DNA of 64,000 nt from Myxococcaceae bacterium JPH2. GTDB lineage: Bacteria > Myxococcota > Myxococcia > Myxococcales > Myxococcaceae. Below, one piece after another: positions 1-64,000 of this stretch. Both the position numbers and the translations under genes were made by a program. The notes beneath the pieces are model-generated. The model searched no databases and was not told the DNA's origin. It saw only the letters and a list, made by a program, of their open reading frames with translations. Location: contig JAEMGR010000041.1 of the NCBI GenBank assembly GCA_016458225.1, positions 1 through 64,000 on the forward strand. The letters are read 5' to 3'. How positions within the stretch are numbered: position 1 is the first letter of the stretch; each line of letters begins with the position of its first letter.

Positions 1-3000
1 ACCTCTCACGGCAAGCTCGACCGTCGTGCCCTCCCTCCTCCCGAGGCCACCGATGCAGCAGCAGCGGCTCACGTCGCGCCGCGCACTCCCACGGAGGAAC
101 TGCTCGCCGGACTCTGGGCGGAGGTGTTGCGACTGGAGCGTGTCGGCGCCGAGGACGATTTCTTCGCGCTCGGGGGGCACTCACTGCTGGCCACGCAGGT
201 CGTGGCGCGCTTGCGCAGCACCTTCCGGATCGATCTCCCGCTGCGAGCACTCTTCGAGTCACCCACGGTGGCTCGGCTCGCCGCGAACATCGATGCCGTG
301 CTCCAGGCCCACCACGGCAGTGAGATTCCGCCACTCGTCCCCACCGCGTCCGAGGCCGATGCCCCGCTGTCGTTCGCGCAGCAACGCCTGTGGTTCCTGG
401 ATCAACTCCAGCCCGGGACGGGCACGTACAACATGCCCCGAGCGCTCCGGCTGGAAGGGCTGCTGGACGTCGCTGCCCTGGAGCGTGCCTTCACCGAACT
501 GCTCCATCGTCACGCGGCGCTCCGCACGTCATTCCCCCAGCAGGACGGCGAACCCACGCAACGCATCACGCCGTCCGGTCCCTTTGCCCTGGAGGTCCTC
601 GACCTGAGTGCCCGGGAGGATCGCGAGGATGCAGCCCGCCGCCTGACCGAAGCCGAAGCCTCAACGCCCTTCTTGCTCGCCACCGGGCCCGCGATCCGCG
701 TTCGCCTGCTTCGTCTGGAGGCGCGCCGCCACATCCTCCTCCTGACGATGCATCACATCGTCTCGGATGGATGGACCATGGGCATCCTCGTGCGCGAGCT
801 GTCCGAGCTGTACCAGGCCTTCACGCGCGACCTGCCCTCGCCCCTGTCGAAGCTTGGCCCGAGCTACGCCGACTATGCGCGCTGGCAACGCAGCTGGCTC
901 CAGGGAGAGCACCTGGATCAGCAGCGCGAGTGGTGGCGCAAGCAGCTCGCGGGAGCAAACCAGGCGCTCGAACTGCCCACCGACTTCCCACGTCCGCCCA
1001 CGCAGTCCTTCGACGGCGCGACGCTCCACTTCCAGCTCCCCCTCGCGCTGAGCGAGTCGCTCCAAGCGCTCGGACGGAAGCACGGCGCCACGCTGTTCAT
1101 GACGTTGCTCGCCTCCATCCAGACGCTGCTGGCGCGTCACGCGGGACAGGAGGACATCGTCGTCGGCTCGCCCATCGCGGGGCGCCGCTTCGCGGAGCTG
1201 GAGGGACTCGTCGGCCTCTTCGTCAACACCATCGCCCTGCGCTCACGTCTGGATGATGACCCCACGTTCGTTCAGCTTCTCGGTCGCGTGCGCGAGGCCA
1301 CGCTCGGCGCGTATGCCCACCAGGACATCCCCTTCGAGAAGCTCGTCGAGGAGCTTCAGCCCCGCCGAGACCTGAGCCGCGCCCCGCTCTTCCAGGCGAT
1401 GCTCATCCTCCAGAACGCGCCGCAGTCGGTCGCGGATGCCTCAGTTCCCGACGCCCTCACCATCCAGCCCATCGAGGTGGACAACGGCGCGGCGAAGTTC
1501 GACCTCACGTTCACCTTCACGGCCTCCAGCCAGGGACTGGTCGGTGCGCTGAACTACGCCACCGCGCTGTTCCAAGAGGACACCGCGCGGCGCATGCTCG
1601 CGAGGCTGCGTGTCCTGCTGGAGGCCGTGGTCCAGACACCTGAGTCCCGCGTCCAGGACCTTCCCCTGCTCACGAGCGACGAGCGGCGGGAGGTGCTGCG
1701 AGCCTGGAACGACACCGCGCGCCCCTTCGACGCCACGTGCCTCCATCTCCAGTTCGAGGCGCAAGCCTCGCGGACACCCGATGCGCTCGCGGTCGCCTTC
1801 GGAGACACACGACTCACGTACCGACAGCTCCACGAGCGGGTGCTGCGCATGTCTCGCCAGCTCCGCGACTTCGGACTCCAGGCGGACGAGCGCGTGGCCC
1901 TGTGTGTGCGCCGCTCGCCGGACATGGTCGTGGCGCTGCTGGCCATCCTTCACGCGGGTGGCGCCTACGTCCCGCTGGATCCGGCCTATCCCATCGAGCG
2001 CCTGACCTGGATGCTCCAGGACTCTGGCGCGAAGGTCCTCCTCACGCAGCGGGACCTGCTCGGCTTCATCCCCGCGGAGGGACTCCCGACCGTCCTCCTC
2101 GACGAGGTCGCCCAGGCGCCCGAGTCAGCCCTCCCACCGAGCGACGTGCGAGCGGACAATCTCGCGTACATCATCTACACGTCGGGCAGCACGGGACGCC
2201 CCAAGGGCGTCATGGTGACGCATCGGACCGCAGCCAACTTCCTGCACGCGATGGATGCGCTGCTGGACAAGAACGCGGGCGGCACATGGCTGGCCGTCAC
2301 CAGCATCTCCTTCGACATCCACGTCCTGGAGCTGCTGTGGACATTGTCGCGAGGCTTCCACGTCGTCCTGCATGACGAGCAGGCCGCGGCCCGAGGCGCC
2401 GCGCTCCCACTCCCGGAAGTGCTGCGTCGCCACACCATCACCCACTTGCAGTGCACGCCGCCCTTCGCGCGAGCGCTGCTCCTGGCGCCCGAGTCCCTCG
2501 CCTCGCTCGGCGCACTGCGGCACCTGATGATGGGCGGCGAGGCCCTGCCGCGCCCGCTGGCTGAACAGCTCAAACAGGTCCTGCCCAGCACGGCGCTGAC
2601 GAACATGTACGGGCCGACCGAGGTCACCGTCTGGTCCTCCACGCACACCGTCGCCTCGGGGGAGGACTCCGCGACCGTCTCCATTGGCGCGCCCGTCGCG
2701 AACACCCAGTACTACGTGCTCGACACGAAGGGACGGCCCACGCCCCGGGGCGTTCCCGGTGAGCTGTTCATCGCGGGTGCTGGCGTGGTGCGCGGCTATC
2801 ACGGACGACCGGAGCTCACGGCGGAGCGGTTCATTCCAGATGCGTATTCGGATCGTCCGGGCGCGCGCATGTACCGCACGGGAGACCTGGCGCGCTGGCG
2901 GCATGACGGCACGCTCGACTTCCTCGGCCGCACCGACTTCCAGGTGAAGGTGCGAGGCTTCCGCATCGAACTCGGCGAGGTTGAAGCAGTCCTCGCACGC

Positions 3001-6000
3001 CACGAAGCCGTGCGTCAGGCGGTGGTGGGCGCGCAGCAAGACAGCGCGGGAGACGGCCGGCTGGTGGCCTGGGTCGTGCCAACCACTGGGAACGGGGTGA
3101 GCGCGAGCGCCCTGCGCGAGTACGCCCGCAAGCACCTGCCCGAGCACATGGTTCCATCGCTCGTGGTGCCAATGGACGCCTTCCCGCTCACGCCGAGCGG
3201 CAAGGTGGATCGCAAGGCGCTGCCTTCGCCCGACACGTCGGGGTTGGAGCGCCGGCACGTGCCCCCCGCCACGGAAGCGGAGCAGCGCGTCGCGGACATC
3301 TACGCGGAGCTCCTCGGCGTTCCCACCGTGGGCGCCACGGATGGGTTCTTCGAGTTGGGAGGCCACTCCTTGCTCGCCACGCGGCTGATGTCGCGCATCC
3401 GCAACGCGTTCGCGGTGGAGCTGCCGCTCCAGGTGGTCTTCGAGGCGCCGACGGTGGCCGCCCTCGCCGCACGCATCGAGGCGTCGCTGCGGACTGGCGC
3501 CCACGCCGCGCGGGCCGCCATCGAGCCCGTGTCTCGCACGGACGAGCTTCCCGCGACGCACGCGCAGCAGCGCCTGTGGCTGCTCGATCAGCTCGCGCCA
3601 GGGAGCCCCGCCTACAACATCCCCATCGCCCTGCCGCTGTCCGGCACCTTGGACGTCGAGGCGCTCCGACAGGCCCTCGAGGCACTCGTGCATCGCCACG
3701 AATCGCTGCGCACGCGCTTCCGAGAGGGAACAGCCGGGCCGGTGCAGGTCATCGAGGCACCGTCTTCGCTGACACTCGACCTCGTCGATCTGCGTGAGCA
3801 GCCACGCGAGCACCGAGAGGCCGAGGCGGCGCGGCTCGCGGAGGCCGATGCGCAGCGGCCCTTCGACTTGGGGACGGGGCCGCTCTTGCGCGCTTCGCTC
3901 ATCGTCTTGGAGGAGCACGAGCACGTGCTGCTCCTCAACGTCCACCACATCATCTCGGACGGCTGGTCCCTGGGAGTGATGGTGCGCGAGATGGCGGAGC
4001 TGTATCGCGGCTTCACCTCGGGCACGCCCGCGCGCCTCGCGCCGCTCCCGTACCAGTTCGTCGACCACGCGGTGTGGCAGCGACGCTGGCTGGAGTCCGG
4101 TGAGCTGGAGCGTCAGCTCGCGTGGTGGAAGACGCAACTCGATGACGTGCCGAGAGAGCTGGAGCTGCCCACGGACCGTCCGCGCGTCCATCGCGACATT
4201 CCCCGGGGCGAGCACCTGTCGGTGAACCTGCCGCTCGCGCTGTCCGAGGCGCTGGAGGCGTTCTGCATCCGAGAAGGCGTCACGCCCTACATGTTCCTGC
4301 TCGCCGGGTTCCAGCTCTTGCTGGCGCGCTACTCGGGACAGGACGACATCAACGTGGGCTCGCCGCTCTCGGGGCGCGATCGCTCCGAGATGGAGGGGCT
4401 GGTCGGCTTCTTCACGAACACGGTGGTGATGCGCACGCGCTTGGGAGGAGACCCCACCGTGCGCGAGCTGCTGCGCCGCGTCCGCACCACCACGCTGGAT
4501 GCCTTCGCCCATCAGCATGTCCCGTATGAGCAGCTCCAGCCCATGCGCGACCTGCGGCAGGCCCCGCTCTTCCAGGTCATGTTCATCCTGCAGAACATGC
4601 CGCCCGCGGAGCTGGCGGTGACGGGCCTCACGTTCCGCCACGTGACGCGCCAGCCTCGGGCCGCCAAGTTCGACCTGACGCTCACCCTGCTGCGAGGCCC
4701 GCAGGGCTTCACCGGCGACCTGGAGTACGCCAGCGACCTGTTCGACCCCTCCACGGTCGCCAGGATGATGCGGCACCTGGAGACCTTGCTCGCGGCGTTC
4801 CTCGCGAAGCCCGAGCAGCGCGTCTCCACGCTGGACCTGCTCGGCGGAGAGGAGCGGGCCCAGCTCCTGTTCGCCTGGAACGACACGCGCGCGGACTTCC
4901 CCGACGCGTGCATCCACACCCTCTTCGAGGCACAAGCGCGCCGTGCCCCGCGCGCCATCGCCGCCCGCTACGAGGGCGTGGACCTCACGTACCAGGAGCT
5001 GGATGCCCGAGCGAACCAACTCGCGCACGCGCTGCGACGCCGAGGCGTGGGGCCCGAGACGCGCGTGGCCCTGAGCGTCGAGCGCTCGCTGGATGTGGTC
5101 ATCGGATTGCTGGGCATCCTCAAGTCCGGCGGCGCGTGGGTCCCAGTGGATCCGCAGCTCCCGCGCGAACGCCTGGCCTTCATGCTGGAGGACAGCGAGG
5201 CCGCCGCCCTGGTGACACGCGCGTCGCTGCTGGAGCGATTCCCCGCGTCGCTCCATCCCCAAGCGCTCTGCCTGGACACGGATGCCGGGACGCTCGCGCG
5301 GGAGAGCGCCGAGGCGCCTCGGTCCGGAGTGACGCCCGAGCACCTCGCCTACCTGCTCTACACGAGCGGCAGCACGGGCAAGCCCAAGGGCACGGCGATC
5401 ATCCACCGGGCCGTGGCCAACCTCGTCACACACGAGGCGGTGGCGTATGGCATTGGCCCCGGCAGCCGCGTGTTGCAGTTCGCCAGCCTGAGCTTCGACC
5501 TGTCGGTGGAGGAGATCTTCACCACGCTCTGCACCGGTGGAACGCTGGTGCTCGCGCCGCTGGAGAAGCTGATGCCCGGCGTGCCGCTCCAGGAGTTCCT
5601 GCGCGCCGAGGCCCTCACGGTCATCAGCCTCACGCCCGCCGCCCTGGCCGCCACGTCTCCCGAGGGACTGCCCGCCCTGCGCACGGTCATCTCCGGCGGA
5701 GAGGCGCTGCCGGTGGATGTCCTCGCCCGATGGGCCCCCTCGCGAACGGTCCTCAACACCTACGGCCCCACCGAGGCCACGGTCGTGGCGACGCTCGCGG
5801 AGGTCCGCGCGGATGGTCGCCGTCCCTCCATCGGTCGTCCGCTCGCCAACGTCCGCGCCTACGTGCTCGACGCGCAGGGCTCCCCCGTGCCCATCGGCGT
5901 GAAGGGCGAGCTGTATCTGGGCGGCGTCGGCGTGGCGCGAGGCTACCCAGGCCGCCCGTCGCTCACCGCCGAGCGCTTCATCCCGGATGCGCTGGGCACC

Positions 6001-9000
6001 GAGCCCGGAGCCCGGCTCTATCGCACGGGTGACGTGGTCCGCTGGCGCGATGACGGCACGTTGGACTTCGTGGGCCGCGCCGATGCACAGGTGAAGGTGC
6101 GCGGCTTCCGCATCGAGCTGGGTGAAGTGGAGGCCGCGCTCGCGCGACTGCCGCAGGTGCGCGAGGCCGTGGTGTTGGCGCGCGAGGACGGGCCCGGTGG
6201 GAAGCGGCTCGTCGGCTACGTCGTGGCACACGAGGGCGTGGAGACCGAAGGCACGCAGGTACGCGAGGCGCTCAAGGCCGAGCTGCCCGAGTACATGGTC
6301 CCCTCCGCGGTCGTCGTCCTCCCGCGCCTGCCGCTGACCTCCAACGGCAAGGTGGACCGCAAGGCCCTCCCCGCGCCGGACTACTCGGGAGACGCGCGCG
6401 CCTACGTCGCGCCCGCGACGCCCACCGAGGAGCAGCTCGCGGCGCTGTATGGCCAGTTGCTCGGCGTCCCGCGCGTGAGCGCCCGTGACAGCTTCTTCGA
6501 CCTGGGAGGCCACTCGCTCCTGGCGACACAGGCCATCAGCCGGATCCGCCAGGGCTTCGCGGTGGAGCTGCCGCTGCGCACCCTGTTCGAGGCCCCCACC
6601 GTCGAGGGACTCGCGCGTCGCATCGACTCGGCCCTCGCGGGACAGGGACTCTCGCCGACGCCGCGGCAGGCCCGCGCGCGTCCGGTCCTGCCCCAGCCCA
6701 TCCTCCCGCTGGAGGAGGCCGCCGCGAACGAAGCCCTGCGCCCGACGCCCGTCGAGGAGCAAGGTGTCCCCGAGGCCTGGAACGCCACGGACACGGCCTA
6801 TGCGCCCGACGCATATCCCGTCCGGGGGCTCGCGGAACAAGCCGCGCGTCATCCCGAGCGCCTCGCGGTCGAGGGGAACGGCACGCGCCTCACCTATCGA
6901 GAGCTGTACGACCGCGTGCTGCGCATCTCCGGTCGACTTCAAGCCCTGGGCGTCCGAGCGGATGACCGCGTCGCGCTGTGCGTGCGCCGGTCTCCCGAGA
7001 TGGTCGCGGCGATGTACGCCATCCACCACGCGGGCGCGGCCTACCTGCCGCTGGATCCGAGCTACCCCGTCGACCGCCTGGGCTGGATGCTCCAGGACTC
7101 GGGTGCGCGGGTGCTCATCACCGAGTCCCCGTTGTTGGGGCTCGTGCCCACGGAGGATCGCACCGTCGTCCTGCTCGACGAGGCGATGCAGGGCCCGCCT
7201 GCCACGGCGGAGGGCGCGGTCCATCCCGACAACATCGCGTACGTCATCTACACCTCGGGCAGCACCGGCCGCCCCAAGGGCGTGATGGTTCCGCACCGAG
7301 CCGTCACCAACTTCCTGCCGACGCTGGATGGGCCGCTCGAGAGCGCTCGGCCCGGCACGTGGTTGGCCGTCACCAGCATCTCCTTCGACATCCACGTCCT
7401 GGAGTTGCTGTGGACGCTGTCGCGCGGCCTCCAGGTCATCCTCCACGACGAGCACGCCGCCGCCCGAGGCACCGCGCCGTCCCTGTCACGGCTGCTCCGC
7501 GAGAACACCGTCACCCACTTCCAGTGCACGCCCGCGTTCTCGCGCTCGTTGGTGCTCGCGCCGGACTCCCTCCCGTTCCTCGGCTCGCTGCGACACATGA
7601 TCGTCGGTGGCGAGGCGCTCTCGGGTCCGCTCGGCCAGAGCCTGCGCGCGGCCCTGCCGCAGGCAGCGCTCACCAACATGTACGGGCCCACGGAGACCAC
7701 CGTCTACTCGACCCGCTACCCGGTGCCGGAGGGAGAGCTTCCGGCCACGGTCTCCATCGGCACGCCGCTCGCCAACACGCGCGTGTACGTGCTGGATGCC
7801 GAGGGGCAGCGCGTGCCCGTGGGCGTTCCCGGTGAGCTGTACATCGCGGGCGACGGCGTGGTGCGTGGCTATCACGGACGCCCCGACCTCACGGCCGAGC
7901 GCTTCGTGCCGGATCCGTTCTCGACGACGCCGGGTGCTCGCATGTATCGCAGCGGCGACCTGACGCACTGGAGCACCGAAGGCACGCTCGAGTTCATGGG
8001 CCGCACGGACTTCCAGGTGAAGGTGCGCGGCTTCCGCATCGAGCTGGGCGAGGTCGAGGCCGTCCTCGCGCGACACCCGGACGTGCGCCAGGTGGTCGCG
8101 GGCGCGCACCGCGATGCCTCGGGCGATGGGCGCCTGGTGGCCTGGGTGGTGCCACAGCCGGGGATGGACGTGAACGCGACCGCCCTGCGCGAGCACGCAC
8201 GCCAGCACCTGCCCGAGCACATGGTGCCGTCGCTCTTCACCGCGATGGAGTCCTTCCCCCTCACGCCCAACGGCAAGGTGGATCGCAAGGCGCTGCCCGC
8301 ACCGGACGCCTCTGGACTGGCACATCAGTACGTCGCGCCCGCGTCCGCGCGAGAGCGACAGGTCGCGGACCTCTACGCCAGCCTGCTCCGCGTGGGACGC
8401 GTGGGAGCCCTGGACAGCTTCTTCGAGCTGGGCGGTCACTCCCTGAGCGCGACCCAGGTCCTCTCCCGCATCCGGCAATCCTTCGGGGTCGACCTCCCGC
8501 TGAGCGACTTCTTCTCCGCCGCCACGGTGCGAGCCGTGGCGCGGCGAATCGACGAAGAGGCCGCGTCACAGCCCGTCACGACCTTGCCCGCCCTGAGGGC
8601 ACGACAGGACATCGAGCATCCACCGCTCTCCTTCGCGCAGCAGCGCCTGTGGTTCCTCGCGAAGCTCGAGCCCGACAGCGCCTCGTACAACATCCCCGTC
8701 GCGGTGCTCCTGGACGGTGTGCTCGACGTGGCCGCACTCGCGGGCGCCTTCCGCGACCTCCAGCTGCGACATGAGTCGCTGCGCACCACCTTCCACGAGC
8801 ACGCCCATCAGCCGTTCCAGCACATCGAGGCTCGGCCCGCGTTGCCCGCGAGCTGGGTGGACCTGAGCGGGCCTTCGAGCCAGGCGGCAGACACCCTCGT
8901 GCGAGACCTCTTCCAGTACGAGGCATGGCTGCCCTTCGACGTGGAGACGGGCCCCCTGTGGCGCGTCCTCGTGGCGCGTCTGTCGGAGGAGCGGCACGCG

Positions 9001-12000
9001 CTGCTGCTCACGATGCACCACGCCATCTCGGATGGCTGGTCCATGGGTGTGCTCATCCAGGAGCTGACCGCGCTCTACTCCGCGCGAGCGACCGGAGTGG
9101 CTCCGCGTTTGGAGCCGCTCCCCATCCAGTACGCGGACTTTGCGCTCTGGCAACGGGACTGGCTGCGCGATGACGTGTTGGAGGCCCAGCTCGACTGGTG
9201 GAAGGGCCAGCTCCAGGGCGCGCCGTCGTTCCTGGCCCTGCCCACGGACAAGCCACGGCCCGCCACGCGCAGCGTCCACGGCGCGGCGCATCCGTTCCAG
9301 TTCCCTCGGGAACTCTCCGACGCGCTGCACGCGCTCTGTCGCCAGGAAGGCGTCACGCCGTCCATGGTCATTCTCGCGGCGTTCCAGCTCCTGCTGTCCT
9401 GGTACAGCGGACAGGACGACATCAGCGTGGGCTCGCCCATCGCGGGCCGGACGCAGCCGGAGCTGGAGGGGCTCATCGGCTTCTTCGTCAACACGCTGGT
9501 GCTGCGCACCCGCCTCGACGGAGTCACGACCTTCCGCGAACTGCTCGACCGCGTGCGCACCCTGACGCTCGGGGCCTACGCGCATCAGGACGTCCCGTTC
9601 GAGAAGCTCGTGGAGGCGCTGCGCCCCGAGCGCGTCCCGGGCCGCTCGCCGCTCTTCCAGGTCATGGTCGCGTACCAGAACGCCCCCATGCCCGAGGTGC
9701 TGGGGCCCCAGCTGCGGATGTCGCCCTACAAGCTGGAGCACCGCGCCGCGCTGTTCGATCTCACCCTGGCCATCAGTGACCGAGGCCAGGGGCTTCGTGG
9801 ACAGCTCGAATACAGCACCGACCTGTTCGAGCCCTCCACGGCGGCGCGCATCGTGGGACACCTGCGCATGCTCCTGGAGTCGGTCCTCGCGAATCCCTCG
9901 CGACCGCTCGCGACCGTCTCGCTGCTGACGGAGGACGAGCGCCGGCTCCTCATGGAGCGCTGGCGCGACGCGGACGCCGCGACCCTCGCCGACGCCAGCC
10001 TCTATCGCCTGTTCAAGGCAAAGGCGCTGGCGACCCCGGACGCGCTCGCGGCGGAGTGGGAAGGCCACACGCTCACGTGGCGGGAGCTGCACGAACGCGC
10101 CCGCACCATCTACCGGGCACTGCTCGCCCAAGGCGTCCTCTCGCTTCCCGCCGCGCCGCCCGTGGTCGCCGTGCCGCGCACGGAGTCGCTGCCGCTCTCC
10201 TTCGCGCAGCAACGCCTGTGGCTGATCCACCAACTCGAACCGGACAGCCCCAGCTACAACATCCCCTCGGCGGTCCGCCTGGAGGGCGCGCTGCACGTCG
10301 ACGCGCTCCAGCAGGGACTCTCGGAGCTGGTGCGTCGGCACGAGGCGCTGCGCACGCTGTTCCAGGAGCACGCGGGCAACCCCGTCCAGCGCATCCTGCC
10401 GCCGACGCCGTTGGAGCTGACGCGCGTGGACCTGATGCACCTCGGCGCGGGCGCGTTGGACGAGGCCCGACGCCTCGTGTTCGACGAGAGCACGCGGGGT
10501 TTCGACCTCGCCAAGGGGCCGCTGCTGCGGGCCTCGCTCCTGAAGCTCAAGCCCGAGGAGCACCTGCTCGTGCTCAACATGCACCACATCGTCTCGGACG
10601 GCTGGTCCATGGGCGTGCTGGTGCGCGAGCTGGCCGCGCTCTACCAAGCCTTCTCCGAGCGACGCCCGTCACCGCTCCCCGAGCTACCGCTGCAGTACGC
10701 CGACTTCGCCGTGTGGCAACGAAAGTGGCTCGACGGTGACGCGCTCGACGCGCAGCTCACCTATTGGAAGCGGCAGCTCACGGGAGCGCCCGCGATGCTC
10801 GAGCTGCCCACGGACAAGCCGCGCCCCGCCGTGCAGACCTCGCGCGGCGCCTATGTCCCCGTGCAGTTCTCCACCGCGCAGAGCGAGGCGCTCGCCACGC
10901 TCTGCCAGCGCGAGGGCGTCACGCCGTTCATGGCCCTGCTGGCCCTCTGGCAGGTGCTGCTCGCCCGGTACTCAGGGCAGGAGGACATCAGCGTCGGCTC
11001 GCCCATCGCGGGCCGTCAGCGCGGCGAGACGGAGAGCCTCATCGGCTTCTTCGTCAACACGCTCGTCCTCCGAGGACGCGTGGAGGGCGCGCGATCCTTC
11101 CGACAGCTCGTCCAGGACGCGAAGGAGACCGCGCTCGGAGCGTACGCACACCAGGATCTCCCCTTCGAGAAGCTCGTCGAGGAACTCCAACCACAGCGCA
11201 GCCTCAGCCACTCGCCGCTGTTCCAGGTGCTGCTCGTGCTGCAGAACACGCCGGCCACCACGCTCGCCCTGCCGGGGCTCACCTTCCTGCCCTTCGAGCG
11301 GGACTTCGAAGCCGCGAAGGCCGACCTCACCCTGTCCCTGGTCCAGGCGCCCACCGGACTGTCTGGCTGGCTGGGCTACCGCACGGACCTCTTCGAGCGA
11401 CGGACGGTGCTTCAGCTCGTCGAGCACCTGCGCACGTTGATGGACTCGGCGCTCGCGAATCCGGAGGCACGGCTCGACTCGCTGTCGTGGCTGACCGCCT
11501 CGGAGCGGACGCGCGTGCTGGAGACCCTCCAGGTCGCGCCGCTCGTGGAGACCCCGCCTCGCCTCCTGCACACGCTCATCGCGGAGCAGGCGGCACAGCA
11601 TCCCGAGCGCCCCGCGGTCGCGAGTGAGGGACGCGTCCTCACGTATGGCGAGCTGGACGCACGGGCGAATCAGCTCGCGTGGCACTTGCGAGAACTGGGA
11701 GTGGGGCCGGACGCTCGCGTCGCGCTCTGCCTGGAGCGCTCGGTGGACACGGTCATCGCCCTGCTTGGCATCTGGAAGGCAGGGGGCGCGTATGTCCCGA
11801 TGGATCCCGCCCAGCCGTCGCTGCGCCTGCAGTCCCTGGTGGAAGAGATCGGCGCCGCCGCGCTGGTGACCGTCACCACCCGCTCCCAGACCCTGCAAAC
11901 GCCCCATACGCCGCACGTATGCCTGGATGGCGATGCACCGCGAATCACGCGGCATCCCACGTCCGCGCCTTCCGTCACCCAGCATCCGGAGCAACTGGCC

Positions 12001-14154
12001 TACGTGCTGTTCACCTCCGGCTCCACGGGACGGCCCAAGGGCGTGGGAGTCACGCACGCGAACCTGCACGCCTACGTCGAAGCCGTCACCGAGCGGCTCT
12101 CGCTCACCGAGTGCGCGAGCTTCGCGATGGTCTCCACCTTCGTGGCGGACCTGGGCAACACCGTGCTCTTCCCCGCGCTCCGCACGGGTGGATGGCTCCA
12201 CGTGCTGTCCCAGGAGTGCGCGTCCAGCCCGGACCTGCTGGCGGAGTACTTCCGACGCCACGCCATCGACTGCATGAAGATCGTCCCGTCGCACCTCTCC
12301 GCGCTGCTGACCGCACGACACCCGCGCGACGTGCTGCCACGCAAGCGGTTGGTGTTGGGCGGAGAGTCCTCCACCTGGCCGCTGCTGGAGACCGTGCATG
12401 CCCTGGCTCCCGAGTGCGAGGTCCACAATCACTACGGCCCCACCGAGACGACCGTGGGTGTGCTGGCGGGGCGCGTGACGATGCCCGTCCCCCAGCCCGC
12501 GCCAACGTCGGTGCCGCTCGGATGGCCGCTGGCCGGGACGCGCCTGTACGTCCTCGACGCCACGCTGCGCCCTGTTCCCATGGGAGTCCCGGGCGAGCTG
12601 TACGTCGCGGGGGCGCAGGTGACGCGGGGATACCTCGGCCGGCCTGAGCTGACCGCGGAGCGCTACGTGCCGGACCTGCACGCCCCCACGCCGGGCGCGC
12701 GCATGTATCGCACGGGAGACCGGGTGCGCTGGCTCACGGACGGTCGGGTGGAGTTCCTCGGCCGCGTGGACTTCCAGGTGAAGGTACGCGGGTTCCGCGT
12801 CGAGCCAGGAGAAGTGGCCCAGGTCCTGCGCGAGCTGCCCACCGTGAACGACGTGGTCGTCGTCGCGCGCGCGGACGCCACGGGAGACCAGCGGCTGGTG
12901 GCTTATGTGGTGCCGGCGTCGCTGTCCGCGTCGGAGCTGCGTGAAGCCCTCCAGCAGCGGCTACCCGAGTACATGGTGCCGTCTACCTTCGTGCTGTTGG
13001 ACGCCCTGCCCCTGACGCCCAACGGCAAGGTCGATCGAAACGCACTGCCTGCGCCCACGGCCATGGCCTCCACGGTCGAGCACGTCGCCCCCGCGACCGA
13101 GCAGGAGACCCAGGTGGCGCGGGCCTTCGCGGAGGTGCTGCGACTGGAGCGCGTGGGCGCCGAGGATGACTTCTTCCAGCTCGGTGGACATTCGCTCCTC
13201 GCGGTCCGGCTGATGGCGCTGCTGCGCGAACGGACAGGCGTGGCGCTCCCGCTCGCGGCGCTGTTCCAGGGCTCCACGGTGAGACGCCTCGCGGCGCGGC
13301 TCGAAGCCGGAGTCCACGCACGCCGCCCCAACCTCGCGCGGCTCGATGCGGGCCGAGCCGAGAGCCGCCCCGTCTTCTTCATCCACGGCGGCGGCGGCGA
13401 GGTGCTCAGCTACACGGAGCTGGTCCATCAACTGGGAGATGCGCACGTCCTCTACGGGGTGTCCGCACCGGGACTGGAAGGCGGAGCCCTTCCGCCGCCG
13501 ACGATGGAGGCGCTCGTCCGCCACTACCTGGAGCAACTCCGAGACGTGCAGCCCAGCGGGCCGTACCGACTCGCGGGCTGGTCGTTCGGAGGCGTCGCGG
13601 CCTACGAGCTGGCGCGTCAGCTCGAAGCCCTCGGAGAGCAGGTCGAGCTGTTGGCGCTGCTGGACAGCTACGCGCCCAGCGGCACCCCAGAGCCCGAGCC
13701 GCCGCCGCTCGCGAGGCTGGCGCGCTTCGCGAAGATGCTGGGAGTCACCCTGGACGATGTCCCCGAGGACGAATTGGAGCGCCTGACCGAGCTGCGCGGG
13801 CAGGAGCAAGTGACACGGATGATGGAGTTGGTGCGCACGATGCCGACGGCGGGCGCCCTGGACGCGGCGCAGGCCGAGCGCGTCTTCTCCGTGCATGAGC
13901 GTTTGAGCGAGGCCCAACGCGGCTACGTGCCCGCGAGTCCCTTCGGAGGCACGGCGCACTTCTTCCCAGCGGAGTCACGTCGAGCCACCCCGGGCCTGGC
14001 CTCGGATGGAGGCTGGTCCACCTGGATCCACGGGGGCCTCACGGTGTGCGAGCTGCCCGGAGACCATCAGTCCATCCTCCAAGCGCCCCAGGTGGCGACG
14101 CTCGCGGAGCACCTGAAAGCGCTCTTGCTCGCGCTGGAGGAACAGCCTCTCTGA
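1..14154 (+). CDS. Nonribosomal peptide synthetase, C-terminal part, ends in thioesterase (5' end outside window)
   Basis: The frame is open from base 1, so the gene starts upstream. The first residues (HGKLDRRAL) are the A10 motif of a preceding A domain. Domain order with approximate bases: PCP1 90-290 (Ser codon 181), C1 355-1690 (HHxxxDG 751-771), A1 1730-3225, PCP2 (Ser 3367), C2 3530-4865 (HHxxxDG 3943-3963), A2 4905-6375, PCP3 (Ser 6514), A3 6821-8300, PCP4 (Ser 8440), C3 8610-9950 (HHxxxDG 9016-9036), an A-domain stub, C4 10190-11520 (HHxxxDG 10582-10602), A4 11560-13050, PCP5 (Ser 13192), thioesterase 13365-14140 (GWSFGG, Ser 13582). A1 to A4 each keep the TSGSTGxPKG loop. My manual nine-residue pocket reading: A1 DILQMGMVW (Gly-like), A2 DLESIGTVV (unassigned, 6/9 to a Lys code), A3 DILQIGMVY (Gly-like), A4 DLTKVGHVG (Asp). 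It acts in the cytoplasm on carrier-bound aminoacyl thioesters. Product unknown. Confidence 0.97.
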   Translation, partial: TSHGKLDRRALPPPEATDAAAAAHVAPRTPTEELLAGLWAEVLRLERVGAEDDFFALGGHSLLATQVVARLRSTFRIDLPLRALFESPTVARLAANIDAVLQAHHGSEIPPLVPTASEADAPLSFAQQRLWFLDQLQPGTGTYNMPRALRLEGLLDVAALERAFTELLHRHAALRTSFPQQDGEPTQRITPSGPFALEVLDLSAREDREDAARRLTEAEASTPFLLATGPAIRVRLLRLEARRHILLLTMHHIVSDGWTMGILVRELSELYQAFTRDLPSPLSKLGPSYADYARWQRSWLQGEHLDQQREWWRKQLAGANQALELPTDFPRPPTQSFDGATLHFQLPLALSESLQALGRKHGATLFMTLLASIQTLLARHAGQEDIVVGSPIAGRRFAELEGLVGLFVNTIALRSRLDDDPTFVQLLGRVREATLGAYAHQDIPFEKLVEELQPRRDLSRAPLFQAMLILQNAPQSVADASVPDALTIQPIEVDNGAAKFDLTFTFTASSQGLVGALNYATALFQEDTARRMLARLRVLLEAVVQTPESRVQDLPLLTSDERREVLRAWNDTARPFDATCLHLQFEAQASRTPDALAVAFGDTRLTYRQLHERVLRMSRQLRDFGLQADERVALCVRRSPDMVVALLAILHAGGAYVPLDPAYPIERLTWMLQDSGAKVLLTQRDLLGFIPAEGLPTVLLDEVAQAPESALPPSDVRADNLAYIIYTSGSTGRPKGVMVTHRTAANFLHAMDALLDKNAGGTWLAVTSISFDIHVLELLWTLSRGFHVVLHDEQAAARGAALPLPEVLRRHTITHLQCTPPFARALLLAPESLASLGALRHLMMGGEALPRPLAEQLKQVLPSTALTNMYGPTEVTVWSSTHTVASGEDSATVSIGAPVANTQYYVLDTKGRPTPRGVPGELFIAGAGVVRGYHGRPELTAERFIPDAYSDRPGARMYRTGDLARWRHDGTLDFLGRTDFQVKVRGFRIELGEVEAVLARHEAVRQAVVGAQQDSAGDGRLVAWVVPTTGNGVSASALREYARKHLPEHMVPSLVVPMDAFPLTPSGKVDRKALPSPDTSGLERRHVPPATEAEQRVADIYAELLGVPTVGATDGFFELGGHSLLATRLMSRIRNAFAVELPLQVVFEAPTVAALAARIEASLRTGAHAARAAIEPVSRTDELPATHAQQRLWLLDQLAPGSPAYNIPIALPLSGTLDVEALRQALEALVHRHESLRTRFREGTAGPVQVIEAPSSLTLDLVDLREQPREHREAEAARLAEADAQRPFDLGTGPLLRASLIVLEEHEHVLLLNVHHIISDGWSLGVMVREMAELYRGFTSGTPARLAPLPYQFVDHAVWQRRWLESGELERQLAWWKTQLDDVPRELELPTDRPRVHRDIPRGEHLSVNLPLALSEALEAFCIREGVTPYMFLLAGFQLLLARYSGQDDINVGSPLSGRDRSEMEGLVGFFTNTVVMRTRLGGDPTVRELLRRVRTTTLDAFAHQHVPYEQLQPMRDLRQAPLFQVMFILQNMPPAELAVTGLTFRHVTRQPRAAKFDLTLTLLRGPQGFTGDLEYASDLFDPSTVARMMRHLETLLAAFLAKPEQRVSTLDLLGGEERAQLLFAWNDTRADFPDACIHTLFEAQARRAPRAIAARYEGVDLTYQELDARANQLAHALRRRGVGPETRVALSVERSLDVVIGLLGILKSGGAWVPVDPQLPRERLAFMLEDSEAAALVTRASLLERFPASLHPQALCLDTDAGTLARESAEAPRSGVTPEHLAYLLYTSGSTGKPKGTAIIHRAVANLVTHEAVAYGIGPGSRVLQFASLSFDLSVEEIFTTLCTGGTLVLAPLEKLMPGVPLQEFLRAEALTVISLTPAALAATSPEGLPALRTVISGGEALPVDVLARWAPSRTVLNTYGPTEATVVATLAEVRADGRRPSIGRPLANVRAYVLDAQGSPVPIGVKGELYLGGVGVARGYPGRPSLTAERFIPDALGTEPGARLYRTGDVVRWRDDGTLDFVGRADAQVKVRGFRIELGEVEAALARLPQVREAVVLAREDGPGGKRLVGYVVAHEGVETEGTQVREALKAELPEYMVPSAVVVLPRLPLTSNGKVDRKALPAPDYSGDARAYVAPATPTEEQLAALYGQLLGVPRVSARDSFFDLGGHSLLATQAISRIRQGFAVELPLRTLFEAPTVEGLARRIDSALAGQGLSPTPRQARARPVLPQPILPLEEAAANEALRPTPVEEQGVPEAWNATDTAYAPDAYPVRGLAEQAARHPERLAVEGNGTRLTYRELYDRVLRISGRLQALGVRADDRVALCVRRSPEMVAAMYAIHHAGAAYLPLDPSYPVDRLGWMLQDSGARVLITESPLLGLVPTEDRTVVLLDEAMQGPPATAEGAVHPDNIAYVIYTSGSTGRPKGVMVPHRAVTNFLPTLDGPLESARPGTWLAVTSISFDIHVLELLWTLSRGLQVILHDEHAAARGTAPSLSRLLRENTVTHFQCTPAFSRSLVLAPDSLPFLGSLRHMIVGGEALSGPLGQSLRAALPQAALTNMYGPTETTVYSTRYPVPEGELPATVSIGTPLANTRVYVLDAEGQRVPVGVPGELYIAGDGVVRGYHGRPDLTAERFVPDPFSTTPGARMYRSGDLTHWSTEGTLEFMGRTDFQVKVRGFRIELGEVEAVLARHPDVRQVVAGAHRDASGDGRLVAWVVPQPGMDVNATALREHARQHLPEHMVPSLFTAMESFPLTPNGKVDRKALPAPDASGLAHQYVAPASARERQVADLYASLLRVGRVGALDSFFELGGHSLSATQVLSRIRQSFGVDLPLSDFFSAATVRAVARRIDEEAASQPVTTLPALRARQDIEHPPLSFAQQRLWFLAKLEPDSASYNIPVAVLLDGVLDVAALAGAFRDLQLRHESLRTTFHEHAHQPFQHIEARPALPASWVDLSGPSSQAADTLVRDLFQYEAWLPFDVETGPLWRVLVARLSEERHALLLTMHHAISDGWSMGVLIQELTALYSARATGVAPRLEPLPIQYADFALWQRDWLRDDVLEAQLDWWKGQLQGAPSFLALPTDKPRPATRSVHGAAHPFQFPRELSDALHALCRQEGVTPSMVILAAFQLLLSWYSGQDDISVGSPIAGRTQPELEGLIGFFVNTLVLRTRLDGVTTFRELLDRVRTLTLGAYAHQDVPFEKLVEALRPERVPGRSPLFQVMVAYQNAPMPEVLGPQLRMSPYKLEHRAALFDLTLAISDRGQGLRGQLEYSTDLFEPSTAARIVGHLRMLLESVLANPSRPLATVSLLTEDERRLLMERWRDADAATLADASLYRLFKAKALATPDALAAEWEGHTLTWRELHERARTIYRALLAQGVLSLPAAPPVVAVPRTESLPLSFAQQRLWLIHQLEPDSPSYNIPSAVRLEGALHVDALQQGLSELVRRHEALRTLFQEHAGNPVQRILPPTPLELTRVDLMHLGAGALDEARRLVFDESTRGFDLAKGPLLRASLLKLKPEEHLLVLNMHHIVSDGWSMGVLVRELAALYQAFSERRPSPLPELPLQYADFAVWQRKWLDGDALDAQLTYWKRQLTGAPAMLELPTDKPRPAVQTSRGAYVPVQFSTAQSEALATLCQREGVTPFMALLALWQVLLARYSGQEDISVGSPIAGRQRGETESLIGFFVNTLVLRGRVEGARSFRQLVQDAKETALGAYAHQDLPFEKLVEELQPQRSLSHSPLFQVLLVLQNTPATTLALPGLTFLPFERDFEAAKADLTLSLVQAPTGLSGWLGYRTDLFERRTVLQLVEHLRTLMDSALANPEARLDSLSWLTASERTRVLETLQVAPLVETPPRLLHTLIAEQAAQHPERPAVASEGRVLTYGELDARANQLAWHLRELGVGPDARVALCLERSVDTVIALLGIWKAGGAYVPMDPAQPSLRLQSLVEEIGAAALVTVTTRSQTLQTPHTPHVCLDGDAPRITRHPTSAPSVTQHPEQLAYVLFTSGSTGRPKGVGVTHANLHAYVEAVTERLSLTECASFAMVSTFVADLGNTVLFPALRTGGWLHVLSQECASSPDLLAEYFRRHAIDCMKIVPSHLSALLTARHPRDVLPRKRLVLGGESSTWPLLETVHALAPECEVHNHYGPTETTVGVLAGRVTMPVPQPAPTSVPLGWPLAGTRLYVLDATLRPVPMGVPGELYVAGAQVTRGYLGRPELTAERYVPDLHAPTPGARMYRTGDRVRWLTDGRVEFLGRVDFQVKVRGFRVEPGEVAQVLRELPTVNDVVVVARADATGDQRLVAYVVPASLSASELREALQQRLPEYMVPSTFVLLDALPLTPNGKVDRNALPAPTAMASTVEHVAPATEQETQVARAFAEVLRLERVGAEDDFFQLGGHSLLAVRLMALLRERTGVALPLAALFQGSTVRRLAARLEAGVHARRPNLARLDAGRAESRPVFFIHGGGGEVLSYTELVHQLGDAHVLYGVSAPGLEGGALPPPTMEALVRHYLEQLRDVQPSGPYRLAGWSFGGVAAYELARQLEALGEQVELLALLDSYAPSGTPEPEPPPLARLARFAKMLGVTLDDVPEDELERLTELRGQEQVTRMMELVRTMPTAGALDAAQAERVFSVHERLSEAQRGYVPASPFGGTAHFFPAESRRATPGLASDGGWSTWIHGGLTVCELPGDHQSILQAPQVATLAEHLKALLLALEEQPL
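6641..6830 (+). other. PCP3-A3 junction of the NRPS without a condensation domain
   Basis: After PCP3 the protein runs through about 60 Pro/Ala/Glu-rich residues directly into the C-A linker (EAWNATDTAY) and the start of A3. A C domain of about 450 residues would be expected here. The surviving C-A linker suggests that the C domain was removed in frame, not that an A domain was newly attached. The reading frame is intact on both sides. Confidence 0.8.
9961..10190 (+). other. Truncated adenylation domain between two condensation domains of the NRPS
   Basis: Downstream of C3 the protein has a normal C-A linker and about 45 residues that align with the beginning of the other A domains (ATPDALAAEWEGHTLTWREL, compare TPDALAVAF...LTYRQL in A1). 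It stops after RALLAQGV and continues with a PCP-C-type linker into the QQRLW motif of C4. The A3 to A10 motifs and a PCP are absent, so C3 and C4 are in tandem. The frame is kept, which points to an in-frame deletion of one A-PCP unit. Confidence 0.85.
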
Positions 14155-14185
14155 CGCGAGGCAAGCAGTCCGTGAAGCTCAAGCC

Positions 14186-14216
14186 GGTCGGCGCCAGTGG
14201 ATGGATGGCGCCGACC
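14186..14216. terminator. Hairpin between convergent NRPS and HxlR genes
   Basis: A perfect 11-bp stem (GGTCGGCGCCA / TGGCGCCGACC) with a 9-base loop lies between the NRPS stop and the stop of the HxlR gene. It has no T tract. By position it can serve as a bidirectional terminator. Confidence 0.65.
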
Positions 14217-14220
14217 TCGG

Positions 14221-14550
14221 TCACGGAAGCCGTCGCCGATAGCGCTCCCCCCACTCCTTCAGCTCGAGGAGGACGGGGACGAGGCTGCGCCCGAATGGCG
14301 TCAGCTCATACTCCACGCGTGGAGGGACCTCGGCGAAGACCGTGCGCTTGACCAGCCCGTCCTGCTCGAGTTCGCGCAACTGCAACGTCAGCATGCGCTG
14401 GGTGCAGTTGGGCAACAGGCGGCGAAGCTCTCCGAACCGGAGCGTCCGCGTCGACAGCCAGTAGAGGACGACGCCCTTCCAGCGCCCACCAATCACCGCG
14501 AGCGCTGACTCCACCGAGCATCCGCTCTTGCCTTCCGTGCGTCGTGCCAT
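14221..14550 (-). CDS. HxlR/DUF24-family winged-helix transcriptional regulator
   Basis: This 109-residue protein has the HxlR pattern: a Cys near the N terminus (SGCSVESALAVIGGRWKG), a winged helix with FGELRRLLPNCTQRMLTLQL, and the wing residues YELTPFGRSL. Members of this family often sense oxidants or electrophiles through the N-terminal Cys and repress a neighbouring oxidoreductase. The start at 14550 was chosen because AAGGAA lies about 8 bases upstream. A longer frame back to 14748 would overlap the divergent gene and adds no family sequence. It is divergent from the NmrA-like gene, its likely target. The inducing signal cannot be read from sequence. Confidence 0.9.
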   Translation of the reverse strand: MARRTEGKSGCSVESALAVIGGRWKGVVLYWLSTRTLRFGELRRLLPNCTQRMLTLQLRELEQDGLVKRTVFAEVPPRVEYELTPFGRSLVPVLLELKEWGERYRRRLP

Positions 14551-14568
14551 CCCAATGGTTCCTTTTTG

Positions 14569-14581
14569 GGTACTACCTACC
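14569..14581. promoter_or_regulatory. Candidate HxlR operator in the divergent intergenic region
   Basis: GGTA-N5-TACC (GGTACTACCTACC) lies in the 176-base region between the divergent HxlR and NmrA-like genes, just upstream of the HxlR ribosome binding site. A second GTAC occurs at 14591. The arms are short, so this is a positional suggestion only. Confidence 0.3.
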
Positions 14582-14726
14582 AACATTGTGCGTACTTGCG
14601 GATGCGCATGAATCTGACGAGAACGCACGTTATCAAGCCGCTGCGCGGGCGTACTCGTGAGCGACCTCGGGTGACGTGGGTTCAAGAGGTCCGACGAGGG
14701 ACGGGGCAACCACAAGGAGAATGTCG

Positions 14727-15677
14727 ATGTCGTCGACCAGCAAGCCACTCATCACGGTCGTAGGCGCAACGAGCAAGCAGGGGCGCAGCGCGGTCCAGTC
14801 GCTGCTCCAGAGCGGTCGCTACCGCGTGCGCGCCTTGACGCGCAAGACGGACACGCCGGAGGCCAGGAGCCTCGCGGAGAAGGGCGCGGAGCTCGTCGCC
14901 GTGCCGCTCGAACTCGGGCACAAGAAGGCGCTCGTCGAGGCGTTCCGCGGGTCCTCCGGCGCGTTCCTGATGACGCCACCCATGGCGCCCGGTTCAGGCG
15001 AAGTGGAGGTCGGCAAGCAGCAGGCGGACGCGGCCGTCGAAGCGGGCGTGCAGCACGTGCTCTTCACGGGCCTGGAGAACGTCGACACGATCTCCGGCGG
15101 GAAGAAGTACGCGCCGCACTTCACGGAGAAGGCCCAGGTCGAGGAGCACATCCGCACGCTCCCCGTCGCCAGCTCGTTCATCTACCTCGCGTACTTCTAC
15201 ACGAACTTCGTCGAGTACTACCCGCCGCACGTAGAGGGCGACACGGTCGTCTTCCCCATGTACCTCCCGAAGGACTTCCGAGCGCCGTTCGTGGATCCGC
15301 TCACCGCGGCCGGCCCAGCCGTTCTGGAGATCTTCAGCAACCGGGACAAGTACGCAGGTCAGGCGCTGCCAGTCATCGGAGAGTTGCTCACGCCCCAGGA
15401 GATGGTCGAGACGTTCACGCGCGTGACAGGCAAGAAGGCCGCCTACGCCTCCGCGTTCAAGCGGGAAGAGTTCATCCACCACTTCCCGCAGTTCGCTGGC
15501 AACGAGGCCTTCCTCCGAGAGGCGGAAGGGATGGTCCAGTACACCGTCGAGTACGGCTACTACCGCAAGGACCGCGACCTCGAGTGGAGCCGGCGGGTCG
15601 ATCCCCACGCGGCCACCTGGGAGCAGTTCCTGCGCCGGACGGGCTGGCAAGGTGAAGCGCGGCGCTTCGGGCAGTAG
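14727..15677 (+). CDS. NmrA-like NAD(P)-binding oxidoreductase
   Basis: This 316-residue protein starts with a Rossmann fold whose dinucleotide-binding loop is VVGATSKQGRSAV (classical NmrA/atypical SDR GATGxxG variant). It continues with an NmrA-type core (FLMTPPMAPG, HVLFTGLENV). The family includes redox-sensing NAD(P)-binding regulators and quinone reductases (QorB-like); I cannot choose between these. The start at 14727 is 7 bases after AAGGAG; the in-frame ATG at 14721 is too close to it. It is divergent from the HxlR regulator, an arrangement typical of electrophile- or quinone-inducible oxidoreductases. Confidence 0.85.
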   Translation: MSSTSKPLITVVGATSKQGRSAVQSLLQSGRYRVRALTRKTDTPEARSLAEKGAELVAVPLELGHKKALVEAFRGSSGAFLMTPPMAPGSGEVEVGKQQADAAVEAGVQHVLFTGLENVDTISGGKKYAPHFTEKAQVEEHIRTLPVASSFIYLAYFYTNFVEYYPPHVEGDTVVFPMYLPKDFRAPFVDPLTAAGPAVLEIFSNRDKYAGQALPVIGELLTPQEMVETFTRVTGKKAAYASAFKREEFIHHFPQFAGNEAFLREAEGMVQYTVEYGYYRKDRDLEWSRRVDPHAATWEQFLRRTGWQGEARRFGQ

Positions 15678-15871
15678 GTCGGCGAGGCCCGTCGTTGACA
15701 CTCCCGTGACATGAGCCACGGGAGCACCTCGCGCAAGGCGCGAAGGTTGACTGCGGGAATGCAGTTTCAGTGACAACCCGCAGTGGCTTCGGTGTTCTCT
15801 TGCGGTGCGTTCGCCACCTGCTCCCGCGCTTCTCGCGGACCGTGGCGTCACGCCTCAAGGGAAGAACCATC

Positions 15872-17479
15872 ATGACTCCGTCACTCTCGTCACGGGCGTC
15901 CTCCATCCACGGCGCTCGACGCCCTCGATTCTTGAGGTGGAGGGCTCCCGTCGCGCTCGGGCTCTGCACCCTCATCGCCGTGGGCTGCGGAGACGACCCC
16001 AAGAATCCGGAGAACCCGAATCCGGTGCCCGAGTACACGCGCGTCGACAACGCGGCCCTGGACGCGATGCCGGGTGTCTACCCCAACACCCTCCGCAACT
16101 CGGACAGCGGGGACCTTCCGGTCGCCTTGCTGGGGTCTGAAGGACTCGATGTCACCACCGTTGACCTCAACACGGTGGCGCTCACGTCTCGCACGGGGAA
16201 AGGAAAGGTGCCGGCGCGCAGCGTGGAGACTCCGCGGGACGTGAACGGCGACGGACGCCTGGATGCCGTCTTCAACTTTCCCCTGTCGGCCCTGCGCGAC
16301 GCGGGCGTGATCTCCGAGGAGGACAACCGGGTCCTCTTCGATGCGAAGACCCAGAGCGGCGCGGTCATCTCCGCGCAGGATGGCGTGAGCGACGCCCGCC
16401 ATGTCGTGGCGAAGCTCCCCATCCCCACCGGGAAGTACGCGCTGGGTACCACCGAGTTCACGTGGACGGACTCGGCGCGAGAGGAGTCGTTCACCCAGGC
16501 CCCCGACGATCATCGCGTCGTGCAAGTGCGGCTCTGGTATCCCGCGCGCCCAATGCCGCAGGCCCAGCCGGCCCCCTACTTCCTCCATCCTGTCGAGGGA
16601 GAGTTGCTCGCCACGGATCAAGGCTTCCCGACGCAGATGTTCGGGTTCTACTTCGCCCATTCGGTGCGCGACGCGGCGCTGGCAGAAGGCTCCGAGCGCT
16701 TCCCCGTCGTGCTCTTCTCCCCAGGCTATGGCACGGGGACGGCGCTCTACAGCGGCGCGATCGAGGAGCTGACGAGCCAGGGCTACGTCGTGGCGGCCAT
16801 CTCCCATCCCTTCACCGGAGGGCCCGTCGTGTTGCCGGACGGCAAGGTGCTGCCGCACACCATCGAGATCTCTCCGACCAATGAGGCCCAGAACGCCCAC
16901 ATCCAGGCGGTCTGGACCGGGGATGCGCGGTTCGTGCTCGACCAACTCGAGAAGCTCGGCACCGAGGCATCGGGCAGTCGCTTCGCGGGGAGGCTCGACT
17001 TCACGCGGGTGGGCATGTTCGGTCACTCGTTCGGCGGCTCGACCTCCGCGGATGCCTGCCGCACGGACGCGCGCTTCAAAGCGGGACTCAACATGGATGG
17101 GAGCTTCCACGGAGACATGGACGTCGAGGTCCACGCCCCGTTCCTGATGCTGAACAGCGAAGAGGCCGCCCTGGACCCCACGCGGTCCGCCTTCTTCAAG
17201 AAGCTGCGCGCCATCGGTTACAACGCGACCGTCCACGGCACCCAGCATTTCAGCTTCAGCGACATCGCCCTCGCCCTCCCGTTGGTGCAGGTCTATGTCC
17301 CCCAGCTCACCGGCAAGGACATCCAGATCGGGAGCCTGGAGGGCTCACGCGCGTTCTCGCTGACCAACACGTACGTGCGAGCCTTCTTCGACAAGCACCT
17401 GCGCGGGAACACCGCGCCCCTGCTGGACGGTCCCTCACCGGAGAACCCGGAAGTGGACTTCGCGGTCTACCGCCCCTGA
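15872..17479 (+). CDS. Platelet-activating-factor acetylhydrolase-like lipoprotein (alpha/beta hydrolase)
   Basis: The protein has 535 residues. The N terminus is an Arg-rich signal followed by a hydrophobic stretch and the lipobox LIAVGC, so it is probably a lipoprotein outside the inner membrane. The C-terminal half is an alpha/beta hydrolase of the PAF-acetylhydrolase II type: a nucleophile elbow GHSFGGS with Ser386, an NMDGS segment just after it, and a late His459 in TQHFSFSD. Such enzymes release short or oxidised acyl chains from phospholipids or related esters; the substrate here is unknown. The region between about residues 60 and 180 is not recognised. The start at 15872 follows AAGGGAAG. 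It is convergent with the LysR gene and shares a hairpin with it. Confidence 0.85.
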   Translation: MTPSLSSRASSIHGARRPRFLRWRAPVALGLCTLIAVGCGDDPKNPENPNPVPEYTRVDNAALDAMPGVYPNTLRNSDSGDLPVALLGSEGLDVTTVDLNTVALTSRTGKGKVPARSVETPRDVNGDGRLDAVFNFPLSALRDAGVISEEDNRVLFDAKTQSGAVISAQDGVSDARHVVAKLPIPTGKYALGTTEFTWTDSAREESFTQAPDDHRVVQVRLWYPARPMPQAQPAPYFLHPVEGELLATDQGFPTQMFGFYFAHSVRDAALAEGSERFPVVLFSPGYGTGTALYSGAIEELTSQGYVVAAISHPFTGGPVVLPDGKVLPHTIEISPTNEAQNAHIQAVWTGDARFVLDQLEKLGTEASGSRFAGRLDFTRVGMFGHSFGGSTSADACRTDARFKAGLNMDGSFHGDMDVEVHAPFLMLNSEEAALDPTRSAFFKKLRAIGYNATVHGTQHFSFSDIALALPLVQVYVPQLTGKDIQIGSLEGSRAFSLTNTYVRAFFDKHLRGNTAPLLDGPSPENPEVDFAVYRP

Positions 17480-17496
17480 GGGTGCACGCCCCACGA

Positions 17497-17520
17497 GCGC
17501 GGTGGCGCACGTCACCGCGC
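17497..17520. terminator. Hairpin between convergent hydrolase and LysR genes
   Basis: A perfect 8-bp stem GCGCGGTG / CACCGCGC with an 8-base loop lies just after the hydrolase stop and overlaps the last codons of the convergent LysR gene. There is no T tract. Confidence 0.5.
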
Positions 17521-18423
17521 GCCAGCACGCGGTCCTGACGGACCAGACCGCGTGAAGCGCTCCCGCAGGAGTTCGATGAAGTGGGTCAGCGGCGCGGGCC
17601 GCTGGCGGGTCGCGCGGGTGACGGCGCTCCAACGACGCCGGACGCCCCGAGGCGTCAGCCGAACCGTGTGCAACCCCTGGCGCTGAGTCGGCAGCATCCA
17701 CTCGGGCAGTGCCGTCACGCCAATGCCCCCACGCACCAGCTCGATGAGTGCCTCCGTGAGCGGCACGGGGGACACCCGCTGCGGCTCGACGCCCGCGGGC
17801 CAGAGCACGCGCGTGAAGACATCGAGCTGCTCGCGAGGCGCCGCGTACGTGAGCAAGTGCTCATGCACCAGGTCCTCCGCCGTCGCGTAGCTCCGACGCG
17901 CCAGCACGTGATCCGAGGGGACCACCAGCAACAGTTCATCCTGGAAGAGCGCGGTCTGCGCCAGCCGAGGCTGCCGGGGCACATCCGTCGTCAGCGCGAG
18001 ATCCAACTCACCGTTCAGCAATGCCCCGAGCGGCTGACGCGTGGCCTCCAGGACGATGCGCAGCTCGACGCGTGGGAACTCGGCCTGCCATCGCCCCAGG
18101 ATGGGCGGCAGCCAGCCGTATACCGTGTAGCAACCCGTGCTGAGCCGGAGCAGATCATCCTGCGGATTGGCGCGGCAGGCCGCCTCGGCCTGGGCCACCT
18201 CGTTCAGGACCCGCCGAGCGGAGAGGAGCAGCTTCTCCCCCGAGCCCGTCAGCAGCAGGCGCCGCTGACGGCGCTGAAAGAGCTGGACGCCCAAGCGCTC
18301 CTCGGCGTCGCGAAGTTGGTGGCTCAAGGCCGAGGACGTGAGGTGCAGCCGCCGGCTCGCGGCGGCAAGGCTCCCGGTGTCCGCGACCGCGGCGATCAGC
18401 TTGAAGTGGCGAAGCTCGAGCAT
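17512..18423 (-). CDS. LysR-family transcriptional regulator
   Basis: This 303-residue protein has the LysR helix-turn-helix at residues 1-60 (LRHFKLIAAVADTGSLAAAS, then SSALSHQLRDAEERLG). The effector-binding domain follows, with the typical LVELVRGGIGVTALPEW-like pattern near residue 230. The ATG at 18423 is the first start and fits the usual family N terminus. It is transcribed away from the cupin/metallohydrolase pair and probably controls it together with its own gene. The effector is unknown. Confidence 0.92.
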   Translation of the reverse strand: MLELRHFKLIAAVADTGSLAAASRRLHLTSSALSHQLRDAEERLGVQLFQRRQRRLLLTGSGEKLLLSARRVLNEVAQAEAACRANPQDDLLRLSTGCYTVYGWLPPILGRWQAEFPRVELRIVLEATRQPLGALLNGELDLALTTDVPRQPRLAQTALFQDELLLVVPSDHVLARRSYATAEDLVHEHLLTYAAPREQLDVFTRVLWPAGVEPQRVSPVPLTEALIELVRGGIGVTALPEWMLPTQRQGLHTVRLTPRGVRRRWSAVTRATRQRPAPLTHFIELLRERFTRSGPSGPRAGAR

Positions 18424-18433
18424 GCACGCTGAG

Positions 18434-18449
18434 CTTCACATGAATGAAG
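18434..18449. promoter_or_regulatory. Candidate LysR operator
   Basis: An inverted repeat CTTCA-N6-TGAAG, compatible with the LysR T-N11-A rule, lies 11 bases from the LysR start codon and about 80 bases upstream of the cupin start, in the only intergenic region of the divergent pair. Confidence 0.5.
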
Positions 18450-18530
18450 TTCAGCATCTTCTCAAAATCGTTTCGCTGCGCTCATGACGGGGTCATCCCT
18501 AACGTAGGCGTCCCCCACCCAGGAGGACGA

Positions 18531-18893
18531 ATGCCCCCGTCAGACCAAGCCCCAAGGAAGCCGATTCCCGTTGAATCTCCATGGACCACCCTGCGCGTCG
18601 ATGACATCGAGCCAGTCGTCGTCGGCCCTGGGTGCATTCGAATCGACCTGCCGAGCCCACCCAACGTGAGGGTCTGGGTCGTGGACATGGCCCCAGGGAG
18701 TCAGTGGCCCATCGTGGACTTCCACGAAGCAGGTGAAGCGGTGTTCGTGGTGAGGGGAGAACTCATCGAAGGGGACCAGCGCCTGGGGCCGGGCTCGTAC
18801 GTGGCCTTTGCTCCCGACAGTCGCCATCGCTCCCGAACCGAGACCGGCGTGCGCCTCTTCGGCATGAACCCTCTGGCCCCGGTGGAGCGATGA
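18531..18893 (+). CDS. Small cupin-domain protein
   Basis: This 120-residue protein is a single cupin barrel. WPIVDFHEAGEAVFVVRGEL is cupin motif 1 in degenerate form, and GPGSYVAFAPDSRHRS is motif 2 with its His. Only some of the usual metal-binding His/Glu residues are present. The start at 18531 directly follows AGGAGG, the best ribosome binding site in the area. The stop overlaps the start of the next gene (ATGA), so the two are translationally coupled. The cupin may bind or isomerise the substrate that the metallohydrolase handles; no substrate is evident. Confidence 0.8.
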   Translation: MPPSDQAPRKPIPVESPWTTLRVDDIEPVVVGPGCIRIDLPSPPNVRVWVVDMAPGSQWPIVDFHEAGEAVFVVRGELIEGDQRLGPGSYVAFAPDSRHRSRTETGVRLFGMNPLAPVER

Positions 18894-19807
18894 GCCAGAA
18901 CGCCCTCCCCTCATCGCCCCACGAGGAACCGTCGAGCGAGCCAGCCGCGCACACGCCAACGCGTCGCCGAGACTTCCTGCGCGCGGCGGTGACGCTCTCC
19001 GCGGGCGCGCTGCTGCTCCCGCCTACGACGGCCCATGCACAGAAGCCCACCGACAGCGCCCCGCTCCGTGCGCAGCGGCTGGCCTGGGCCGGCGTGCGAC
19101 TCCAACTGGGGCAGGACACCCTCTTCCTGGACCCGCTGGTCGATCCCGCCGTCTGGGGACCCGCGCTGAAGGATCCACTCACCGCAATGGAAGCCAGTGG
19201 AGGCAACCGCTTCGTCCTGGTGACGCATCGCCATCCGGACCACTTCGACCGGTTGGCCGTGAGACAAGCGCTGGGAGACTCCGGGACCCTGGTGTGCGCT
19301 CCAGACATGGCCGCCCTGGCTGCCGCAGCGGGATTCCGCGTGCGCACCGCTCCGCTCTACGAGCCCCTCCTGCTCAACGACTTCACCGCGACCGCCGTCC
19401 CGGCCGTGGATGGCTATGGAGACCCTCAGGTGTCGTGGATCGTCTCTGGCGGAGGCCGCCGCATCATCCACTGTGGCGACACGCTGTGGCACGGCTCGTG
19501 GTGGCACATCGGGCGCCAGTTCGGTCCGTTCGATGCGGCCTTCCTGCCCATCAATGGCGCACGCTTCGGCTGGCGCAAACCCGTGAGTGACGTGCATGCC
19601 GTCCTCACGCCTGAACAAGCGGTGGCGGCGGCCGTCGTCCTGGGCGCCCGACTCCTCGTGCCCATTCACTACGGCATCGCTCCCTCCGACGACTACCGCG
19701 AGGTGCCCAACGCGGAGGCCCAGCTCCTGGCCGCCGCGCGGGCGCGCAAGGTCGACGTGGAAGTGGCGCGCCCCGGAGAGTGGCTGACCTGGCGAGCCCG
19801 GACTTGA
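18890..19807 (+). CDS. Tat-exported metallo-beta-lactamase-fold hydrolase (UlaG/lactonase-like)
   Basis: This 305-residue protein carries a twin-arginine signal (TRRRDFLRAAVTLSAGALLL, residues 24-43) followed by an Ala-rich segment ending AHA, so it is exported folded. The mature part has the metal-binding HRHPDH motif (H113, H115, D117, H118), a later HCGDT (Asp ligand) and a C-terminal VPIHYG (His ligand), as in UlaG-like lactonases and NAPE-PLD-like hydrolases. Export is unusual for the UlaG group, which is mostly cytoplasmic. It overlaps the cupin gene by four bases and lies divergent from LysR. The substrate is unknown; an extracytoplasmic lactone or phosphoester is possible. Confidence 0.85.
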   Translation: MSQNALPSSPHEEPSSEPAAHTPTRRRDFLRAAVTLSAGALLLPPTTAHAQKPTDSAPLRAQRLAWAGVRLQLGQDTLFLDPLVDPAVWGPALKDPLTAMEASGGNRFVLVTHRHPDHFDRLAVRQALGDSGTLVCAPDMAALAAAAGFRVRTAPLYEPLLLNDFTATAVPAVDGYGDPQVSWIVSGGGRRIIHCGDTLWHGSWWHIGRQFGPFDAAFLPINGARFGWRKPVSDVHAVLTPEQAVAAAVVLGARLLVPIHYGIAPSDDYREVPNAEAQLLAAARARKVDVEVARPGEWLTWRART

Positions 19808-20011
19808 CGAAGCGCGACACCGAGCATTTCAGCGTTCGCCGGCCCCAGACCGTGGTTTCGCGCCTCGCGGATCCACCCAGCAGCCGAGCCAGGGAGCGCT
19901 GAAGGGCACTGCCTCCCTCCCGAGCGACCCTCCCACGGGCCATTGCAGGAATGCCCTCGGGCGACTGCGCGCGACAGCAAGGGACCTCACCTTCTGTCCG
20001 AGGCACATGCC

Positions 20012-21679
20012 ATGAGCCCGACCACGCCCAATGACCTGTCGCACGTGGTGGAGCAGCTCCGCCACAGGGATGCCTATGACCATCCCGTGGACCGCGTGAA
20101 GGTTCTCCAGACTCACATCTCGTACGTCCTGCTTGCGGGCGACTACGCCTACAAGCTCAAGAAGCCGGTCGACTTCGGCTTCTTGGACTTCCGCACGCTG
20201 GAGCAGCGCAAGCACTTCTGCCTGAGCGAGGTGGCGCTGAACTCCCGCCTCTCGCCCGAGATGTACCTCGGCGTGGAGCCCATCGTTCGCAGGGGCTCGC
20301 GGCTCCATCTGGGCGGAGAAGGCGAAGTGGTCGAGTACGCGGTGAAGATGCAGCGTCTGCCCTCGGAGCAGATGCTGGACGCGCGAATCGCCGCGGGGCG
20401 CGTGTCCACCGCGGACATCGAGCGACTCGCTCGGATGATGGAGCGCTTCCACCGCGCGGCCCCGAGCGGCCCCAGCGTGTCGCGCTTCGGAGTTCCCGCC
20501 GAGATTGCGCGCGACTGGGCGGAGAACTTCGACCAGTCCCGGCCCTTCATCGGGACGACGCACTCGGCCGCCCAGCATCGGCTGTGCCTCGAGTTCGTCC
20601 GCTCATCCCTGGTGCGCCTCCACAGCCTGTTCCTGGCGCGCATGCGGCAGCATCGGATTCGCGAGGGGCACGGGGATCTCCGCACGTCGGCGGTGTGCTT
20701 CGACGCGATGTGCCCCGATGGCATCTGTGTCTTCGACTGCATCGAGTTCAATCGCCGCTTCCGCTGCTGCGACGTGGCCTCGGAGATTGCCTTTCTCGCC
20801 ATGGACCTGGAGCTGCACGAGCGCCCGGACCTGTCGGACGCGTTCGTGGACACCTATGTCGAGGCGAGCGGAGACCCAGGCGTGCGACGGCTCCTCCCCT
20901 TCTATGGCTGCTATCGCGCGTATGTGCGCGGCAAGGTGGACGGCTTCCGGCTCGACCAGTCCGAGTCCAGCCCACACGAGCGCGCCGAAGCCCTGCTCCA
21001 GTCTCGCAAGGCCTTCGAGCTGGCCTGTGGCTACGCGGACGAGGACCGGCCACCGCTGCTCGTCCTCATGAGCGGCCTGTCCGCCACGGGCAAGACGACC
21101 GTGGCACAAGCCCTCGCACGCCTGCGTGTCTTCGACGTGCTGTCATCGGACCGGATCCGCCGAGAACTCGCGGGCCTGACCTCCAATGCACGACACGTGA
21201 CCGCCTATGGAGCGGGGCTCTACTCGAAGGAGCGTCGGCAGCGCGTGTACCAAGAGCTGCACCGCCGCGCCGCGGAGGCGCTCGCCGACGGGCGCTCGGT
21301 CATCCTCGATGCCACCCATGGAGAGCGGGCCCAGCGCGAGGAAGCGGCCTCACTCGCCCGCGAGCACGGGGCGTACTTCTTCGTCATCGAGTGTCGTGCG
21401 GACGAGTCCGCCGTGCGCCAGCGCATGGATGCCCGGGAGCGCGTCCACTCCGTCTCGGATGCACGCTTCGACACCTACCTCCAGCAACTCAGCCACTTCG
21501 AACCACTCGACGAACTGGATGACTGGAGCCACATCATCGTGGACACCTCGGCCTCGCTGGACGTGAGCACCGCGCGAGCGCTCCATGCGCTGGATGAGCG
21601 CCTGACTCCACGGGGCCTCGCGCCCGGGCCTCGCATCGACACGGCGCGACGACGCGAGGCCCTGGGCCTGCGAGGCTGA
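20012..21679 (+). CDS. Fusion of aminoglycoside-phosphotransferase-like domain and P-loop kinase
   Basis: This 555-residue protein has an N-terminal kinase-fold half with HGDLRTSAVCF (catalytic loop, HxDL...) and FDCIEFN (metal-binding segment), as in APH/choline-kinase-like proteins. The C-terminal half is a P-loop kinase with SGLSATGKTT at residues 354-363 and a late DATHGERAQR segment, resembling gluconokinase and zeta-toxin-like small-molecule kinases. The two-domain form is a known bacterial family of unknown substrate (COG2187 joined to COG0645). The start at 20012 was chosen for family length; the upstream GAGG is weak. It is convergent with the alcohol dehydrogenase gene, only two bases apart. 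Confidence 0.85.
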   Translation: MSPTTPNDLSHVVEQLRHRDAYDHPVDRVKVLQTHISYVLLAGDYAYKLKKPVDFGFLDFRTLEQRKHFCLSEVALNSRLSPEMYLGVEPIVRRGSRLHLGGEGEVVEYAVKMQRLPSEQMLDARIAAGRVSTADIERLARMMERFHRAAPSGPSVSRFGVPAEIARDWAENFDQSRPFIGTTHSAAQHRLCLEFVRSSLVRLHSLFLARMRQHRIREGHGDLRTSAVCFDAMCPDGICVFDCIEFNRRFRCCDVASEIAFLAMDLELHERPDLSDAFVDTYVEASGDPGVRRLLPFYGCYRAYVRGKVDGFRLDQSESSPHERAEALLQSRKAFELACGYADEDRPPLLVLMSGLSATGKTTVAQALARLRVFDVLSSDRIRRELAGLTSNARHVTAYGAGLYSKERRQRVYQELHRRAAEALADGRSVILDATHGERAQREEAASLAREHGAYFFVIECRADESAVRQRMDARERVHSVSDARFDTYLQQLSHFEPLDELDDWSHIIVDTSASLDVSTARALHALDERLTPRGLAPGPRIDTARRREALGLRG

Positions 21680-21681
21680 CG

Positions 21682-22737
21682 TCAGGGTTGGATGGCGACC
21701 TTGAATACACCGTCCCGGCGCTCTCCGAAGAGGGCATAGGCCTCCTGGATGTCCGCGAGCCGGAAGCGATGGGTGATGAGCGGAGACAGGTCCACGCGCT
21801 TGCTGCGAACCACGTCCATGAGCCGCCGCATGCGCTCCTTGCCGCCCGGACAGAGCGTGGTGACGATGCGGTAGTCCCCGAGCCCAGCGGCGAACGCGTC
21901 ATACGGAATCTGCAGCTTCCCCGAGTACACGCCCAAGCTGGACACCGTTCCACCGGGCCGGAGGCACCGCAGGCAGCTCTCGAAGGTCTGCGGCGTCCCG
22001 AGCGCTTCAATGGCGACATCCACGCCGCCACCGGTGAGTCGCCGCACCTCGGCCACGACGTCCTGCTGGCGGTAGTCGAGCACCACATCCACGCCCATCC
22101 GCTTGGCCATCTTCAGGCGCGACTCATCGCCATCGACCCCAATGACCAGCGTCGCGCCCATCAGCCGCGCGCCAATGGCAGCGCACAAGCCAATGGGCCC
22201 TTGCGCGAACACCACCACCGAGTCACCGATTCGCACCCCGGCCGACTCCGCGCCACTGAAGCCCGTGGAGGCAATGTCCGACAGGAGCACCACCTGCTCG
22301 TCCGTCAGCGCATCCGGGATGGGTGCGAGGTTCGCTTGGGCCGAGGGAACGAGGATGGACTCGGCCTGCGCACCGTTGAGGGTGTTGCCCAGGCGCCAGC
22401 CGCCCGCCTGCTCCCACCCACCCCCATGTCCACACTGCGCCGCCTGCCCAGACAGACACGCCCGACACTGGCCGCACGGCGTGATGGCGCCCACCAGCAC
22501 GCGGTCCCCCACCTGGTAGCCCGTCACCCCCGGCCCCAGCTCCTGGATGACACCCACGGGCTCGTGCCCGATGACGAGCCCCGGCTTCACGGGGAACTCG
22601 CCCCGAACGATGTGCAAGTCCGTGCCGCACACCGTGGTGAGCGTCATCCGGATGACCGCCTCACCCGGTCCGGCACGGGGCGTCTTCACCTCTTCGATGC
22701 CGAAGCGGTTCACGCCGTGAAAGACATTGGCTCGCAT
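21682..22737 (-). CDS. Zinc-dependent NAD(P)-linked alcohol dehydrogenase
   Basis: This 351-residue medium-chain dehydrogenase has the catalytic-zinc segments CGTDLH and GHEPVG. The structural-zinc set is C-x2-C-x2-C-x7-C (PCGQCRACLSGQAAQC). The nucleotide-binding turn is GPIGLCAAIGARLMGA. Overall pattern, including the GGWxLGN loop and the C-terminal PLITHRF, resembles secondary-alcohol (isopropanol-type) dehydrogenases and formaldehyde dehydrogenase-like proteins; the true substrate is open. The start at 22737 was chosen because GGGAGG lies six bases before it; longer frames upstream have no family sequence. It is divergent from the GH88-like gene across 283 bases in which I see no further gene. 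Confidence 0.92.
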   Translation of the reverse strand: MRANVFHGVNRFGIEEVKTPRAGPGEAVIRMTLTTVCGTDLHIVRGEFPVKPGLVIGHEPVGVIQELGPGVTGYQVGDRVLVGAITPCGQCRACLSGQAAQCGHGGGWEQAGGWRLGNTLNGAQAESILVPSAQANLAPIPDALTDEQVVLLSDIASTGFSGAESAGVRIGDSVVVFAQGPIGLCAAIGARLMGATLVIGVDGDESRLKMAKRMGVDVVLDYRQQDVVAEVRRLTGGGVDVAIEALGTPQTFESCLRCLRPGGTVSSLGVYSGKLQIPYDAFAAGLGDYRIVTTLCPGGKERMRRLMDVVRSKRVDLSPLITHRFRLADIQEAYALFGERRDGVFKVAIQP

Positions 22738-23020
22738 GCGCTTCCTCCCTTGGGACATCCAATGGATGAAGTGTCTGCACGATGCCAACGGACGAGGCGC
22801 CCGGGGGCACACGGCCCCAGGCGCCCGCGCCCCCGTCCGCCGCGCGCGCCAGCAAGCGCCCAATCCGATGCTGAACGGCCAGCAGGACTGCCTCGACGGC
22901 CTCGTTCGCGCCGCGCGTCACTGACACCGATCGTGCTCCACCGGATACGTCATGCACCTCCAGGCCCGGCTGCTTCTCTCCTGGGTCGAAAACACTCTCC
23001 CTCCTCAAAAGGGGGTGGAA

Positions 23021-25354
23021 ATGGCTCTTCGTGCGAGGACTTGGACATATCTCTTGGGGCTCGGCTGCATGCTCCTGGCTGGCGCAGCCCAGGCCATGGA
23101 CGAGGCGACAGCGAATCGAGTCCTGCAGTTCGCCCAGCAGCAGGCGACCAAGACAGATGCGCTGGTCCCGGCGGGCCGCTATCCCCAGAGCACCACGAAC
23201 GGCGGGTGGACCACCATCGACGCCGCCTCCCAAATTGACTGGACCCAGGGCTTCTTCCCTGGCGAGCTCTGGTACCTCTTCGAGGGCTCGGGCGTCGCCA
23301 CCTTCAAGTCCCTGGCGACCACCCGCACGAACCCGCTGAAGGTCCAGCAGACCAACTCGACGACGCACGACACGGGCTTCAAGCTCATCACCAGCTTCGG
23401 CAACGCGTACCGCTTCACGGGGGACGAGGCCCAGCGGCAGGTGCTGCTCACGGGCGCGGCTTCGCTCGCCAAGCGATACAACGCCAATCTCGGCTACGTC
23501 GTGTGCTGCGATTGGAACCGGCCCAAGTGGCTCGCGCCGCTCTTCGTGGACACGATGATGGACATCGAGCTGCTCCTCTGGGGCGCCGCGCATGGTGGAC
23601 AAGCCACCTGGCGGGACATGGCGGTCAACCACGCCCTCAAGACGCTCAATGTGCTCGTGCGCGCGGATGGCAGCTCCTTCCACATGGCGGACTTCGATCC
23701 GACCACGGGCGTCATGCGCCTGCGCGGCACCTTCCAGGGGGCCTCGGACAACTCCACCTGGGCTCGCGGCCAGACCTGGCTCATGTATGGCTACACCATG
23801 GTGTACCGGTACACGCGCGACCCGCGCATGCTGGCCGCGGCCCAGAAGACCACGGATTGGTATTTGAGCCACCTGCCCGCGGACAAGATCCCACTCTGGG
23901 ATTTCAATGCTCCGGCGAACCAGCAGTTCAAGGACACCTCCGCGGCAGCCATCGCGGCCTCGGCGCTGTTGGAACTGGGCGGCTACGTGTCGGACACGGC
24001 CACCCGGCAACGCTACGGTGACGCGGCCCTCCGCATTCTCGATGCCCTCAGCGCGGCCCCCTACCTCGCCAGTGGGACGAGCAAGGCCAGCGTCCTCCAG
24101 CACGCCGTGGGCAACCTGCCCGCGGGCAAGGAGATCGATGTCGGCCTCATCTACGGGGACTACTACTTCGTCGAGGCCCTCCAGCGATTCCTGCAATGGG
24201 TGCGCATCCAGGCGGGCTTCGGCGCGCGGACCAGCTTCCCTGCGGGGGTGCATGCGCTCGGGACCAACAACACGGGCGTCGTCACGGTGAAGTTCGACGT
24301 GACGCCGCTGCGCTACCCCATGGATGGCGTCATCGGCTTCGCCGATACCTCCACGACCGTCACCGCCTTCTCCAGCCTCGCCATGGCCATCCGAATGAAC
24401 ACGGATGGCCGCTTCGACGTGCGCAATGGAGGCAGCTACGCCGCGCTCACCGCGGTGCCCTACGCGTTCAACACCACGTACCACGTGCGAATGGTGACGG
24501 ACCTCAACGCCAAACGCTACAGCGTATGGGTAAGCCCTCCGGGCGGCGCCGAGATCCAGCTCGCGAACAACTATGCCTTCCGCACGGACGCGCCTCCCAC
24601 GGATGATGTCGGCCAGGCGGTGCTCAACAGCACCACCGCCGACGACGCGTACTCGGTGACCAATCCCGTGGTGTCGGGCGCTCCTTCGACGGTCTGGCCT
24701 TCGCGGGTCGACTTCTCGGCGGCGGTGCACGACCTGGGAACCAACAACACCGGCACGGTTACGGCCGAGTTCGACGTGAAGCCCGCCCTGAGCCCGATGG
24801 ATGGCGTCATCGGCTATGCCGACACGTCCACCCCCATCACCGGGTTCTCCAGCTCGGCCATGCTCATTCGCATGAGCACGGACGGCCGCTTCGACGTGCG
24901 CAACGGCGGGGGCTACACCGCGCTCACCACGGTGCCCTACACGGCCAACACGACGTACCACGTGCGCATGGTGACGGACCTCAACGCCAAACGGTACAGC
25001 GTGTGGGTGCGGCCCCCAGGCGGTTCGGAAATCCAGATCGCGAGCAACTATGCCTTCCGTTCGGACGCCCCCCTCACCAATGACCTGGGAAAGGTGACGC
25101 TCAATGGCACCACGGGGAATGACACGTACACGGTGACGAACCACATCGTGAGGCTCGGGGCCACCGTGATGCCTCCGCCCGAAGCCGCGGCCCTCGAAGG
25201 GGACAGTCCACTCGATGCCTCACTGCGGACCGAGGAGGGCTGCGCCGCGGCCCCGGGTCCCGGTGCGCTGGCCCTCTGCGGCGTCGTGCTGTGGTTGATG
25301 CGTCAGGGCAGGCGCTCGCGCAGGGCAGCCTCACCCGGTCCGACAGAGGGGTAA
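23021..25354 (+). CDS. Surface-anchored GH88-like unsaturated glucuronyl hydrolase with two repeated C-terminal domains
   Basis: The protein has 777 residues. A signal peptide ends at AAQA. The catalytic part (about residues 25-395) is an (alpha/alpha)6 barrel with GH88 hallmarks: HDTGFKL, DTMMDIELLLW (candidate catalytic Asp), WARGQTWLMYGYT and DVGLIYGDYYF. The family removes unsaturated uronic acids left by polysaccharide lyases. Two copies of a domain of about 150 residues follow (from HALGTNNTG and from HDLGTNNTG); each contains DGRFDVRNGG and TYHVRMVTDLNAKRYSVWV, probably a jelly-roll carbohydrate-binding fold. The C terminus has a Gly-Cys, a short hydrophobic helix and GRRSRR, a MYXO-CTERM-like sorting tail, so the enzyme is probably held on the cell surface. 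It starts after a GGGGGTGG ribosome binding site. Confidence 0.85.
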   Translation: MALRARTWTYLLGLGCMLLAGAAQAMDEATANRVLQFAQQQATKTDALVPAGRYPQSTTNGGWTTIDAASQIDWTQGFFPGELWYLFEGSGVATFKSLATTRTNPLKVQQTNSTTHDTGFKLITSFGNAYRFTGDEAQRQVLLTGAASLAKRYNANLGYVVCCDWNRPKWLAPLFVDTMMDIELLLWGAAHGGQATWRDMAVNHALKTLNVLVRADGSSFHMADFDPTTGVMRLRGTFQGASDNSTWARGQTWLMYGYTMVYRYTRDPRMLAAAQKTTDWYLSHLPADKIPLWDFNAPANQQFKDTSAAAIAASALLELGGYVSDTATRQRYGDAALRILDALSAAPYLASGTSKASVLQHAVGNLPAGKEIDVGLIYGDYYFVEALQRFLQWVRIQAGFGARTSFPAGVHALGTNNTGVVTVKFDVTPLRYPMDGVIGFADTSTTVTAFSSLAMAIRMNTDGRFDVRNGGSYAALTAVPYAFNTTYHVRMVTDLNAKRYSVWVSPPGGAEIQLANNYAFRTDAPPTDDVGQAVLNSTTADDAYSVTNPVVSGAPSTVWPSRVDFSAAVHDLGTNNTGTVTAEFDVKPALSPMDGVIGYADTSTPITGFSSSAMLIRMSTDGRFDVRNGGGYTALTTVPYTANTTYHVRMVTDLNAKRYSVWVRPPGGSEIQIASNYAFRSDAPLTNDLGKVTLNGTTGNDTYTVTNHIVRLGATVMPPPEAAALEGDSPLDASLRTEEGCAAAPGPGALALCGVVLWLMRQGRRSRRAASPGPTEG

Positions 25355-25417
25355 CCCGATCTCGAGACCGCCGTTGCGTTCAAGCGTTCCATTTGAGCGC
25401 AGCCTATTCAGGGAGGC

Positions 25418-25951
25418 ATGAACCCTCATCCTCCCATTGAGTCCGCTGTTGAGCCCGTCGCGCCCACGCCCCTCCTGACCCTCATGACGCACACCGCGTG
25501 GGCGAACCGGCAGCTCTTTGCCACCCTTCGCGCGGTCGAGTCCTGGGAGTCCCAGAAGGGCGCGGACTTGATCCTGCGGGTCCTCGATCACATCCATGTC
25601 GTCCGGCGCGTCTTTCAAGCTCACTTGCTGGGCGAGGCGCACGGCTTCCAGTCTCCCCAGCGGGCGCTCATTCCCTCACTCCAGGAACTCGACCTCGAAT
25701 TCGAGACCATCGACCGCTGGTATGTGGAGACCACGGCGTTGCTCCGCCCAGAGGAACTCGCACGACCTCGCGAGGTGCGCTTCACCGACGGGAAGCTCGT
25801 GACGATGACCGCGGCCACGATGCTCCTCCACGTGGTCACCCATACCATCCATCATCGAGGCAACGTGGACGCCATCCTGTATCAAGCGGGACTGCCACGT
25901 CGGAGGGATGGCGTCCCCGAGTTCCTCGTCAGCCAAGCGTCCGCCACGTGA
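25418..25951 (+). CDS. DinB-family protein
   Basis: This 177-residue four-helix-bundle protein has three His-containing positions expected for the metal site of DinB/YfiT-like proteins: DHIHVV in helix 2 and HTIHHRG in the third and fourth helices. The N-terminal MTHTAWANRQL is the usual family opening (TxWAN). The family includes thiol transferases and stress-induced metal-dependent enzymes; the reaction here is unknown. The first ATG has GGGAGG only one base before it, which is unusually close, but the next ATG (25484) would cut into the first helix. Its last 23 bases overlap the convergent AraC gene. Confidence 0.85.
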   Translation: MNPHPPIESAVEPVAPTPLLTLMTHTAWANRQLFATLRAVESWESQKGADLILRVLDHIHVVRRVFQAHLLGEAHGFQSPQRALIPSLQELDLEFETIDRWYVETTALLRPEELARPREVRFTDGKLVTMTAATMLLHVVTHTIHHRGNVDAILYQAGLPRRRDGVPEFLVSQASAT

Positions 25952-26699
25952 CCGAGGTGAGCCCTTGCGTCGGCGTCATGCCGAACTGCTCCCGGAAGAC
26001 GCGACTCAGGTGAGCGCTGTCCGCGAACCCGGCGGAGATCGCGGCAGCGCTCAGGCTCTCTCCGGCCTCCACGGCGGCGATGGCGCGGCGCAAGCGCTTC
26101 CACCGCAGATACGCGCGCATCGGGAGTCCAAAGTCACGCGCGAAGGCATGACGCATCTGCCGGGGAGACAGCCCGGCCTCGCGTGAAAGGCTTGCGAGGT
26201 CGACGGGGTCGGCGCGGTCGAGGTACTCGCACATCTTGCGTGCCGCCGGGTGACGCGGCCTCGGCGGCAGTCGCAATTCGACGGAGGCGAGGATCGCGGC
26301 GATGAGTGTGCGTGCCTGCTCCGGCGTCGGATTGCGAGGGATTGTCACCTCGAGCGTCTCACGCCTCCAGGTCTCGCACCGAGGCTCGGCGGAGCGAGCG
26401 AGCGCGCGGCTCACCCAGTCGTCTCCGTCGAGAAACAGCATGGCGGCATGAGAGCACGCGCCGTGTCCATGAGACAGGCGCGGAGGAATGACGGCCGTGC
26501 ACGCATGAATGCGACCGTTGGCACCATCCTCGATGTCGAGCCCCGCTGGCGCGACGATGATCTGCGCCGCATGGTGCGCGTGCCGCTTCGTGGCCACCAG
26601 CGGCCCCACGTAGAGCATCGGCGCCCCAGACGCGAACAAGGTACCGTCCAACCGTGCCAGCGTGTTCAAAGGACCTCCTCGGCTCACGTTGATAATCAC
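25929..26699 (-). CDS. AraC-family transcriptional regulator
   Basis: The protein has 256 residues. The C-terminal 100 contain both helix-turn-helix motifs of the family: DLASLSREAGLSPRQMRHAF, then LSAAAISAGFADSAHLSRVF and FGMTPTQ. The N-terminal part has a degenerate cupin sensor look (HHAAQIIVAPAG). GTG at 26699 is the likely start, with GGAAGGGG shortly upstream. The 3' end overlaps the convergent DinB gene by 23 bases. The target is not evident. Confidence 0.88.
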   Translation of the reverse strand: MIINVSRGGPLNTLARLDGTLFASGAPMLYVGPLVATKRHAHHAAQIIVAPAGLDIEDGANGRIHACTAVIPPRLSHGHGACSHAAMLFLDGDDWVSRALARSAEPRCETWRRETLEVTIPRNPTPEQARTLIAAILASVELRLPPRPRHPAARKMCEYLDRADPVDLASLSREAGLSPRQMRHAFARDFGLPMRAYLRWKRLRRAIAAVEAGESLSAAAISAGFADSAHLSRVFREQFGMTPTQGLTSVTWRTLG

Positions 26700-26788
26700 C
26701 GCCCCTTCCGCGGACCACCCTAAACCCGTTCTCGCCCTATCCCTTGATGTCCTGAGTTCCTCATGACAATCTATCCAGAGGAGGGCTC

Positions 26789-27046
26789 ATGAAGCCACTG
26801 GCCAGTGCGTTGTCTGTTCTTGCATTCACGCTGCTTCTGGTGAAGGGGTTCAGTTCAAGTGCCGTGATATCAACGGCCGAGGCGGCGGCACCACCGGTCG
26901 GCCAGACGGTGCTTGCAACCGCGAAGACTGCAACCAAAACGGTAACGCAGACAGCAGCGCCAAAAACAACGCAAACCGCGATAACGAAGAAAGTAACGCA
27001 AACAAAAACAGTCACGAAGACTGGATCCGCGCCCAAGGATGAGTGA
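26789..27046 (+). CDS. Small exported Thr/Lys-rich peptide, unknown function
   Basis: This 85-residue protein has a clear signal peptide (Lys near the start, hydrophobic LAFTLLLVKGF, cleavage probably after AEA). The mature chain of about 50 residues is almost only Thr, Lys, Gln, Val and Ala in a loose repeat (TKTVTQT, TQTAIT, TQTKTVTKT) and ends PKDE. GAGGAGG 6-7 bases before the ATG supports expression. Codons such as aaa, aca and gta make it much more A-rich than its surroundings. No homologue is recognised. Basic, Thr-rich exported peptides of this kind may bind polyanions or serve as surface spacers, but that is only a guess. Confidence 0.7.
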   Translation: MKPLASALSVLAFTLLLVKGFSSSAVISTAEAAAPPVGQTVLATAKTATKTVTQTAAPKTTQTAITKKVTQTKTVTKTGSAPKDE

Positions 27047-27065
27047 GACACCTCGCTGGGGATGA

Positions 27066-27083
27066 CCTCTCTCGCAAGAGAGG
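27066..27083 (+). terminator. Hairpin downstream of the small peptide gene
   Basis: A perfect 7-bp stem CCTCTCT / AGAGAGG with a CGCA loop starts 19 bases after the stop codon. No T tract. Confidence 0.4.
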
Positions 27084-27129
27084 GCGCCCTCAAGGGCAGG
27101 TTCCACAGGCGCACCTTCTGGAGCGTGTC

Positions 27130-27178
27130 GTCTGGTGGCAAGAAATAGAGAGTACCGGGGGGACTCTTTTTGCCAGAC
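27130..27178. repeat. Long imperfect hairpin with T tract, possible terminator or mobile-element end
   Basis: Paired segments are GTCT/AGAC, GGCAA/TTGCC and AGAGT/ACTCT around an ACCGGGGGG loop, with TTTTT on the + strand inside the 3' arm. The element lies just after the end of the GT39 gene (minus strand) in a low-G+C patch. It could terminate transcription, or be the palindromic end of a lost insertion sequence. Confidence 0.4.
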
Positions 27179-27196
27179 AGCCAATGCTCCAGGGAC

Positions 27197-28426
27197 CTAC
27201 TCCCAAGGAGCGAGCGGATTGCGTGGGAATCCATAGAAGAACCACGCCAGGACTCCGACACAGAATGTCAGCATGGCTCCGCGTGGCAGCTTCGAAAGTG
27301 CCAGCGCCGACAGGATGCATTGGCTGGGAACAAACACAAGCATGTAGAACGGATAGGTGACGCGCACGTGCGCGATCAAAATGAAGAGCAGGTACGGCAC
27401 TCCGACCAGCAGAAAGGCGAGGAGTGCCAGCGGATGTCGCTCCTGAATGTCTGACCAGACGAGCGGGAGAGCCAGCCAGATGAACAGCAGAATGACCAGG
27501 TTGGGCTGATCCAGGTACTGCAAAACATAGCGCGGAATACTGCCGTCTTCGACCTGCATGGATGTGACGAAATACGGCGAATTCTGAAACCCTGAAAACC
27601 AATGAAGCGGATGCACGCTGTCGCTCACGCCCGGCGATCCCAGGGTCCGGTGGTAGCTCGCCATGCTCGCGAGGTGATGGAGCGGGCTGGGAAAGGCTCC
27701 ATAGACGATGTCGTAGATGCCCAGACCCGCGAGAAAACACAGTGCCGCGGGAATGCCGACGCTGAACCCGACCCGTGCGGTCGCCTTGAGCGCGGCCTTG
27801 GAGAGCCAGCGTTCCTGGCTGATCCAAACGTAGAGGACAAGCACGATGAAGACCATCGCAACGACGCCCTTGGCGAGCATGCCAATGCCGAGCGCGAGTC
27901 CAGAGAGCCACCACCTTTGCCCCGTGAATAAGTAGACCCCCAGCATCGCGAAGAAGAACGCCGGGATGTCCAGCATGGCGATCGACGAGTGAACGAACCA
28001 GAGATTCTCGAACCCGAGCAAGAAGGCGGCAAGCAGCGCGACACCGCCGTTGGTGAACCTGCGCGTGAGCAGGTAGACCAGCACGAGCGTGAAGCTGCCG
28101 GCGAGGACGGAGGGCAGACGCCAGCCGAATCCGCGGTCACCGAACATCTGGATGCTGAGTGCGATGAGCGCCTTGGCAAGAGGTGGGTGTTCCTCGTTGC
28201 ATACGGTCCCATTGATCAGACACTTGGCTGCCGGTACGTAGTGTGCCTCGTCGAAAACATAGGACGCAGGCGGCTGATCGATGATGAGCAAGTGAAGCAG
28301 CATGACGACCGCCACGAGCCCCACCAGCGCCCAGTCATAATTGAGAGTCGCAGGCTTCAAACCGGTGGTGCCCTCGGACAGAAAGGCATGACGAATCAAT
28401 CGAGAAAGAACGCCCATCTTTTCCAT
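27197..28426 (-). CDS. GT39-type membrane glycosyltransferase (protein mannosyltransferase-like)
   Basis: This protein of about 409 residues has many hydrophobic helices. The first periplasmic loop contains the family signature FDEAHYVP (Asp59-Glu60, then His62-Tyr63) and the nearby EEHPPLAKALI, as in PMT/ArnT-like GT39/GT83 enzymes that transfer sugar from a lipid-phosphate donor. The acceptor (protein or lipid) is unknown. The start is uncertain: ATG at 28426 or 28417, neither with a good ribosome binding site. Longer frames run into the preceding methyltransferase gene. Base composition is visibly lower in G+C than in neighbours. It follows the methyltransferase gene by about 100 bases on the same strand, so they may be co-transcribed. 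Confidence 0.85.
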   Translation of the reverse strand: MEKMGVLSRLIRHAFLSEGTTGLKPATLNYDWALVGLVAVVMLLHLLIIDQPPASYVFDEAHYVPAAKCLINGTVCNEEHPPLAKALIALSIQMFGDRGFGWRLPSVLAGSFTLVLVYLLTRRFTNGGVALLAAFLLGFENLWFVHSSIAMLDIPAFFFAMLGVYLFTGQRWWLSGLALGIGMLAKGVVAMVFIVLVLYVWISQERWLSKAALKATARVGFSVGIPAALCFLAGLGIYDIVYGAFPSPLHHLASMASYHRTLGSPGVSDSVHPLHWFSGFQNSPYFVTSMQVEDGSIPRYVLQYLDQPNLVILLFIWLALPLVWSDIQERHPLALLAFLLVGVPYLLFILIAHVRVTYPFYMLVFVPSQCILSALALSKLPRGAMLTFCVGVLAWFFYGFPRNPLAPWE

Positions 28427-28530
28427 GAAGAAGAGGCGGGTTGCTCGCTCGGAGTCACCGTACCCCTGAAGTGGCGCATCCTGTTCCTGGCGCAACTCCA
28501 GTTCGAGAGTCGCGTGCGGCCGTTGAGGGC

Positions 28531-29226
28531 TCAAGACCGAAACCAGAGGCCCGTACACTCGGGGTAGATGGTGCTGCCGAGGCTCGAGAACGAGCGGGCG
28601 CACTCTTCCCCAAAGAAGAAGTCCAGAAGGCGCACCCCTTCGTCCATCGAAGGGAACTCATAGTCCGTGCGAATCCACATGCGCTTGAAGCCCCAGGTGT
28701 CTTCAAGCAGTTCGTAGTAGCGACGGAGCTGCTCAGGAGGCTGAAACGGGACGGAGTGCCCTGTCCCGAGCGTCTCGATAACAATGGCCGTTCCGCCAGG
28801 GCGGAGGACCCGAAGCATCTGACGAAGCCCCGCCTCGACCAGCTCTCTCCACTGGGCGGGATCCCAGAAGGTCTGGTGGCCATACGTCCATCCCGCGATG
28901 GAGAGGTCTGCGCTCGCATCTGGCACGGGGAGCGAGCCATTGTCGGCCAAGTTGACGGAGCAGTTTGTCAGCCCGAGGCGCGTCAACTCTCGCTGGGCCA
29001 GGCGGAGCATGGGGGCGGAACCGTCGAAGGCGCGCACCGAGCGAACGTGGGGCCCCAGCAACGTGGTCACACGCCCCGTTCCGGCACCGAGTTCAACGAC
29101 CTCCAGACCCGCCAACGAGACCCGAGACCGGATGGCCTTGAGGAGATTGCCCTCACGGTCTTCATGCTGAACCAGGGCAGCGTACTGGTCCGGGTACGAC
29201 TCGTAGACCTCGCGGGCGTCGATCAT
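28531..29226 (-). CDS. Class I SAM-dependent methyltransferase
   Basis: This 231-residue protein has motif I VVELGAGTGRVT, the acidic end of strand 2 (VRAFDGS), the post-II segment ADLSIAGWTYGH and LRPGGTAIVIETLG, the classic Rossmann order of class I methyltransferases. The substrate is not evident. ATG at 29226 has GGAGAGGG six bases upstream. It is the first gene of a minus-strand pair with the GT39 gene, so it may modify the same glycan or lipid, which is inference from position. Confidence 0.88.
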   Translation of the reverse strand: MIDAREVYESYPDQYAALVQHEDREGNLLKAIRSRVSLAGLEVVELGAGTGRVTTLLGPHVRSVRAFDGSAPMLRLAQRELTRLGLTNCSVNLADNGSLPVPDASADLSIAGWTYGHQTFWDPAQWRELVEAGLRQMLRVLRPGGTAIVIETLGTGHSVPFQPPEQLRRYYELLEDTWGFKRMWIRTDYEFPSMDEGVRLLDFFFGEECARSFSSLGSTIYPECTGLWFRS

Positions 29227-29246
29227 GTGTCCCTCTCTCCAAGTCC

Positions 29247-29271
29247 AGGCCAAGCCACCAAGGCTCGGCCT
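29247..29271 (-). terminator. Hairpin after the beta-propeller gene
   Basis: Ten-base arms AGGCCAAGCC / GGCTCGGCCT with one mismatch and a 5-base loop lie in the 76-base gap between the propeller stop and the methyltransferase start, so they may separate the two minus-strand genes. Confidence 0.45.
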
Positions 29272-29302
29272 ACGTCACGACATCGACCGGCACTCACTCC
29301 GG

Positions 29303-30181
29303 TCACTCCCAGCGCTGCCATTCTGCGCCGTCGAATGAGCAGACGTTCTTCTGCCCAATCGACCAGAGCATGCCCTCCGCATCGGTGAGCTTGTAGAAAC
29401 TCTTCGGCGCGTTGCGTCCGAAGTCGACCGCCACCAGCGCCCCATTCTCCAGCACATACAATGCGCTCAGGGTCGCCACGTACAGATGCCCCTTGAACCA
29501 TCGGATGTCCCAGATGTCTTCACCCAGCCCGGTCTTCAGGGCCTCCCACTTCTTCCCGCGCCCTCGCAACAACGTCCCTGACTGCCCGCCGGCGTAGACT
29601 TGTCCATCTCCGGCACAGCACACGGCGCTCAGGATGACCCGCGCTGGGCTCGTACACTGCGTCCACGCTCCCTGGTCGCAGTGCCAGATCTCTCCGTCCC
29701 AGCCGACCGCGTAGAGGTCCTTCGCGTCGAATCCGTCGAGCGCCTCGAACCCCACCACCTGGTCGCCCTTGGCCTTGGGCGCATGCATGGCCCGCCAGCG
29801 CCCTTCCCCCTCACGGCGGAAGACCTCTCGCCCCATCCCGAAGGCATAGGCATGTCCCGCGATGCACGCGCAGCCTCGAAGGTCCGCGGGCTTGGCAATC
29901 GTCTCCGAGCCCTCTTTTCCGCCGACGTATGTGAAGACCTTCCCGTCGCCCGAGACCACCACCAGCTTCTCGCTCGGTTCCTTGACGACGCACATGCCCG
30001 CTGCGTTCCAGGGAAGATCCGCGACGCTGCCGAGCGCGCCTTTGTAGACGCCTCCAAGCCGCGTGTGGGCGACCTCCTTCTTGTGCAGCTTCTTGTCCTG
30101 CAGCGCCAAATAGACAAGGTCCTTGAACCGCGCCGCTCCGCGGGAGAGCAGATGCTCCTTCGACACGCCAAGACTCGCCAT
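29303..30181 (-). CDS. Hypothetical beta-propeller-like protein
   Basis: This 292-residue protein has no signal peptide. After about 40 basic residues it consists of repeated blades of the form (L/V)YAxGxxGxxxRxxGxxWxxL, for example LYAVGWDGEIWHCDQGAW, VYAGGQSGTLLRGRGKKW and LWSIGQKNVCSFDGAEW, as in WD40/BNR-like propellers. The ATG at 30181 has AAGGAAC nine bases upstream; the GTG at 30235 would add 18 residues without such support. Proteins like this occur in myxobacteria as orphan or toxin-immunity partners, but no toxin gene is adjacent here. No function is assigned. Confidence 0.7.
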   Translation of the reverse strand: MASLGVSKEHLLSRGAARFKDLVYLALQDKKLHKKEVAHTRLGGVYKGALGSVADLPWNAAGMCVVKEPSEKLVVVSGDGKVFTYVGGKEGSETIAKPADLRGCACIAGHAYAFGMGREVFRREGEGRWRAMHAPKAKGDQVVGFEALDGFDAKDLYAVGWDGEIWHCDQGAWTQCTSPARVILSAVCCAGDGQVYAGGQSGTLLRGRGKKWEALKTGLGEDIWDIRWFKGHLYVATLSALYVLENGALVAVDFGRNAPKSFYKLTDAEGMLWSIGQKNVCSFDGAEWQRWE

Positions 30182-30279
30182 TGCACGTTCCTTGAATCGG
30201 GCCCCTCCCCACTTCGAGAGAAGCCCTCTGTCCACGAACCCGTCGCTCGCGATGCAGGACCTTCATACTGGATACCCCC

Positions 30280-30563
30280 ATGAGCAACGAGCCCTCCGTG
30301 GCGTGCCTCCACAACACACCGTGGCGGATCCGCAGCCAGGACGCCCTGGTGGAGCGCTTCCGGCGCGTCGTGGGGGCAGCTCCCAAGCAGCTCGCCTCCA
30401 TCATCCGCGTCCGCCATGCGGTGGGGCCTACCGACCGGGCATGAGCCTGTCTCGACTCTCGCTCGACGCGGGCTCCTGCGACCCGTCCCACTTCATCCGA
30501 GAGTTCCGCGCCGTCACTGGGAGCCCGCCGCAGCGCTTCTCCCGCGCGGACGAGCACTGCTGA
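30280..30563 (+). pseudogene. AraC-family regulator remnant with frameshift
   Basis: From the ATG at 30280 one frame gives an AraC-like first helix-turn-helix part (VERFRRVVGAAPKQLASIIR) and ends at 30443. The next frame, from about 30440 to 30563, gives the matching second half (CDPSHFIREFRAVTGSPPQR, the usual DxSHFxREFRxxTGxxPxxF). The sensor domain and about 25 residues between the two helices are missing. This is a decayed copy of the DUF6597-type AraC group; no intact gene can be built. Confidence 0.7.
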
Positions 30564-30685
30564 CCGCGCCCGCGAACGTTCGAGAGCGGGCGGCGCGACG
30601 AAGAGAGCACGACACGTTCCTCCCTCGGCGTGGCAATCTGCGCGCGTGGCTGGGAGGCACGTTGCCCCCTCCCTCGCGAGGCTCC

Positions 30686-33600
30686 ATGTCCACTCTTGAT
30701 TCCGGCCCCGTGACCTCCTCGGTCCGGGTGGAACTCCTGACCGCGCCCTCCCTGAACTTCGCCATGGAGCAGAGTGGCGTCCCGCTCATCCGCGAAGCAC
30801 GGATCCGCAACCTGGGGACTCGCGCCGTCGGGCCCATGGTCCTGGACGTTCGCCTCGAACCCGAGCTGGGGGACTCCGTTCGTATCCCCGTCCCGCTCTT
30901 ACCCGCGGGAGAGGAGGTCAGCCTTGGGGTGATCGACCTGCGCCCGCCCGCCGGACACCTGCGCACCGTGCTGGAGACGGAGCGGGCCCAGCTTCGCTGG
31001 TCGCTCCAGCAGGAAGCCCAGGTGCTCGCCGAGGGGACCGCGCCGGTGGAGATCCTCCCGTACAACCACTGGCCCGGAGCGAGCGCGCCGCTCGGTCTGC
31101 TGACCACCTTCGTCACGCCCAACCATCCCGTCATCCCCGAGATCCTCAAGGACGTCCGCGCTCGGCTCGAGAAGGCCCTCGGGGATGGCGACCTGCCGGG
31201 GTACCAGCGGCACCAGCCGCAGCATGTCCTGTCGATGATGGCGGCGCTCTATGGCGCCATCCAGGACCTGGGGCTCAGCTACATCGAGGCGCCTCCCAGC
31301 TTCGAGTCCCTGGGACAAAAGGTGCGCCTGCCGGATCAGCTCCTCCGGGAGCGGATGGGCTGCTGCCTCGACGTGACGCTGCTCTTCGCGTCCGCCCTCG
31401 AGGCCATGGGGCTCCACCCGGTAATCCTCCTCGTCCACGGTCACGCGCTGCTCGCCACGTGGCTCATCGACGAGCGGTTCCCGGAGGGCCTGGTCGAGGA
31501 CGCGGCCCGGTTGCGGAACCTGGTGTCGCTGGGCGCGCTGATTCCCTTCGACGCCACGGCCGCGCTGGTCGCCGGGCGCCCCCACTTCGAGCAGGCGATG
31601 CTCAAGGGACGCGAGCACCTCGCGGAGGACTCGCACTTCCGCGCCGCGCTCGACGTGCGCGTCCTGCGCCACGATGGCTACCGTCCCCTGCCCCTTCGCA
31701 AGGTCGAAGCCCCTCCCGCAGACTTCGAGTCCACCGAGCCAGCGCGCGCCCGCCTCCACACCATCCTCGCGAGCGCAGCCGCCGCGATGCCCGCGCAGGA
31801 GCCGCCACCACCACCGCCCCAGGTCGTCTCACGCTTCGCGCGGTGGAAGGAGAAGCTGCTCGACCTCACGTTGCGGAACAAGCTGCTCAACTTCCGCCTG
31901 GAGACGCGCGGCGCGCTGCCGCTGCACATGCCCGACCTCGCCGTGTTCGAGGACACCTTCTCCAGCGGTGAGAGCTTCGAGATCCACCCCGCCCCCGAGT
32001 CCAGCGGCGCGGACGTGCGCGATACCAAGCTCCAACTCGCGCGGGGAACGGCGGATGAGCTGACCGCGCGCCGCCTGCAGGACCTGGACAAGTGCCTGCT
32101 GCACTCCCCACTGCGAGAGACCGAGCTGTGGACCCGCGCGCGCCACCTGGAGCGGACCGCGCGCACCGACCTGGAGGAAGGTGGCGCTCACACGCTGTAC
32201 CTCTCGCTGGGGCTGTTGCGCTGGTTGGAGCCGGGGGATCCCACCCCGCGACTCGCGCCGCTCATCCTCTACCCCGCGACGTTCCGGATCGACCGCGCCC
32301 GCAAGCGCCTGCGCATCGAGCGGCTCGCCGACGAGCCGATGGGCAACGTCACCCTCGCGGAGAAGCTGAAGCAAGACTTCGGACTCGACGCGCGGGCGCT
32401 CACGGCCTTGGAGTCCGATGAGAAGGGATTGGATGTCCCCGGCATCCTTCGCGCGGTGCGGACCGCCATCCAGAGTCGCGCGGGATGGGAGGTGCTCGAA
32501 GAGGCCCACGTTGGACTCTTCGCCTTCACGAAGTTCCTGATGTGGAAGGACCTCGCGGACAACGAGGCGGGACTGTTGTCCAATCCCCTGGTGCGACACA
32601 TCGCCGCGGCGGGGACGTCCGCGCCTCCGGTGGGCGGCACCGAGTTCCGTCCCGAGAAGCTGGATGACGAGGTCCCCGTCGCCGACCTGCCCTGTGTCGT
32701 CAACGGGGACTCCACGCAGCTCGCGGCGATCGCCTCCGCGCTCTCGGGGCGCTCCTTCGTCCTTCAAGGCCCACCGGGAACGGGCAAGTCGCAGACCATC
32801 ACCAACCTGATCGCCGCCGCCGTCGCGCGCGGCAAGTCCGTCCTCTTCGTCTCGGAGAAGATGGCCGCGCTGGAGGTCGTGCATCGGCGCCTGAAGGACG
32901 TGGGGCTGGACGACTTCTGCCTCGAGCTGCACAGCCACAAGAGCAACAAGAAGGAAGTGCTCGAATCCTTCGGTCGCGCCCAGGACCGGATGCGTGGCAT
33001 CCACGAACCCCCGTGGGAAGACCGGTCGCGCGAGTTGGGCAAGGCCAGGACCGCGCTCAATGACTACGTGCGCGCGGTTCATCAGCGTTGGCCCTTGGGC
33101 CAGAGTTCCTACGACGGAACGAACCGACTGCTGCGCCTGCGTGAAGCCCCGTCCATCGCCCTGCCCCATCCTGCTCCCGAGGCGCTCACCGAGTCCGAAC
33201 TCCGCGCGGCCCAGGAAGAGGTCGCGGCGCTCGTCAGCCCGCTGCGCAACGTCCGGGCCCTGGGGGCTCACCCCTGGGGTGCCGTGCGCGGCGTCCATTG
33301 GACGAATGCCCTGGAGGATCAGCTGCTCCGGCTGCTGGGAGAAGTTCGCACCAGCCTCGACGGCGTGGAGGCGACAGCGACGGGCCTCGCCTCGGCCCTG
33401 GGGCTCGAAGCCATTCCGAACACGACCGCGAAGCTCCGCGACCTCGCGGAGTTGGGGCTCGTGCTGTCCACAGGTCCCCTTCCTCCCGCGGCCCAACAGG
33501 ACGACGGGTGGGCGCTCACCGCGCAGCGCATCCGCGAGCAGGCCGGGTGCCTGCGCGAACAGTCCTCTCGCGAGGCGGACGTCGCGTCCCGCTGGAGTCC

Positions 33601-36514
33601 GAGTCTCTTCTCGTTGGATCTCACCCCGCTCCAGGCCCGCTTCGAGAAGTGGGCCGGCGCCTTCGTGCTCTTCGCGTTCCTCTTCCTGTGGAGCGCGCGA
33701 CGCCTGCTGACGCCTCACGTCACCCGCGCACTGCCCGGCAACCGCGACATCGCCCGAGACCTCACCACGGCGCGACAGATCGTCGCGGGCCGCCAGCGCA
33801 TCGAGACGCAAGGACGGGCGCTCGAAGAGCCCCTGCGCGTCCTCACGCCCGCCGAGCAGACCCAGCCCGACGCACTGGAGAGCCTCACCCAGCGCGCCTC
33901 CCAGGCTCGCGCGCTGAAGGAAACGCTGGGCGTCGCGCGATTGCAGCTCCCGGGAACTGCGCCGGCCCGTGACGCGCTGCGGACGCAAGCCAGCGCGATG
34001 CAGAGTGCACTCGAGCGGCTCGCCCGCGCCGAGGCGGCCCTGGCCGAGACCGTGAAGGCGCATCCCTGGGAACAGCCGACCTCCGCGCAGCACCGCGCGT
34101 CCCTGCGGAGCCAGGTCGACGCCTGGCGGGTCCACCTGCGCGCGCTCAAGCCGTGGTGTCAGTACCAGGCCCAGGCCGACCGGATCCGTGCCCTCGGCTT
34201 TGGTGCCTTCATCGACGCGGTCGAGCAAGAGAACGTCGCGCCCGACGCGCTGAGCGCCGCCTTTGAGCGGGCCGTGCTGACCACCTGGTCGCGCGCCCTC
34301 CGCGACAGCGAGCCATCACTCCGGGACTTCGACGCGGACGCCCACACGGGGCGCATCGAGCGCTTCCGCCAGCTCGACCTCGCGCACGTGAGCCTCTCCC
34401 GACAGCGCGTCCTGCATCAGCTCGAACAGCGACTGCCCGTGGGCCTCGGCGCGAGCGCGGAGAGCTCCGAGCCGGGAATCCTCGCCCGAGAGCTGCGCAA
34501 GAAGCGGGGACAGATGGCGCTGCGCAAGCTGCTCGCCTCCATCCCCAACCTCGCGCGCCGACTCAAGCCGTGCTTCCTCATGAGTCCGCTGTCCATCGCG
34601 CAGTACCTGCCCGCCGACGGGCAGCGGTTCGATCTGCTTGTCTTTGACGAGGCCTCGCAGATCGGCACCCATGACGCCATCGGCGCGATCGCCCGAGCCA
34701 ACCAGGTCATCGTCGTGGGTGACTCCAAGCAGCTCCCGCCCACGAGCTTCTTCAGCCGCGGCGACGACGCGGAGGCCACGCCCGACGAGAACGACGTCGT
34801 CGAGCTGGAGAGCATTCTCGAAGAGGCGCTCGCCAAGCAGTTCCCCCAGCAGATGCTGGGCTGGCACTACCGCAGCCGCCACGACAGCCTCATCGACTTC
34901 AGCAACCGGCAGTACTACGAGGGCCGCCTCCAGGTCTTCCCGGCGGCGCGTGCGCGCGTGGCGGACCTGGGCGTGAAGTGGCACCCCGTCCCGGACGGCG
35001 TCTATCAATCCAAGACCTCCGGCAAGACAGCGGCCATCAATCCCCGCGAGGCCGAGGTCCTCGTCGCGGAGCTGGTGAAGGCGCTCCGCAAGCACACGCC
35101 CCAGGAGCGCACGTTCGGCGTCGTCACCTTCAGCATGGTGCAGCAGCAGGTCATCCTGGATCTGCTCGACGCCGAGCGCGCGAAGCACCCGGAGCTCGAG
35201 GCGCACTTCACGTCCTCCGAGCCCGTCTTCGTCAAGAACCTGGAGAACGTCCAGGGCGACGAGCGCGACGAGATCTTCTTCAGCATCTGCTACGCCAAGG
35301 ACACCGAAGGGAAGCTGCGGATGAACTTCGGCCCCTTGAGTCGCGCGGGCGGCGAGCGGCGACTCAACGTGGCGGTGACACGTGCCCGCTGTGCCCTGCG
35401 CATCTTCTCCACCCTGACGCATGAGCAGATCGACTTGTCGCGCACGACCTCGGTGGGCGCTCGCCATCTGCGCGAGTTCCTGCGTCGCGCCGCGGAGTCC
35501 GCCGCCCCGTCGAGCGCGAGCACACGAGAGCCCGAGGACGCGCTCCCGCAGGACGTGGCGATGGCGTTGCGCGCGCGGGGCTACACGGTCCACGCGGACG
35601 TGGGCACGGGCGGCTATCGGGTGGACCTCGCCGTGGAGCATCCTTCGCGGCCTGGGGAGTACGTGCTCGGCATCGAGTGCGATGGTCCCCACTATCGCGC
35701 GGCGTCGAGTGCCCGAGACCGTGAGCGGCTGCGGCCCGAGGTCCTGCAAGGGCTGGGGTGGCGCCTGGTTCGCGTCTGGTCGCTCGCCTGGGAGGAGGAC
35801 CGTGAGGGGCAGCTCCAGCGCCTCGCGGCGGCGGTGAAGGACGCGGTGGAAGGTGCGCCACCGGCTTCGCTGGCGCCCCCGGTCGAAGACACGCCCGCCG
35901 AGGTGGACACCCTGAGCGCACCGCCGGCGGACGGGCCCGTGGCCGCAGCCACGATGCGCAGCGCGGCGGTGCAGTCCTACGTCCCCGCGACGCTCCCGGC
36001 CGTGAAGGAGGGCACGGACTTCTTCGCGCCCACGTCGGCCTCGCGCCTGCGTGAGCAACTCCAGTCCGTGCTCGAACAGGAGGGCCCCATCCACGAGGAG
36101 CTGCTCGCGCGACGCATCCAGGAGGCGTGGGGCTTGGGCAAGCTGACGCCACGGGTCCGCAAGCGGATGGAGGAGCAGCTCGCGCAGCTGATTCAGCGCG
36201 GCGCCATCCTGGCGCAGGGCGAGTTCCTCTGGCCGGAGTCTCGGAAGCCCGCGCAGTTCACGGGCTTCCGAGGCGCGCATGACGACCGGGATGTCAGCCA
36301 GATTCCTCCCGAGGAGCTGGCCAACGCCGCCGCCGCCGTGCTCGCGCATGCGCTCTCGCTGGAGCGCGATGAGTTGCTGCGCGAGACGGGGCGGCACTTC
36401 GGAGTGAGCCGGCTGACGCGCACCGTGGTGCCCGTGCTCGAAGCCGGCCTGGAGCTGCTCACCCGCGAGGGGCGGTGCACCCTCGCGGGCGAGCGGGTCA
36501 TCTGGCGGGAGTAG
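30686..36514 (+). CDS. DUF4011 / superfamily 1 helicase / Vsr-like nuclease multidomain protein, candidate antiphage factor
   Basis: The protein has 1942 residues. An N-terminal beta-sandwich-like part (1-115) is followed by a transglutaminase-like segment: GCCLDVTLLFASALEAMGLH (Cys226/227) and HGHALLATW (His253). DUF4011 sequence begins near 390 (RFARWKEKLLDLTLRNKLLN). The SF1 helicase has Walker A GPPGTGKS (695-702) and DEAS (1321-1324) followed by VGDSKQLPP. It is split by a long Arg/Ala/Leu-rich coiled region that contains one hydrophobic helix (FVLFAFLFLW, about 990-1007). A PD-(D/E)xK-type Vsr/MTES_1575-like nuclease follows (YRVDLAV Asp1647, IECDGPHY Glu1664), then a DUF3320 winged-helix tail (about 1775-1942). 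The set matches the DUF4011-helicase-Vsr (Hhe) architecture reported as antiphage; I recall this from the literature and could not check it. Start at 30686 has GAGG five bases upstream. No partner gene is adjacent. Confidence 0.9.
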   Translation: MSTLDSGPVTSSVRVELLTAPSLNFAMEQSGVPLIREARIRNLGTRAVGPMVLDVRLEPELGDSVRIPVPLLPAGEEVSLGVIDLRPPAGHLRTVLETERAQLRWSLQQEAQVLAEGTAPVEILPYNHWPGASAPLGLLTTFVTPNHPVIPEILKDVRARLEKALGDGDLPGYQRHQPQHVLSMMAALYGAIQDLGLSYIEAPPSFESLGQKVRLPDQLLRERMGCCLDVTLLFASALEAMGLHPVILLVHGHALLATWLIDERFPEGLVEDAARLRNLVSLGALIPFDATAALVAGRPHFEQAMLKGREHLAEDSHFRAALDVRVLRHDGYRPLPLRKVEAPPADFESTEPARARLHTILASAAAAMPAQEPPPPPPQVVSRFARWKEKLLDLTLRNKLLNFRLETRGALPLHMPDLAVFEDTFSSGESFEIHPAPESSGADVRDTKLQLARGTADELTARRLQDLDKCLLHSPLRETELWTRARHLERTARTDLEEGGAHTLYLSLGLLRWLEPGDPTPRLAPLILYPATFRIDRARKRLRIERLADEPMGNVTLAEKLKQDFGLDARALTALESDEKGLDVPGILRAVRTAIQSRAGWEVLEEAHVGLFAFTKFLMWKDLADNEAGLLSNPLVRHIAAAGTSAPPVGGTEFRPEKLDDEVPVADLPCVVNGDSTQLAAIASALSGRSFVLQGPPGTGKSQTITNLIAAAVARGKSVLFVSEKMAALEVVHRRLKDVGLDDFCLELHSHKSNKKEVLESFGRAQDRMRGIHEPPWEDRSRELGKARTALNDYVRAVHQRWPLGQSSYDGTNRLLRLREAPSIALPHPAPEALTESELRAAQEEVAALVSPLRNVRALGAHPWGAVRGVHWTNALEDQLLRLLGEVRTSLDGVEATATGLASALGLEAIPNTTAKLRDLAELGLVLSTGPLPPAAQQDDGWALTAQRIREQAGCLREQSSREADVASRWSPSLFSLDLTPLQARFEKWAGAFVLFAFLFLWSARRLLTPHVTRALPGNRDIARDLTTARQIVAGRQRIETQGRALEEPLRVLTPAEQTQPDALESLTQRASQARALKETLGVARLQLPGTAPARDALRTQASAMQSALERLARAEAALAETVKAHPWEQPTSAQHRASLRSQVDAWRVHLRALKPWCQYQAQADRIRALGFGAFIDAVEQENVAPDALSAAFERAVLTTWSRALRDSEPSLRDFDADAHTGRIERFRQLDLAHVSLSRQRVLHQLEQRLPVGLGASAESSEPGILARELRKKRGQMALRKLLASIPNLARRLKPCFLMSPLSIAQYLPADGQRFDLLVFDEASQIGTHDAIGAIARANQVIVVGDSKQLPPTSFFSRGDDAEATPDENDVVELESILEEALAKQFPQQMLGWHYRSRHDSLIDFSNRQYYEGRLQVFPAARARVADLGVKWHPVPDGVYQSKTSGKTAAINPREAEVLVAELVKALRKHTPQERTFGVVTFSMVQQQVILDLLDAERAKHPELEAHFTSSEPVFVKNLENVQGDERDEIFFSICYAKDTEGKLRMNFGPLSRAGGERRLNVAVTRARCALRIFSTLTHEQIDLSRTTSVGARHLREFLRRAAESAAPSSASTREPEDALPQDVAMALRARGYTVHADVGTGGYRVDLAVEHPSRPGEYVLGIECDGPHYRAASSARDRERLRPEVLQGLGWRLVRVWSLAWEEDREGQLQRLAAAVKDAVEGAPPASLAPPVEDTPAEVDTLSAPPADGPVAAATMRSAAVQSYVPATLPAVKEGTDFFAPTSASRLREQLQSVLEQEGPIHEELLARRIQEAWGLGKLTPRVRKRMEEQLAQLIQRGAILAQGEFLWPESRKPAQFTGFRGAHDDRDVSQIPPEELANAAAAVLAHALSLERDELLRETGRHFGVSRLTRTVVPVLEAGLELLTREGRCTLAGERVIWRE

Positions 36515-36523
36515 GCGCCGGGC

Positions 36524-39154
36524 TCAGCGCGCGGCGTCCTGCTTCAACCCATACGTCTTGCCGCCGAACGCGAGCGTGAAGTTGGCGGGGCTGGAGACGG
36601 GGAGCTGGTAGGAGAGCTTCACCGTCACGCTGCTTCCGCTGGGGAGGGTCTGCCACGTCGGCAGCGTGAGCTGCACCCGGTGGAAGTCCCCCTTGAGGCC
36701 GCCCACGTTCGAGCCGCTGTGGTCGCTGCGAATCACGCTCAGCGTCCAACCGGACTGCTGCGACATGGTCGCGGGCGCGGACGTGGCGTAGTCAAACTGA
36801 AGCAGCGCGCCTCCGGGGATGGTCTGCCCGGAGTTGTTGGTGAGCTTCATCGCGGGGTTGATGGGGTAGTTCGCATCACCGACGGCGAAGTCTCCTACCT
36901 CCACGGCCACGTCGAGCACGTCCGTGGGCATCCCCTGGTTCGCGCGCAGGTTGCGGTACGGCGAGGCGGTCTTGAACTTGTCGTAGATGAGGTTCGTCAG
37001 CGTCGAGCCCATGAAGTACTCGCCCTGGCCGTTGTTGCGGGTGGCATCGAAGGCGTAGTCCCCCGCCAGCTCCCAGAACATGATGCCGCCGATGCCCCGG
37101 TCCACCACGTACTGGGCCTTCACCGCGATGGACTCCTCGTCCTCGGTGGAGAGGAAGACCTTCTTCGTCGCGTTCCACAGCCACGGCGCGACCATGGAGG
37201 CGCTGTAGCTGCGGACATAGGTGCCCGTGAGCTTGTCCGTGGGGTCGTTCACCGGATCCAACCCATACGCCGTCACGTAGGTGCCCTGGAGCCCCGCCTG
37301 GAGGTTCTTCGCGTGCCACATCGGGTTGCTGCCCGAGCCCACCTCGGCCCCCAGCGAGTTCTTGTCGTGCCAGAGGTTGTCGATGCCAATGGCCCCGTTG
37401 CCACACGGCACCGTCGAGCCCACGTTCGGCCCCGTGCCCGGCGGGCACTTCGTCTGGTCTCCCAGCGGCGCCGTGCCCCACAGGCCGTTCGTGCCATTGC
37501 TCACGTTCTGCCAGCCACGGGTGTAGTACGGCACGCCCAGGTTGATGCGCCCCGCTTGCAGCGCGCCTCGGAAGTAGTGATAGGCCCAGTCCGTGTTCAG
37601 GTACCCGATGCCGCCGTAGGTCCCATACACGTTCCAGTTGAGCAGCTCGCCATCCTTGCCGTCGTCGAACAGCGGCGCGTTCGGCCCCACGAACTGGTTC
37701 CAGGCACCGTGCAGGTCGTACGTCATCAGGTTGGCGTAATCCAGATACTGGGTGACCTGATACGTCTCCGTCCCTCGCAGGATCCAGCCCGAGGCCGTGG
37801 TGGCCGCCGTCAGCAGGTAGTACTTGCCGTCCGCCGCGCTCGCCGCGTCGAGCTTCTCGCGCAGCGTCTTCATCAGCGCGACATATCCCTTCATGAGTCC
37901 CGAGCGCCGAGGCGTGGCGATGGAGAAGTCATCCGGGTTGCCCGCGTTGGGCATGGACGTGGCGTACTCGAAGTCGATGTCCGCGCCGTCAAACCCATAC
38001 GTGCGCAGGAACGCGACGACCGAGTCCGCGAACGTGTTGATGGCCGCCTGGTTCACCGTGTTGCTGCTCGTCGTCGTCAGCGTATAGAAGCCGCCGCTCG
38101 CCACGCGGTTGCCATTGTCATCCAGGTAGCCACCCGACTCCGCCCAGCCCCCAATGGACACCAGCGTCTTCACCGCCGGGTACTGCTTCTTGAACTTGTT
38201 GAGCAGGTTGAAGTGCCCCTTGTAGGGGAAGGCGGGATCCATCTCCGCGCCGGCCACGCCGGGCCACTCCTGCCCCGTGGCGGGGTTGTTCGGCGTGTTC
38301 GCTCCCACGGAGACCTTGTTCTGGCCATCCACGTGCGCGAACGCGTAGTTGATGTGAGTCACCTTGTTCCAGGGAATCTTCGGCACCAGATAGGACGGGG
38401 CGCCGTTCTTGCCGTCTCGCCAGCTCGTGAAGTACCCGATGATGCGGCGCGGGTGGTCCGCCCCCATCTTCTCGCGGCCCGCCGAGTCGTAGACGAGGCA
38501 GTACGGCACCGTCACGCCCGGCGTCGAGTACAGGCCATCCGGACGGCAGCCCACCGGCTCGCTTCCGCCGTTGGTGGTCGTCACGGGGAGCGCGGTGCTC
38601 GCCGCGGAGACGTTGCCCGCCGCGTCGCGCGCCTTGACAGTGAATGAGTAGGCCGTGTTCGCGGTCAGGCCCGAAACGATCGCCGAGGGGTCCGTGACGG
38701 ACACGGCCAGGGTGCTGCCCTGGTACACGTCGTAGCCCGTCACGCCCTTGTTGTCCGTCGACGCGGTCCACGCCAGCGCGACGCTGGTCGGGCCCACGCT
38801 GGTGGTGCGCAGGCCGGCCGGCACGGAGGGAGGAACCGTGTCCACCTCACCGCCGGTGCCGCACGCGCCCACCAGCTTGTACCAGCCGCTCGCCGTTCCG
38901 TAGACCGGGTCCGCGGTCCAGATGGCGACGAGGGCCTCATAGAGATTGTTCTGATACACGACGCGGTCGCCGGCCTTGTAGATGGTGCTGGCGTTCCACG
39001 CGGGGACGCCGGTGCAGTCCACCGCCAGCGCCGCGCGGCTTCCCTCCAGCGACGAGGGCGACGCATCGGCGGCGTCCGAAGACAGACACGCGGTCGTGCT
39101 CGAGAGCAGCAGCATCCCCGCCAGGGACGCGCTCCTCCAAGAAAGGCAATGCAT
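36524..39154 (-). CDS. Secreted GH18 chitinase with chitin-binding, FnIII and ChiC-type C-terminal domains
   Basis: The protein has 876 residues. A signal peptide ends near TTAC (possible lipoprotein, weak lipobox). Domains in order: a CBM5/12-type chitin-binding module (VPAWNASTIYKAGDRVVY...GWYKLVGAC), one fibronectin type III domain (about 105-195), the GH18 barrel (about 225-745) with SIGGW and FDGADIDFEY (D392, D394, catalytic E396), and a C-terminal domain resembling pfam06483 (LDVAVEVGDFAVGDANYPIN onward). It hydrolyses beta-1,4 GlcNAc links in chitin outside the cell with substrate assistance. ATG at 39154 has GAGGAG six bases upstream. It lies 47 bases downstream of an ECF sigma gene on the same strand. 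Confidence 0.95.
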   Translation of the reverse strand: MHCLSWRSASLAGMLLLSSTTACLSSDAADASPSSLEGSRAALAVDCTGVPAWNASTIYKAGDRVVYQNNLYEALVAIWTADPVYGTASGWYKLVGACGTGGEVDTVPPSVPAGLRTTSVGPTSVALAWTASTDNKGVTGYDVYQGSTLAVSVTDPSAIVSGLTANTAYSFTVKARDAAGNVSAASTALPVTTTNGGSEPVGCRPDGLYSTPGVTVPYCLVYDSAGREKMGADHPRRIIGYFTSWRDGKNGAPSYLVPKIPWNKVTHINYAFAHVDGQNKVSVGANTPNNPATGQEWPGVAGAEMDPAFPYKGHFNLLNKFKKQYPAVKTLVSIGGWAESGGYLDDNGNRVASGGFYTLTTTSSNTVNQAAINTFADSVVAFLRTYGFDGADIDFEYATSMPNAGNPDDFSIATPRRSGLMKGYVALMKTLREKLDAASAADGKYYLLTAATTASGWILRGTETYQVTQYLDYANLMTYDLHGAWNQFVGPNAPLFDDGKDGELLNWNVYGTYGGIGYLNTDWAYHYFRGALQAGRINLGVPYYTRGWQNVSNGTNGLWGTAPLGDQTKCPPGTGPNVGSTVPCGNGAIGIDNLWHDKNSLGAEVGSGSNPMWHAKNLQAGLQGTYVTAYGLDPVNDPTDKLTGTYVRSYSASMVAPWLWNATKKVFLSTEDEESIAVKAQYVVDRGIGGIMFWELAGDYAFDATRNNGQGEYFMGSTLTNLIYDKFKTASPYRNLRANQGMPTDVLDVAVEVGDFAVGDANYPINPAMKLTNNSGQTIPGGALLQFDYATSAPATMSQQSGWTLSVIRSDHSGSNVGGLKGDFHRVQLTLPTWQTLPSGSSVTVKLSYQLPVSSPANFTLAFGGKTYGLKQDAAR

Positions 39155-39201
39155 TGCATTCTCCTCGGGACACGCGGCGCGCCAGGACAGCGCACCGGGT
39201 T

Positions 39202-39879
39202 TCAGGACCAGGGGCCCTGTCTCAAAGAGGAAGGCACCCGCGAGTTCGGGTCACCACCCGTCCGCCGGCGCGCCTCCGCGTTCGGCAGCCGATGCACGCC
39301 GCCTGGCACACCCTCTCGCGCCACCAGCGCGCGCAGGTGCGCTCGCCCGAGCCGCAGCCGGCTGCGCACCGTCTCGAACGGAACGCAGAGCACGCCCGCC
39401 AGCTCCGGCACGCTCATGCCATGCACGTGATGCATGACCAGCACGCGGCGCTGCTCACCCGGAAGCCGCTCCAGCAGCGCATCCACGCGCTGACGCCAGA
39501 GACAGTCCTCGCGGGTGTCGTCGAGGCTCGGCGCGGCCACCTCGGCCAGCGCCTCCTCGTCGAGGCGCGAGCGCTCCAGCCGCGCGCGACGGGAGGCCGC
39601 GAAGCTCACGCGCCGCACCACCTGGTCCGCCCAGGCGACGAGCGCCCCATCGCCTCGGTAGCTGGGCAACCCTCGGTAGATGGCGACGAGGGCCTCTTGC
39701 GTGACGTCGTCCACCTCGGTGTCTCGCCGGAGCAGCCCGCGCACCCGCGTGCGGACTCGCGGCAACAGCTCCGTGAGGAGCGCTCCCACCGAGTCACGCG
39801 ACCACGCATGCGGGGCCATCAAAGGGAAGCCCTGCCCCACGCCCCGCCCGCCTCCGTCCCTGCGTCTGACGCTCGCCAT
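39202..39879 (-). CDS. ECF-type RNA polymerase sigma factor
   Basis: This 225-residue protein has sigma region 2 (TEVDDVTQEALVAIYRGLPS, then AWADQVVRRV) and region 4 (DALLERLPGEQRRVLVMHHV, then SVPELAGVLCVPFETVRSRL). ATG at 39879 was chosen because GGGAGA lies five bases before it; an ATG at 39891 is also in frame. There is no anti-sigma gene next to it. The gene directly downstream is the GH18 chitinase, so the simplest reading is a dedicated chitinase-inducing sigma factor that also transcribes itself. The activating signal is unknown; regulation could be transcriptional or through the Arg/Pro-rich C-terminal tail. Confidence 0.92.
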   Translation of the reverse strand: MASVRRRDGGGRGVGQGFPLMAPHAWSRDSVGALLTELLPRVRTRVRGLLRRDTEVDDVTQEALVAIYRGLPSYRGDGALVAWADQVVRRVSFAASRRARLERSRLDEEALAEVAAPSLDDTREDCLWRQRVDALLERLPGEQRRVLVMHHVHGMSVPELAGVLCVPFETVRSRLRLGRAHLRALVAREGVPGGVHRLPNAEARRRTGGDPNSRVPSSLRQGPWS

Positions 39880-39970
39880 GTGTTCTCCCATCGCGTGCGC
39901 TGGAAAGGTCGGGCACGGGGCCGCCCGGCCCATCGGGCGCACCCGATGGGCTGGCTCGCGGCACGTCAAC

Positions 39971-40021
39971 GCGGCACCCGCGCCCCGTGCTCCTCCGGAC
40001 CCGGAGCAGCACGGGTGCCGC
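39971..40021 (-). terminator. Nested hairpin terminator after the GH20 gene
   Basis: Outer arms GCGGCACCC / GGGTGCCGC enclose an inner stem CCGTGCT-C-CTCCGG / CCGGAG-C-AGCACGG (39985-40014, one mismatch, 2-base loop). It starts seven bases beyond the GH20 stop on the minus strand and separates the GlcNAc operon from the sigma/chitinase pair. Confidence 0.75.
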
Positions 40022-40027
40022 GGTGCC

Positions 40028-42721
40028 TCAGTTCAGCTCGACCACGCGGCTGGTACGGCCATCCTCGGCGCGCGCCCGCAGCAGCACCCGGCCCGCGACC
40101 CGGACCGGCTGCGCGTAGGGCAGCCAACGCTTGCCACCATCGAGCGAGTACTCGAGGCCCAGTCCGGGGAAGCGCACGTTGGCGAAGAGCTGACCGCCGC
40201 GACGCTCGGCCCCCGGCAAGGGGATGCGGTAGTTGACGCCCACCCCGTCCGGCAGCTCCCCGCGCACGTCCACGGGACGATAGGCCCCGAGCCGCGGCAG
40301 CACGTACTGGCCCAGGCTGTTGGCGAAGCGCGCCCACAGCGCGGGCATCTCGGAGACGGGCGGCAGGTCCGGGTTCCACGCGCGCTCGGCCACGCCCAGC
40401 AGCTTGGGGAACGCGAGGTACTCCATCACCTCGGGCGTCTTCACGTTCTCGCCAAAGAGCAGGCCGTGCATGCCCAGGATGTTGCGGCGGCCCTCGGCGG
40501 TGAGGTGCTCCTTCGCGTCCCAGGACTCGGGCGGAATGGGGTTGCCCATCCGGTCATGCGTCCCGTTCACGTAGACATCGAACGGGCGGTACTCGAAGGT
40601 CTTCTTCTCGTCGACGAAGTTGGCCCAGTAGTAGCCGGGCTCGTCGGGGTCCTTGTTGTACGCGAGGTCCATGTACAGGTTCGTCGCGTGCGACAGGATG
40701 ACCCGGTAGCCCTGGTTGGCGTACCGGTAGGCATCATCCTCGCGGCCCCAACCCCAGACATTGCTCCACGGCATGGGGATGAAGCCCGGCAGCGCCAGCC
40801 CGTGGTGGATGATGTCGTCCCAGCCCGTCACCGCGGCGCCCGATTGGGCAATGAGGCCACCCCACCGCGAGAAGAACAGGTTGAAGCGCTCCAGGTCGCT
40901 CAGGCCCTGCGTCTCCGGATTGCCCTGGCACGCGGGAGAGCCCGCCCACCACACGTTCGCCGCCAGCGAGGGCAGCTCATCGCCGCCCGCGTGGATGGCC
41001 ACCAGCCGGGCCGCGGGCACCGCGTCGTAGCGGGCCTTCAGCTCGCGCACCACCTTGCCCAGGAAGGCATACGTGGAAGACAGACACGGGTTGACGAAGT
41101 TGTCCGTATAGCCTTGCACGCTGGTGTGGCGGGACGCGTCGTTGGGGTCCACCAGGCGATACTCCTGGGCCCGCGTGGGGTCCGAGTCCCGATACTGGCG
41201 ATAGCGATACTCCATGGCCTTCACCGCGGCCCGCGCGTGGCCCGGCATGTCGATCTCCGGGATGATGTCGATGTGGCGCTCGGCCGCGTAGGCGAGCAGC
41301 TCCTCGAACTCCTTCGTCGTGTAATAGCCGCTGCCCCGGCCCACGAAGTTGAGCGTCGCGGTCTCGAAGCCCTGGTAGCTCGGGGCCGCGCCCCCATTGG
41401 CCTCGGTGGGGGAGCTGGCCTTGAAGGCGACGCGATCGCCAGACCCCAGGTCGCTGCCACTACCCAGGCCGATCTGCAGCATCTCCGCCTCTTGCAGATC
41501 ATGGCCGCGCCGCGAGCCGTACGTCGTCAGCTCGGGGATGCCGGGCACCTCGATGCGCCAGCCCTCGTCATCCGCCAGCCGCAGGTGCAAGGCATTGAGC
41601 TTGTAGTGGGCCATCACGTCGAGCAGCTTCTTCACCGTCTCCTTCGACTGGAAGTGCCGCGCCACATCCAGGCTCATGCCGCGGTACGCGAAGCCCGGCG
41701 CGTCGACAATGCGCACGCGGGGGAGCGCCACGGACGCAGGCCGCGCCTCGCGCTTCACCGAGGCGGTGTAGGCCGCCACGGGGACGAGCTGGCGCAGCGT
41801 CTGGATGCCATGGAACACACCCGTGGCATCCGAGCCCACCAGGGACACGGCCGAGTCCGTGACCTCCAGGGTGTAGCCCTCCGCGTCTCGGGCGCCGTCG
41901 CCATCGACATCCAGCGTGGCGTCCACGCGCAGCTCGATCCGCTCCGAGCCCGCATTCGCCTCGCGCACACTCACCGGCGCGGCGATGACGTCACCGAGCG
42001 CCGCGGCCAGATAGGCGGCCTCGCCGGACAGGCCCGGCGCGTAGCGGATGCCCACCGCGCCCTCCAGCGTCAGCACGCCGTCGCGCGCCTCCACCTGGCG
42101 GGGCTGCGGCAGCAAGCGGCCCTTGAGGTCGAGCGCCTGGAACGAGGGGTTCTCCGCATAGCGCAGGCCCGGCGTCTGGACGGGGAGCACGTCTCCCTCG
42201 AAGCGCGTGGTCTGCTTGGGGTCCGCCGCGTCCAGCCGCACGGTGGCGGGGACCGCGATGGACACCGCGTCCTGGAGGGCGCCCCCCTCGAAGACGACGC
42301 GGAAGCCGGCGGGCGCGTCCGTCTTCAGGATGGCCCAGTCGGAGGCGAGCACGGACAGCGTGCGCCGCTCCCCTGGCCGCAGGGGCGTGAAGTTCGCCAG
42401 GGGCTCCAACACGTAGGCGTCGCCGCTCTGCGCCTGCCCCGCCTTGGAGATGCGGATGCCCTGCGCCGCGAGCGCCTGGATGCCCGTCGCATCCCCCTCG
42501 CCTTCATCGAGGACGCGGCGCACGAAGCTGAAGTAGAGCTTCCATCCGGTGGCCCCCAGCTCGCGCGTGCCGCGATTCTCCAGGGTGAACTCGGAGCGGA
42601 AGAACTTCCAGCTCCCCACCGAGTTGTCCACCGGCTGCCACTCGACGGCCAGCTCCGTCGGGCGACGGCAGGCCGAGGCCAGCAACGTCACGACTGCGAG
42701 GCACAGCACGAGCCGCTTCAT
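40028..42721 (-). CDS. GH20 beta-N-acetylhexosaminidase (chitobiase-type lipoprotein)
   Basis: The protein has 897 residues. A lipoprotein signal ends LLASAC. The N-terminal domain is the CHB_HEX carbohydrate-binding type (FFRSEFTLENRG...GWKLYFSFVRR), followed by GH20b and the GH20 barrel with FAYRGMSLDVARHF and the catalytic pair in AIHAGGDELP (Asp581, Glu582). The C-terminal domain (RYSLDGGKRW-like, LRARAEDGRTSRVVEL) is the CHB_HEX_C fold. It removes terminal GlcNAc from chitobiose and longer chito-oligomers by substrate-assisted catalysis, at the outer membrane or periplasm. ATG at 42721 has GGGAGA five bases upstream. It is the last gene of the murQ-nagF-nagE-porin-GH20 operon. Confidence 0.95.
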   Translation of the reverse strand: MKRLVLCLAVVTLLASACRRPTELAVEWQPVDNSVGSWKFFRSEFTLENRGTRELGATGWKLYFSFVRRVLDEGEGDATGIQALAAQGIRISKAGQAQSGDAYVLEPLANFTPLRPGERRTLSVLASDWAILKTDAPAGFRVVFEGGALQDAVSIAVPATVRLDAADPKQTTRFEGDVLPVQTPGLRYAENPSFQALDLKGRLLPQPRQVEARDGVLTLEGAVGIRYAPGLSGEAAYLAAALGDVIAAPVSVREANAGSERIELRVDATLDVDGDGARDAEGYTLEVTDSAVSLVGSDATGVFHGIQTLRQLVPVAAYTASVKREARPASVALPRVRIVDAPGFAYRGMSLDVARHFQSKETVKKLLDVMAHYKLNALHLRLADDEGWRIEVPGIPELTTYGSRRGHDLQEAEMLQIGLGSGSDLGSGDRVAFKASSPTEANGGAAPSYQGFETATLNFVGRGSGYYTTKEFEELLAYAAERHIDIIPEIDMPGHARAAVKAMEYRYRQYRDSDPTRAQEYRLVDPNDASRHTSVQGYTDNFVNPCLSSTYAFLGKVVRELKARYDAVPAARLVAIHAGGDELPSLAANVWWAGSPACQGNPETQGLSDLERFNLFFSRWGGLIAQSGAAVTGWDDIIHHGLALPGFIPMPWSNVWGWGREDDAYRYANQGYRVILSHATNLYMDLAYNKDPDEPGYYWANFVDEKKTFEYRPFDVYVNGTHDRMGNPIPPESWDAKEHLTAEGRRNILGMHGLLFGENVKTPEVMEYLAFPKLLGVAERAWNPDLPPVSEMPALWARFANSLGQYVLPRLGAYRPVDVRGELPDGVGVNYRIPLPGAERRGGQLFANVRFPGLGLEYSLDGGKRWLPYAQPVRVAGRVLLRARAEDGRTSRVVELN

Positions 42722-42734
42722 CGGTTCTCCCTTC

Positions 42735-42750
42735 GCCACGTCGCCGTGGC
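42735..42750 (-). other. Small hairpin between porin and GH20 genes
   Basis: GCCACG / CGTGGC with a 4-base loop lies in the 63-base gap between the porin and GH20 genes. It may tune the relative amounts of the two products; it has no T tract. Confidence 0.25.
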
Positions 42751-42784
42751 CATGGAAACGAATGGGTTGGAGACAGCCAGGGAC

Positions 42785-44158
42785 TCAGAGCCACCACTCG
42801 ACGCGCGCGCCCAGGTAGTGACCGACCTTCGAGCCGCCCACCGTCTGGAGGTACGGCGAGATGACGCGATCCACCGCGGCCTGGTTGTAGAGCGCGAGCG
42901 TGTAGAACAGCCGCAGGTGCGGGCGGGCCCACACGTCACGCTTCCCGGTGGGCACCAGCGTGGGGACGATGGACAGCTTCATCGCCGTGCCGAACTTCTG
43001 GTGGCCCTCGCGCAACCCCTGGAAGCTCGCCTCGTTGACCAGGTGGAACTGATCATGGAGGTACAGGGTGCTCTGCGCGCCGACCGCGTACTCGACGTAC
43101 CGGTCAGAGACCGCGCCGCTCGCGCCACGCCCCGCGTGGAGGATGCCGTAGCCATTGAGGCTGAGCAGCGGGTTCACGTTGACGAGGAAGTGATCGACCG
43201 CTTCCACGCCATAGGCTCCCGAGTACTTGCCGCTCTCGGAGGGCAGGCCATAGGTGTTCCAGGTCGGCGTACCGCCCAGGCTGCCATTCGCGATGCGGCT
43301 GCCGAAGCGCACGGACGCGTCGTTGAAGCTGCCATTGCCCAGGTCCAGGTGGCCCTTCACGCCGGCCACCACGCCCACGTCCTTCGGGAGGGTCCGCTGC
43401 TCATCGCCCAGGCGGGTGACGGCCTGGGGCAGCGAGTGCACCTCGGCCAGCAGGTGCACGGAGTGCTTGTTGGGGAAGGCTTGCGTGTACTGCGCCACCA
43501 GCACCGTGCGCTGGCGCCGCTGATCCGGCTTGCCGTCGCCATCCGTGTCGATGGCGTACTCCGCGAGGGTCGCGGAGGTCTGGAGCAGCACCGCCACGTC
43601 CAGCGGGCCGTACTGCATGCCCAGGCCCTGCGCGGACAGGTTGTTGAAGTACCAGTAGTCAGACAGGTACACGTTCGTGCCGCGATAGAAGCGCACGCCG
43701 CCCCAGAACTTCAGGCCCGGCAGCAGGATGTTCCCCGCCGCGACGTAGGCCTCGCCCAGCTCGAGCGCCAGCGTCGAGCTGAAGCGGTTGCTGGTGAGGC
43801 CAATGAACAGGCCGTTGTCCGCCCACATCGCCGGCGTCAGCACCGCGTACGCATAGGGCGCGTCCGGGCTGCTCTCCGCTTGCTTCAGCAGGTGCAGCTT
43901 GAGGGAGGGCTCCAGATAGTCACCCTCCTCCAGCCGACCGCCCACGGAGCGGCCCGTGAGGTTGAAGGTCTTTCCCTGGATGAACTCGCCGCTGGTGGGC
44001 GCCCAGCCCACGCCGACGCGGCCGTACATGGAGAACTCCAGCCGGTCCGCCAGGGATTGCGCGCTCGCGGACGACGCCAGCAAGAGACTCAGCGCGGCCA
44101 CGAGCAGGCGCGCCGGACGGGACTGGAACAGGGGAACTGCGGGGCCACCGGGAATCAT
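42785..44158 (-). CDS. LamB/maltoporin-like outer-membrane sugar porin (probable chitoporin)
   Basis: This 457-residue protein has a signal peptide ending SSASAQ and then alternating aromatic/polar strands of a beta-barrel, such as GGVRFYRGTNVYLSDYWYFN (typical LamB GxRFYxRxDVHxxDxYYxN pattern) and a last strand YLGARVEWWL. The LamB signature and the position between nagE and GH20 suggest passage of chito-oligosaccharides or GlcNAc through the outer membrane. An acidic Asp-rich loop (DTDGDGKPD) could bind calcium. ATG at 44158 follows GGAGG by 7 bases. Substrate preference is inferred from neighbours only. Confidence 0.82.
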   Translation of the reverse strand: MIPGGPAVPLFQSRPARLLVAALSLLLASSASAQSLADRLEFSMYGRVGVGWAPTSGEFIQGKTFNLTGRSVGGRLEEGDYLEPSLKLHLLKQAESSPDAPYAYAVLTPAMWADNGLFIGLTSNRFSSTLALELGEAYVAAGNILLPGLKFWGGVRFYRGTNVYLSDYWYFNNLSAQGLGMQYGPLDVAVLLQTSATLAEYAIDTDGDGKPDQRRQRTVLVAQYTQAFPNKHSVHLLAEVHSLPQAVTRLGDEQRTLPKDVGVVAGVKGHLDLGNGSFNDASVRFGSRIANGSLGGTPTWNTYGLPSESGKYSGAYGVEAVDHFLVNVNPLLSLNGYGILHAGRGASGAVSDRYVEYAVGAQSTLYLHDQFHLVNEASFQGLREGHQKFGTAMKLSIVPTLVPTGKRDVWARPHLRLFYTLALYNQAAVDRVISPYLQTVGGSKVGHYLGARVEWWL

Positions 44159-44187
44159 GTGTGAACCTCCGGGCAAGGCACGGCCAG

Positions 44188-44206
44188 CCCCTCCTCTTCG
44201 GAGGGG
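44188..44206 (-). other. Perfect hairpin between nagE and porin genes
   Basis: CCCCTCC / GGAGGGG with a 5-base loop lies in the 88-base gap. It is a candidate partial terminator or mRNA-stabilising element that sets porin/GH20 expression relative to the transport genes. Confidence 0.4.
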
Positions 44207-44246
44207 TTGAATCAGTGAGGGAGACTGCGACTGGAAGGGGTGTCGG

Positions 44247-45965
44247 CTAGAGCATGGCGCGCAGCTCGTCCGCGACGCGGTCCGCGGTGGGGCCGAGGAT
44301 GACCTGCACGCTGCCACTGGCGGGCTTCACCACGCCGCGCGTCCCGAGCCCCTGGAGCTTCGCGTCGTTGACGAGCTGCTCATCGGCCACGCTCAACCGC
44401 AGCCGCGTGGTGCAGCTCTCCACGACGCGCACGTTGCCAGCGCCGCCCAGCGCATCGAGCATGGCGCGCGCGAGGATGCGGTGCTCGCCGCCCGAGGCCC
44501 CCTGGGCCTGGAGCACGCGCTGCACCTCGCCTGCAATGACATCCGCCTCGGGCCCGATGATGACCTGCACGCTGCCCGCCGCCGGGCGCAGCACCCCGCG
44601 CACGCCCAGCTGCTTCAGCGCGACCTCATCCACCCGCGCGCCGTCCTGGACCTGAAGCCGAAGCCGCGTGGTGCAGGCGTCGACCTCCTTCACGTTGAGC
44701 GCACCGCCGAGGGCTCGCAGGTAGGCCTCGCCGCGCGCCAGCACGGGCACCGCGTCTCCGATGCCGACAGGCGCGCTCGCGACGACGGCCTGCTCATCCT
44801 CGCGGCCCAGCGTCTTGAGGTTGAAGCGCGCGATGACCACGCGGAAGACGCCGTAGTAGACGAGGCCGTAGCCCAGGCCCACCGGCAGCAACCAGAGCGG
44901 GTGCGTGGACTTGCCGTAGTTCAGCACGTAGTCGAACAGCCCCGCGGAGAAGCCAAAGCCCAGCTTCACGCCGAGGGCATCCATGATGACGTGCGACAGG
45001 CCCGTCATCACCGCGTGCAGCACGTAGAGCAGCGGCGCCAGGAACATGAAGGCGAACTCGACGGGCTCGGTGACACCCGTCAGCGCCGAGGTGAGCGCCA
45101 TGGACAGCAGCACCCCGCCCACGCGCGCGCGGTTCTTCGAGGGTGCCGCGTGGTACATCGCGAGGCACGCGGCGGGCAGGCCGAACATCATCACCGGGAA
45201 GAAGCCCGCCATCATCGCGCCCGCGGACGGGTCTCCCGCGAAGAAGCGCTTCAGGTCGCCCGTCACGCCGTTGTAGTCACCGAGCACGAACCACGCGAGG
45301 TTGTTGATGATGTGGTGCAGCCCCGTGACGATGAGCAGGCGGTTGAGGAAGCCGTAGACGAACAGCCCCAGGCTCCCCGCGCTCATCACCGAGCGGCTGA
45401 ACCCATCCAGCCCCATCTCGACCACGGGCCAGCCGTACCCGAACGCGAGCGCATAGAGAAGACAGACGCTGCCCGTCACGATGGGCACGAAGCGCCGACC
45501 ACCGAAGAACGCGAGGTACTCGGGCAGCTTCATGTCCTTGAAGCGGTTGTAGAGAAAGCCCGCGCTCAGGCCCGAGAGGAGACCGACGGGCGTGCTGATC
45601 TTCGCCGCGAGCCGCGCCTTGTACGTCGAGAGCGCCAGGTCGCGTGCGGCACCCGCCAGGCCCGCCGTCACCTCGGGGGGAATGGTGATGAGCGCCTCCG
45701 TCCCCTTGATGACGATGAAGTAGCCCACCGCGCCCGCGAGCCCCGCCGCGCCGTGGTTCTCCCGAGCGAAGCCCACGGCCACGCCCACCGCGAACAACAG
45801 CCCGAGGTTGGAGAAGATGGCGTCGCCCGCCGCCGCCAGGAAGGCGATGTCGAGCAGGTCCGGTTGCCCCAAGCGGAGCAACAAGCCCGCGATGGGCAGC
45901 ACGGCAATGGGCAGCATCAGCGCGCGCCCGAGCTGTTGCACTCCACCAAACGTGTTTCTCACCAC
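44247..45965 (-). CDS. nagE: N-acetylglucosamine PTS transporter, EIIC with two tandem EIIB domains
   Basis: The protein has 572 residues. Residues 1-380 are the hydrophobic EIIC domain of the glucose/GlcNAc family (AVLPIAGLLLRLG, GLHHIINNLAWFVLG). Two EIIB domains follow, each with the phosphocysteine motif CTTRLRL (Cys431 and Cys518) and the GVxxPxxGSVQVIxGP segment. It imports and phosphorylates GlcNAc; phosphate comes from the EIIA part of NagF. GTG at 45965 has GGAGGT five bases upstream; a second GTG follows directly. It lies 28 bases downstream of nagF, so the two PTS proteins are made together. MurNAc or glucose remain possible additional substrates because MurQ is in the same operon. 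Confidence 0.93.
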   Translation of the reverse strand: MVRNTFGGVQQLGRALMLPIAVLPIAGLLLRLGQPDLLDIAFLAAAGDAIFSNLGLLFAVGVAVGFARENHGAAGLAGAVGYFIVIKGTEALITIPPEVTAGLAGAARDLALSTYKARLAAKISTPVGLLSGLSAGFLYNRFKDMKLPEYLAFFGGRRFVPIVTGSVCLLYALAFGYGWPVVEMGLDGFSRSVMSAGSLGLFVYGFLNRLLIVTGLHHIINNLAWFVLGDYNGVTGDLKRFFAGDPSAGAMMAGFFPVMMFGLPAACLAMYHAAPSKNRARVGGVLLSMALTSALTGVTEPVEFAFMFLAPLLYVLHAVMTGLSHVIMDALGVKLGFGFSAGLFDYVLNYGKSTHPLWLLPVGLGYGLVYYGVFRVVIARFNLKTLGREDEQAVVASAPVGIGDAVPVLARGEAYLRALGGALNVKEVDACTTRLRLQVQDGARVDEVALKQLGVRGVLRPAAGSVQVIIGPEADVIAGEVQRVLQAQGASGGEHRILARAMLDALGGAGNVRVVESCTTRLRLSVADEQLVNDAKLQGLGTRGVVKPASGSVQVILGPTADRVADELRAML

Positions 45966-45993
45966 GATGTACCTCCGTTGTGGGGCCGGCCGC

Positions 45994-48570
45994 CTACAGG
46001 CCGGGCCAGGTGCTCCTCACCAGCGCGCGTACCGCCTCCGCGCTCTCCAGCGACAAAGCCGCCCGCGCGACCTGCTCGCAGTGCGCGAGCGAGAGCGTGC
46101 GGAGGGCCGCCTTCACATCCGGGATGACGGCGGGCGTGGCGGACAACTCCGTCACGCCCAGCCCCACGAGCAGCGGCGCGGCGAGCGGCTCCGAGGCCAC
46201 GCCGCCACACACCGCCACCGGCCGGCCATGCACGCGCGCGCCCTCCACCGTCTTCGCCACCAGCCGCAGCACTCCGGGGTGCAGTCCATCCAACCGCGAC
46301 GCCAGCTCCGCGTTGCCGCGGTCCATGGCCAGCACGTACTGCGTGAGGTCATTGGTCCCGATGGAGAGGAAGTCCGCCGCCGCCGCGAGCTGATCTGCGA
46401 GCACGGCCGCCGCGGGCACCTCCACCATCGCGCCCAGGGCAATGGGCTCCGCGCGCCCCAGGGCCCCGCGCTCGGCCTCGACCACGGCGCGCACGGCCCG
46501 CAGCTCGTCAGCGGACGTCACCATCGGGACGAGGATGCGGCACGCGCCCCGAGGCTGGACGCGCAAGATGGCGCGCACCTGAGCACGCAGCAGCTCCGGT
46601 GAGCGCAGGGACACGCGCACGCCGCGCAGGCCGAGCACGGGGTTCTCCTCCCGAGGGAGCGGCAGGTAGGCCAGCGGCTTGTCTCCGCCGACATCCAGCG
46701 TGCGGATGACCAGCGGCCGCCCCTGCAGGGCATCGGCGATCTCTTGATAGCGCGCGGTCTGCTCCTCCTCGTCGGGCGCGTGGACCCGCTCCAGGAAGAG
46801 GAACTCGGTGCGCAAGAGGCCACAGCCCTCCGCGCCCTTCTCAAAGGCAGACAGGGCATCGGCGGGCCGGCCCAGGTTGGCGAACACCTCGATGCGCACG
46901 CCGTCCGCGGTGCGGCACTCCTCGTGCGCGTTCGCGAGCCGCGCGCTGCGACGCTCCGCTCGCGCCGCGAGGCCTCGCGTGGTGACCTCACGCGTGGACT
47001 CGGACGGGAAGACGCGCACCTGCCCCGAGTCGCCTTCGAGCACGAGCGGCGCACCGTCCGGAATGCCCAGCGCCGAGGCGCCCATCGCGACCACCGCGGG
47101 GATGCCCATCCCCGCGGCCAGGATGGCCACATGCGAGGTGGGCCCGCCGCGCGCCATACACAAACCTGCAACGCGCCGAGGGTCGAGCGCCGCCAGCTCC
47201 GAGGGCAGCAGCTCGTCCGCGACGAGGATGGCATCGGGCGGAAGCTCGGCGGGCACTCGCGAGTGCGCACGCCCCATCAACTCCGCGACCACGCGCCGCG
47301 CCAGGTCCCGCAGGTCCGAGGCACGCTCAGCCAGACGCGCATCCTCCAACCCCACGAGGGCGGCGGCCTGACGCTCGACGACGGCACGCCAGGCCCACGG
47401 GGCGCTGCGACCTTGGGCCACCTCACGGCGCGCGGCCTCGAGCAACTCCGGATCCTCCAGCAGCGCGAGGTGCGCGCCGAAGATGTCTCCGCGCGCTCCA
47501 GCCCCTGGCCCCGCCGCGTGCGCGGCCTGAATCTCGGCGCGCACGCGCGCGAGGGCTTCATCGAGGCGCGCCGACTCATGCTCCAGACCCGCGCCTACCT
47601 CGGGTACCTCGAAGGTCAGCTCCGTGACACGCACCGCGCGCCCCAGCGCGAGCCCCGGAGACGCGAGCGTGCCGGAGAGGATCCGCTCGCCCTGCGCGGC
47701 ATCCAGCTCGGGCACGGTCGAGGCAGGCACCGGAACGGGCATCGACACGGCCACGCCGGGCGCGGCCCGAAGGTGAATCGCCTCGCCGAGTCCCGCGGCC
47801 ACCCACTCCACCAACTCGCGCGCCACCTGCTCCGCGCCCTCGCCTTCCACCTGGAGGGACAAGGTGTCGCCGTGCACCGCGCCCAGCGCCATGAGCGCGG
47901 ACACGCTCTTGCCGTTGGCCGTACGCCCCTTGCAGGTCAGCACCACACCGCCCAGGTGCTGCCGGGCGCGCAGCGCGAACGCCGCCGCCGGACGCGCATG
48001 CAGTCCGTGCGCGAGGAGCAAGCGGACCTCACGCAGCACCCGCGCTTCTGCCTCCGCCTCGCTCGCGCGCGCCGCATCCCCGGTGACGGTGAGCAGCGGC
48101 TCACCCGCCTGGACCGAGCGACCCTCCACACAGTCCGACACGGTGTAGCCCTCGGCGTTGACCACCACCATGAGGGTCTGGAGGCTGCGCGCCTTGCGAG
48201 CGAGCAGGTCCATGTCGAAGGTGATGAGCAACGCTCCAGCGCGCACCTGCTGCCCGGTCTGGACGTGGCTGGTGAAGCCCTCTCCGCGCAGCATCACGGT
48301 GTCGATGCCGATGTGCAGGAGGATCTCCGCACCCGTCGACGCGCGCAGCGTGCACGCGTGACGTGAGGCATGCACGGACATGACGACGCCATCACACGGC
48401 GCGCGCAGCTCGGGGGACGTAGGGTCCACGGCCACGCCGTCACCCATCAGTCGCTGGGAGAAGGCCGGATCCGGCACCTCCTCCAAGCGCGCGGCCCACC
48501 CCGAGACGGGTGAGACCAACCGCAGACGCGCCGCCGCGACATCCGCGCGGGCCACCGAAGCACGGCTCAT
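45994..48570 (-). CDS. nagF: Multidomain PTS phosphoryl carrier EIIA-HPr-EI
   Basis: The protein has 858 residues. The order is EIIA of the glucose type (about 13-155, active His86 in LLHIGIDTV), HPr (about 180-265, active His191 in HGLHARPAA), and Enzyme I (about 300-858, active His480 in GGPTSHVAIL, later TNDLTQYVLAMDR). It takes phosphate from phosphoenolpyruvate and passes it through EI, HPr and EIIA to the EIIB domains of NagE, so these two proteins form a complete pathway. The same fusion is called NagF in Pseudomonas GlcNAc operons. Its ATG overlaps the TGA of murQ. Confidence 0.95.
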   Translation of the reverse strand: MSRASVARADVAAARLRLVSPVSGWAARLEEVPDPAFSQRLMGDGVAVDPTSPELRAPCDGVVMSVHASRHACTLRASTGAEILLHIGIDTVMLRGEGFTSHVQTGQQVRAGALLITFDMDLLARKARSLQTLMVVVNAEGYTVSDCVEGRSVQAGEPLLTVTGDAARASEAEAEARVLREVRLLLAHGLHARPAAAFALRARQHLGGVVLTCKGRTANGKSVSALMALGAVHGDTLSLQVEGEGAEQVARELVEWVAAGLGEAIHLRAAPGVAVSMPVPVPASTVPELDAAQGERILSGTLASPGLALGRAVRVTELTFEVPEVGAGLEHESARLDEALARVRAEIQAAHAAGPGAGARGDIFGAHLALLEDPELLEAARREVAQGRSAPWAWRAVVERQAAALVGLEDARLAERASDLRDLARRVVAELMGRAHSRVPAELPPDAILVADELLPSELAALDPRRVAGLCMARGGPTSHVAILAAGMGIPAVVAMGASALGIPDGAPLVLEGDSGQVRVFPSESTREVTTRGLAARAERRSARLANAHEECRTADGVRIEVFANLGRPADALSAFEKGAEGCGLLRTEFLFLERVHAPDEEEQTARYQEIADALQGRPLVIRTLDVGGDKPLAYLPLPREENPVLGLRGVRVSLRSPELLRAQVRAILRVQPRGACRILVPMVTSADELRAVRAVVEAERGALGRAEPIALGAMVEVPAAAVLADQLAAAADFLSIGTNDLTQYVLAMDRGNAELASRLDGLHPGVLRLVAKTVEGARVHGRPVAVCGGVASEPLAAPLLVGLGVTELSATPAVIPDVKAALRTLSLAHCEQVARAALSLESAEAVRALVRSTWPGL

Positions 48571-49469
48571 CGCTCACCCTCCTGCCGCAGCCACGTCATC
48601 GCGCGTCGCAGATTGCCGCCGGCTCGCGCCAACGCCGCGTCCACGCGCCCGTCATCCCATCCGCCCAGCCGCAGCACCGCCCGCTTGACGGTGCCATGTC
48701 GCGCGAGGGCCTCCGCGGCACTCGCCCCATCCACGTTCGCCAGTCGAGCCACCATCGCCACGCAGCGCTGACGCAGCTTCGCGTTCTCGGGCCGCACGTC
48801 GACCATCAGGTTGTCGAACACGTGCCCCAGGCGCGCCATGACCGCCGACGAGAAGAGGTTGAGCACGACCTTCTGCGCCGTGCCCGCACCGAGTCGCGTC
48901 GAGCCCGCGATGACCTCCGCCCCGGTCGAGACCACGAGCGAGTGCGCGGCCGTCCGCCCCAGCGGTGAGTCCGGACGACATGCCACCGCCACCGTGAGCG
49001 CATCGCGACCGCGCGCCTCGGACACCACGCCGACCGTGAAGGCACTGTGGCCACTGGCCGAGACGCCCACCACCACGTCCCCCGGCCCCAGTCGCGCCGC
49101 GCGCGCCCGCTCCGCGCCAGCAGCCGCGTCATCCTCCGCCGCGGCGTCGAAGCCGTGCGTGAGGTCCAACCCACCCGCGATCAACGTCAGCGTCCGCGCG
49201 GTGGGCCAATCGAACGTGGGCCCCAGCTCCAGCGCGTCCAACGCCGCCAGCACTCCGGACGAACCCGCGCCGGCGTACACCAGCCGGCCGTCCGTCTTCG
49301 ACAGCCGCTCCACCGCCGCATCCACCGCCCCACCCAGCCCCGGCAGCACGGACAGGCACGCCGCCACCGCCCGGGACTGCCCGCTCCACAGCGACTCCAG
49401 GACGTCCACCGTCCCCCAGGTATCCAACCCCTGGAAGCGGCAGGCCATCTCCTCCGTGTCCTCCACCAT
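48567..49469 (-). CDS. murQ: N-acetylmuramic acid 6-phosphate etherase
   Basis: This 300-residue SIS-domain protein has MurQ hallmarks: RLVYAGAGSSGVLAALDALELGPTF, GVSASGHSAFTVG (sugar-phosphate loop), GSTRLGAGTAQKVVLN, and the ENAKLRQR helix followed by a C-terminal three-helix bundle. It cleaves the lactyl ether of MurNAc-6-P to give GlcNAc-6-P and D-lactate in the cytoplasm. ATG at 49469 is used; the ATG at 49448 with GGAGG close by is an alternative. It is the first gene of the minus-strand GlcNAc operon and overlaps nagF by four bases. Its presence joins peptidoglycan recovery, for example from lysed prey, to chitin catabolism. Confidence 0.9.
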   Translation of the reverse strand: MVEDTEEMACRFQGLDTWGTVDVLESLWSGQSRAVAACLSVLPGLGGAVDAAVERLSKTDGRLVYAGAGSSGVLAALDALELGPTFDWPTARTLTLIAGGLDLTHGFDAAAEDDAAAGAERARAARLGPGDVVVGVSASGHSAFTVGVVSEARGRDALTVAVACRPDSPLGRTAAHSLVVSTGAEVIAGSTRLGAGTAQKVVLNLFSSAVMARLGHVFDNLMVDVRPENAKLRQRCVAMVARLANVDGASAAEALARHGTVKRAVLRLGGWDDGRVDAALARAGGNLRRAMTWLRQEGER

Positions 49470-49489
49470 GACCGTGTCCCCCCGTTCAA

Positions 49490-49505
49490 ACTGGTATCAA
49501 ACTGG
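49490..49505. promoter_or_regulatory. Candidate GntR operator upstream of murQ
   Basis: ACTGG-TATCAA-ACTGG, 21 bases from the murQ start codon. It matches the site near the gntR gene at 13 of 16 positions, and part of it (CAATACCAG) recurs inverted at 49515-49523. Confidence 0.65.
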
Positions 49506-49677
49506 ACTCAACGACAATACCAGCAAAAAACGCGTTTTCAAGGACCACCACGCAAATCAAACTAGCCACATTGCGTCAACGAACGGCCATTGCACAGAAT
49601 CTCACAGTTAATTCAGCAAGGTACGCGGGCGACTTCTCAGCACTTTCAGGATTGGCCGAGAGGACCTCTGGTGCTAT

Positions 49678-49693
49678 ATTGGTATTCAACTGG
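49678..49693. promoter_or_regulatory. Candidate GntR operator upstream of the gntR-nagB-nagA operon
   Basis: ATTGG-TATTCA-ACTGG, 21 bases from the GntR start codon, in the same orientation as the murQ-side copy. The positions suit repression of both divergent promoters. DasR/NagR-type regulators of this family recognise related ACTGG/CCAGT half-sites. Confidence 0.65.
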
Positions 49694-49714
49694 TTCGACA
49701 CCTGGAGTAACGAC

Positions 49715-50506
49715 ATGTCGGTGGATCCCCGCAGAGGCGCCCCGTTCGACAAGGGAGCGATCTCGAGCGCGCTTCCCATGCCGCTCTATCTCCAGCTCGC
49801 GCGACACCTGCGAGGCCTCATCGTGGGCGGGCATCTGGGCCACCTGGACGCGTTGCCCGGCGAGCGCGAGTTGGTGGAGACCTTCGGCGTGTCACGCGTC
49901 ACGGTGCGCAAGGCGCTGCGTGAACTCCAGACGGAGGGCCTGCTCCAGCAACGTCAGGGCGCCGGCACGTTCGTCAACCGCGTGCCGTATGTGGAGCAGC
50001 GCCTGTCCACGCTGACGAGCTTCTCGGATGACATGGCCTCGCGCGGGTTGTCGGCGGGCTCGGTGTGGCTCCAGCGACTGGTGGCGGTCGCCACGCCGGA
50101 AGAGACGCTGTCCTTGGGCTTGAGTCCGGGCGCGACGGTGAGCCGCCTGCATCGACTGCGCACGGCCAATGACACGCCCATGGCGCTGGAGCTGGCCGTG
50201 GTGCCCACGCGGTTCCTGCCGGATCCGCGCACGGTGGAGGGCTCGCTGTACGGCGTGCTGCGCGCCCGAGGCCACACGCCGTTCCGTGCGCTCCAACGAC
50301 TGTCCGCGGTGCAGCTCACCGCCGAGCAGGCCGGACACCTGGGCGTGCGCGAAGGCACGGCGGCCCTGTCCATCGAGCGGCGCACGCTGCTGGAGGACGG
50401 CACGCCGCTGGAGCTGGTGCGCTCTCAGTACCGCGGGGACGCCTATGACTTCGTCGTCGAGCTGAACATGACCGGAGGCCCGAGCCCCCAGGAGCCCCAC
50501 CGATGA
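49715..50506 (+). CDS. GntR/UTRA-family transcriptional regulator of GlcNAc genes
   Basis: This 263-residue protein has a GntR winged helix at about residues 21-88 (LYLQLARHLRGLIVGG, LPGERELVETFGVSRVTVRK, GAGTFV) and a UTRA effector domain at about 105-255 (SRLHRLRTANDTPMALELAV, LERRTLL-like strand, VRSQYRGDAYDFVVEL). The UTRA group with this layout includes NagR and DasR, which respond to GlcNAc-6-P or GlcN-6-P. ATG at 49715 has GGAG seven bases upstream. It overlaps nagB-II by four bases and lies divergent from murQ, with matching candidate operators on both sides. Confidence 0.9.
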   Translation: MSVDPRRGAPFDKGAISSALPMPLYLQLARHLRGLIVGGHLGHLDALPGERELVETFGVSRVTVRKALRELQTEGLLQQRQGAGTFVNRVPYVEQRLSTLTSFSDDMASRGLSAGSVWLQRLVAVATPEETLSLGLSPGATVSRLHRLRTANDTPMALELAVVPTRFLPDPRTVEGSLYGVLRARGHTPFRALQRLSAVQLTAEQAGHLGVREGTAALSIERRTLLEDGTPLELVRSQYRGDAYDFVVELNMTGGPSPQEPHR

Positions 50507-51540
50507 TCTCCTCTCATCCCCTGCCCGTCATGGCGCGCGAGGCAGCGCAGAGCGCGGAGGTCGCGCGGCTCCAGCTCCTGCACTGCGAGGACGCCTTCGC
50601 GGAGCTGGGCGAGCGGCTGAGGCACCATCCGCCGCGCTTCGTCGTCACCTGCGCGCGCGGCAGCTCGGACCACGCGACCGTGTACGGCAAGTACCTCATC
50701 GAGACGGTGATGGGTCGCGCCGTCGCCTCGGTGGGCCCCAGCATCGCGTCCATCTACGGCGCGCACGCGCTCGACTTGCGCGACGCGCTCTTCATCGCCG
50801 TCTCGCAGTCCGGGCGCAGTCCCGACCTGCTGCGCATGACGGAGGCCGCGCGCGCGGGCGGCGCCTTCGTGGTGGGCTTCGTCAACGACCCAACCGCGCC
50901 GCTCACCTCGCGCTGTGACCTCGCGCTGCCGCTGTGCGCGGGACCCGAGCGGAGCGTCGCCGCCACCAAGTCCTATCTGCTCTCGGGCCTCGCCTTCCTT
51001 CGACTGGTGGCGCACTGGTCCGGAGATGCGTCGCTGCGCGAGGCAGTGGCCGCGCTCCCCGAGGCGCTGGAGGCCGCGCGCGCGCTCGACTGGTGGCCGG
51101 CGCTGAGCGGACTCACGGACGCGCGAAGCCTGTACGTCGTCGGCCGTGGCAGTGGCCTGGGCGCCGCGCTGGAGCTGGCGCTCAAGCTCAAGGAGACCTG
51201 CCGCCTGCACGCGGAAGCCTTCAGCTCGGCCGAGGTGCTTCATGGTCCCCTCGGGCTCGTGCGGCCAGGGTTCCCGGTGCTCGCGCTGGGGCAGGACGAT
51301 GGAACCGCGGAGGGGACGCGCGCGGTGGTGAAGCGCATGCTGGAGCTGGGCGCCGAGGTCCGCTCGGTGCTCCCCGTCCCCGGCGCGACGCCACTGCCGA
51401 CTGTTTCAGACCTGCCCGCGGTCCTCGCCCCGCTGTGTCAGGTGCAGAGCTTCTACATGGCGGTCCATCGGCTCGCCTCGGCTCGCGGGTTGGATCCCGA
51501 CGCGCCGGCCCACTTGCGCAAGGTGACGGAGACCGTGTGA
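50503..51540 (+). CDS. nagB-II: SIS-domain glucosamine-6-phosphate deaminase (NagB-II type)
   Basis: This 345-residue protein consists of two SIS domains like the isomerase half of GlmS, without the glutaminase half: CARGSSDHATVYGKYLIE, SQSGRSPDLLRM, VAATKSYL, VVGRGSGLGAALELALKLKE and EVLHGPLGLV. Proteins of this type beside nagA convert glucosamine-6-P to fructose-6-P and ammonia (NagB-II), replacing the unrelated NagB. The ATG overlaps the GntR stop, and its own stop overlaps the nagA start (ATGA and TGATG), so the three genes are translationally coupled. Confidence 0.92.
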   Translation: MISSHPLPVMAREAAQSAEVARLQLLHCEDAFAELGERLRHHPPRFVVTCARGSSDHATVYGKYLIETVMGRAVASVGPSIASIYGAHALDLRDALFIAVSQSGRSPDLLRMTEAARAGGAFVVGFVNDPTAPLTSRCDLALPLCAGPERSVAATKSYLLSGLAFLRLVAHWSGDASLREAVAALPEALEAARALDWWPALSGLTDARSLYVVGRGSGLGAALELALKLKETCRLHAEAFSSAEVLHGPLGLVRPGFPVLALGQDDGTAEGTRAVVKRMLELGAEVRSVLPVPGATPLPTVSDLPAVLAPLCQVQSFYMAVHRLASARGLDPDAPAHLRKVTETV

Positions 51541-52727
51541 TGACGCAGGCACTGCTGGGCCCACGCGTGTTCACGGGAGACCGCATGCTCGACGGGCACG
51601 CGGTCGTGTTCGAGTCCGGCCGCATCGTCGCGGTGACGCCCGCGCACGCGCTGCCCGAGGGCGTCGCGAAGCACCGACTCCCCGATGACCACCTGCTCGC
51701 CCCGGGCTTCATCGACCTCCAGGTCAACGGCGCGGGCGGCGTGCTCTTCAACGACACGCCCACCGTCGATGCCGCGCTCGCCATCGCGGCGGCCATGCGA
51801 CGCAGCGGCACCACGGGCCTCTTGCCCACGTTCATCACGGACGCGCCCGACCGGACCGCGCGAGCCTGTGCGGCCATCGAAGCGGCCCTCGAGCGCGAGG
51901 GCAGCGGCGTCCTCGGCTTGCACCTGGAGGGCCCCTTCATCAGCCCGGAGCGCCCCGGCGTGCATGACACCCGCTACATCCGGGAGCCGGACGAAGCCAC
52001 GCTCGCCGCCCTCTGCACCCTCGCGCAGCGCCTCACACGACAGGGGGCGCGCCTGCTCATGACCCTGGCCCCCGAGCGCGTGCCGGACGCGGCCATCGCG
52101 CGACTGGTCGCGGCGGGGGCGGTGCTGGCCGCTGGACACACCGCCGCCAGCCATGAGCGCACGCGACAGGCGGTCCGCGCGGGCGTGCGCGGCTTCACGC
52201 ATCTCTTCAACGCCATGCCGCCCCTGGGGAACCGACAGCCTGGACCCGTGCTCGCGGGACTGGATTCGGACGAGGCGTGGTGCAGCGTCATCGCGGACGG
52301 CTTTCACGTGCACCCCGCCAACCTCCGCCTGCTGCTCAAGGTGAAGCCGCCCGGCAAGGTCGTGCTCGTGACGGATGCCATGTCTCCCGTGGGCACGGCC
52401 GCGACGTCGTTCACGCTGTGCGGTCGCACCATCCTTCGCCGCGACGGCCGGCTCGTGACCGAGGACGGGACGCTGGCGGGCGCGGACATCGACCTCGCGC
52501 AAGCGGTGCGCAACGCCGTCGAGTGGCTCGGCGTATCGCTCGACGAGGCGCTGCGCATGGCCTCGCTGTATCCGGCGCGCGCGCTCGGAATGGAGCAGGA
52601 GCGCGGGCGCATCGCGGCGGGACATCGCGCGGACCTCACGCTGCTGCGCGCGGATCTCACCATCGCGGCCACGTGGGTGGCGGGAAGAGAACATCGCCCG
52701 GAGGACCTCGCGGTCGCGACGGATTGA
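51540..52727 (+). CDS. nagA: N-acetylglucosamine-6-phosphate deacetylase
   Basis: This 395-residue amidohydrolase has the expected series: APGFIDLQVNGAGGVLFND, HLEGPFISPERPGVHD (metal Glu), AGHTAASHERT, FTHLFNAMPPL, DGFHVHP and VTDAMSPVG (catalytic Asp). It removes acetate from GlcNAc-6-P in the cytoplasm, giving glucosamine-6-P for the preceding gene product. The family HxN/HxH near the N terminus appears here as LQVNG, as in the one-metal NagA group. The start overlaps the nagB-II stop. GH18 chitinase follows 106 bases downstream and could be in the same transcript. Confidence 0.95.
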   Translation: MTQALLGPRVFTGDRMLDGHAVVFESGRIVAVTPAHALPEGVAKHRLPDDHLLAPGFIDLQVNGAGGVLFNDTPTVDAALAIAAAMRRSGTTGLLPTFITDAPDRTARACAAIEAALEREGSGVLGLHLEGPFISPERPGVHDTRYIREPDEATLAALCTLAQRLTRQGARLLMTLAPERVPDAAIARLVAAGAVLAAGHTAASHERTRQAVRAGVRGFTHLFNAMPPLGNRQPGPVLAGLDSDEAWCSVIADGFHVHPANLRLLLKVKPPGKVVLVTDAMSPVGTAATSFTLCGRTILRRDGRLVTEDGTLAGADIDLAQAVRNAVEWLGVSLDEALRMASLYPARALGMEQERGRIAAGHRADLTLLRADLTIAATWVAGREHRPEDLAVATD

Positions 52728-52833
52728 CCCGGATTAATGCGGGCGCACCTCTCCAGGGATGCGAGCCCGGGAAGCGATCGCCGCTCGGCGATCCGCGCTC
52801 CGGCGCTCATCCACCGCAGCGAGGAGAGCAAGC

Positions 52834-55422
<2,589 letters not shown>

Positions 55423-55437
55423 GTCATCGAACCTCGC

Positions 55438-55468
55438 GGCGCCGGCAGTCTTCAGGGCTGCCGGCGCC
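55438..55468. terminator. Strong hairpin between convergent chitinase and GST genes
   Basis: A perfect 11-bp stem GGCGCCGGCAG / CTGCCGGCGCC with a 9-base loop, extended by CCTCG / CGAGG outside, lies between the two stop codons. It has no T tract. Confidence 0.75.
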
Positions 55469-55478
55469 CACTCGAGGC

Positions 55479-56162
55479 TCAGCCCGCCTTGGCCCGGAGG
55501 TCCTCCAACCAGGTGCCAGCGTGCTGGGCCTCTTCCTCGTGCGCGGGCTCGCGCCACGTCTCCTTCAGCGCGTCCGCGTACCAGGTCCGCATCGACGGGA
55601 GCGCCAGCAGCCGCGGCGCGTACTCCGCCGCCCGGCCGTCGAGGACCAGCCCGTAGGTCTGCACACGGAACGCGACGGGCGCGAAGAACCCGTCCACCGC
55701 CGTGAAGCGCTTGCCCGCGAGGAACGGACCGCCGAACCGGGCCAGACCCTCGTTCCACAGCTCCGACACGCGCGCGATGTCTCGAATGAGCTCCGGGGGC
55801 ATCTCATGCAGGCGCACGCGAATGCCGCAGTTCATCGTGCAGCGCATGCGCAGCACACCGAAGCCCGAGTGCATCTCCGCGGCGGCGGAGCGCGCCCACG
55901 CGCGGGCCCGAGCATCCTCGGGCCACACGCCCGGATGACGCTCGGCCAGATACTCGGCGATGGCCAGCGAGTCCCACACGGCCGTGTCCCCATCCTTGAG
56001 CAACGGCACCCGCCCCGACGGGGAGATGGTGCGCATCACGGCGTCCCCTTGCCCGAGCTTGATCAGATGCTCGTTGAAGGGGATGCCCAGCTCCTTCATC
56101 AGCCCCCACGGGCGCAGGGACCACGACGAGTAGTTCTTGTTGGCGACGTACAAGTCATACAT
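55479..56162 (-). CDS. Glutathione S-transferase family protein
   Basis: This 227-residue protein has a thioredoxin-like N-terminal domain (YDLYVANKNYSSWSLRPWGL, with the candidate catalytic Ser in NYSSWS; cis-Pro in GRVPLLKDG; then WDSLAIAEYLAERHP) and an all-helical C-terminal domain. It fits the bacterial zeta/YfcF-like GST group, with possible isomerase or peroxidase roles. ATG at 56162 is preceded by GGGAG at about 10 bases. It is convergent with the chitinase and has no metabolic partner nearby. Confidence 0.9.
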   Translation of the reverse strand: MYDLYVANKNYSSWSLRPWGLMKELGIPFNEHLIKLGQGDAVMRTISPSGRVPLLKDGDTAVWDSLAIAEYLAERHPGVWPEDARARAWARSAAAEMHSGFGVLRMRCTMNCGIRVRLHEMPPELIRDIARVSELWNEGLARFGGPFLAGKRFTAVDGFFAPVAFRVQTYGLVLDGRAAEYAPRLLALPSMRTWYADALKETWREPAHEEEAQHAGTWLEDLRAKAG

Positions 56163-56183
56163 GCGCTGGTGACTCCCGGCAGA

Positions 56184-56198
56184 GCCCCGCTTCGGGGC
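56184..56198 (-). terminator. Hairpin after the GDT1/TMEM165-family gene
   Basis: GCCCCG / CGGGGC with a 3-base loop in the gap between this gene and the GST gene on the minus strand. Confidence 0.45.
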
Positions 56199-56248
56199 AT
56201 GGACGGCGCGGCATTATGCGGCAACCGCGCCTCGGGCACGACGCGCGT

Positions 56249-56824
56249 CTAGCCCGCGCGCCACGCGGTCCACAGGGACACCGCGCCGAAGATGAAGAAG
56301 AGCGCGGCGGCCACCCACCGCACCCAGCTCATCTGCACCTTGCCCGCGAGCTTCTCGCCCAGGAACACCGCGAGTCCGTCCGACACCATCATCCCCGCGG
56401 TGGTGCCCAGCGTGACTGCCACCGGCATCTGGTAGCGCGCGGCCACGGCCATGGTGGCGAACTGCGTCTTGTCCCCCATCTCCGCGAGGAAGAAGAGCAC
56501 CACCGTCGTGAGGAAGGGACCGAAGCGCGACGCCTTCTCGCCCTCGTCATCCAGGGTGTCGGGCTTGAGCGTCCAGAGCCCGAAGCCAATGAACAGCGCG
56601 CCGAGAATCAGGGCCATGATCCGCGCCGGCACGTGCGAGGACACCCACGCGCCCACGGTGGAGGCCAGCGCGTGATTGGCCACGGTGGCCACGAAGATTC
56701 CCGCCAGCACCACCCACGGGCGGCGGAAGCGTGACGCCAGGGAGAACGCGAGCAACTGCGTCTTGTCCCCCATCTCACTGGCGGCGACCAACACGAACGA
56801 GCTGACGATTGATTCCAGTACCAT
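56249..56824 (-). CDS. GDT1/TMEM165 family (UPF0016) membrane cation exporter, probably manganese
   Basis: This 191-residue protein has about six hydrophobic helices and the two inverted-repeat signatures of the family, E-x-G-D-K-T: SEMGDKTQ (Glu17) and AEMGDKTQ (Glu115). The family exports Mn2+ (and in some members Ca2+) from the cytoplasm. ATG at 56824 has GGAG five bases upstream. The leader carries a yybP-ykoY riboswitch, and a GACTC/GAGTC hairpin covers the ribosome binding site, so expression is likely turned on by manganese at the level of translation. This strongly supports Mn2+ as the substrate. Confidence 0.93.
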   Translation of the reverse strand: MVLESIVSSFVLVAASEMGDKTQLLAFSLASRFRRPWVVLAGIFVATVANHALASTVGAWVSSHVPARIMALILGALFIGFGLWTLKPDTLDDEGEKASRFGPFLTTVVLFFLAEMGDKTQFATMAVAARYQMPVAVTLGTTAGMMVSDGLAVFLGEKLAGKVQMSWVRWVAAALFFIFGAVSLWTAWRAG

Positions 56825-56827
56825 CAC

Positions 56828-56844
56828 GACTCCACGGTTGAGTC
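56828..56844 (-). promoter_or_regulatory. Ribosome-binding-site sequestering hairpin
   Basis: In the mRNA, GACTC pairs with GAGTC around a 7-base loop. The second arm contains most of the GGAG ribosome binding site of the exporter gene, three bases before its ATG. It is the likely switching helix of the riboswitch. Confidence 0.6.
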
Positions 56845-56879
56845 CTGGCCTGGGTACGTGGGAGCAGTGCGAGCGCACG

Positions 56880-57020
56880 ACGGACCTCGGCCAGGAAGGT
56901 GTCTTCCTGTCCGAAGGTCTCGTTCGCCTCGCGTGCTGCGAGGTGGGGGCCCGGGCTGTCACCAGCCAGTGTGTCGAGCGTCCCGACGCCGATGACTCCG
57001 GCGTGAACTACTCCCCTTGC
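56880..57020 (-). promoter_or_regulatory. yybP-ykoY manganese riboswitch aptamer
   Basis: Read on the minus strand, the leader has the two conserved internal-loop blocks of the class: AAGGGGAGTAG at the 5' side (57018-57008) and, after a variable arm, GAGACCTTCGG then GGCCGAGGTCC at the 3' side (about 56925-56880), with helices between (GCCGGAGTCATCGGC, GACACACTGGCTGGTGAC). It stands directly before a GDT1-family Mn exporter, a standard partner of this riboswitch class. The call was made by eye, not with a covariance model. Confidence 0.85.
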
Positions 57021-57030
57021 GTGAGGGGGC

Positions 57031-57059
57031 ACGTAGCAGTCCCCCTGCCCTCGCGTCAA
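57031..57059 (-). promoter_or_regulatory. Candidate promoter for the riboswitch and exporter
   Basis: On the minus strand TTGACG (57059-57054) is followed after 15-17 bases by TGCTACGT, shortly before the aptamer. The -35 is good, the -10 poor. Confidence 0.3.
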
Positions 57060-57113
57060 CGCGAAGGGCGCACGCGAGCAGGCCAGCGACGCAGCGGCGG
57101 CCCGGCCCTTTTT

Positions 57114-57142
57114 TTGACGGCGTGCCGGGGTGCCCCCCTAAT
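57114..57142 (+). promoter_or_regulatory. Candidate promoter for the ribbon-helix-helix gene
   Basis: TTGACG (57114-57119), 17-base spacer, CCTAAT (57137-57142), 55 bases before the start codon. Confidence 0.3.
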
Positions 57143-57196
57143 GCCCGGGTCAGGTCAGTAGCGGCCTGTAGCAATTCCCCCGTGGAGGAAGCCCCG

Positions 57197-57451
57197 ATGC
57201 AGGATGGAAGCGCCAACCCGCTGAGCCCCGAAGCTCCGTCTTCGCCGTCCACGGCGGAGTCGGTCGCCGTCCGCGGGCCCGATGCCGACGTCGTCTCCAC
57301 CCACGTGCTCGTGCCGGAGGAGCAGGTCCAGAAGCTGCGCGAGCTGGCGCGCCGCACGCGCATCCACCAGAGCGAGTACCTGCGTGAGGCCGTGGAGGAC
57401 CTGCTGTCCAAATATGGACGGATGCCCGAGCGCCCCGAAGGTGAGTCGTGA
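57197..57451 (+). CDS. Ribbon-helix-helix (CopG/MetJ-Arc type) DNA-binding protein
   Basis: This 84-residue protein has an unstructured Ser/Pro-rich N-terminal half. The C-terminal half matches the ribbon-helix-helix fold: strand STHVLVPEEQ, helix VQKLRELARR, turn TRIHQSEYL and helix REAVEDLLSKYG. ATG at 57197 has GGAGG eight bases upstream. It probably binds DNA as a dimer; the target is unknown. No toxin gene is adjacent, so it is more likely a stand-alone regulator than an antitoxin. A 24-codon frame starts at its stop codon (GTGA). Confidence 0.8.
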   Translation: MQDGSANPLSPEAPSSPSTAESVAVRGPDADVVSTHVLVPEEQVQKLRELARRTRIHQSEYLREAVEDLLSKYGRMPERPEGES

Positions 57452-57522
57452 CCACCTCCTCGCCGAGCGCGCCCGCGTCCATCGGCGAGGCGCTGCTGCG
57501 CTGGCTCGAACAGGCGCAGTGA
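57448..57522 (+). CDS. Possible 24-residue peptide coupled to the ribbon-helix-helix gene
   Basis: GTG at 57448 overlaps the preceding TGA by the GTGA arrangement used repeatedly in this window. The frame encodes a Ser/Pro/Ala start and an amphipathic end (IGEALLRWLEQAQ), then TGA. It may be a real coupled micro-gene or chance; length is too short to judge. Confidence 0.25.
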   Translation: MTTSSPSAPASIGEALLRWLEQAQ

Positions 57523-57603
57523 CTCACTGACCCGCGGTGGCTGGAGATGCATCGGGCGGGGCTCGTAGGATGGGTGGATTCCACCCTGCTTCCGGAGCCC
57601 CCC

Positions 57604-58071
57604 ATGCGCACCTCGCGATTCACCGCCATCTGCGCGCTTGCCCTGACGGGCTGCGCCTCGACGGGCGGATTCGACAAGCTCTATCCCGGAATGACGGCCG
57701 CGCAGGTCGCCGAGACCATGGGACGTGGGCCCACCCAAGCCGAGCCGTACGCGGATGGCTGGGCCGCCTGGTACTACGGCGAGGATCGCTGCGTGCTCAT
57801 GCGCGACGACAAGCTCGTCGGCAAGTCCGTCTCCGAGGAGCGGGCCGCCCTGAACACGCCCGTCCTCAGCGTGCGCGACACCGCCCGCGCGCAGTGCTCG
57901 CCCCCCGGAGTGGCAGGCAAGCCCGCGCGTCGGCAGGAGATCGACACGCCCTTTGGCACCATCAAGGGCAACATCGATCCCGCGACGCTCAGCAACCGCG
58001 CCAAGCGACTGGTGTCTCCCGAGGAGGCGCCCAAGCCCGCCGAGGCCCAGGCGCCCGCCCCCACCCCGTAG
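57604..58071 (+). CDS. Small lipoprotein, unknown function
   Basis: This 155-residue protein has a short signal with the lipobox LALTGC, so it is lipid-anchored. The next 60 residues (FDKLYPGMTAAQVAETMGRG, then AWYYGEDRCVLMRDDKLVGK) resemble the SmpA/OmlA-like fold, in which a PGMTxxxVxxxxG helix-turn precedes two strands. The C-terminal 60 residues are Pro/Ala-rich and probably disordered. Two Cys remain in the mature part. ATG at 57604 has GGAG six bases upstream. It ends three bases before the convergent flippase gene. Confidence 0.75.
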   Translation: MRTSRFTAICALALTGCASTGGFDKLYPGMTAAQVAETMGRGPTQAEPYADGWAAWYYGEDRCVLMRDDKLVGKSVSEERAALNTPVLSVRDTARAQCSPPGVAGKPARRQEIDTPFGTIKGNIDPATLSNRAKRLVSPEEAPKPAEAQAPAPTP

Positions 58072-58074
58072 CGA

Positions 58075-59172
58075 CTACGCGGCGGACGAAGGCGACGACG
58101 AGGCCGGCCCGCCATCGGGCCCCATCTTCCCGGCAATCTCGCGGAAGGACAGGTGGCCCAGCGACATCAGCAGCAGGCCGAAGCCCACCGTCTGCACCGT
58201 CTGCGCAAGCCACAGCACGTTGGCGTAGGCCAGCCCGCCCGCATTCACCACCGCGGGCGGCAGGAAGAGGCTCAGGCCCACCAGCGTCGCGGCCTGGAAG
58301 GTGCCCAGCATGCCGGGCGCCGCGGGGATCATCAGGCCCACCACCAGCACGCACAGCACCACGTAGGCCTGGAACAGCGACAGGTTGAGCGGCTGGCACA
58401 TCGCCCCGGCCGCCGCGCCCGAGCAATCAAAGGCGCGCGCCAGCATCATCATGCCCACGCCGTTGATGCCCCAGTACGCCGCCGTGTAGGCGAAGAAGGC
58501 GAGGAGCTGCTTCGCGTCCGGGAGCTGGCGCATCGCGCCCACGAACGTGTCCACGATGTCCGCGACCTTGTCGGCCACGCCCGGGGACACACGGCCCACC
58601 GTGGCGCGGATCAACCGGACGGTGCGCTCCTGCTGCCACAGCCCGAAGAGCAGGAACAGGAGGCCGCCGCCGAACACGGCGAACATCAGCCACGAGCCCA
58701 GCTTCACGTAGCGGACCTCGGCCGTCTCAGCGGGCACGAAGAACAGGAGGATGCGCATGGAGGCCGCGACGAACAGGCCATCCACGATGCGCTCCAGCAC
58801 CACGGAGGTCATCGCCGCGCTGCGCCGGATGGAGCTGCGCTGGGCGATGAGGAACGGCCGGGCGAACTCACCCAACCGGAACGGGAGGACCAGCAGCATC
58901 ATGAACCCGATGCCCGAGGCCTCGTTCAACTGGCGGAAGGGGACGCGCTCCATGCCCGACAAGAGCGAGCCCCACCGCAGGGTGCGGCAGATGTGGATGA
59001 GCGTCAGGCAGACGAAATAGGGCAGCAGCCACAGGTAGTTCGCCGACTTCAGGCTGGCGAACTGGGCCGCCCAATCAGTCCGGCGAAAGGCCCACCACAT
59101 GAATGCGACGGTGACCAGCACACTGGCCAACAGCTTGACGGCTCGTTTCACGGCGGGCGGGTATAGCGTCAC
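58075..59172 (-). CDS. UPF0104/AglD-like flippase-type membrane protein
   Basis: This 365-residue protein has about eight hydrophobic helices and the signature of the lysylphosphatidylglycerol-synthase transmembrane family: RTLRWGSLL, PFRLGEFARPFLI (typical P.R.GE..R), VVLERIVDGL and PAAPGMLGTFQA. The family is thought to move lipids or lipid-linked sugars across the inner membrane. Start is the GTG at 59172, which overlaps the stop of the CpsB-like gene (GTGA). It is the last gene of the yacG/CpsB-like/flippase operon. With a CpsB-like phosphatase beside it, a role in exopolysaccharide or lipid-linked glycan handling is plausible. Confidence 0.85.
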   Translation of the reverse strand: MTLYPPAVKRAVKLLASVLVTVAFMWWAFRRTDWAAQFASLKSANYLWLLPYFVCLTLIHICRTLRWGSLLSGMERVPFRQLNEASGIGFMMLLVLPFRLGEFARPFLIAQRSSIRRSAAMTSVVLERIVDGLFVAASMRILLFFVPAETAEVRYVKLGSWLMFAVFGGGLLFLLFGLWQQERTVRLIRATVGRVSPGVADKVADIVDTFVGAMRQLPDAKQLLAFFAYTAAYWGINGVGMMMLARAFDCSGAAAGAMCQPLNLSLFQAYVVLCVLVVGLMIPAAPGMLGTFQAATLVGLSLFLPPAVVNAGGLAYANVLWLAQTVQTVGFGLLLMSLGHLSFREIAGKMGPDGGPASSSPSSAA

Positions 59173-59900
59173 TCCCCGCCAGACTCCAGCGACTCTCCCG
59201 CCAGCAGGCGAGCAGGGTGCTCGCGCATGAGCTGAACGAAGGCCTGCTCCCCTGCCCGGCCTCGCAGCTCGGCCAGTGCCGCCCCCACCCACTCGCGCGC
59301 ACCCACGGGGCTGTGCAGATCCGTGGCTCCCACCGCGTAGAGCCCCTCGTCCAGGAAGGCCCGCGCCAGCTTGCGCGCCTGGGGACCGTAGCGCCCGGTG
59401 AGCGCCCCCACGTCCAGTTGGAGGAGCGCGCCGGCCCGTACCACCTCCGCGGCGCGGCCCTTGCGCTCGAACTCCAGGCAACGCTCCGGGTGGGCGATGA
59501 CAGGGGTGACGCCACGGGTCCGGATGCGAAAGAGGACGTCCGGCAAGGCGGGCACGGGGGAGGTGTACGGCACCTCCACCAGCACGTGACGCCCGACGCC
59601 GAGCATGCGCGCGTGCGGCGTGCCCAGGCCGCGCACGAAGTCCTCGTCGAGGAAGTTCTCCGCGTTCTGCCCCAGGGTGAGGGGGATCCGGGCCGCGCCG
59701 AGCGCCTCACGCAGCTCGGTGAGCTTCTGCGCGACGACCTCGGGCGACGCGTACTCGGGCCGCGCGTGGGGGCTGGGCGCCACCGTCGCGAAGCCGAGGT
59801 CCACGAGCGCGCGCGCCATCTCCAGCGCGTCGTCCAGCGTTCGCGCGCCGTCGTCCACGCCAGGAATGAGGTGGCAGTGCAGATCGACGAAGCCGCTCAC
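59169..59900 (-). CDS. CpsB/CapC-like PHP-domain protein, probable tyrosine phosphatase
   Basis: This 243-residue PHP-fold protein opens with FVDLHCHLIPGVDDGART, the metal-binding start of CpsB/CapC/Wzb-type phosphatases. It continues with VAPSPHARPEY, GQNAENFLDE, PVIAHPERCLEF and GATDLHSP (further His/Asp ligands). Relatives are manganese-dependent protein-tyrosine phosphatases that reset BY-kinases controlling polysaccharide export. In the second ligand segment SPHARPEY replaces the usual TPHH, so the site may differ. The GTG start at 59900 overlaps the yacG stop. No kinase or polysaccharide cluster is visible nearby. Confidence 0.85.
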   Translation of the reverse strand: MSGFVDLHCHLIPGVDDGARTLDDALEMARALVDLGFATVAPSPHARPEYASPEVVAQKLTELREALGAARIPLTLGQNAENFLDEDFVRGLGTPHARMLGVGRHVLVEVPYTSPVPALPDVLFRIRTRGVTPVIAHPERCLEFERKGRAAEVVRAGALLQLDVGALTGRYGPQARKLARAFLDEGLYAVGATDLHSPVGAREWVGAALAELRGRAGEQAFVQLMREHPARLLAGESLESGGE

Positions 59901-60103
59901 GCGTCCCCGCCCCGCCCGGGGAACCCGTCGGGGGGCAGTTCGTCCTCCCGCTCCTCGGCGTGGCGCTCGGGCATGCGGTACTCCTCGCCGAGCCAGCGGC
60001 CCAGGTCCACCGCGCGACAGCGGCGCGAGCAGAAAGGGAACGCGGGGTTCTCCGCGCGAAGAGCGACGGGCTTCTTGCAGATGGGGCAGTTGGGCAGCGA
60101 CAT
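59897..60103 (-). CDS. yacG: YacG-family zinc protein, DNA gyrase inhibitor-like
   Basis: This 68-residue protein has the four-Cys zinc site C6-x2-C9 and C25-x3-C29 (CPIC, FCSRRC) followed by the family signature DLGRWLGEEYRMP, as in E. coli YacG, which binds GyrB. The C-terminal tail is acidic. Its stop overlaps the GTG of the next gene. The ribosome binding site is weak. It starts the minus-strand operon and is divergent from the quinone oxidoreductase gene. Confidence 0.92.
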   Translation of the reverse strand: MSLPNCPICKKPVALRAENPAFPFCSRRCRAVDLGRWLGEEYRMPERHAEEREDELPPDGFPGRGGDA

Positions 60104-60221
60104 GGTGAACGGTGTTCTAGATAAGCCTTGACGCTCCGCCGAGCCAGGACGTTTCGTGCCAGGGCGAGGAACTCCAGCGGCTGTCCCCCTGGGAGCCCGG
60201 GCCCTCGGGAGGCGTGTTCCC

Positions 60222-61211
60222 ATGAAGGTCGTGCGCATCACGGAGTCGGGCGGCCCCGAGGTCCTCTCCTTCGACGAGCGTCCCCGCCCCGAGCCCGGCC
60301 CTGGCGAGCTTCTCGTGCGCGTGCGCGCCAGCGCGCTCAACCGGGCGGATCTCCTGCAGACGCTCGGCGTCTACCCTGCCCCGCCGGACGTGCCCCCGGA
60401 CGTGCCCGGCCTGGAGTACGCGGGCGAGGTCGAGGCGGTGGGCCCTGGCACTCGCCGCTTCCGGGTCGGCGACCGGGTGATGGGCCTGGTCGGCGGCGGC
60501 GCGTGGAGCGAGTCCCTGACGACGCGCGAGCGCGAGGCACTGCCCATGCCCGCGGGGCTCAGCTTCGCGGAGGCCGCGGCCCTGCCCGAGGCGTACCTCA
60601 CCGCGTATGACGCGCTGGTGCTCCAAGGCTGCCTGCGCGCCGGGGAGACGGTCCTCATCAACGCCGTGGCGAGCGGGGTGGGCTCGGCGGCGGCGCAGCT
60701 GTGCCGGGCCTCGGGCGCGCGCGTGGTGGGCACGGGCCGCAGCGCGACGAAGCTGGCGCGGGCCGCCGAGTGGGGCGTCACCCGCACCCTGCTCTGCGAG
60801 GACTCGCCCCCGAGGTTCGCCCACGCGGTCCGCGAGGAGACGGAGGGACGCGGCGCGGACCTGTGCCTGGAGCTGGTGGGCGGAGATTACGTCCCGGAGT
60901 CGCTCAGCGCCCTGGCGCCTCGGGGACGCCTGCTGCTCGTCGGGCTCGTGGCGGGAAGCACCACCGAGGTGGACCTGGGCATGGTGCTGGGCAAGCGCCT
61001 GAACATCATCGGCACCGTGCTGCGCAGCCGCCCGCCCGAAGAAAAGATGGCGCTGGCCCAGAGCGCGGAGCGGCACCTGTTGCCCCTCTTTCGCACGGGG
61101 GCCCTCAAGCCCGTGGTGGACGCGGTGCTGCCCATGCGCGACATCCGCACCGCCGCGACACGGCTCGCCACCAACGACTCGGTGGGCAAGCTCGTGGTGG
61201 CGTGGGAGTAA
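60222..61211 (+). CDS. NAD(P)H quinone oxidoreductase of the PIG3/QOR medium-chain family
   Basis: This 329-residue protein lacks the zinc Cys ligands and matches quinone-reductase-like MDRs: RASALNRADLLQTLGVYPAPP, PGLEYAGEVEAVGPG, LINAVASGVGSAAAQLCRAS (NADPH-binding AxxGVG) and LVGLVAGSTTEVDLGMVLGKRLNIIGTVLRSRPPEEK, the last close to TP53I3/PIG3. It probably reduces quinones or enones with NADPH. ATG at 60222 has GGGAGG nine bases upstream. It ends nine bases before the convergent MmcQ gene. Confidence 0.92.
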   Translation: MKVVRITESGGPEVLSFDERPRPEPGPGELLVRVRASALNRADLLQTLGVYPAPPDVPPDVPGLEYAGEVEAVGPGTRRFRVGDRVMGLVGGGAWSESLTTREREALPMPAGLSFAEAAALPEAYLTAYDALVLQGCLRAGETVLINAVASGVGSAAAQLCRASGARVVGTGRSATKLARAAEWGVTRTLLCEDSPPRFAHAVREETEGRGADLCLELVGGDYVPESLSALAPRGRLLLVGLVAGSTTEVDLGMVLGKRLNIIGTVLRSRPPEEKMALAQSAERHLLPLFRTGALKPVVDAVLPMRDIRTAATRLATNDSVGKLVVAWE

Positions 61212-61220
61212 GACAGGCGC

Positions 61221-61607
61221 TCAGCGCGCGCTGCGCTTGCGGGCAGGCTTCGCCCCCAGCAGCCGAGGCGAAGCGCACCGCCGCCACGCCTCGGTCAACA
61301 GCGCGCGCAGGAGCGGCCGTCCCACGTGGGCCAGCCGCACGATGACCATGGGATAGTCCTGGTAGTGTGGCGTCACCGCGAACACGTCCGGCTGGTCGCG
61401 CAGCAGCGCCTCGCGGTGCTCGAAGTCCACCTTGACGACGATGGAGTCCTCGTCGAGCACCCGCGCGAAGAGCGTGTCGCTGACCCGGAACCCAGGCGTC
61501 CCGTAGGACGGGCGCTCCACCGCCTCGGGCAGCGCGAGCGCGAGCGCCCGCACATCCTCCACGGTGAGCCCCCGCCGCCGCGACACCGCTGACTTCGCCG
61601 CGCTCAC
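61221..61607 (-). CDS. MmcQ/YjbR-family protein
   Basis: This 128-residue protein is recognised by VEDVRALALALPEAVERPSYGTPGFRV and HYQDYPMVIVRLAHV, the typical double-wing CyaY-like fold of MmcQ/YjbR (DUF419). Function is unknown; DNA binding has been proposed for the fold. The GTG start overlaps the stop of the upstream cyclic-nucleotide-binding gene (GTGA), so the two are coupled. Confidence 0.85.
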   Translation of the reverse strand: MSAAKSAVSRRRGLTVEDVRALALALPEAVERPSYGTPGFRVSDTLFARVLDEDSIVVKVDFEHREALLRDQPDVFAVTPHYQDYPMVIVRLAHVGRPLLRALLTEAWRRCASPRLLGAKPARKRSAR

Positions 61608-62803
61608 GAGCTCAGCGCCCGGACTCGCGACGCGAGCGTGTGCGTGAAGAGCTTGTAGATGCGCAGCGCCGCCGCATCGTGCGTGTCCAGGTAGTGCTGG
61701 AAGCCCGCGCGGGTGATGCGCAGCGCGCGCACCGACGTGCGTGCCCGGACGTGCGCGGACACCGGGCCCTCCTGCACCAGGGAGATCTCCCCCAGGTGCG
61801 CCCCGGGCCCCAAGGTGTTCAGGTGCCGAGCCTCCGCCTCGGGCCCGCTGAAGACATCCACGGTGCCCTCCATCAACACGAAGAGCCCCACGCTCGCCGC
61901 GCCCTTCTCCAGCAGCACCGCGCCCGGCGCGATGATGACCTGACGCGCCAGCCGGTACAGGTCCTTCATGTCCTCCAGCGACAGGTCGCCGAAGATGGGA
62001 ATCGCCTTGAGGTAGCGGTAGCCGTTGCCCGCCGGCACGGTCGTCCCCGCGTTGAGCCGCGCGAGCACCGCCTCGGCCTCCGCGTCCATGCCCATGCGCC
62101 GCAGGAGCCGCGCCTTCTCCGTCATCAGCGCGGGGTCCGCTCGCGCCACCTCGGAGTTGCTCAGCGCATCCGCCAGCACCGCGAGCGCCCGGTGCGTGAA
62201 GCCCTCCGCGTCCAGGAGCTTGCAGATCCGCAGCACGCCCTCGACGAAGCGCGCGTCGTCCGAGCGCACGCCCCCGAGCGCCTCCACCTCCGCGTGCGCC
62301 TGGCCCAGCTCCCGGTAGATGGCCGCCGCCTCGAAGGGGCGCCCCAGCCGCACCAGGCACTGCGCCATGGAGTCGCGCACGCCCAGGCCGCGGTACACCT
62401 CCAGCGCCCGCTCCAGCGCGCCCGCGCGCTCGAAGGCCGCCGCGGCCCGCTCCACGTCACCGTTGCGAAGGTAGGCCTCCGCCGCCGCCACGTACTGCCC
62501 ACCCTGCGCGTAGAGGTCCGCGATGGTCGCGTCGTCGCCACTGCCGTCCAACAGGCGGGCCGCACCCGAGAAGTCATGCGCGCGCCGCAGCACATCCACC
62601 AGCCGCCGGCGCTCCGTCACCGAGCCCTGCGAGGCCTCACGCAGCAAGCGCTCGCGCTGCGCCGCGCCCAGCTCCTCGTAGAGCTGCACGGCCTTGTCCG
62701 CGTCATCGATCGCCACCAGCGACTGCACAGCCTGCAAGGGCCCCTCCACCACCGAGCCGGCCCGGGTGTCCACCGGTGCCAGAACATCCGCCACGCCTGT
62801 CAT
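61604..62803 (-). CDS. TPR-like protein with C-terminal cyclic nucleotide-binding domain
   Basis: The protein has 399 residues. Residues 30-240 are helical repeats rich in A-x3-Y/F-x7-A patterns (AAEAYLRNGDVERAAAAFER, ALEVYRGLG). A cyclic nucleotide-binding domain follows at about 265-385 (IPIFGDLSLEDMKDLYRLAR, GAVLLEKGAASVGLFVLMEG, GPGAHLGEISLVQEGPVSAHV). The phosphate-binding cassette GEISLVQEGPVSAHV keeps the Gly-Glu but has SAHV where CAP has RTA, so ligand binding is uncertain. No DNA-binding domain is present. ATG at 62803 follows GGGGGA at six bases. It is a likely cytoplasmic scaffold or sensor. Confidence 0.87.
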   Translation of the reverse strand: MTGVADVLAPVDTRAGSVVEGPLQAVQSLVAIDDADKAVQLYEELGAAQRERLLREASQGSVTERRRLVDVLRRAHDFSGAARLLDGSGDDATIADLYAQGGQYVAAAEAYLRNGDVERAAAAFERAGALERALEVYRGLGVRDSMAQCLVRLGRPFEAAAIYRELGQAHAEVEALGGVRSDDARFVEGVLRICKLLDAEGFTHRALAVLADALSNSEVARADPALMTEKARLLRRMGMDAEAEAVLARLNAGTTVPAGNGYRYLKAIPIFGDLSLEDMKDLYRLARQVIIAPGAVLLEKGAASVGLFVLMEGTVDVFSGPEAEARHLNTLGPGAHLGEISLVQEGPVSAHVRARTSVRALRITRAGFQHYLDTHDAAALRIYKLFTHTLASRVRALSS

Positions 62804-62832
62804 GTCGCTTCCCCCCATCTCCCCGGGGCCAT

Positions 62833-62847
62833 CGAGGGTTGCCCTCG
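62833..62847 (-). terminator. Hairpin between the N-acetyltransferase and TPR genes
   Basis: CGAGGG / CCCTCG with a 3-base loop, about 70 bases after the acetyltransferase stop and 30 bases before the next start on the minus strand. Confidence 0.4.
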
Positions 62848-62917
62848 GCACCCCGTCAATTGCGATGAATCCGGAATCGAGTCAAGACGCTATCACTCCG
62901 CCCCCACCCCACGCACA

Positions 62918-63721
62918 TCACCCTGGGGTGAGTTCCGGGAGGGGGCGCAGGTGCGCTCCCTCGGGGAGGACGAGCAGGAACTCACGCTCGAGGACCTCGC
63001 GATACTCCGCCTCGCTGTGGAGCTGGCGCACCTCCACGGAGGCGCCGCGACGGATCTTCAGCTCGGCGTTGAGCATGGTGCGCCGCACGCCGGGAGTGCA
63101 GCGGGCCAGCAGGCGCGACTTCACGAAGTGGGACTCGGGGAACGTGGAGGTGAAGTGGTTGCCTGACTCGATGTCCAGGTCCAGCACAGGCTCGCGCGGA
63201 TCGAAGACATACATCGCCTTCCACTCGTCCTGGATGAGCAGGTGCAGCTCGTAGCCGGGCACCCACTGCGACTCCACCAGGCGCCAGCGCTCGCCGTGCG
63301 CCTCATGCTCGCGGCCTACCTCCAGCGGCATGGGGCTGATGAGCCCGTTGCCACCGAAGCCCACGTCCACGAGCCATTCGCGCCCGCCCAGCTCCACCCG
63401 AAGGACCTGATGCGTGCGAGCCCCCGGGCGCTCTCGCCCCCAGATGACGCGTCCAATCGAGCGGTGTACGCGGAAGCCCACCTGGCTCAGCACCGCGTTG
63501 AACAGAGTGTTCTGTTCAAAACAGTAGCCGCCACGGCGCGTGCCCACGAGCTTCGCCTCGATGCTCGGCAGATCCACGCGGATGGGCCGCCCCAGGTGGA
63601 TGTCCAGGTTCTCGAAGGGGAACGTCCCCACATGCGCGCGGTGCAGGGCGTCGAGCGTCTCCAGATCGACGCGCACGGGCCCGACATAGCCCAACCGCTC
63701 CAGGTATGCCTCCAACGACAT
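62918..63721 (-). CDS. nat: Arylamine N-acetyltransferase
   Basis: This 267-residue protein has the complete NAT triad in the family context: Cys67 in RRGGYCFEQN, His104 in RTHQVLRVE and Asp119 in WLVDVGFGG. The N-terminal FPFENLDIH is also characteristic. It transfers acetyl from acetyl-CoA to arylamines or hydrazines; NAT-like proteins also close rings in ansamycin synthesis, but no such cluster is present. ATG at 63721 has GGAG five bases upstream and is preferred over the GTG at 63727. Confidence 0.95.
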   Translation of the reverse strand: MSLEAYLERLGYVGPVRVDLETLDALHRAHVGTFPFENLDIHLGRPIRVDLPSIEAKLVGTRRGGYCFEQNTLFNAVLSQVGFRVHRSIGRVIWGRERPGARTHQVLRVELGGREWLVDVGFGGNGLISPMPLEVGREHEAHGERWRLVESQWVPGYELHLLIQDEWKAMYVFDPREPVLDLDIESGNHFTSTFPESHFVKSRLLARCTPGVRRTMLNAELKIRRGASVEVRQLHSEAEYREVLEREFLLVLPEGAHLRPLPELTPG

Positions 63722-63765
63722 TCGCACTCCACGGACAAGCGGTGGGCATCAGGCCGCGCCGCGCA

Positions 63766-64000
63766 TCAATCCTTCCGCGCGCGCTCCAGTTCTTCAACGA
63801 GGAGTTCTGCCACACGACGGACACGCGGAATGTCGAGCGCGGATTTCGCGCAGACCACATATAGGGGGCTGCGCTGATGAGGCCCCAGGTCGATGGGGAG
63901 CGGCACCAGTGAGGTCGTGCGCGCGAAGCGATGGCGCAGGCGCGGCAGCACCATGGCCCCGACTCCCGCCTCCGCCGCCGCGAGCTGGACGAGGAACTGA
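63766..64000 (-). CDS. LysR-family regulator, C-terminal fragment (5' end outside window)
   Basis: The frame is open to the end of the window. The visible 77 residues contain the effector-domain segment VQLAAAEAGVGAMVLPRLRH (typical LVAAGxGVxxLP) and the C-terminal helix VRRVAELLVEELERAR. The DNA-binding half lies beyond base 64000. It ends about 45 bases from the N-acetyltransferase start, both on the minus strand. Confidence 0.8.
   Translation of the reverse strand, partial: QFLVQLAAAEAGVGAMVLPRLRHRFARTTSLVPLPIDLGPHQRSPLYVVCAKSALDIPRVRRVAELLVEELERARKD

Follow-up and report, generated by a model that had tools for sequence, protein, structure and literature searches.

Giant proteins that combine a transglutaminase-like (TG) domain, an SF1 helicase, a Vsr-like nuclease and a winged helix, and that have no accompanying modification gene, were described in 2013 (Biol Direct, PMC3710099), and a modification-independent role in defence was inferred for related giant proteins in the same work. 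DUF3320 overlaps the winged helix (PMC3710099). A related DUF4011 gene is part of the core genome of Pseudomonas aeruginosa (PMC10250203), and protease-activated nuclease pairs are reported in PMC12799240. No literature origin was found for the names ProA and PDC-S37, which are used below as they stand in NCBIfam and PADLOC, respectively.

Here we analysed a 64,000-nucleotide stretch of DNA (the window) on contig C41 of the 9.0-Mb genome of Myxococcaceae bacterium JPH2. An intact single frame of 1942 amino acids, whose translation contains no internal stop, occupies positions 30686-36514 of the plus strand. Its GC fractions at the three codon positions (0.74/0.49/0.88) follow the pattern of a real gene, and its product is a real, intact and well-conserved member of a known family.

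30686..36514, plus strand: ProA-family gene (NCBIfam NF058533, 1957.9 bits; curated cut-off, 1500 bits)

The match to NF058533, "anti-phage protein ProA", is full-length (residues 24-1909 on positions 1-1903 of the 1903-position model) and takes in an N-terminal beta-sandwich and a TG region. A longer frame starting at 30416 was also considered and is probably wrong, because the profile homology begins at residue 24 counted from the start at 30686. A copy with 93% identity is present in a sister genome, the closest named relative being Citreicoccus inhibens (93% identity), and copies with 66-69% identity are found in Pyxidicoccus, Corallococcus and Myxococcus.

The initial annotation had assigned the protein to the Hhe family. 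This was the wrong family: the score against Hhe (NF042953) was 792.3 bits, clearly under the curated cut-off of 2000. A PADLOC run on the protein, which the same annotation had suggested, ranked the defence candidate PDC-S37 first (1318 bits; residues 379-1935 on positions 5-1541 of the 1550-position model, this near full-length coverage, rather than PADLOC's own threshold, being the basis of the assignment) and Hhe second (534 bits). With NF058533 above its cut-off over the whole length and PDC-S37 as the PADLOC candidate, the earlier proposal of a single-gene antiphage candidate holds, and we consider it likely that this is an antiphage protein of the ProA family that works alone and spreads horizontally. 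The antiphage action is suggested by the name of the family and by what had been inferred in 2013 (PMC3710099), and we infer the DNA target and all steps of the mechanism.

The body of the protein carries the following features.

31853..32368, plus strand: DUF4011 (residues 390-561; Pfam, 119.3 bits)
32708..32899, plus strand: SF1 helicase core, first part (AAA_11, residues 675-738; Pfam)
32768-32791, plus strand: Walker A motif GPPGTGKS (Lys701 in 34 of 34 aligned homologues)
34646..34657, plus strand: Walker B motif DEAS (residues 1321-1324; homologue alignment)
34811..35407, plus strand: SF1 helicase core, second part (AAA_12, residues 1376-1574; Pfam)
35549..35833, plus strand: MTES_1575 Vsr-like nuclease (residues 1622-1716; Pfam) with Asp1647, Glu1664 and Asp1666
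36017..36163, plus strand: DUF3320 (residues 1778-1826; Pfam)

The matches to DUF4011, AAA_11/AAA_12, MTES_1575 and DUF3320 all exceeded the Pfam gathering scores, which bears out the domain order that had been read from the sequence. By both sequence and structure, the motor is related to Upf1, Ighmbp2, Sen1 and Dna2. Lys701 and Glu1664, the two residues singled out earlier for mutation in this part of the protein, are conserved wherever they are aligned. Asp1321 and Glu1322 of Walker B occur in every aligned homologue, Asp1666 of the nuclease likewise in all, and Asp1647 in 30 of 31. Given that the motor and nuclease residues are near-invariant, both activities are expected to be intact.

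Between the two parts of the helicase core lies an insertion in which a lone hydrophobic helix had been noticed and taken as a possible membrane anchor.

33014..34429, plus strand: all-helical insertion in the helicase (residues about 777-1248; model, mostly pLDDT 85-95)
33650..33718, plus strand: hydrophobic helix within the insertion (residues 989-1011; sequence and model), not a conserved membrane segment

The helix does exist at residues 989-1011, the most hydrophobic window of the insertion, and the form AFVLFAFLFLW (residues 992-1002) is kept among most aligned myxobacterial relatives, a point in favour of a membrane-tethered sensor anchored by this helix. Outside the myxobacterial clade, however, it is not conserved: alpha- and beta-proteobacterial homologues are polar at these positions, e.g., ASNFLVRGSRQRKVRDKL or AWWPKAVFAKRAMLNKL. 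On the Kyte-Doolittle scale, the helix reaches a 19-residue mean of 1.61 at best, and a segment of this protein's own TG domain exceeds it at 1.91. Moreover, in a model of residues 640-1600 the stretch forms a single helix within an insertion that is ordered and entirely helical (model residues 138-609); an overall pTM of 0.50 leaves the packing of this model uncertain. A conserved transmembrane helix was thus not found, the segment being polar in many homologues and part of an ordered helical bundle in the model, and a membrane-tethered sensor is highly improbable.

The N-terminal region contains a beta-sandwich followed by a TG-like domain.

30716..31060, plus strand: Ig/CARDB-like beta-sandwich (residues 11-125; AlphaFold2 model and structural matches)
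31073..31684, plus strand: transglutaminase-like (PNGase-like) domain (about residues 130-333; model, fold and residue conservation)
31364..31366, plus strand: Cys227, candidate nucleophile (Cys in 35 of 37 homologues)
31442..31444, plus strand: His253, candidate catalytic histidine (His in 36 of 37)
31550..31552, plus strand: Asp289, candidate acidic member of the triad, often replaced by Glu in homologues (E 19, D 16, N 1 and P 1 of 37)

An AlphaFold2 model of residues 10-385, built from 37 homologues, had a mean pLDDT of 91. Its beta-sandwich matched numerous Ig-like sandwiches with Z of about 10, the beta-barrel domains of transglutaminases among them, and Foldseek alone on the N-terminus returned mainly beta-sandwich matches. 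PNGase is a member of the transglutaminase superfamily. Among the matches listed, only PNGase covered the TG-like domain (yeast PNGase, 3esw; Z 9.9, rmsd 3.9 Å over 156 residues, model range 121-324). Sequence profiles were weak: DUF553, a profile of the TG-like superfamily, gave 13.8 bits, under its Pfam gathering score of 20.5; DUF553 matched 17 of the 37 members and Transglut_core matched 6 weakly; and a profile of the N-terminal module had no match among PDB sequences.

Residue conservation agrees with the fold. The secondary structure of the model fits the triad order, with Cys at a helix start, His in a strand and the acid at a strand end, and position 289 is Asp or Glu in 35 of 37 homologues. 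The Cys-His-Glu order recurs in nine plasmid relatives (seven by pattern and two by reading the sequence), and the triad is degenerate in two homologues (L034 and L069). The transglutaminase-like Cys/His segment proposed in the initial annotation is therefore upheld by the PNGase fold match and the near-invariant triad Cys227-His253-Asp/Glu289. That annotation had pointed to Cys226 and Cys227 together; Cys227 is the conserved residue, whereas Cys226 is kept in only 10 of 37 homologues, which narrows the bench question to Cys227 and its partners His253 and Asp289. Protein is the probable substrate of this TG-like cysteine peptidase.

The TG module is detachable, since two ProA-like bodies, G147 C229:8547-13097 and G149 C40:34281-38870, have open frames of 1636-1651 amino acids that match NF058533 only from about position 350 and lack the module. 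We also observed the beta-sandwich and TG unit as the C-terminal half of TPR-matching proteins in four other genomes of the family.

L080:4306-6003, L081:4162-5904, L082:2290-5484, L083:3322-5250 and L084:3304-5208: beta-sandwich and TG unit in TPR proteins, Cys-His-Glu order kept

The starts of these TPR proteins were judged by eye, with no prediction run, to be signal-peptide-like, and the recurrence of the TG unit in such myxobacterial proteins shows it to be a mobile unit. It could be imagined that ProA is a one-chain protease-gated nuclease, in which the TG peptidase would free the helicase-nuclease by cleaving either ProA or a trigger protein of the phage. The near-invariant triad fits this idea, while the TG-less bodies (G147 and G149) and the degenerate-triad homologues (L034 and L069) indicate that such gating would not be universal, and we regard it as unlikely. 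If true, it would make ProA a single-protein counterpart of the nuclease pairs reported in PMC12799240.

Around the gene, the window contains the following.

124-14154, plus strand: 4676-aa frame with a GGHSLLA carrier-protein motif
29303-30211, minus strand: 302-aa gene with beta-propeller-like repeats and no Pfam match, absent at the sister-genome site
36524-42739: GH18 chitinase and GH20 hexosaminidase genes on either side of a sigma factor gene

The first of these is probably a multimodular synthetase, judging from its size and motif; the chitinase was found in 5 of 76 searched genomes of the family. No defence island was detected among the ten neighbours of ProA, and the flanks of most homologues hold few defence matches. 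At E 1e-15, no genes were common to the window and the flanks of the Corallococcus, Myxococcus, Pyxidicoccus and Sorangium copies; the same-genus copy is the only one with flank genes in common. Three relatives in another genus are collinear with the window on the chitinase side, with DNA similarity starting exactly at window 36518, so that the homology break falls 4 bases past the ProA stop. Directly left of ProA, the segment 29254-30374 is absent from the sister genome. The locus is labile.

Elsewhere, a DpdF-like helicase gene (L039:16053-18806, minus strand; 683 bits) adjoins ProA in a Sericytochromatia MAG. On a Sinorhizobium plasmid, a "DNA repair exonuclease" gene (L109:14910-16034, plus strand) begins 2 bases after a ProA relative, with ThiF and multiubiquitin genes nearby; the relative and the exonuclease possibly form a two-gene variant.

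A housekeeping distribution, named earlier as possible counter-evidence to the antiphage proposal, is ruled out: ProA was found above the cut-off in 10 of 145 genomes of the order, scattered within genera, and in 11 of 195 genomes of the phylum. This patchiness also bears on whether the protein is a Dna2-like helicase-nuclease of DNA repair or recombination with no defence role, any protection from phage being incidental. Fold and sequence matches to Dna2, Upf1 and Ighmbp2, the related DUF4011 core gene of P. aeruginosa (PMC10250203) and a window site that is not a defence island would suit such a role; a repair gene, however, would be expected in most relatives, and a gene that is patchy within genera and plasmid-borne makes it improbable.

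Relatives of ProA occur on 319 plasmid records, 199 of them conjugative. Of the four plasmid relatives examined first, one lies on an ICE-like P. aeruginosa plasmid, and the three from Comamonas, Thioclava and Bacteroides score above the ProA cut-off. Close to the Comamonas plasmid copy (2399 bits) are a PDDEXK nuclease, a TIR protein and a gene pair encoding an AAA ATPase and a UvrD-helicase; other plasmid relatives are solitary amid metabolic genes. An anti-plasmid or anti-conjugation barrier against incoming transferred DNA, in place of antiphage action, would be in keeping with the modification-independent helicase-nuclease architecture and with the many plasmid-borne relatives, which could exclude competitors. 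Nevertheless, the curated family name is anti-phage, and the two roles are mutually compatible; we consider the barrier as the actual role to be quite unlikely. The patchy distribution, the differing flanks, the break after the stop codon and the plasmid relatives together indicate that the gene is mobile and not housekeeping. Some relatives behave as fixed genes, as the P. aeruginosa core gene (PMC10250203) indicates; despite this, the pattern is that of a stand-alone mobile defence gene.

No pattern match was obtained among IMG/VR viral contigs with patterns from a single sequence, which reach only close relatives. A near-full-length relative (L106, MT836269.1) was present on an unverified 11.4-kb human faecal scaffold labelled "Bacteriophage sp.", which carries no annotation and may be a bacterial fragment.

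Taken together, ProA most likely serves in defence as a helicase-nuclease that is independent of modification and whose TG domain processes protein. Invading DNA, or a replication intermediate that is abnormal, would be bound by the DUF4011 region together with the helical insertion and the winged helix at the C-terminus; the SF1 motor, of Upf1 type, would then load and translocate, after which the Vsr-like nuclease would cut. Given that no DNA-modification partner gene lies beside ProA, self would be told from non-self not by methylation but by the structure of the DNA or by a trigger from the phage. The protein that the beta-sandwich and TG peptidase probably process could belong to the phage or the host or be ProA, and this processing would serve as a gate or as a second effector. 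Besides correcting the family from Hhe to ProA and dropping the membrane tether, the present analysis shifts the main interest to the peptidase-like module that is conserved in this helicase-nuclease.

Compared with known systems, the protein has DUF4011, the SF1 helicase and the MTES_1575 nuclease in common with Hhe (NF042953 and the PADLOC Hhe model). This genome also encodes a second DUF4011 giant of 1748 amino acids (G000 C6:219425-224671, equivalent to L085:6426-11672, minus strand), which is Hhe-like at 1417 bits, below the cut-off of 2000, and begins at DUF4011, without a TG module; its gene adjoins one for DUF4041/T5orf172 and one for an SbcC-like ATPase. The PDC-S37 profile spans the body only and leaves out the N-terminal TG module. 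The MTES_1575 giant proteins of PMC3710099 share with the window protein the TG domain, the SF1 helicase, the Vsr-like nuclease, the winged helix and the lack of a modification gene; they have an N-terminal HEPN RNase, whereas Pfam detected no HEPN domain in the window protein, whose N-terminus is the beta-sandwich. That sandwich and the TG segment had been regarded as additions of this copy. They are indeed present, but the extension is not special to it, since it is part of the NF058533 family model and TG in such a combination was described in 2013. With ProA itself the window protein shows no domain-level difference, and it scores (1958 bits) below the plasmid ProA proteins of Comamonas (2399) and Bacteroides (2197).
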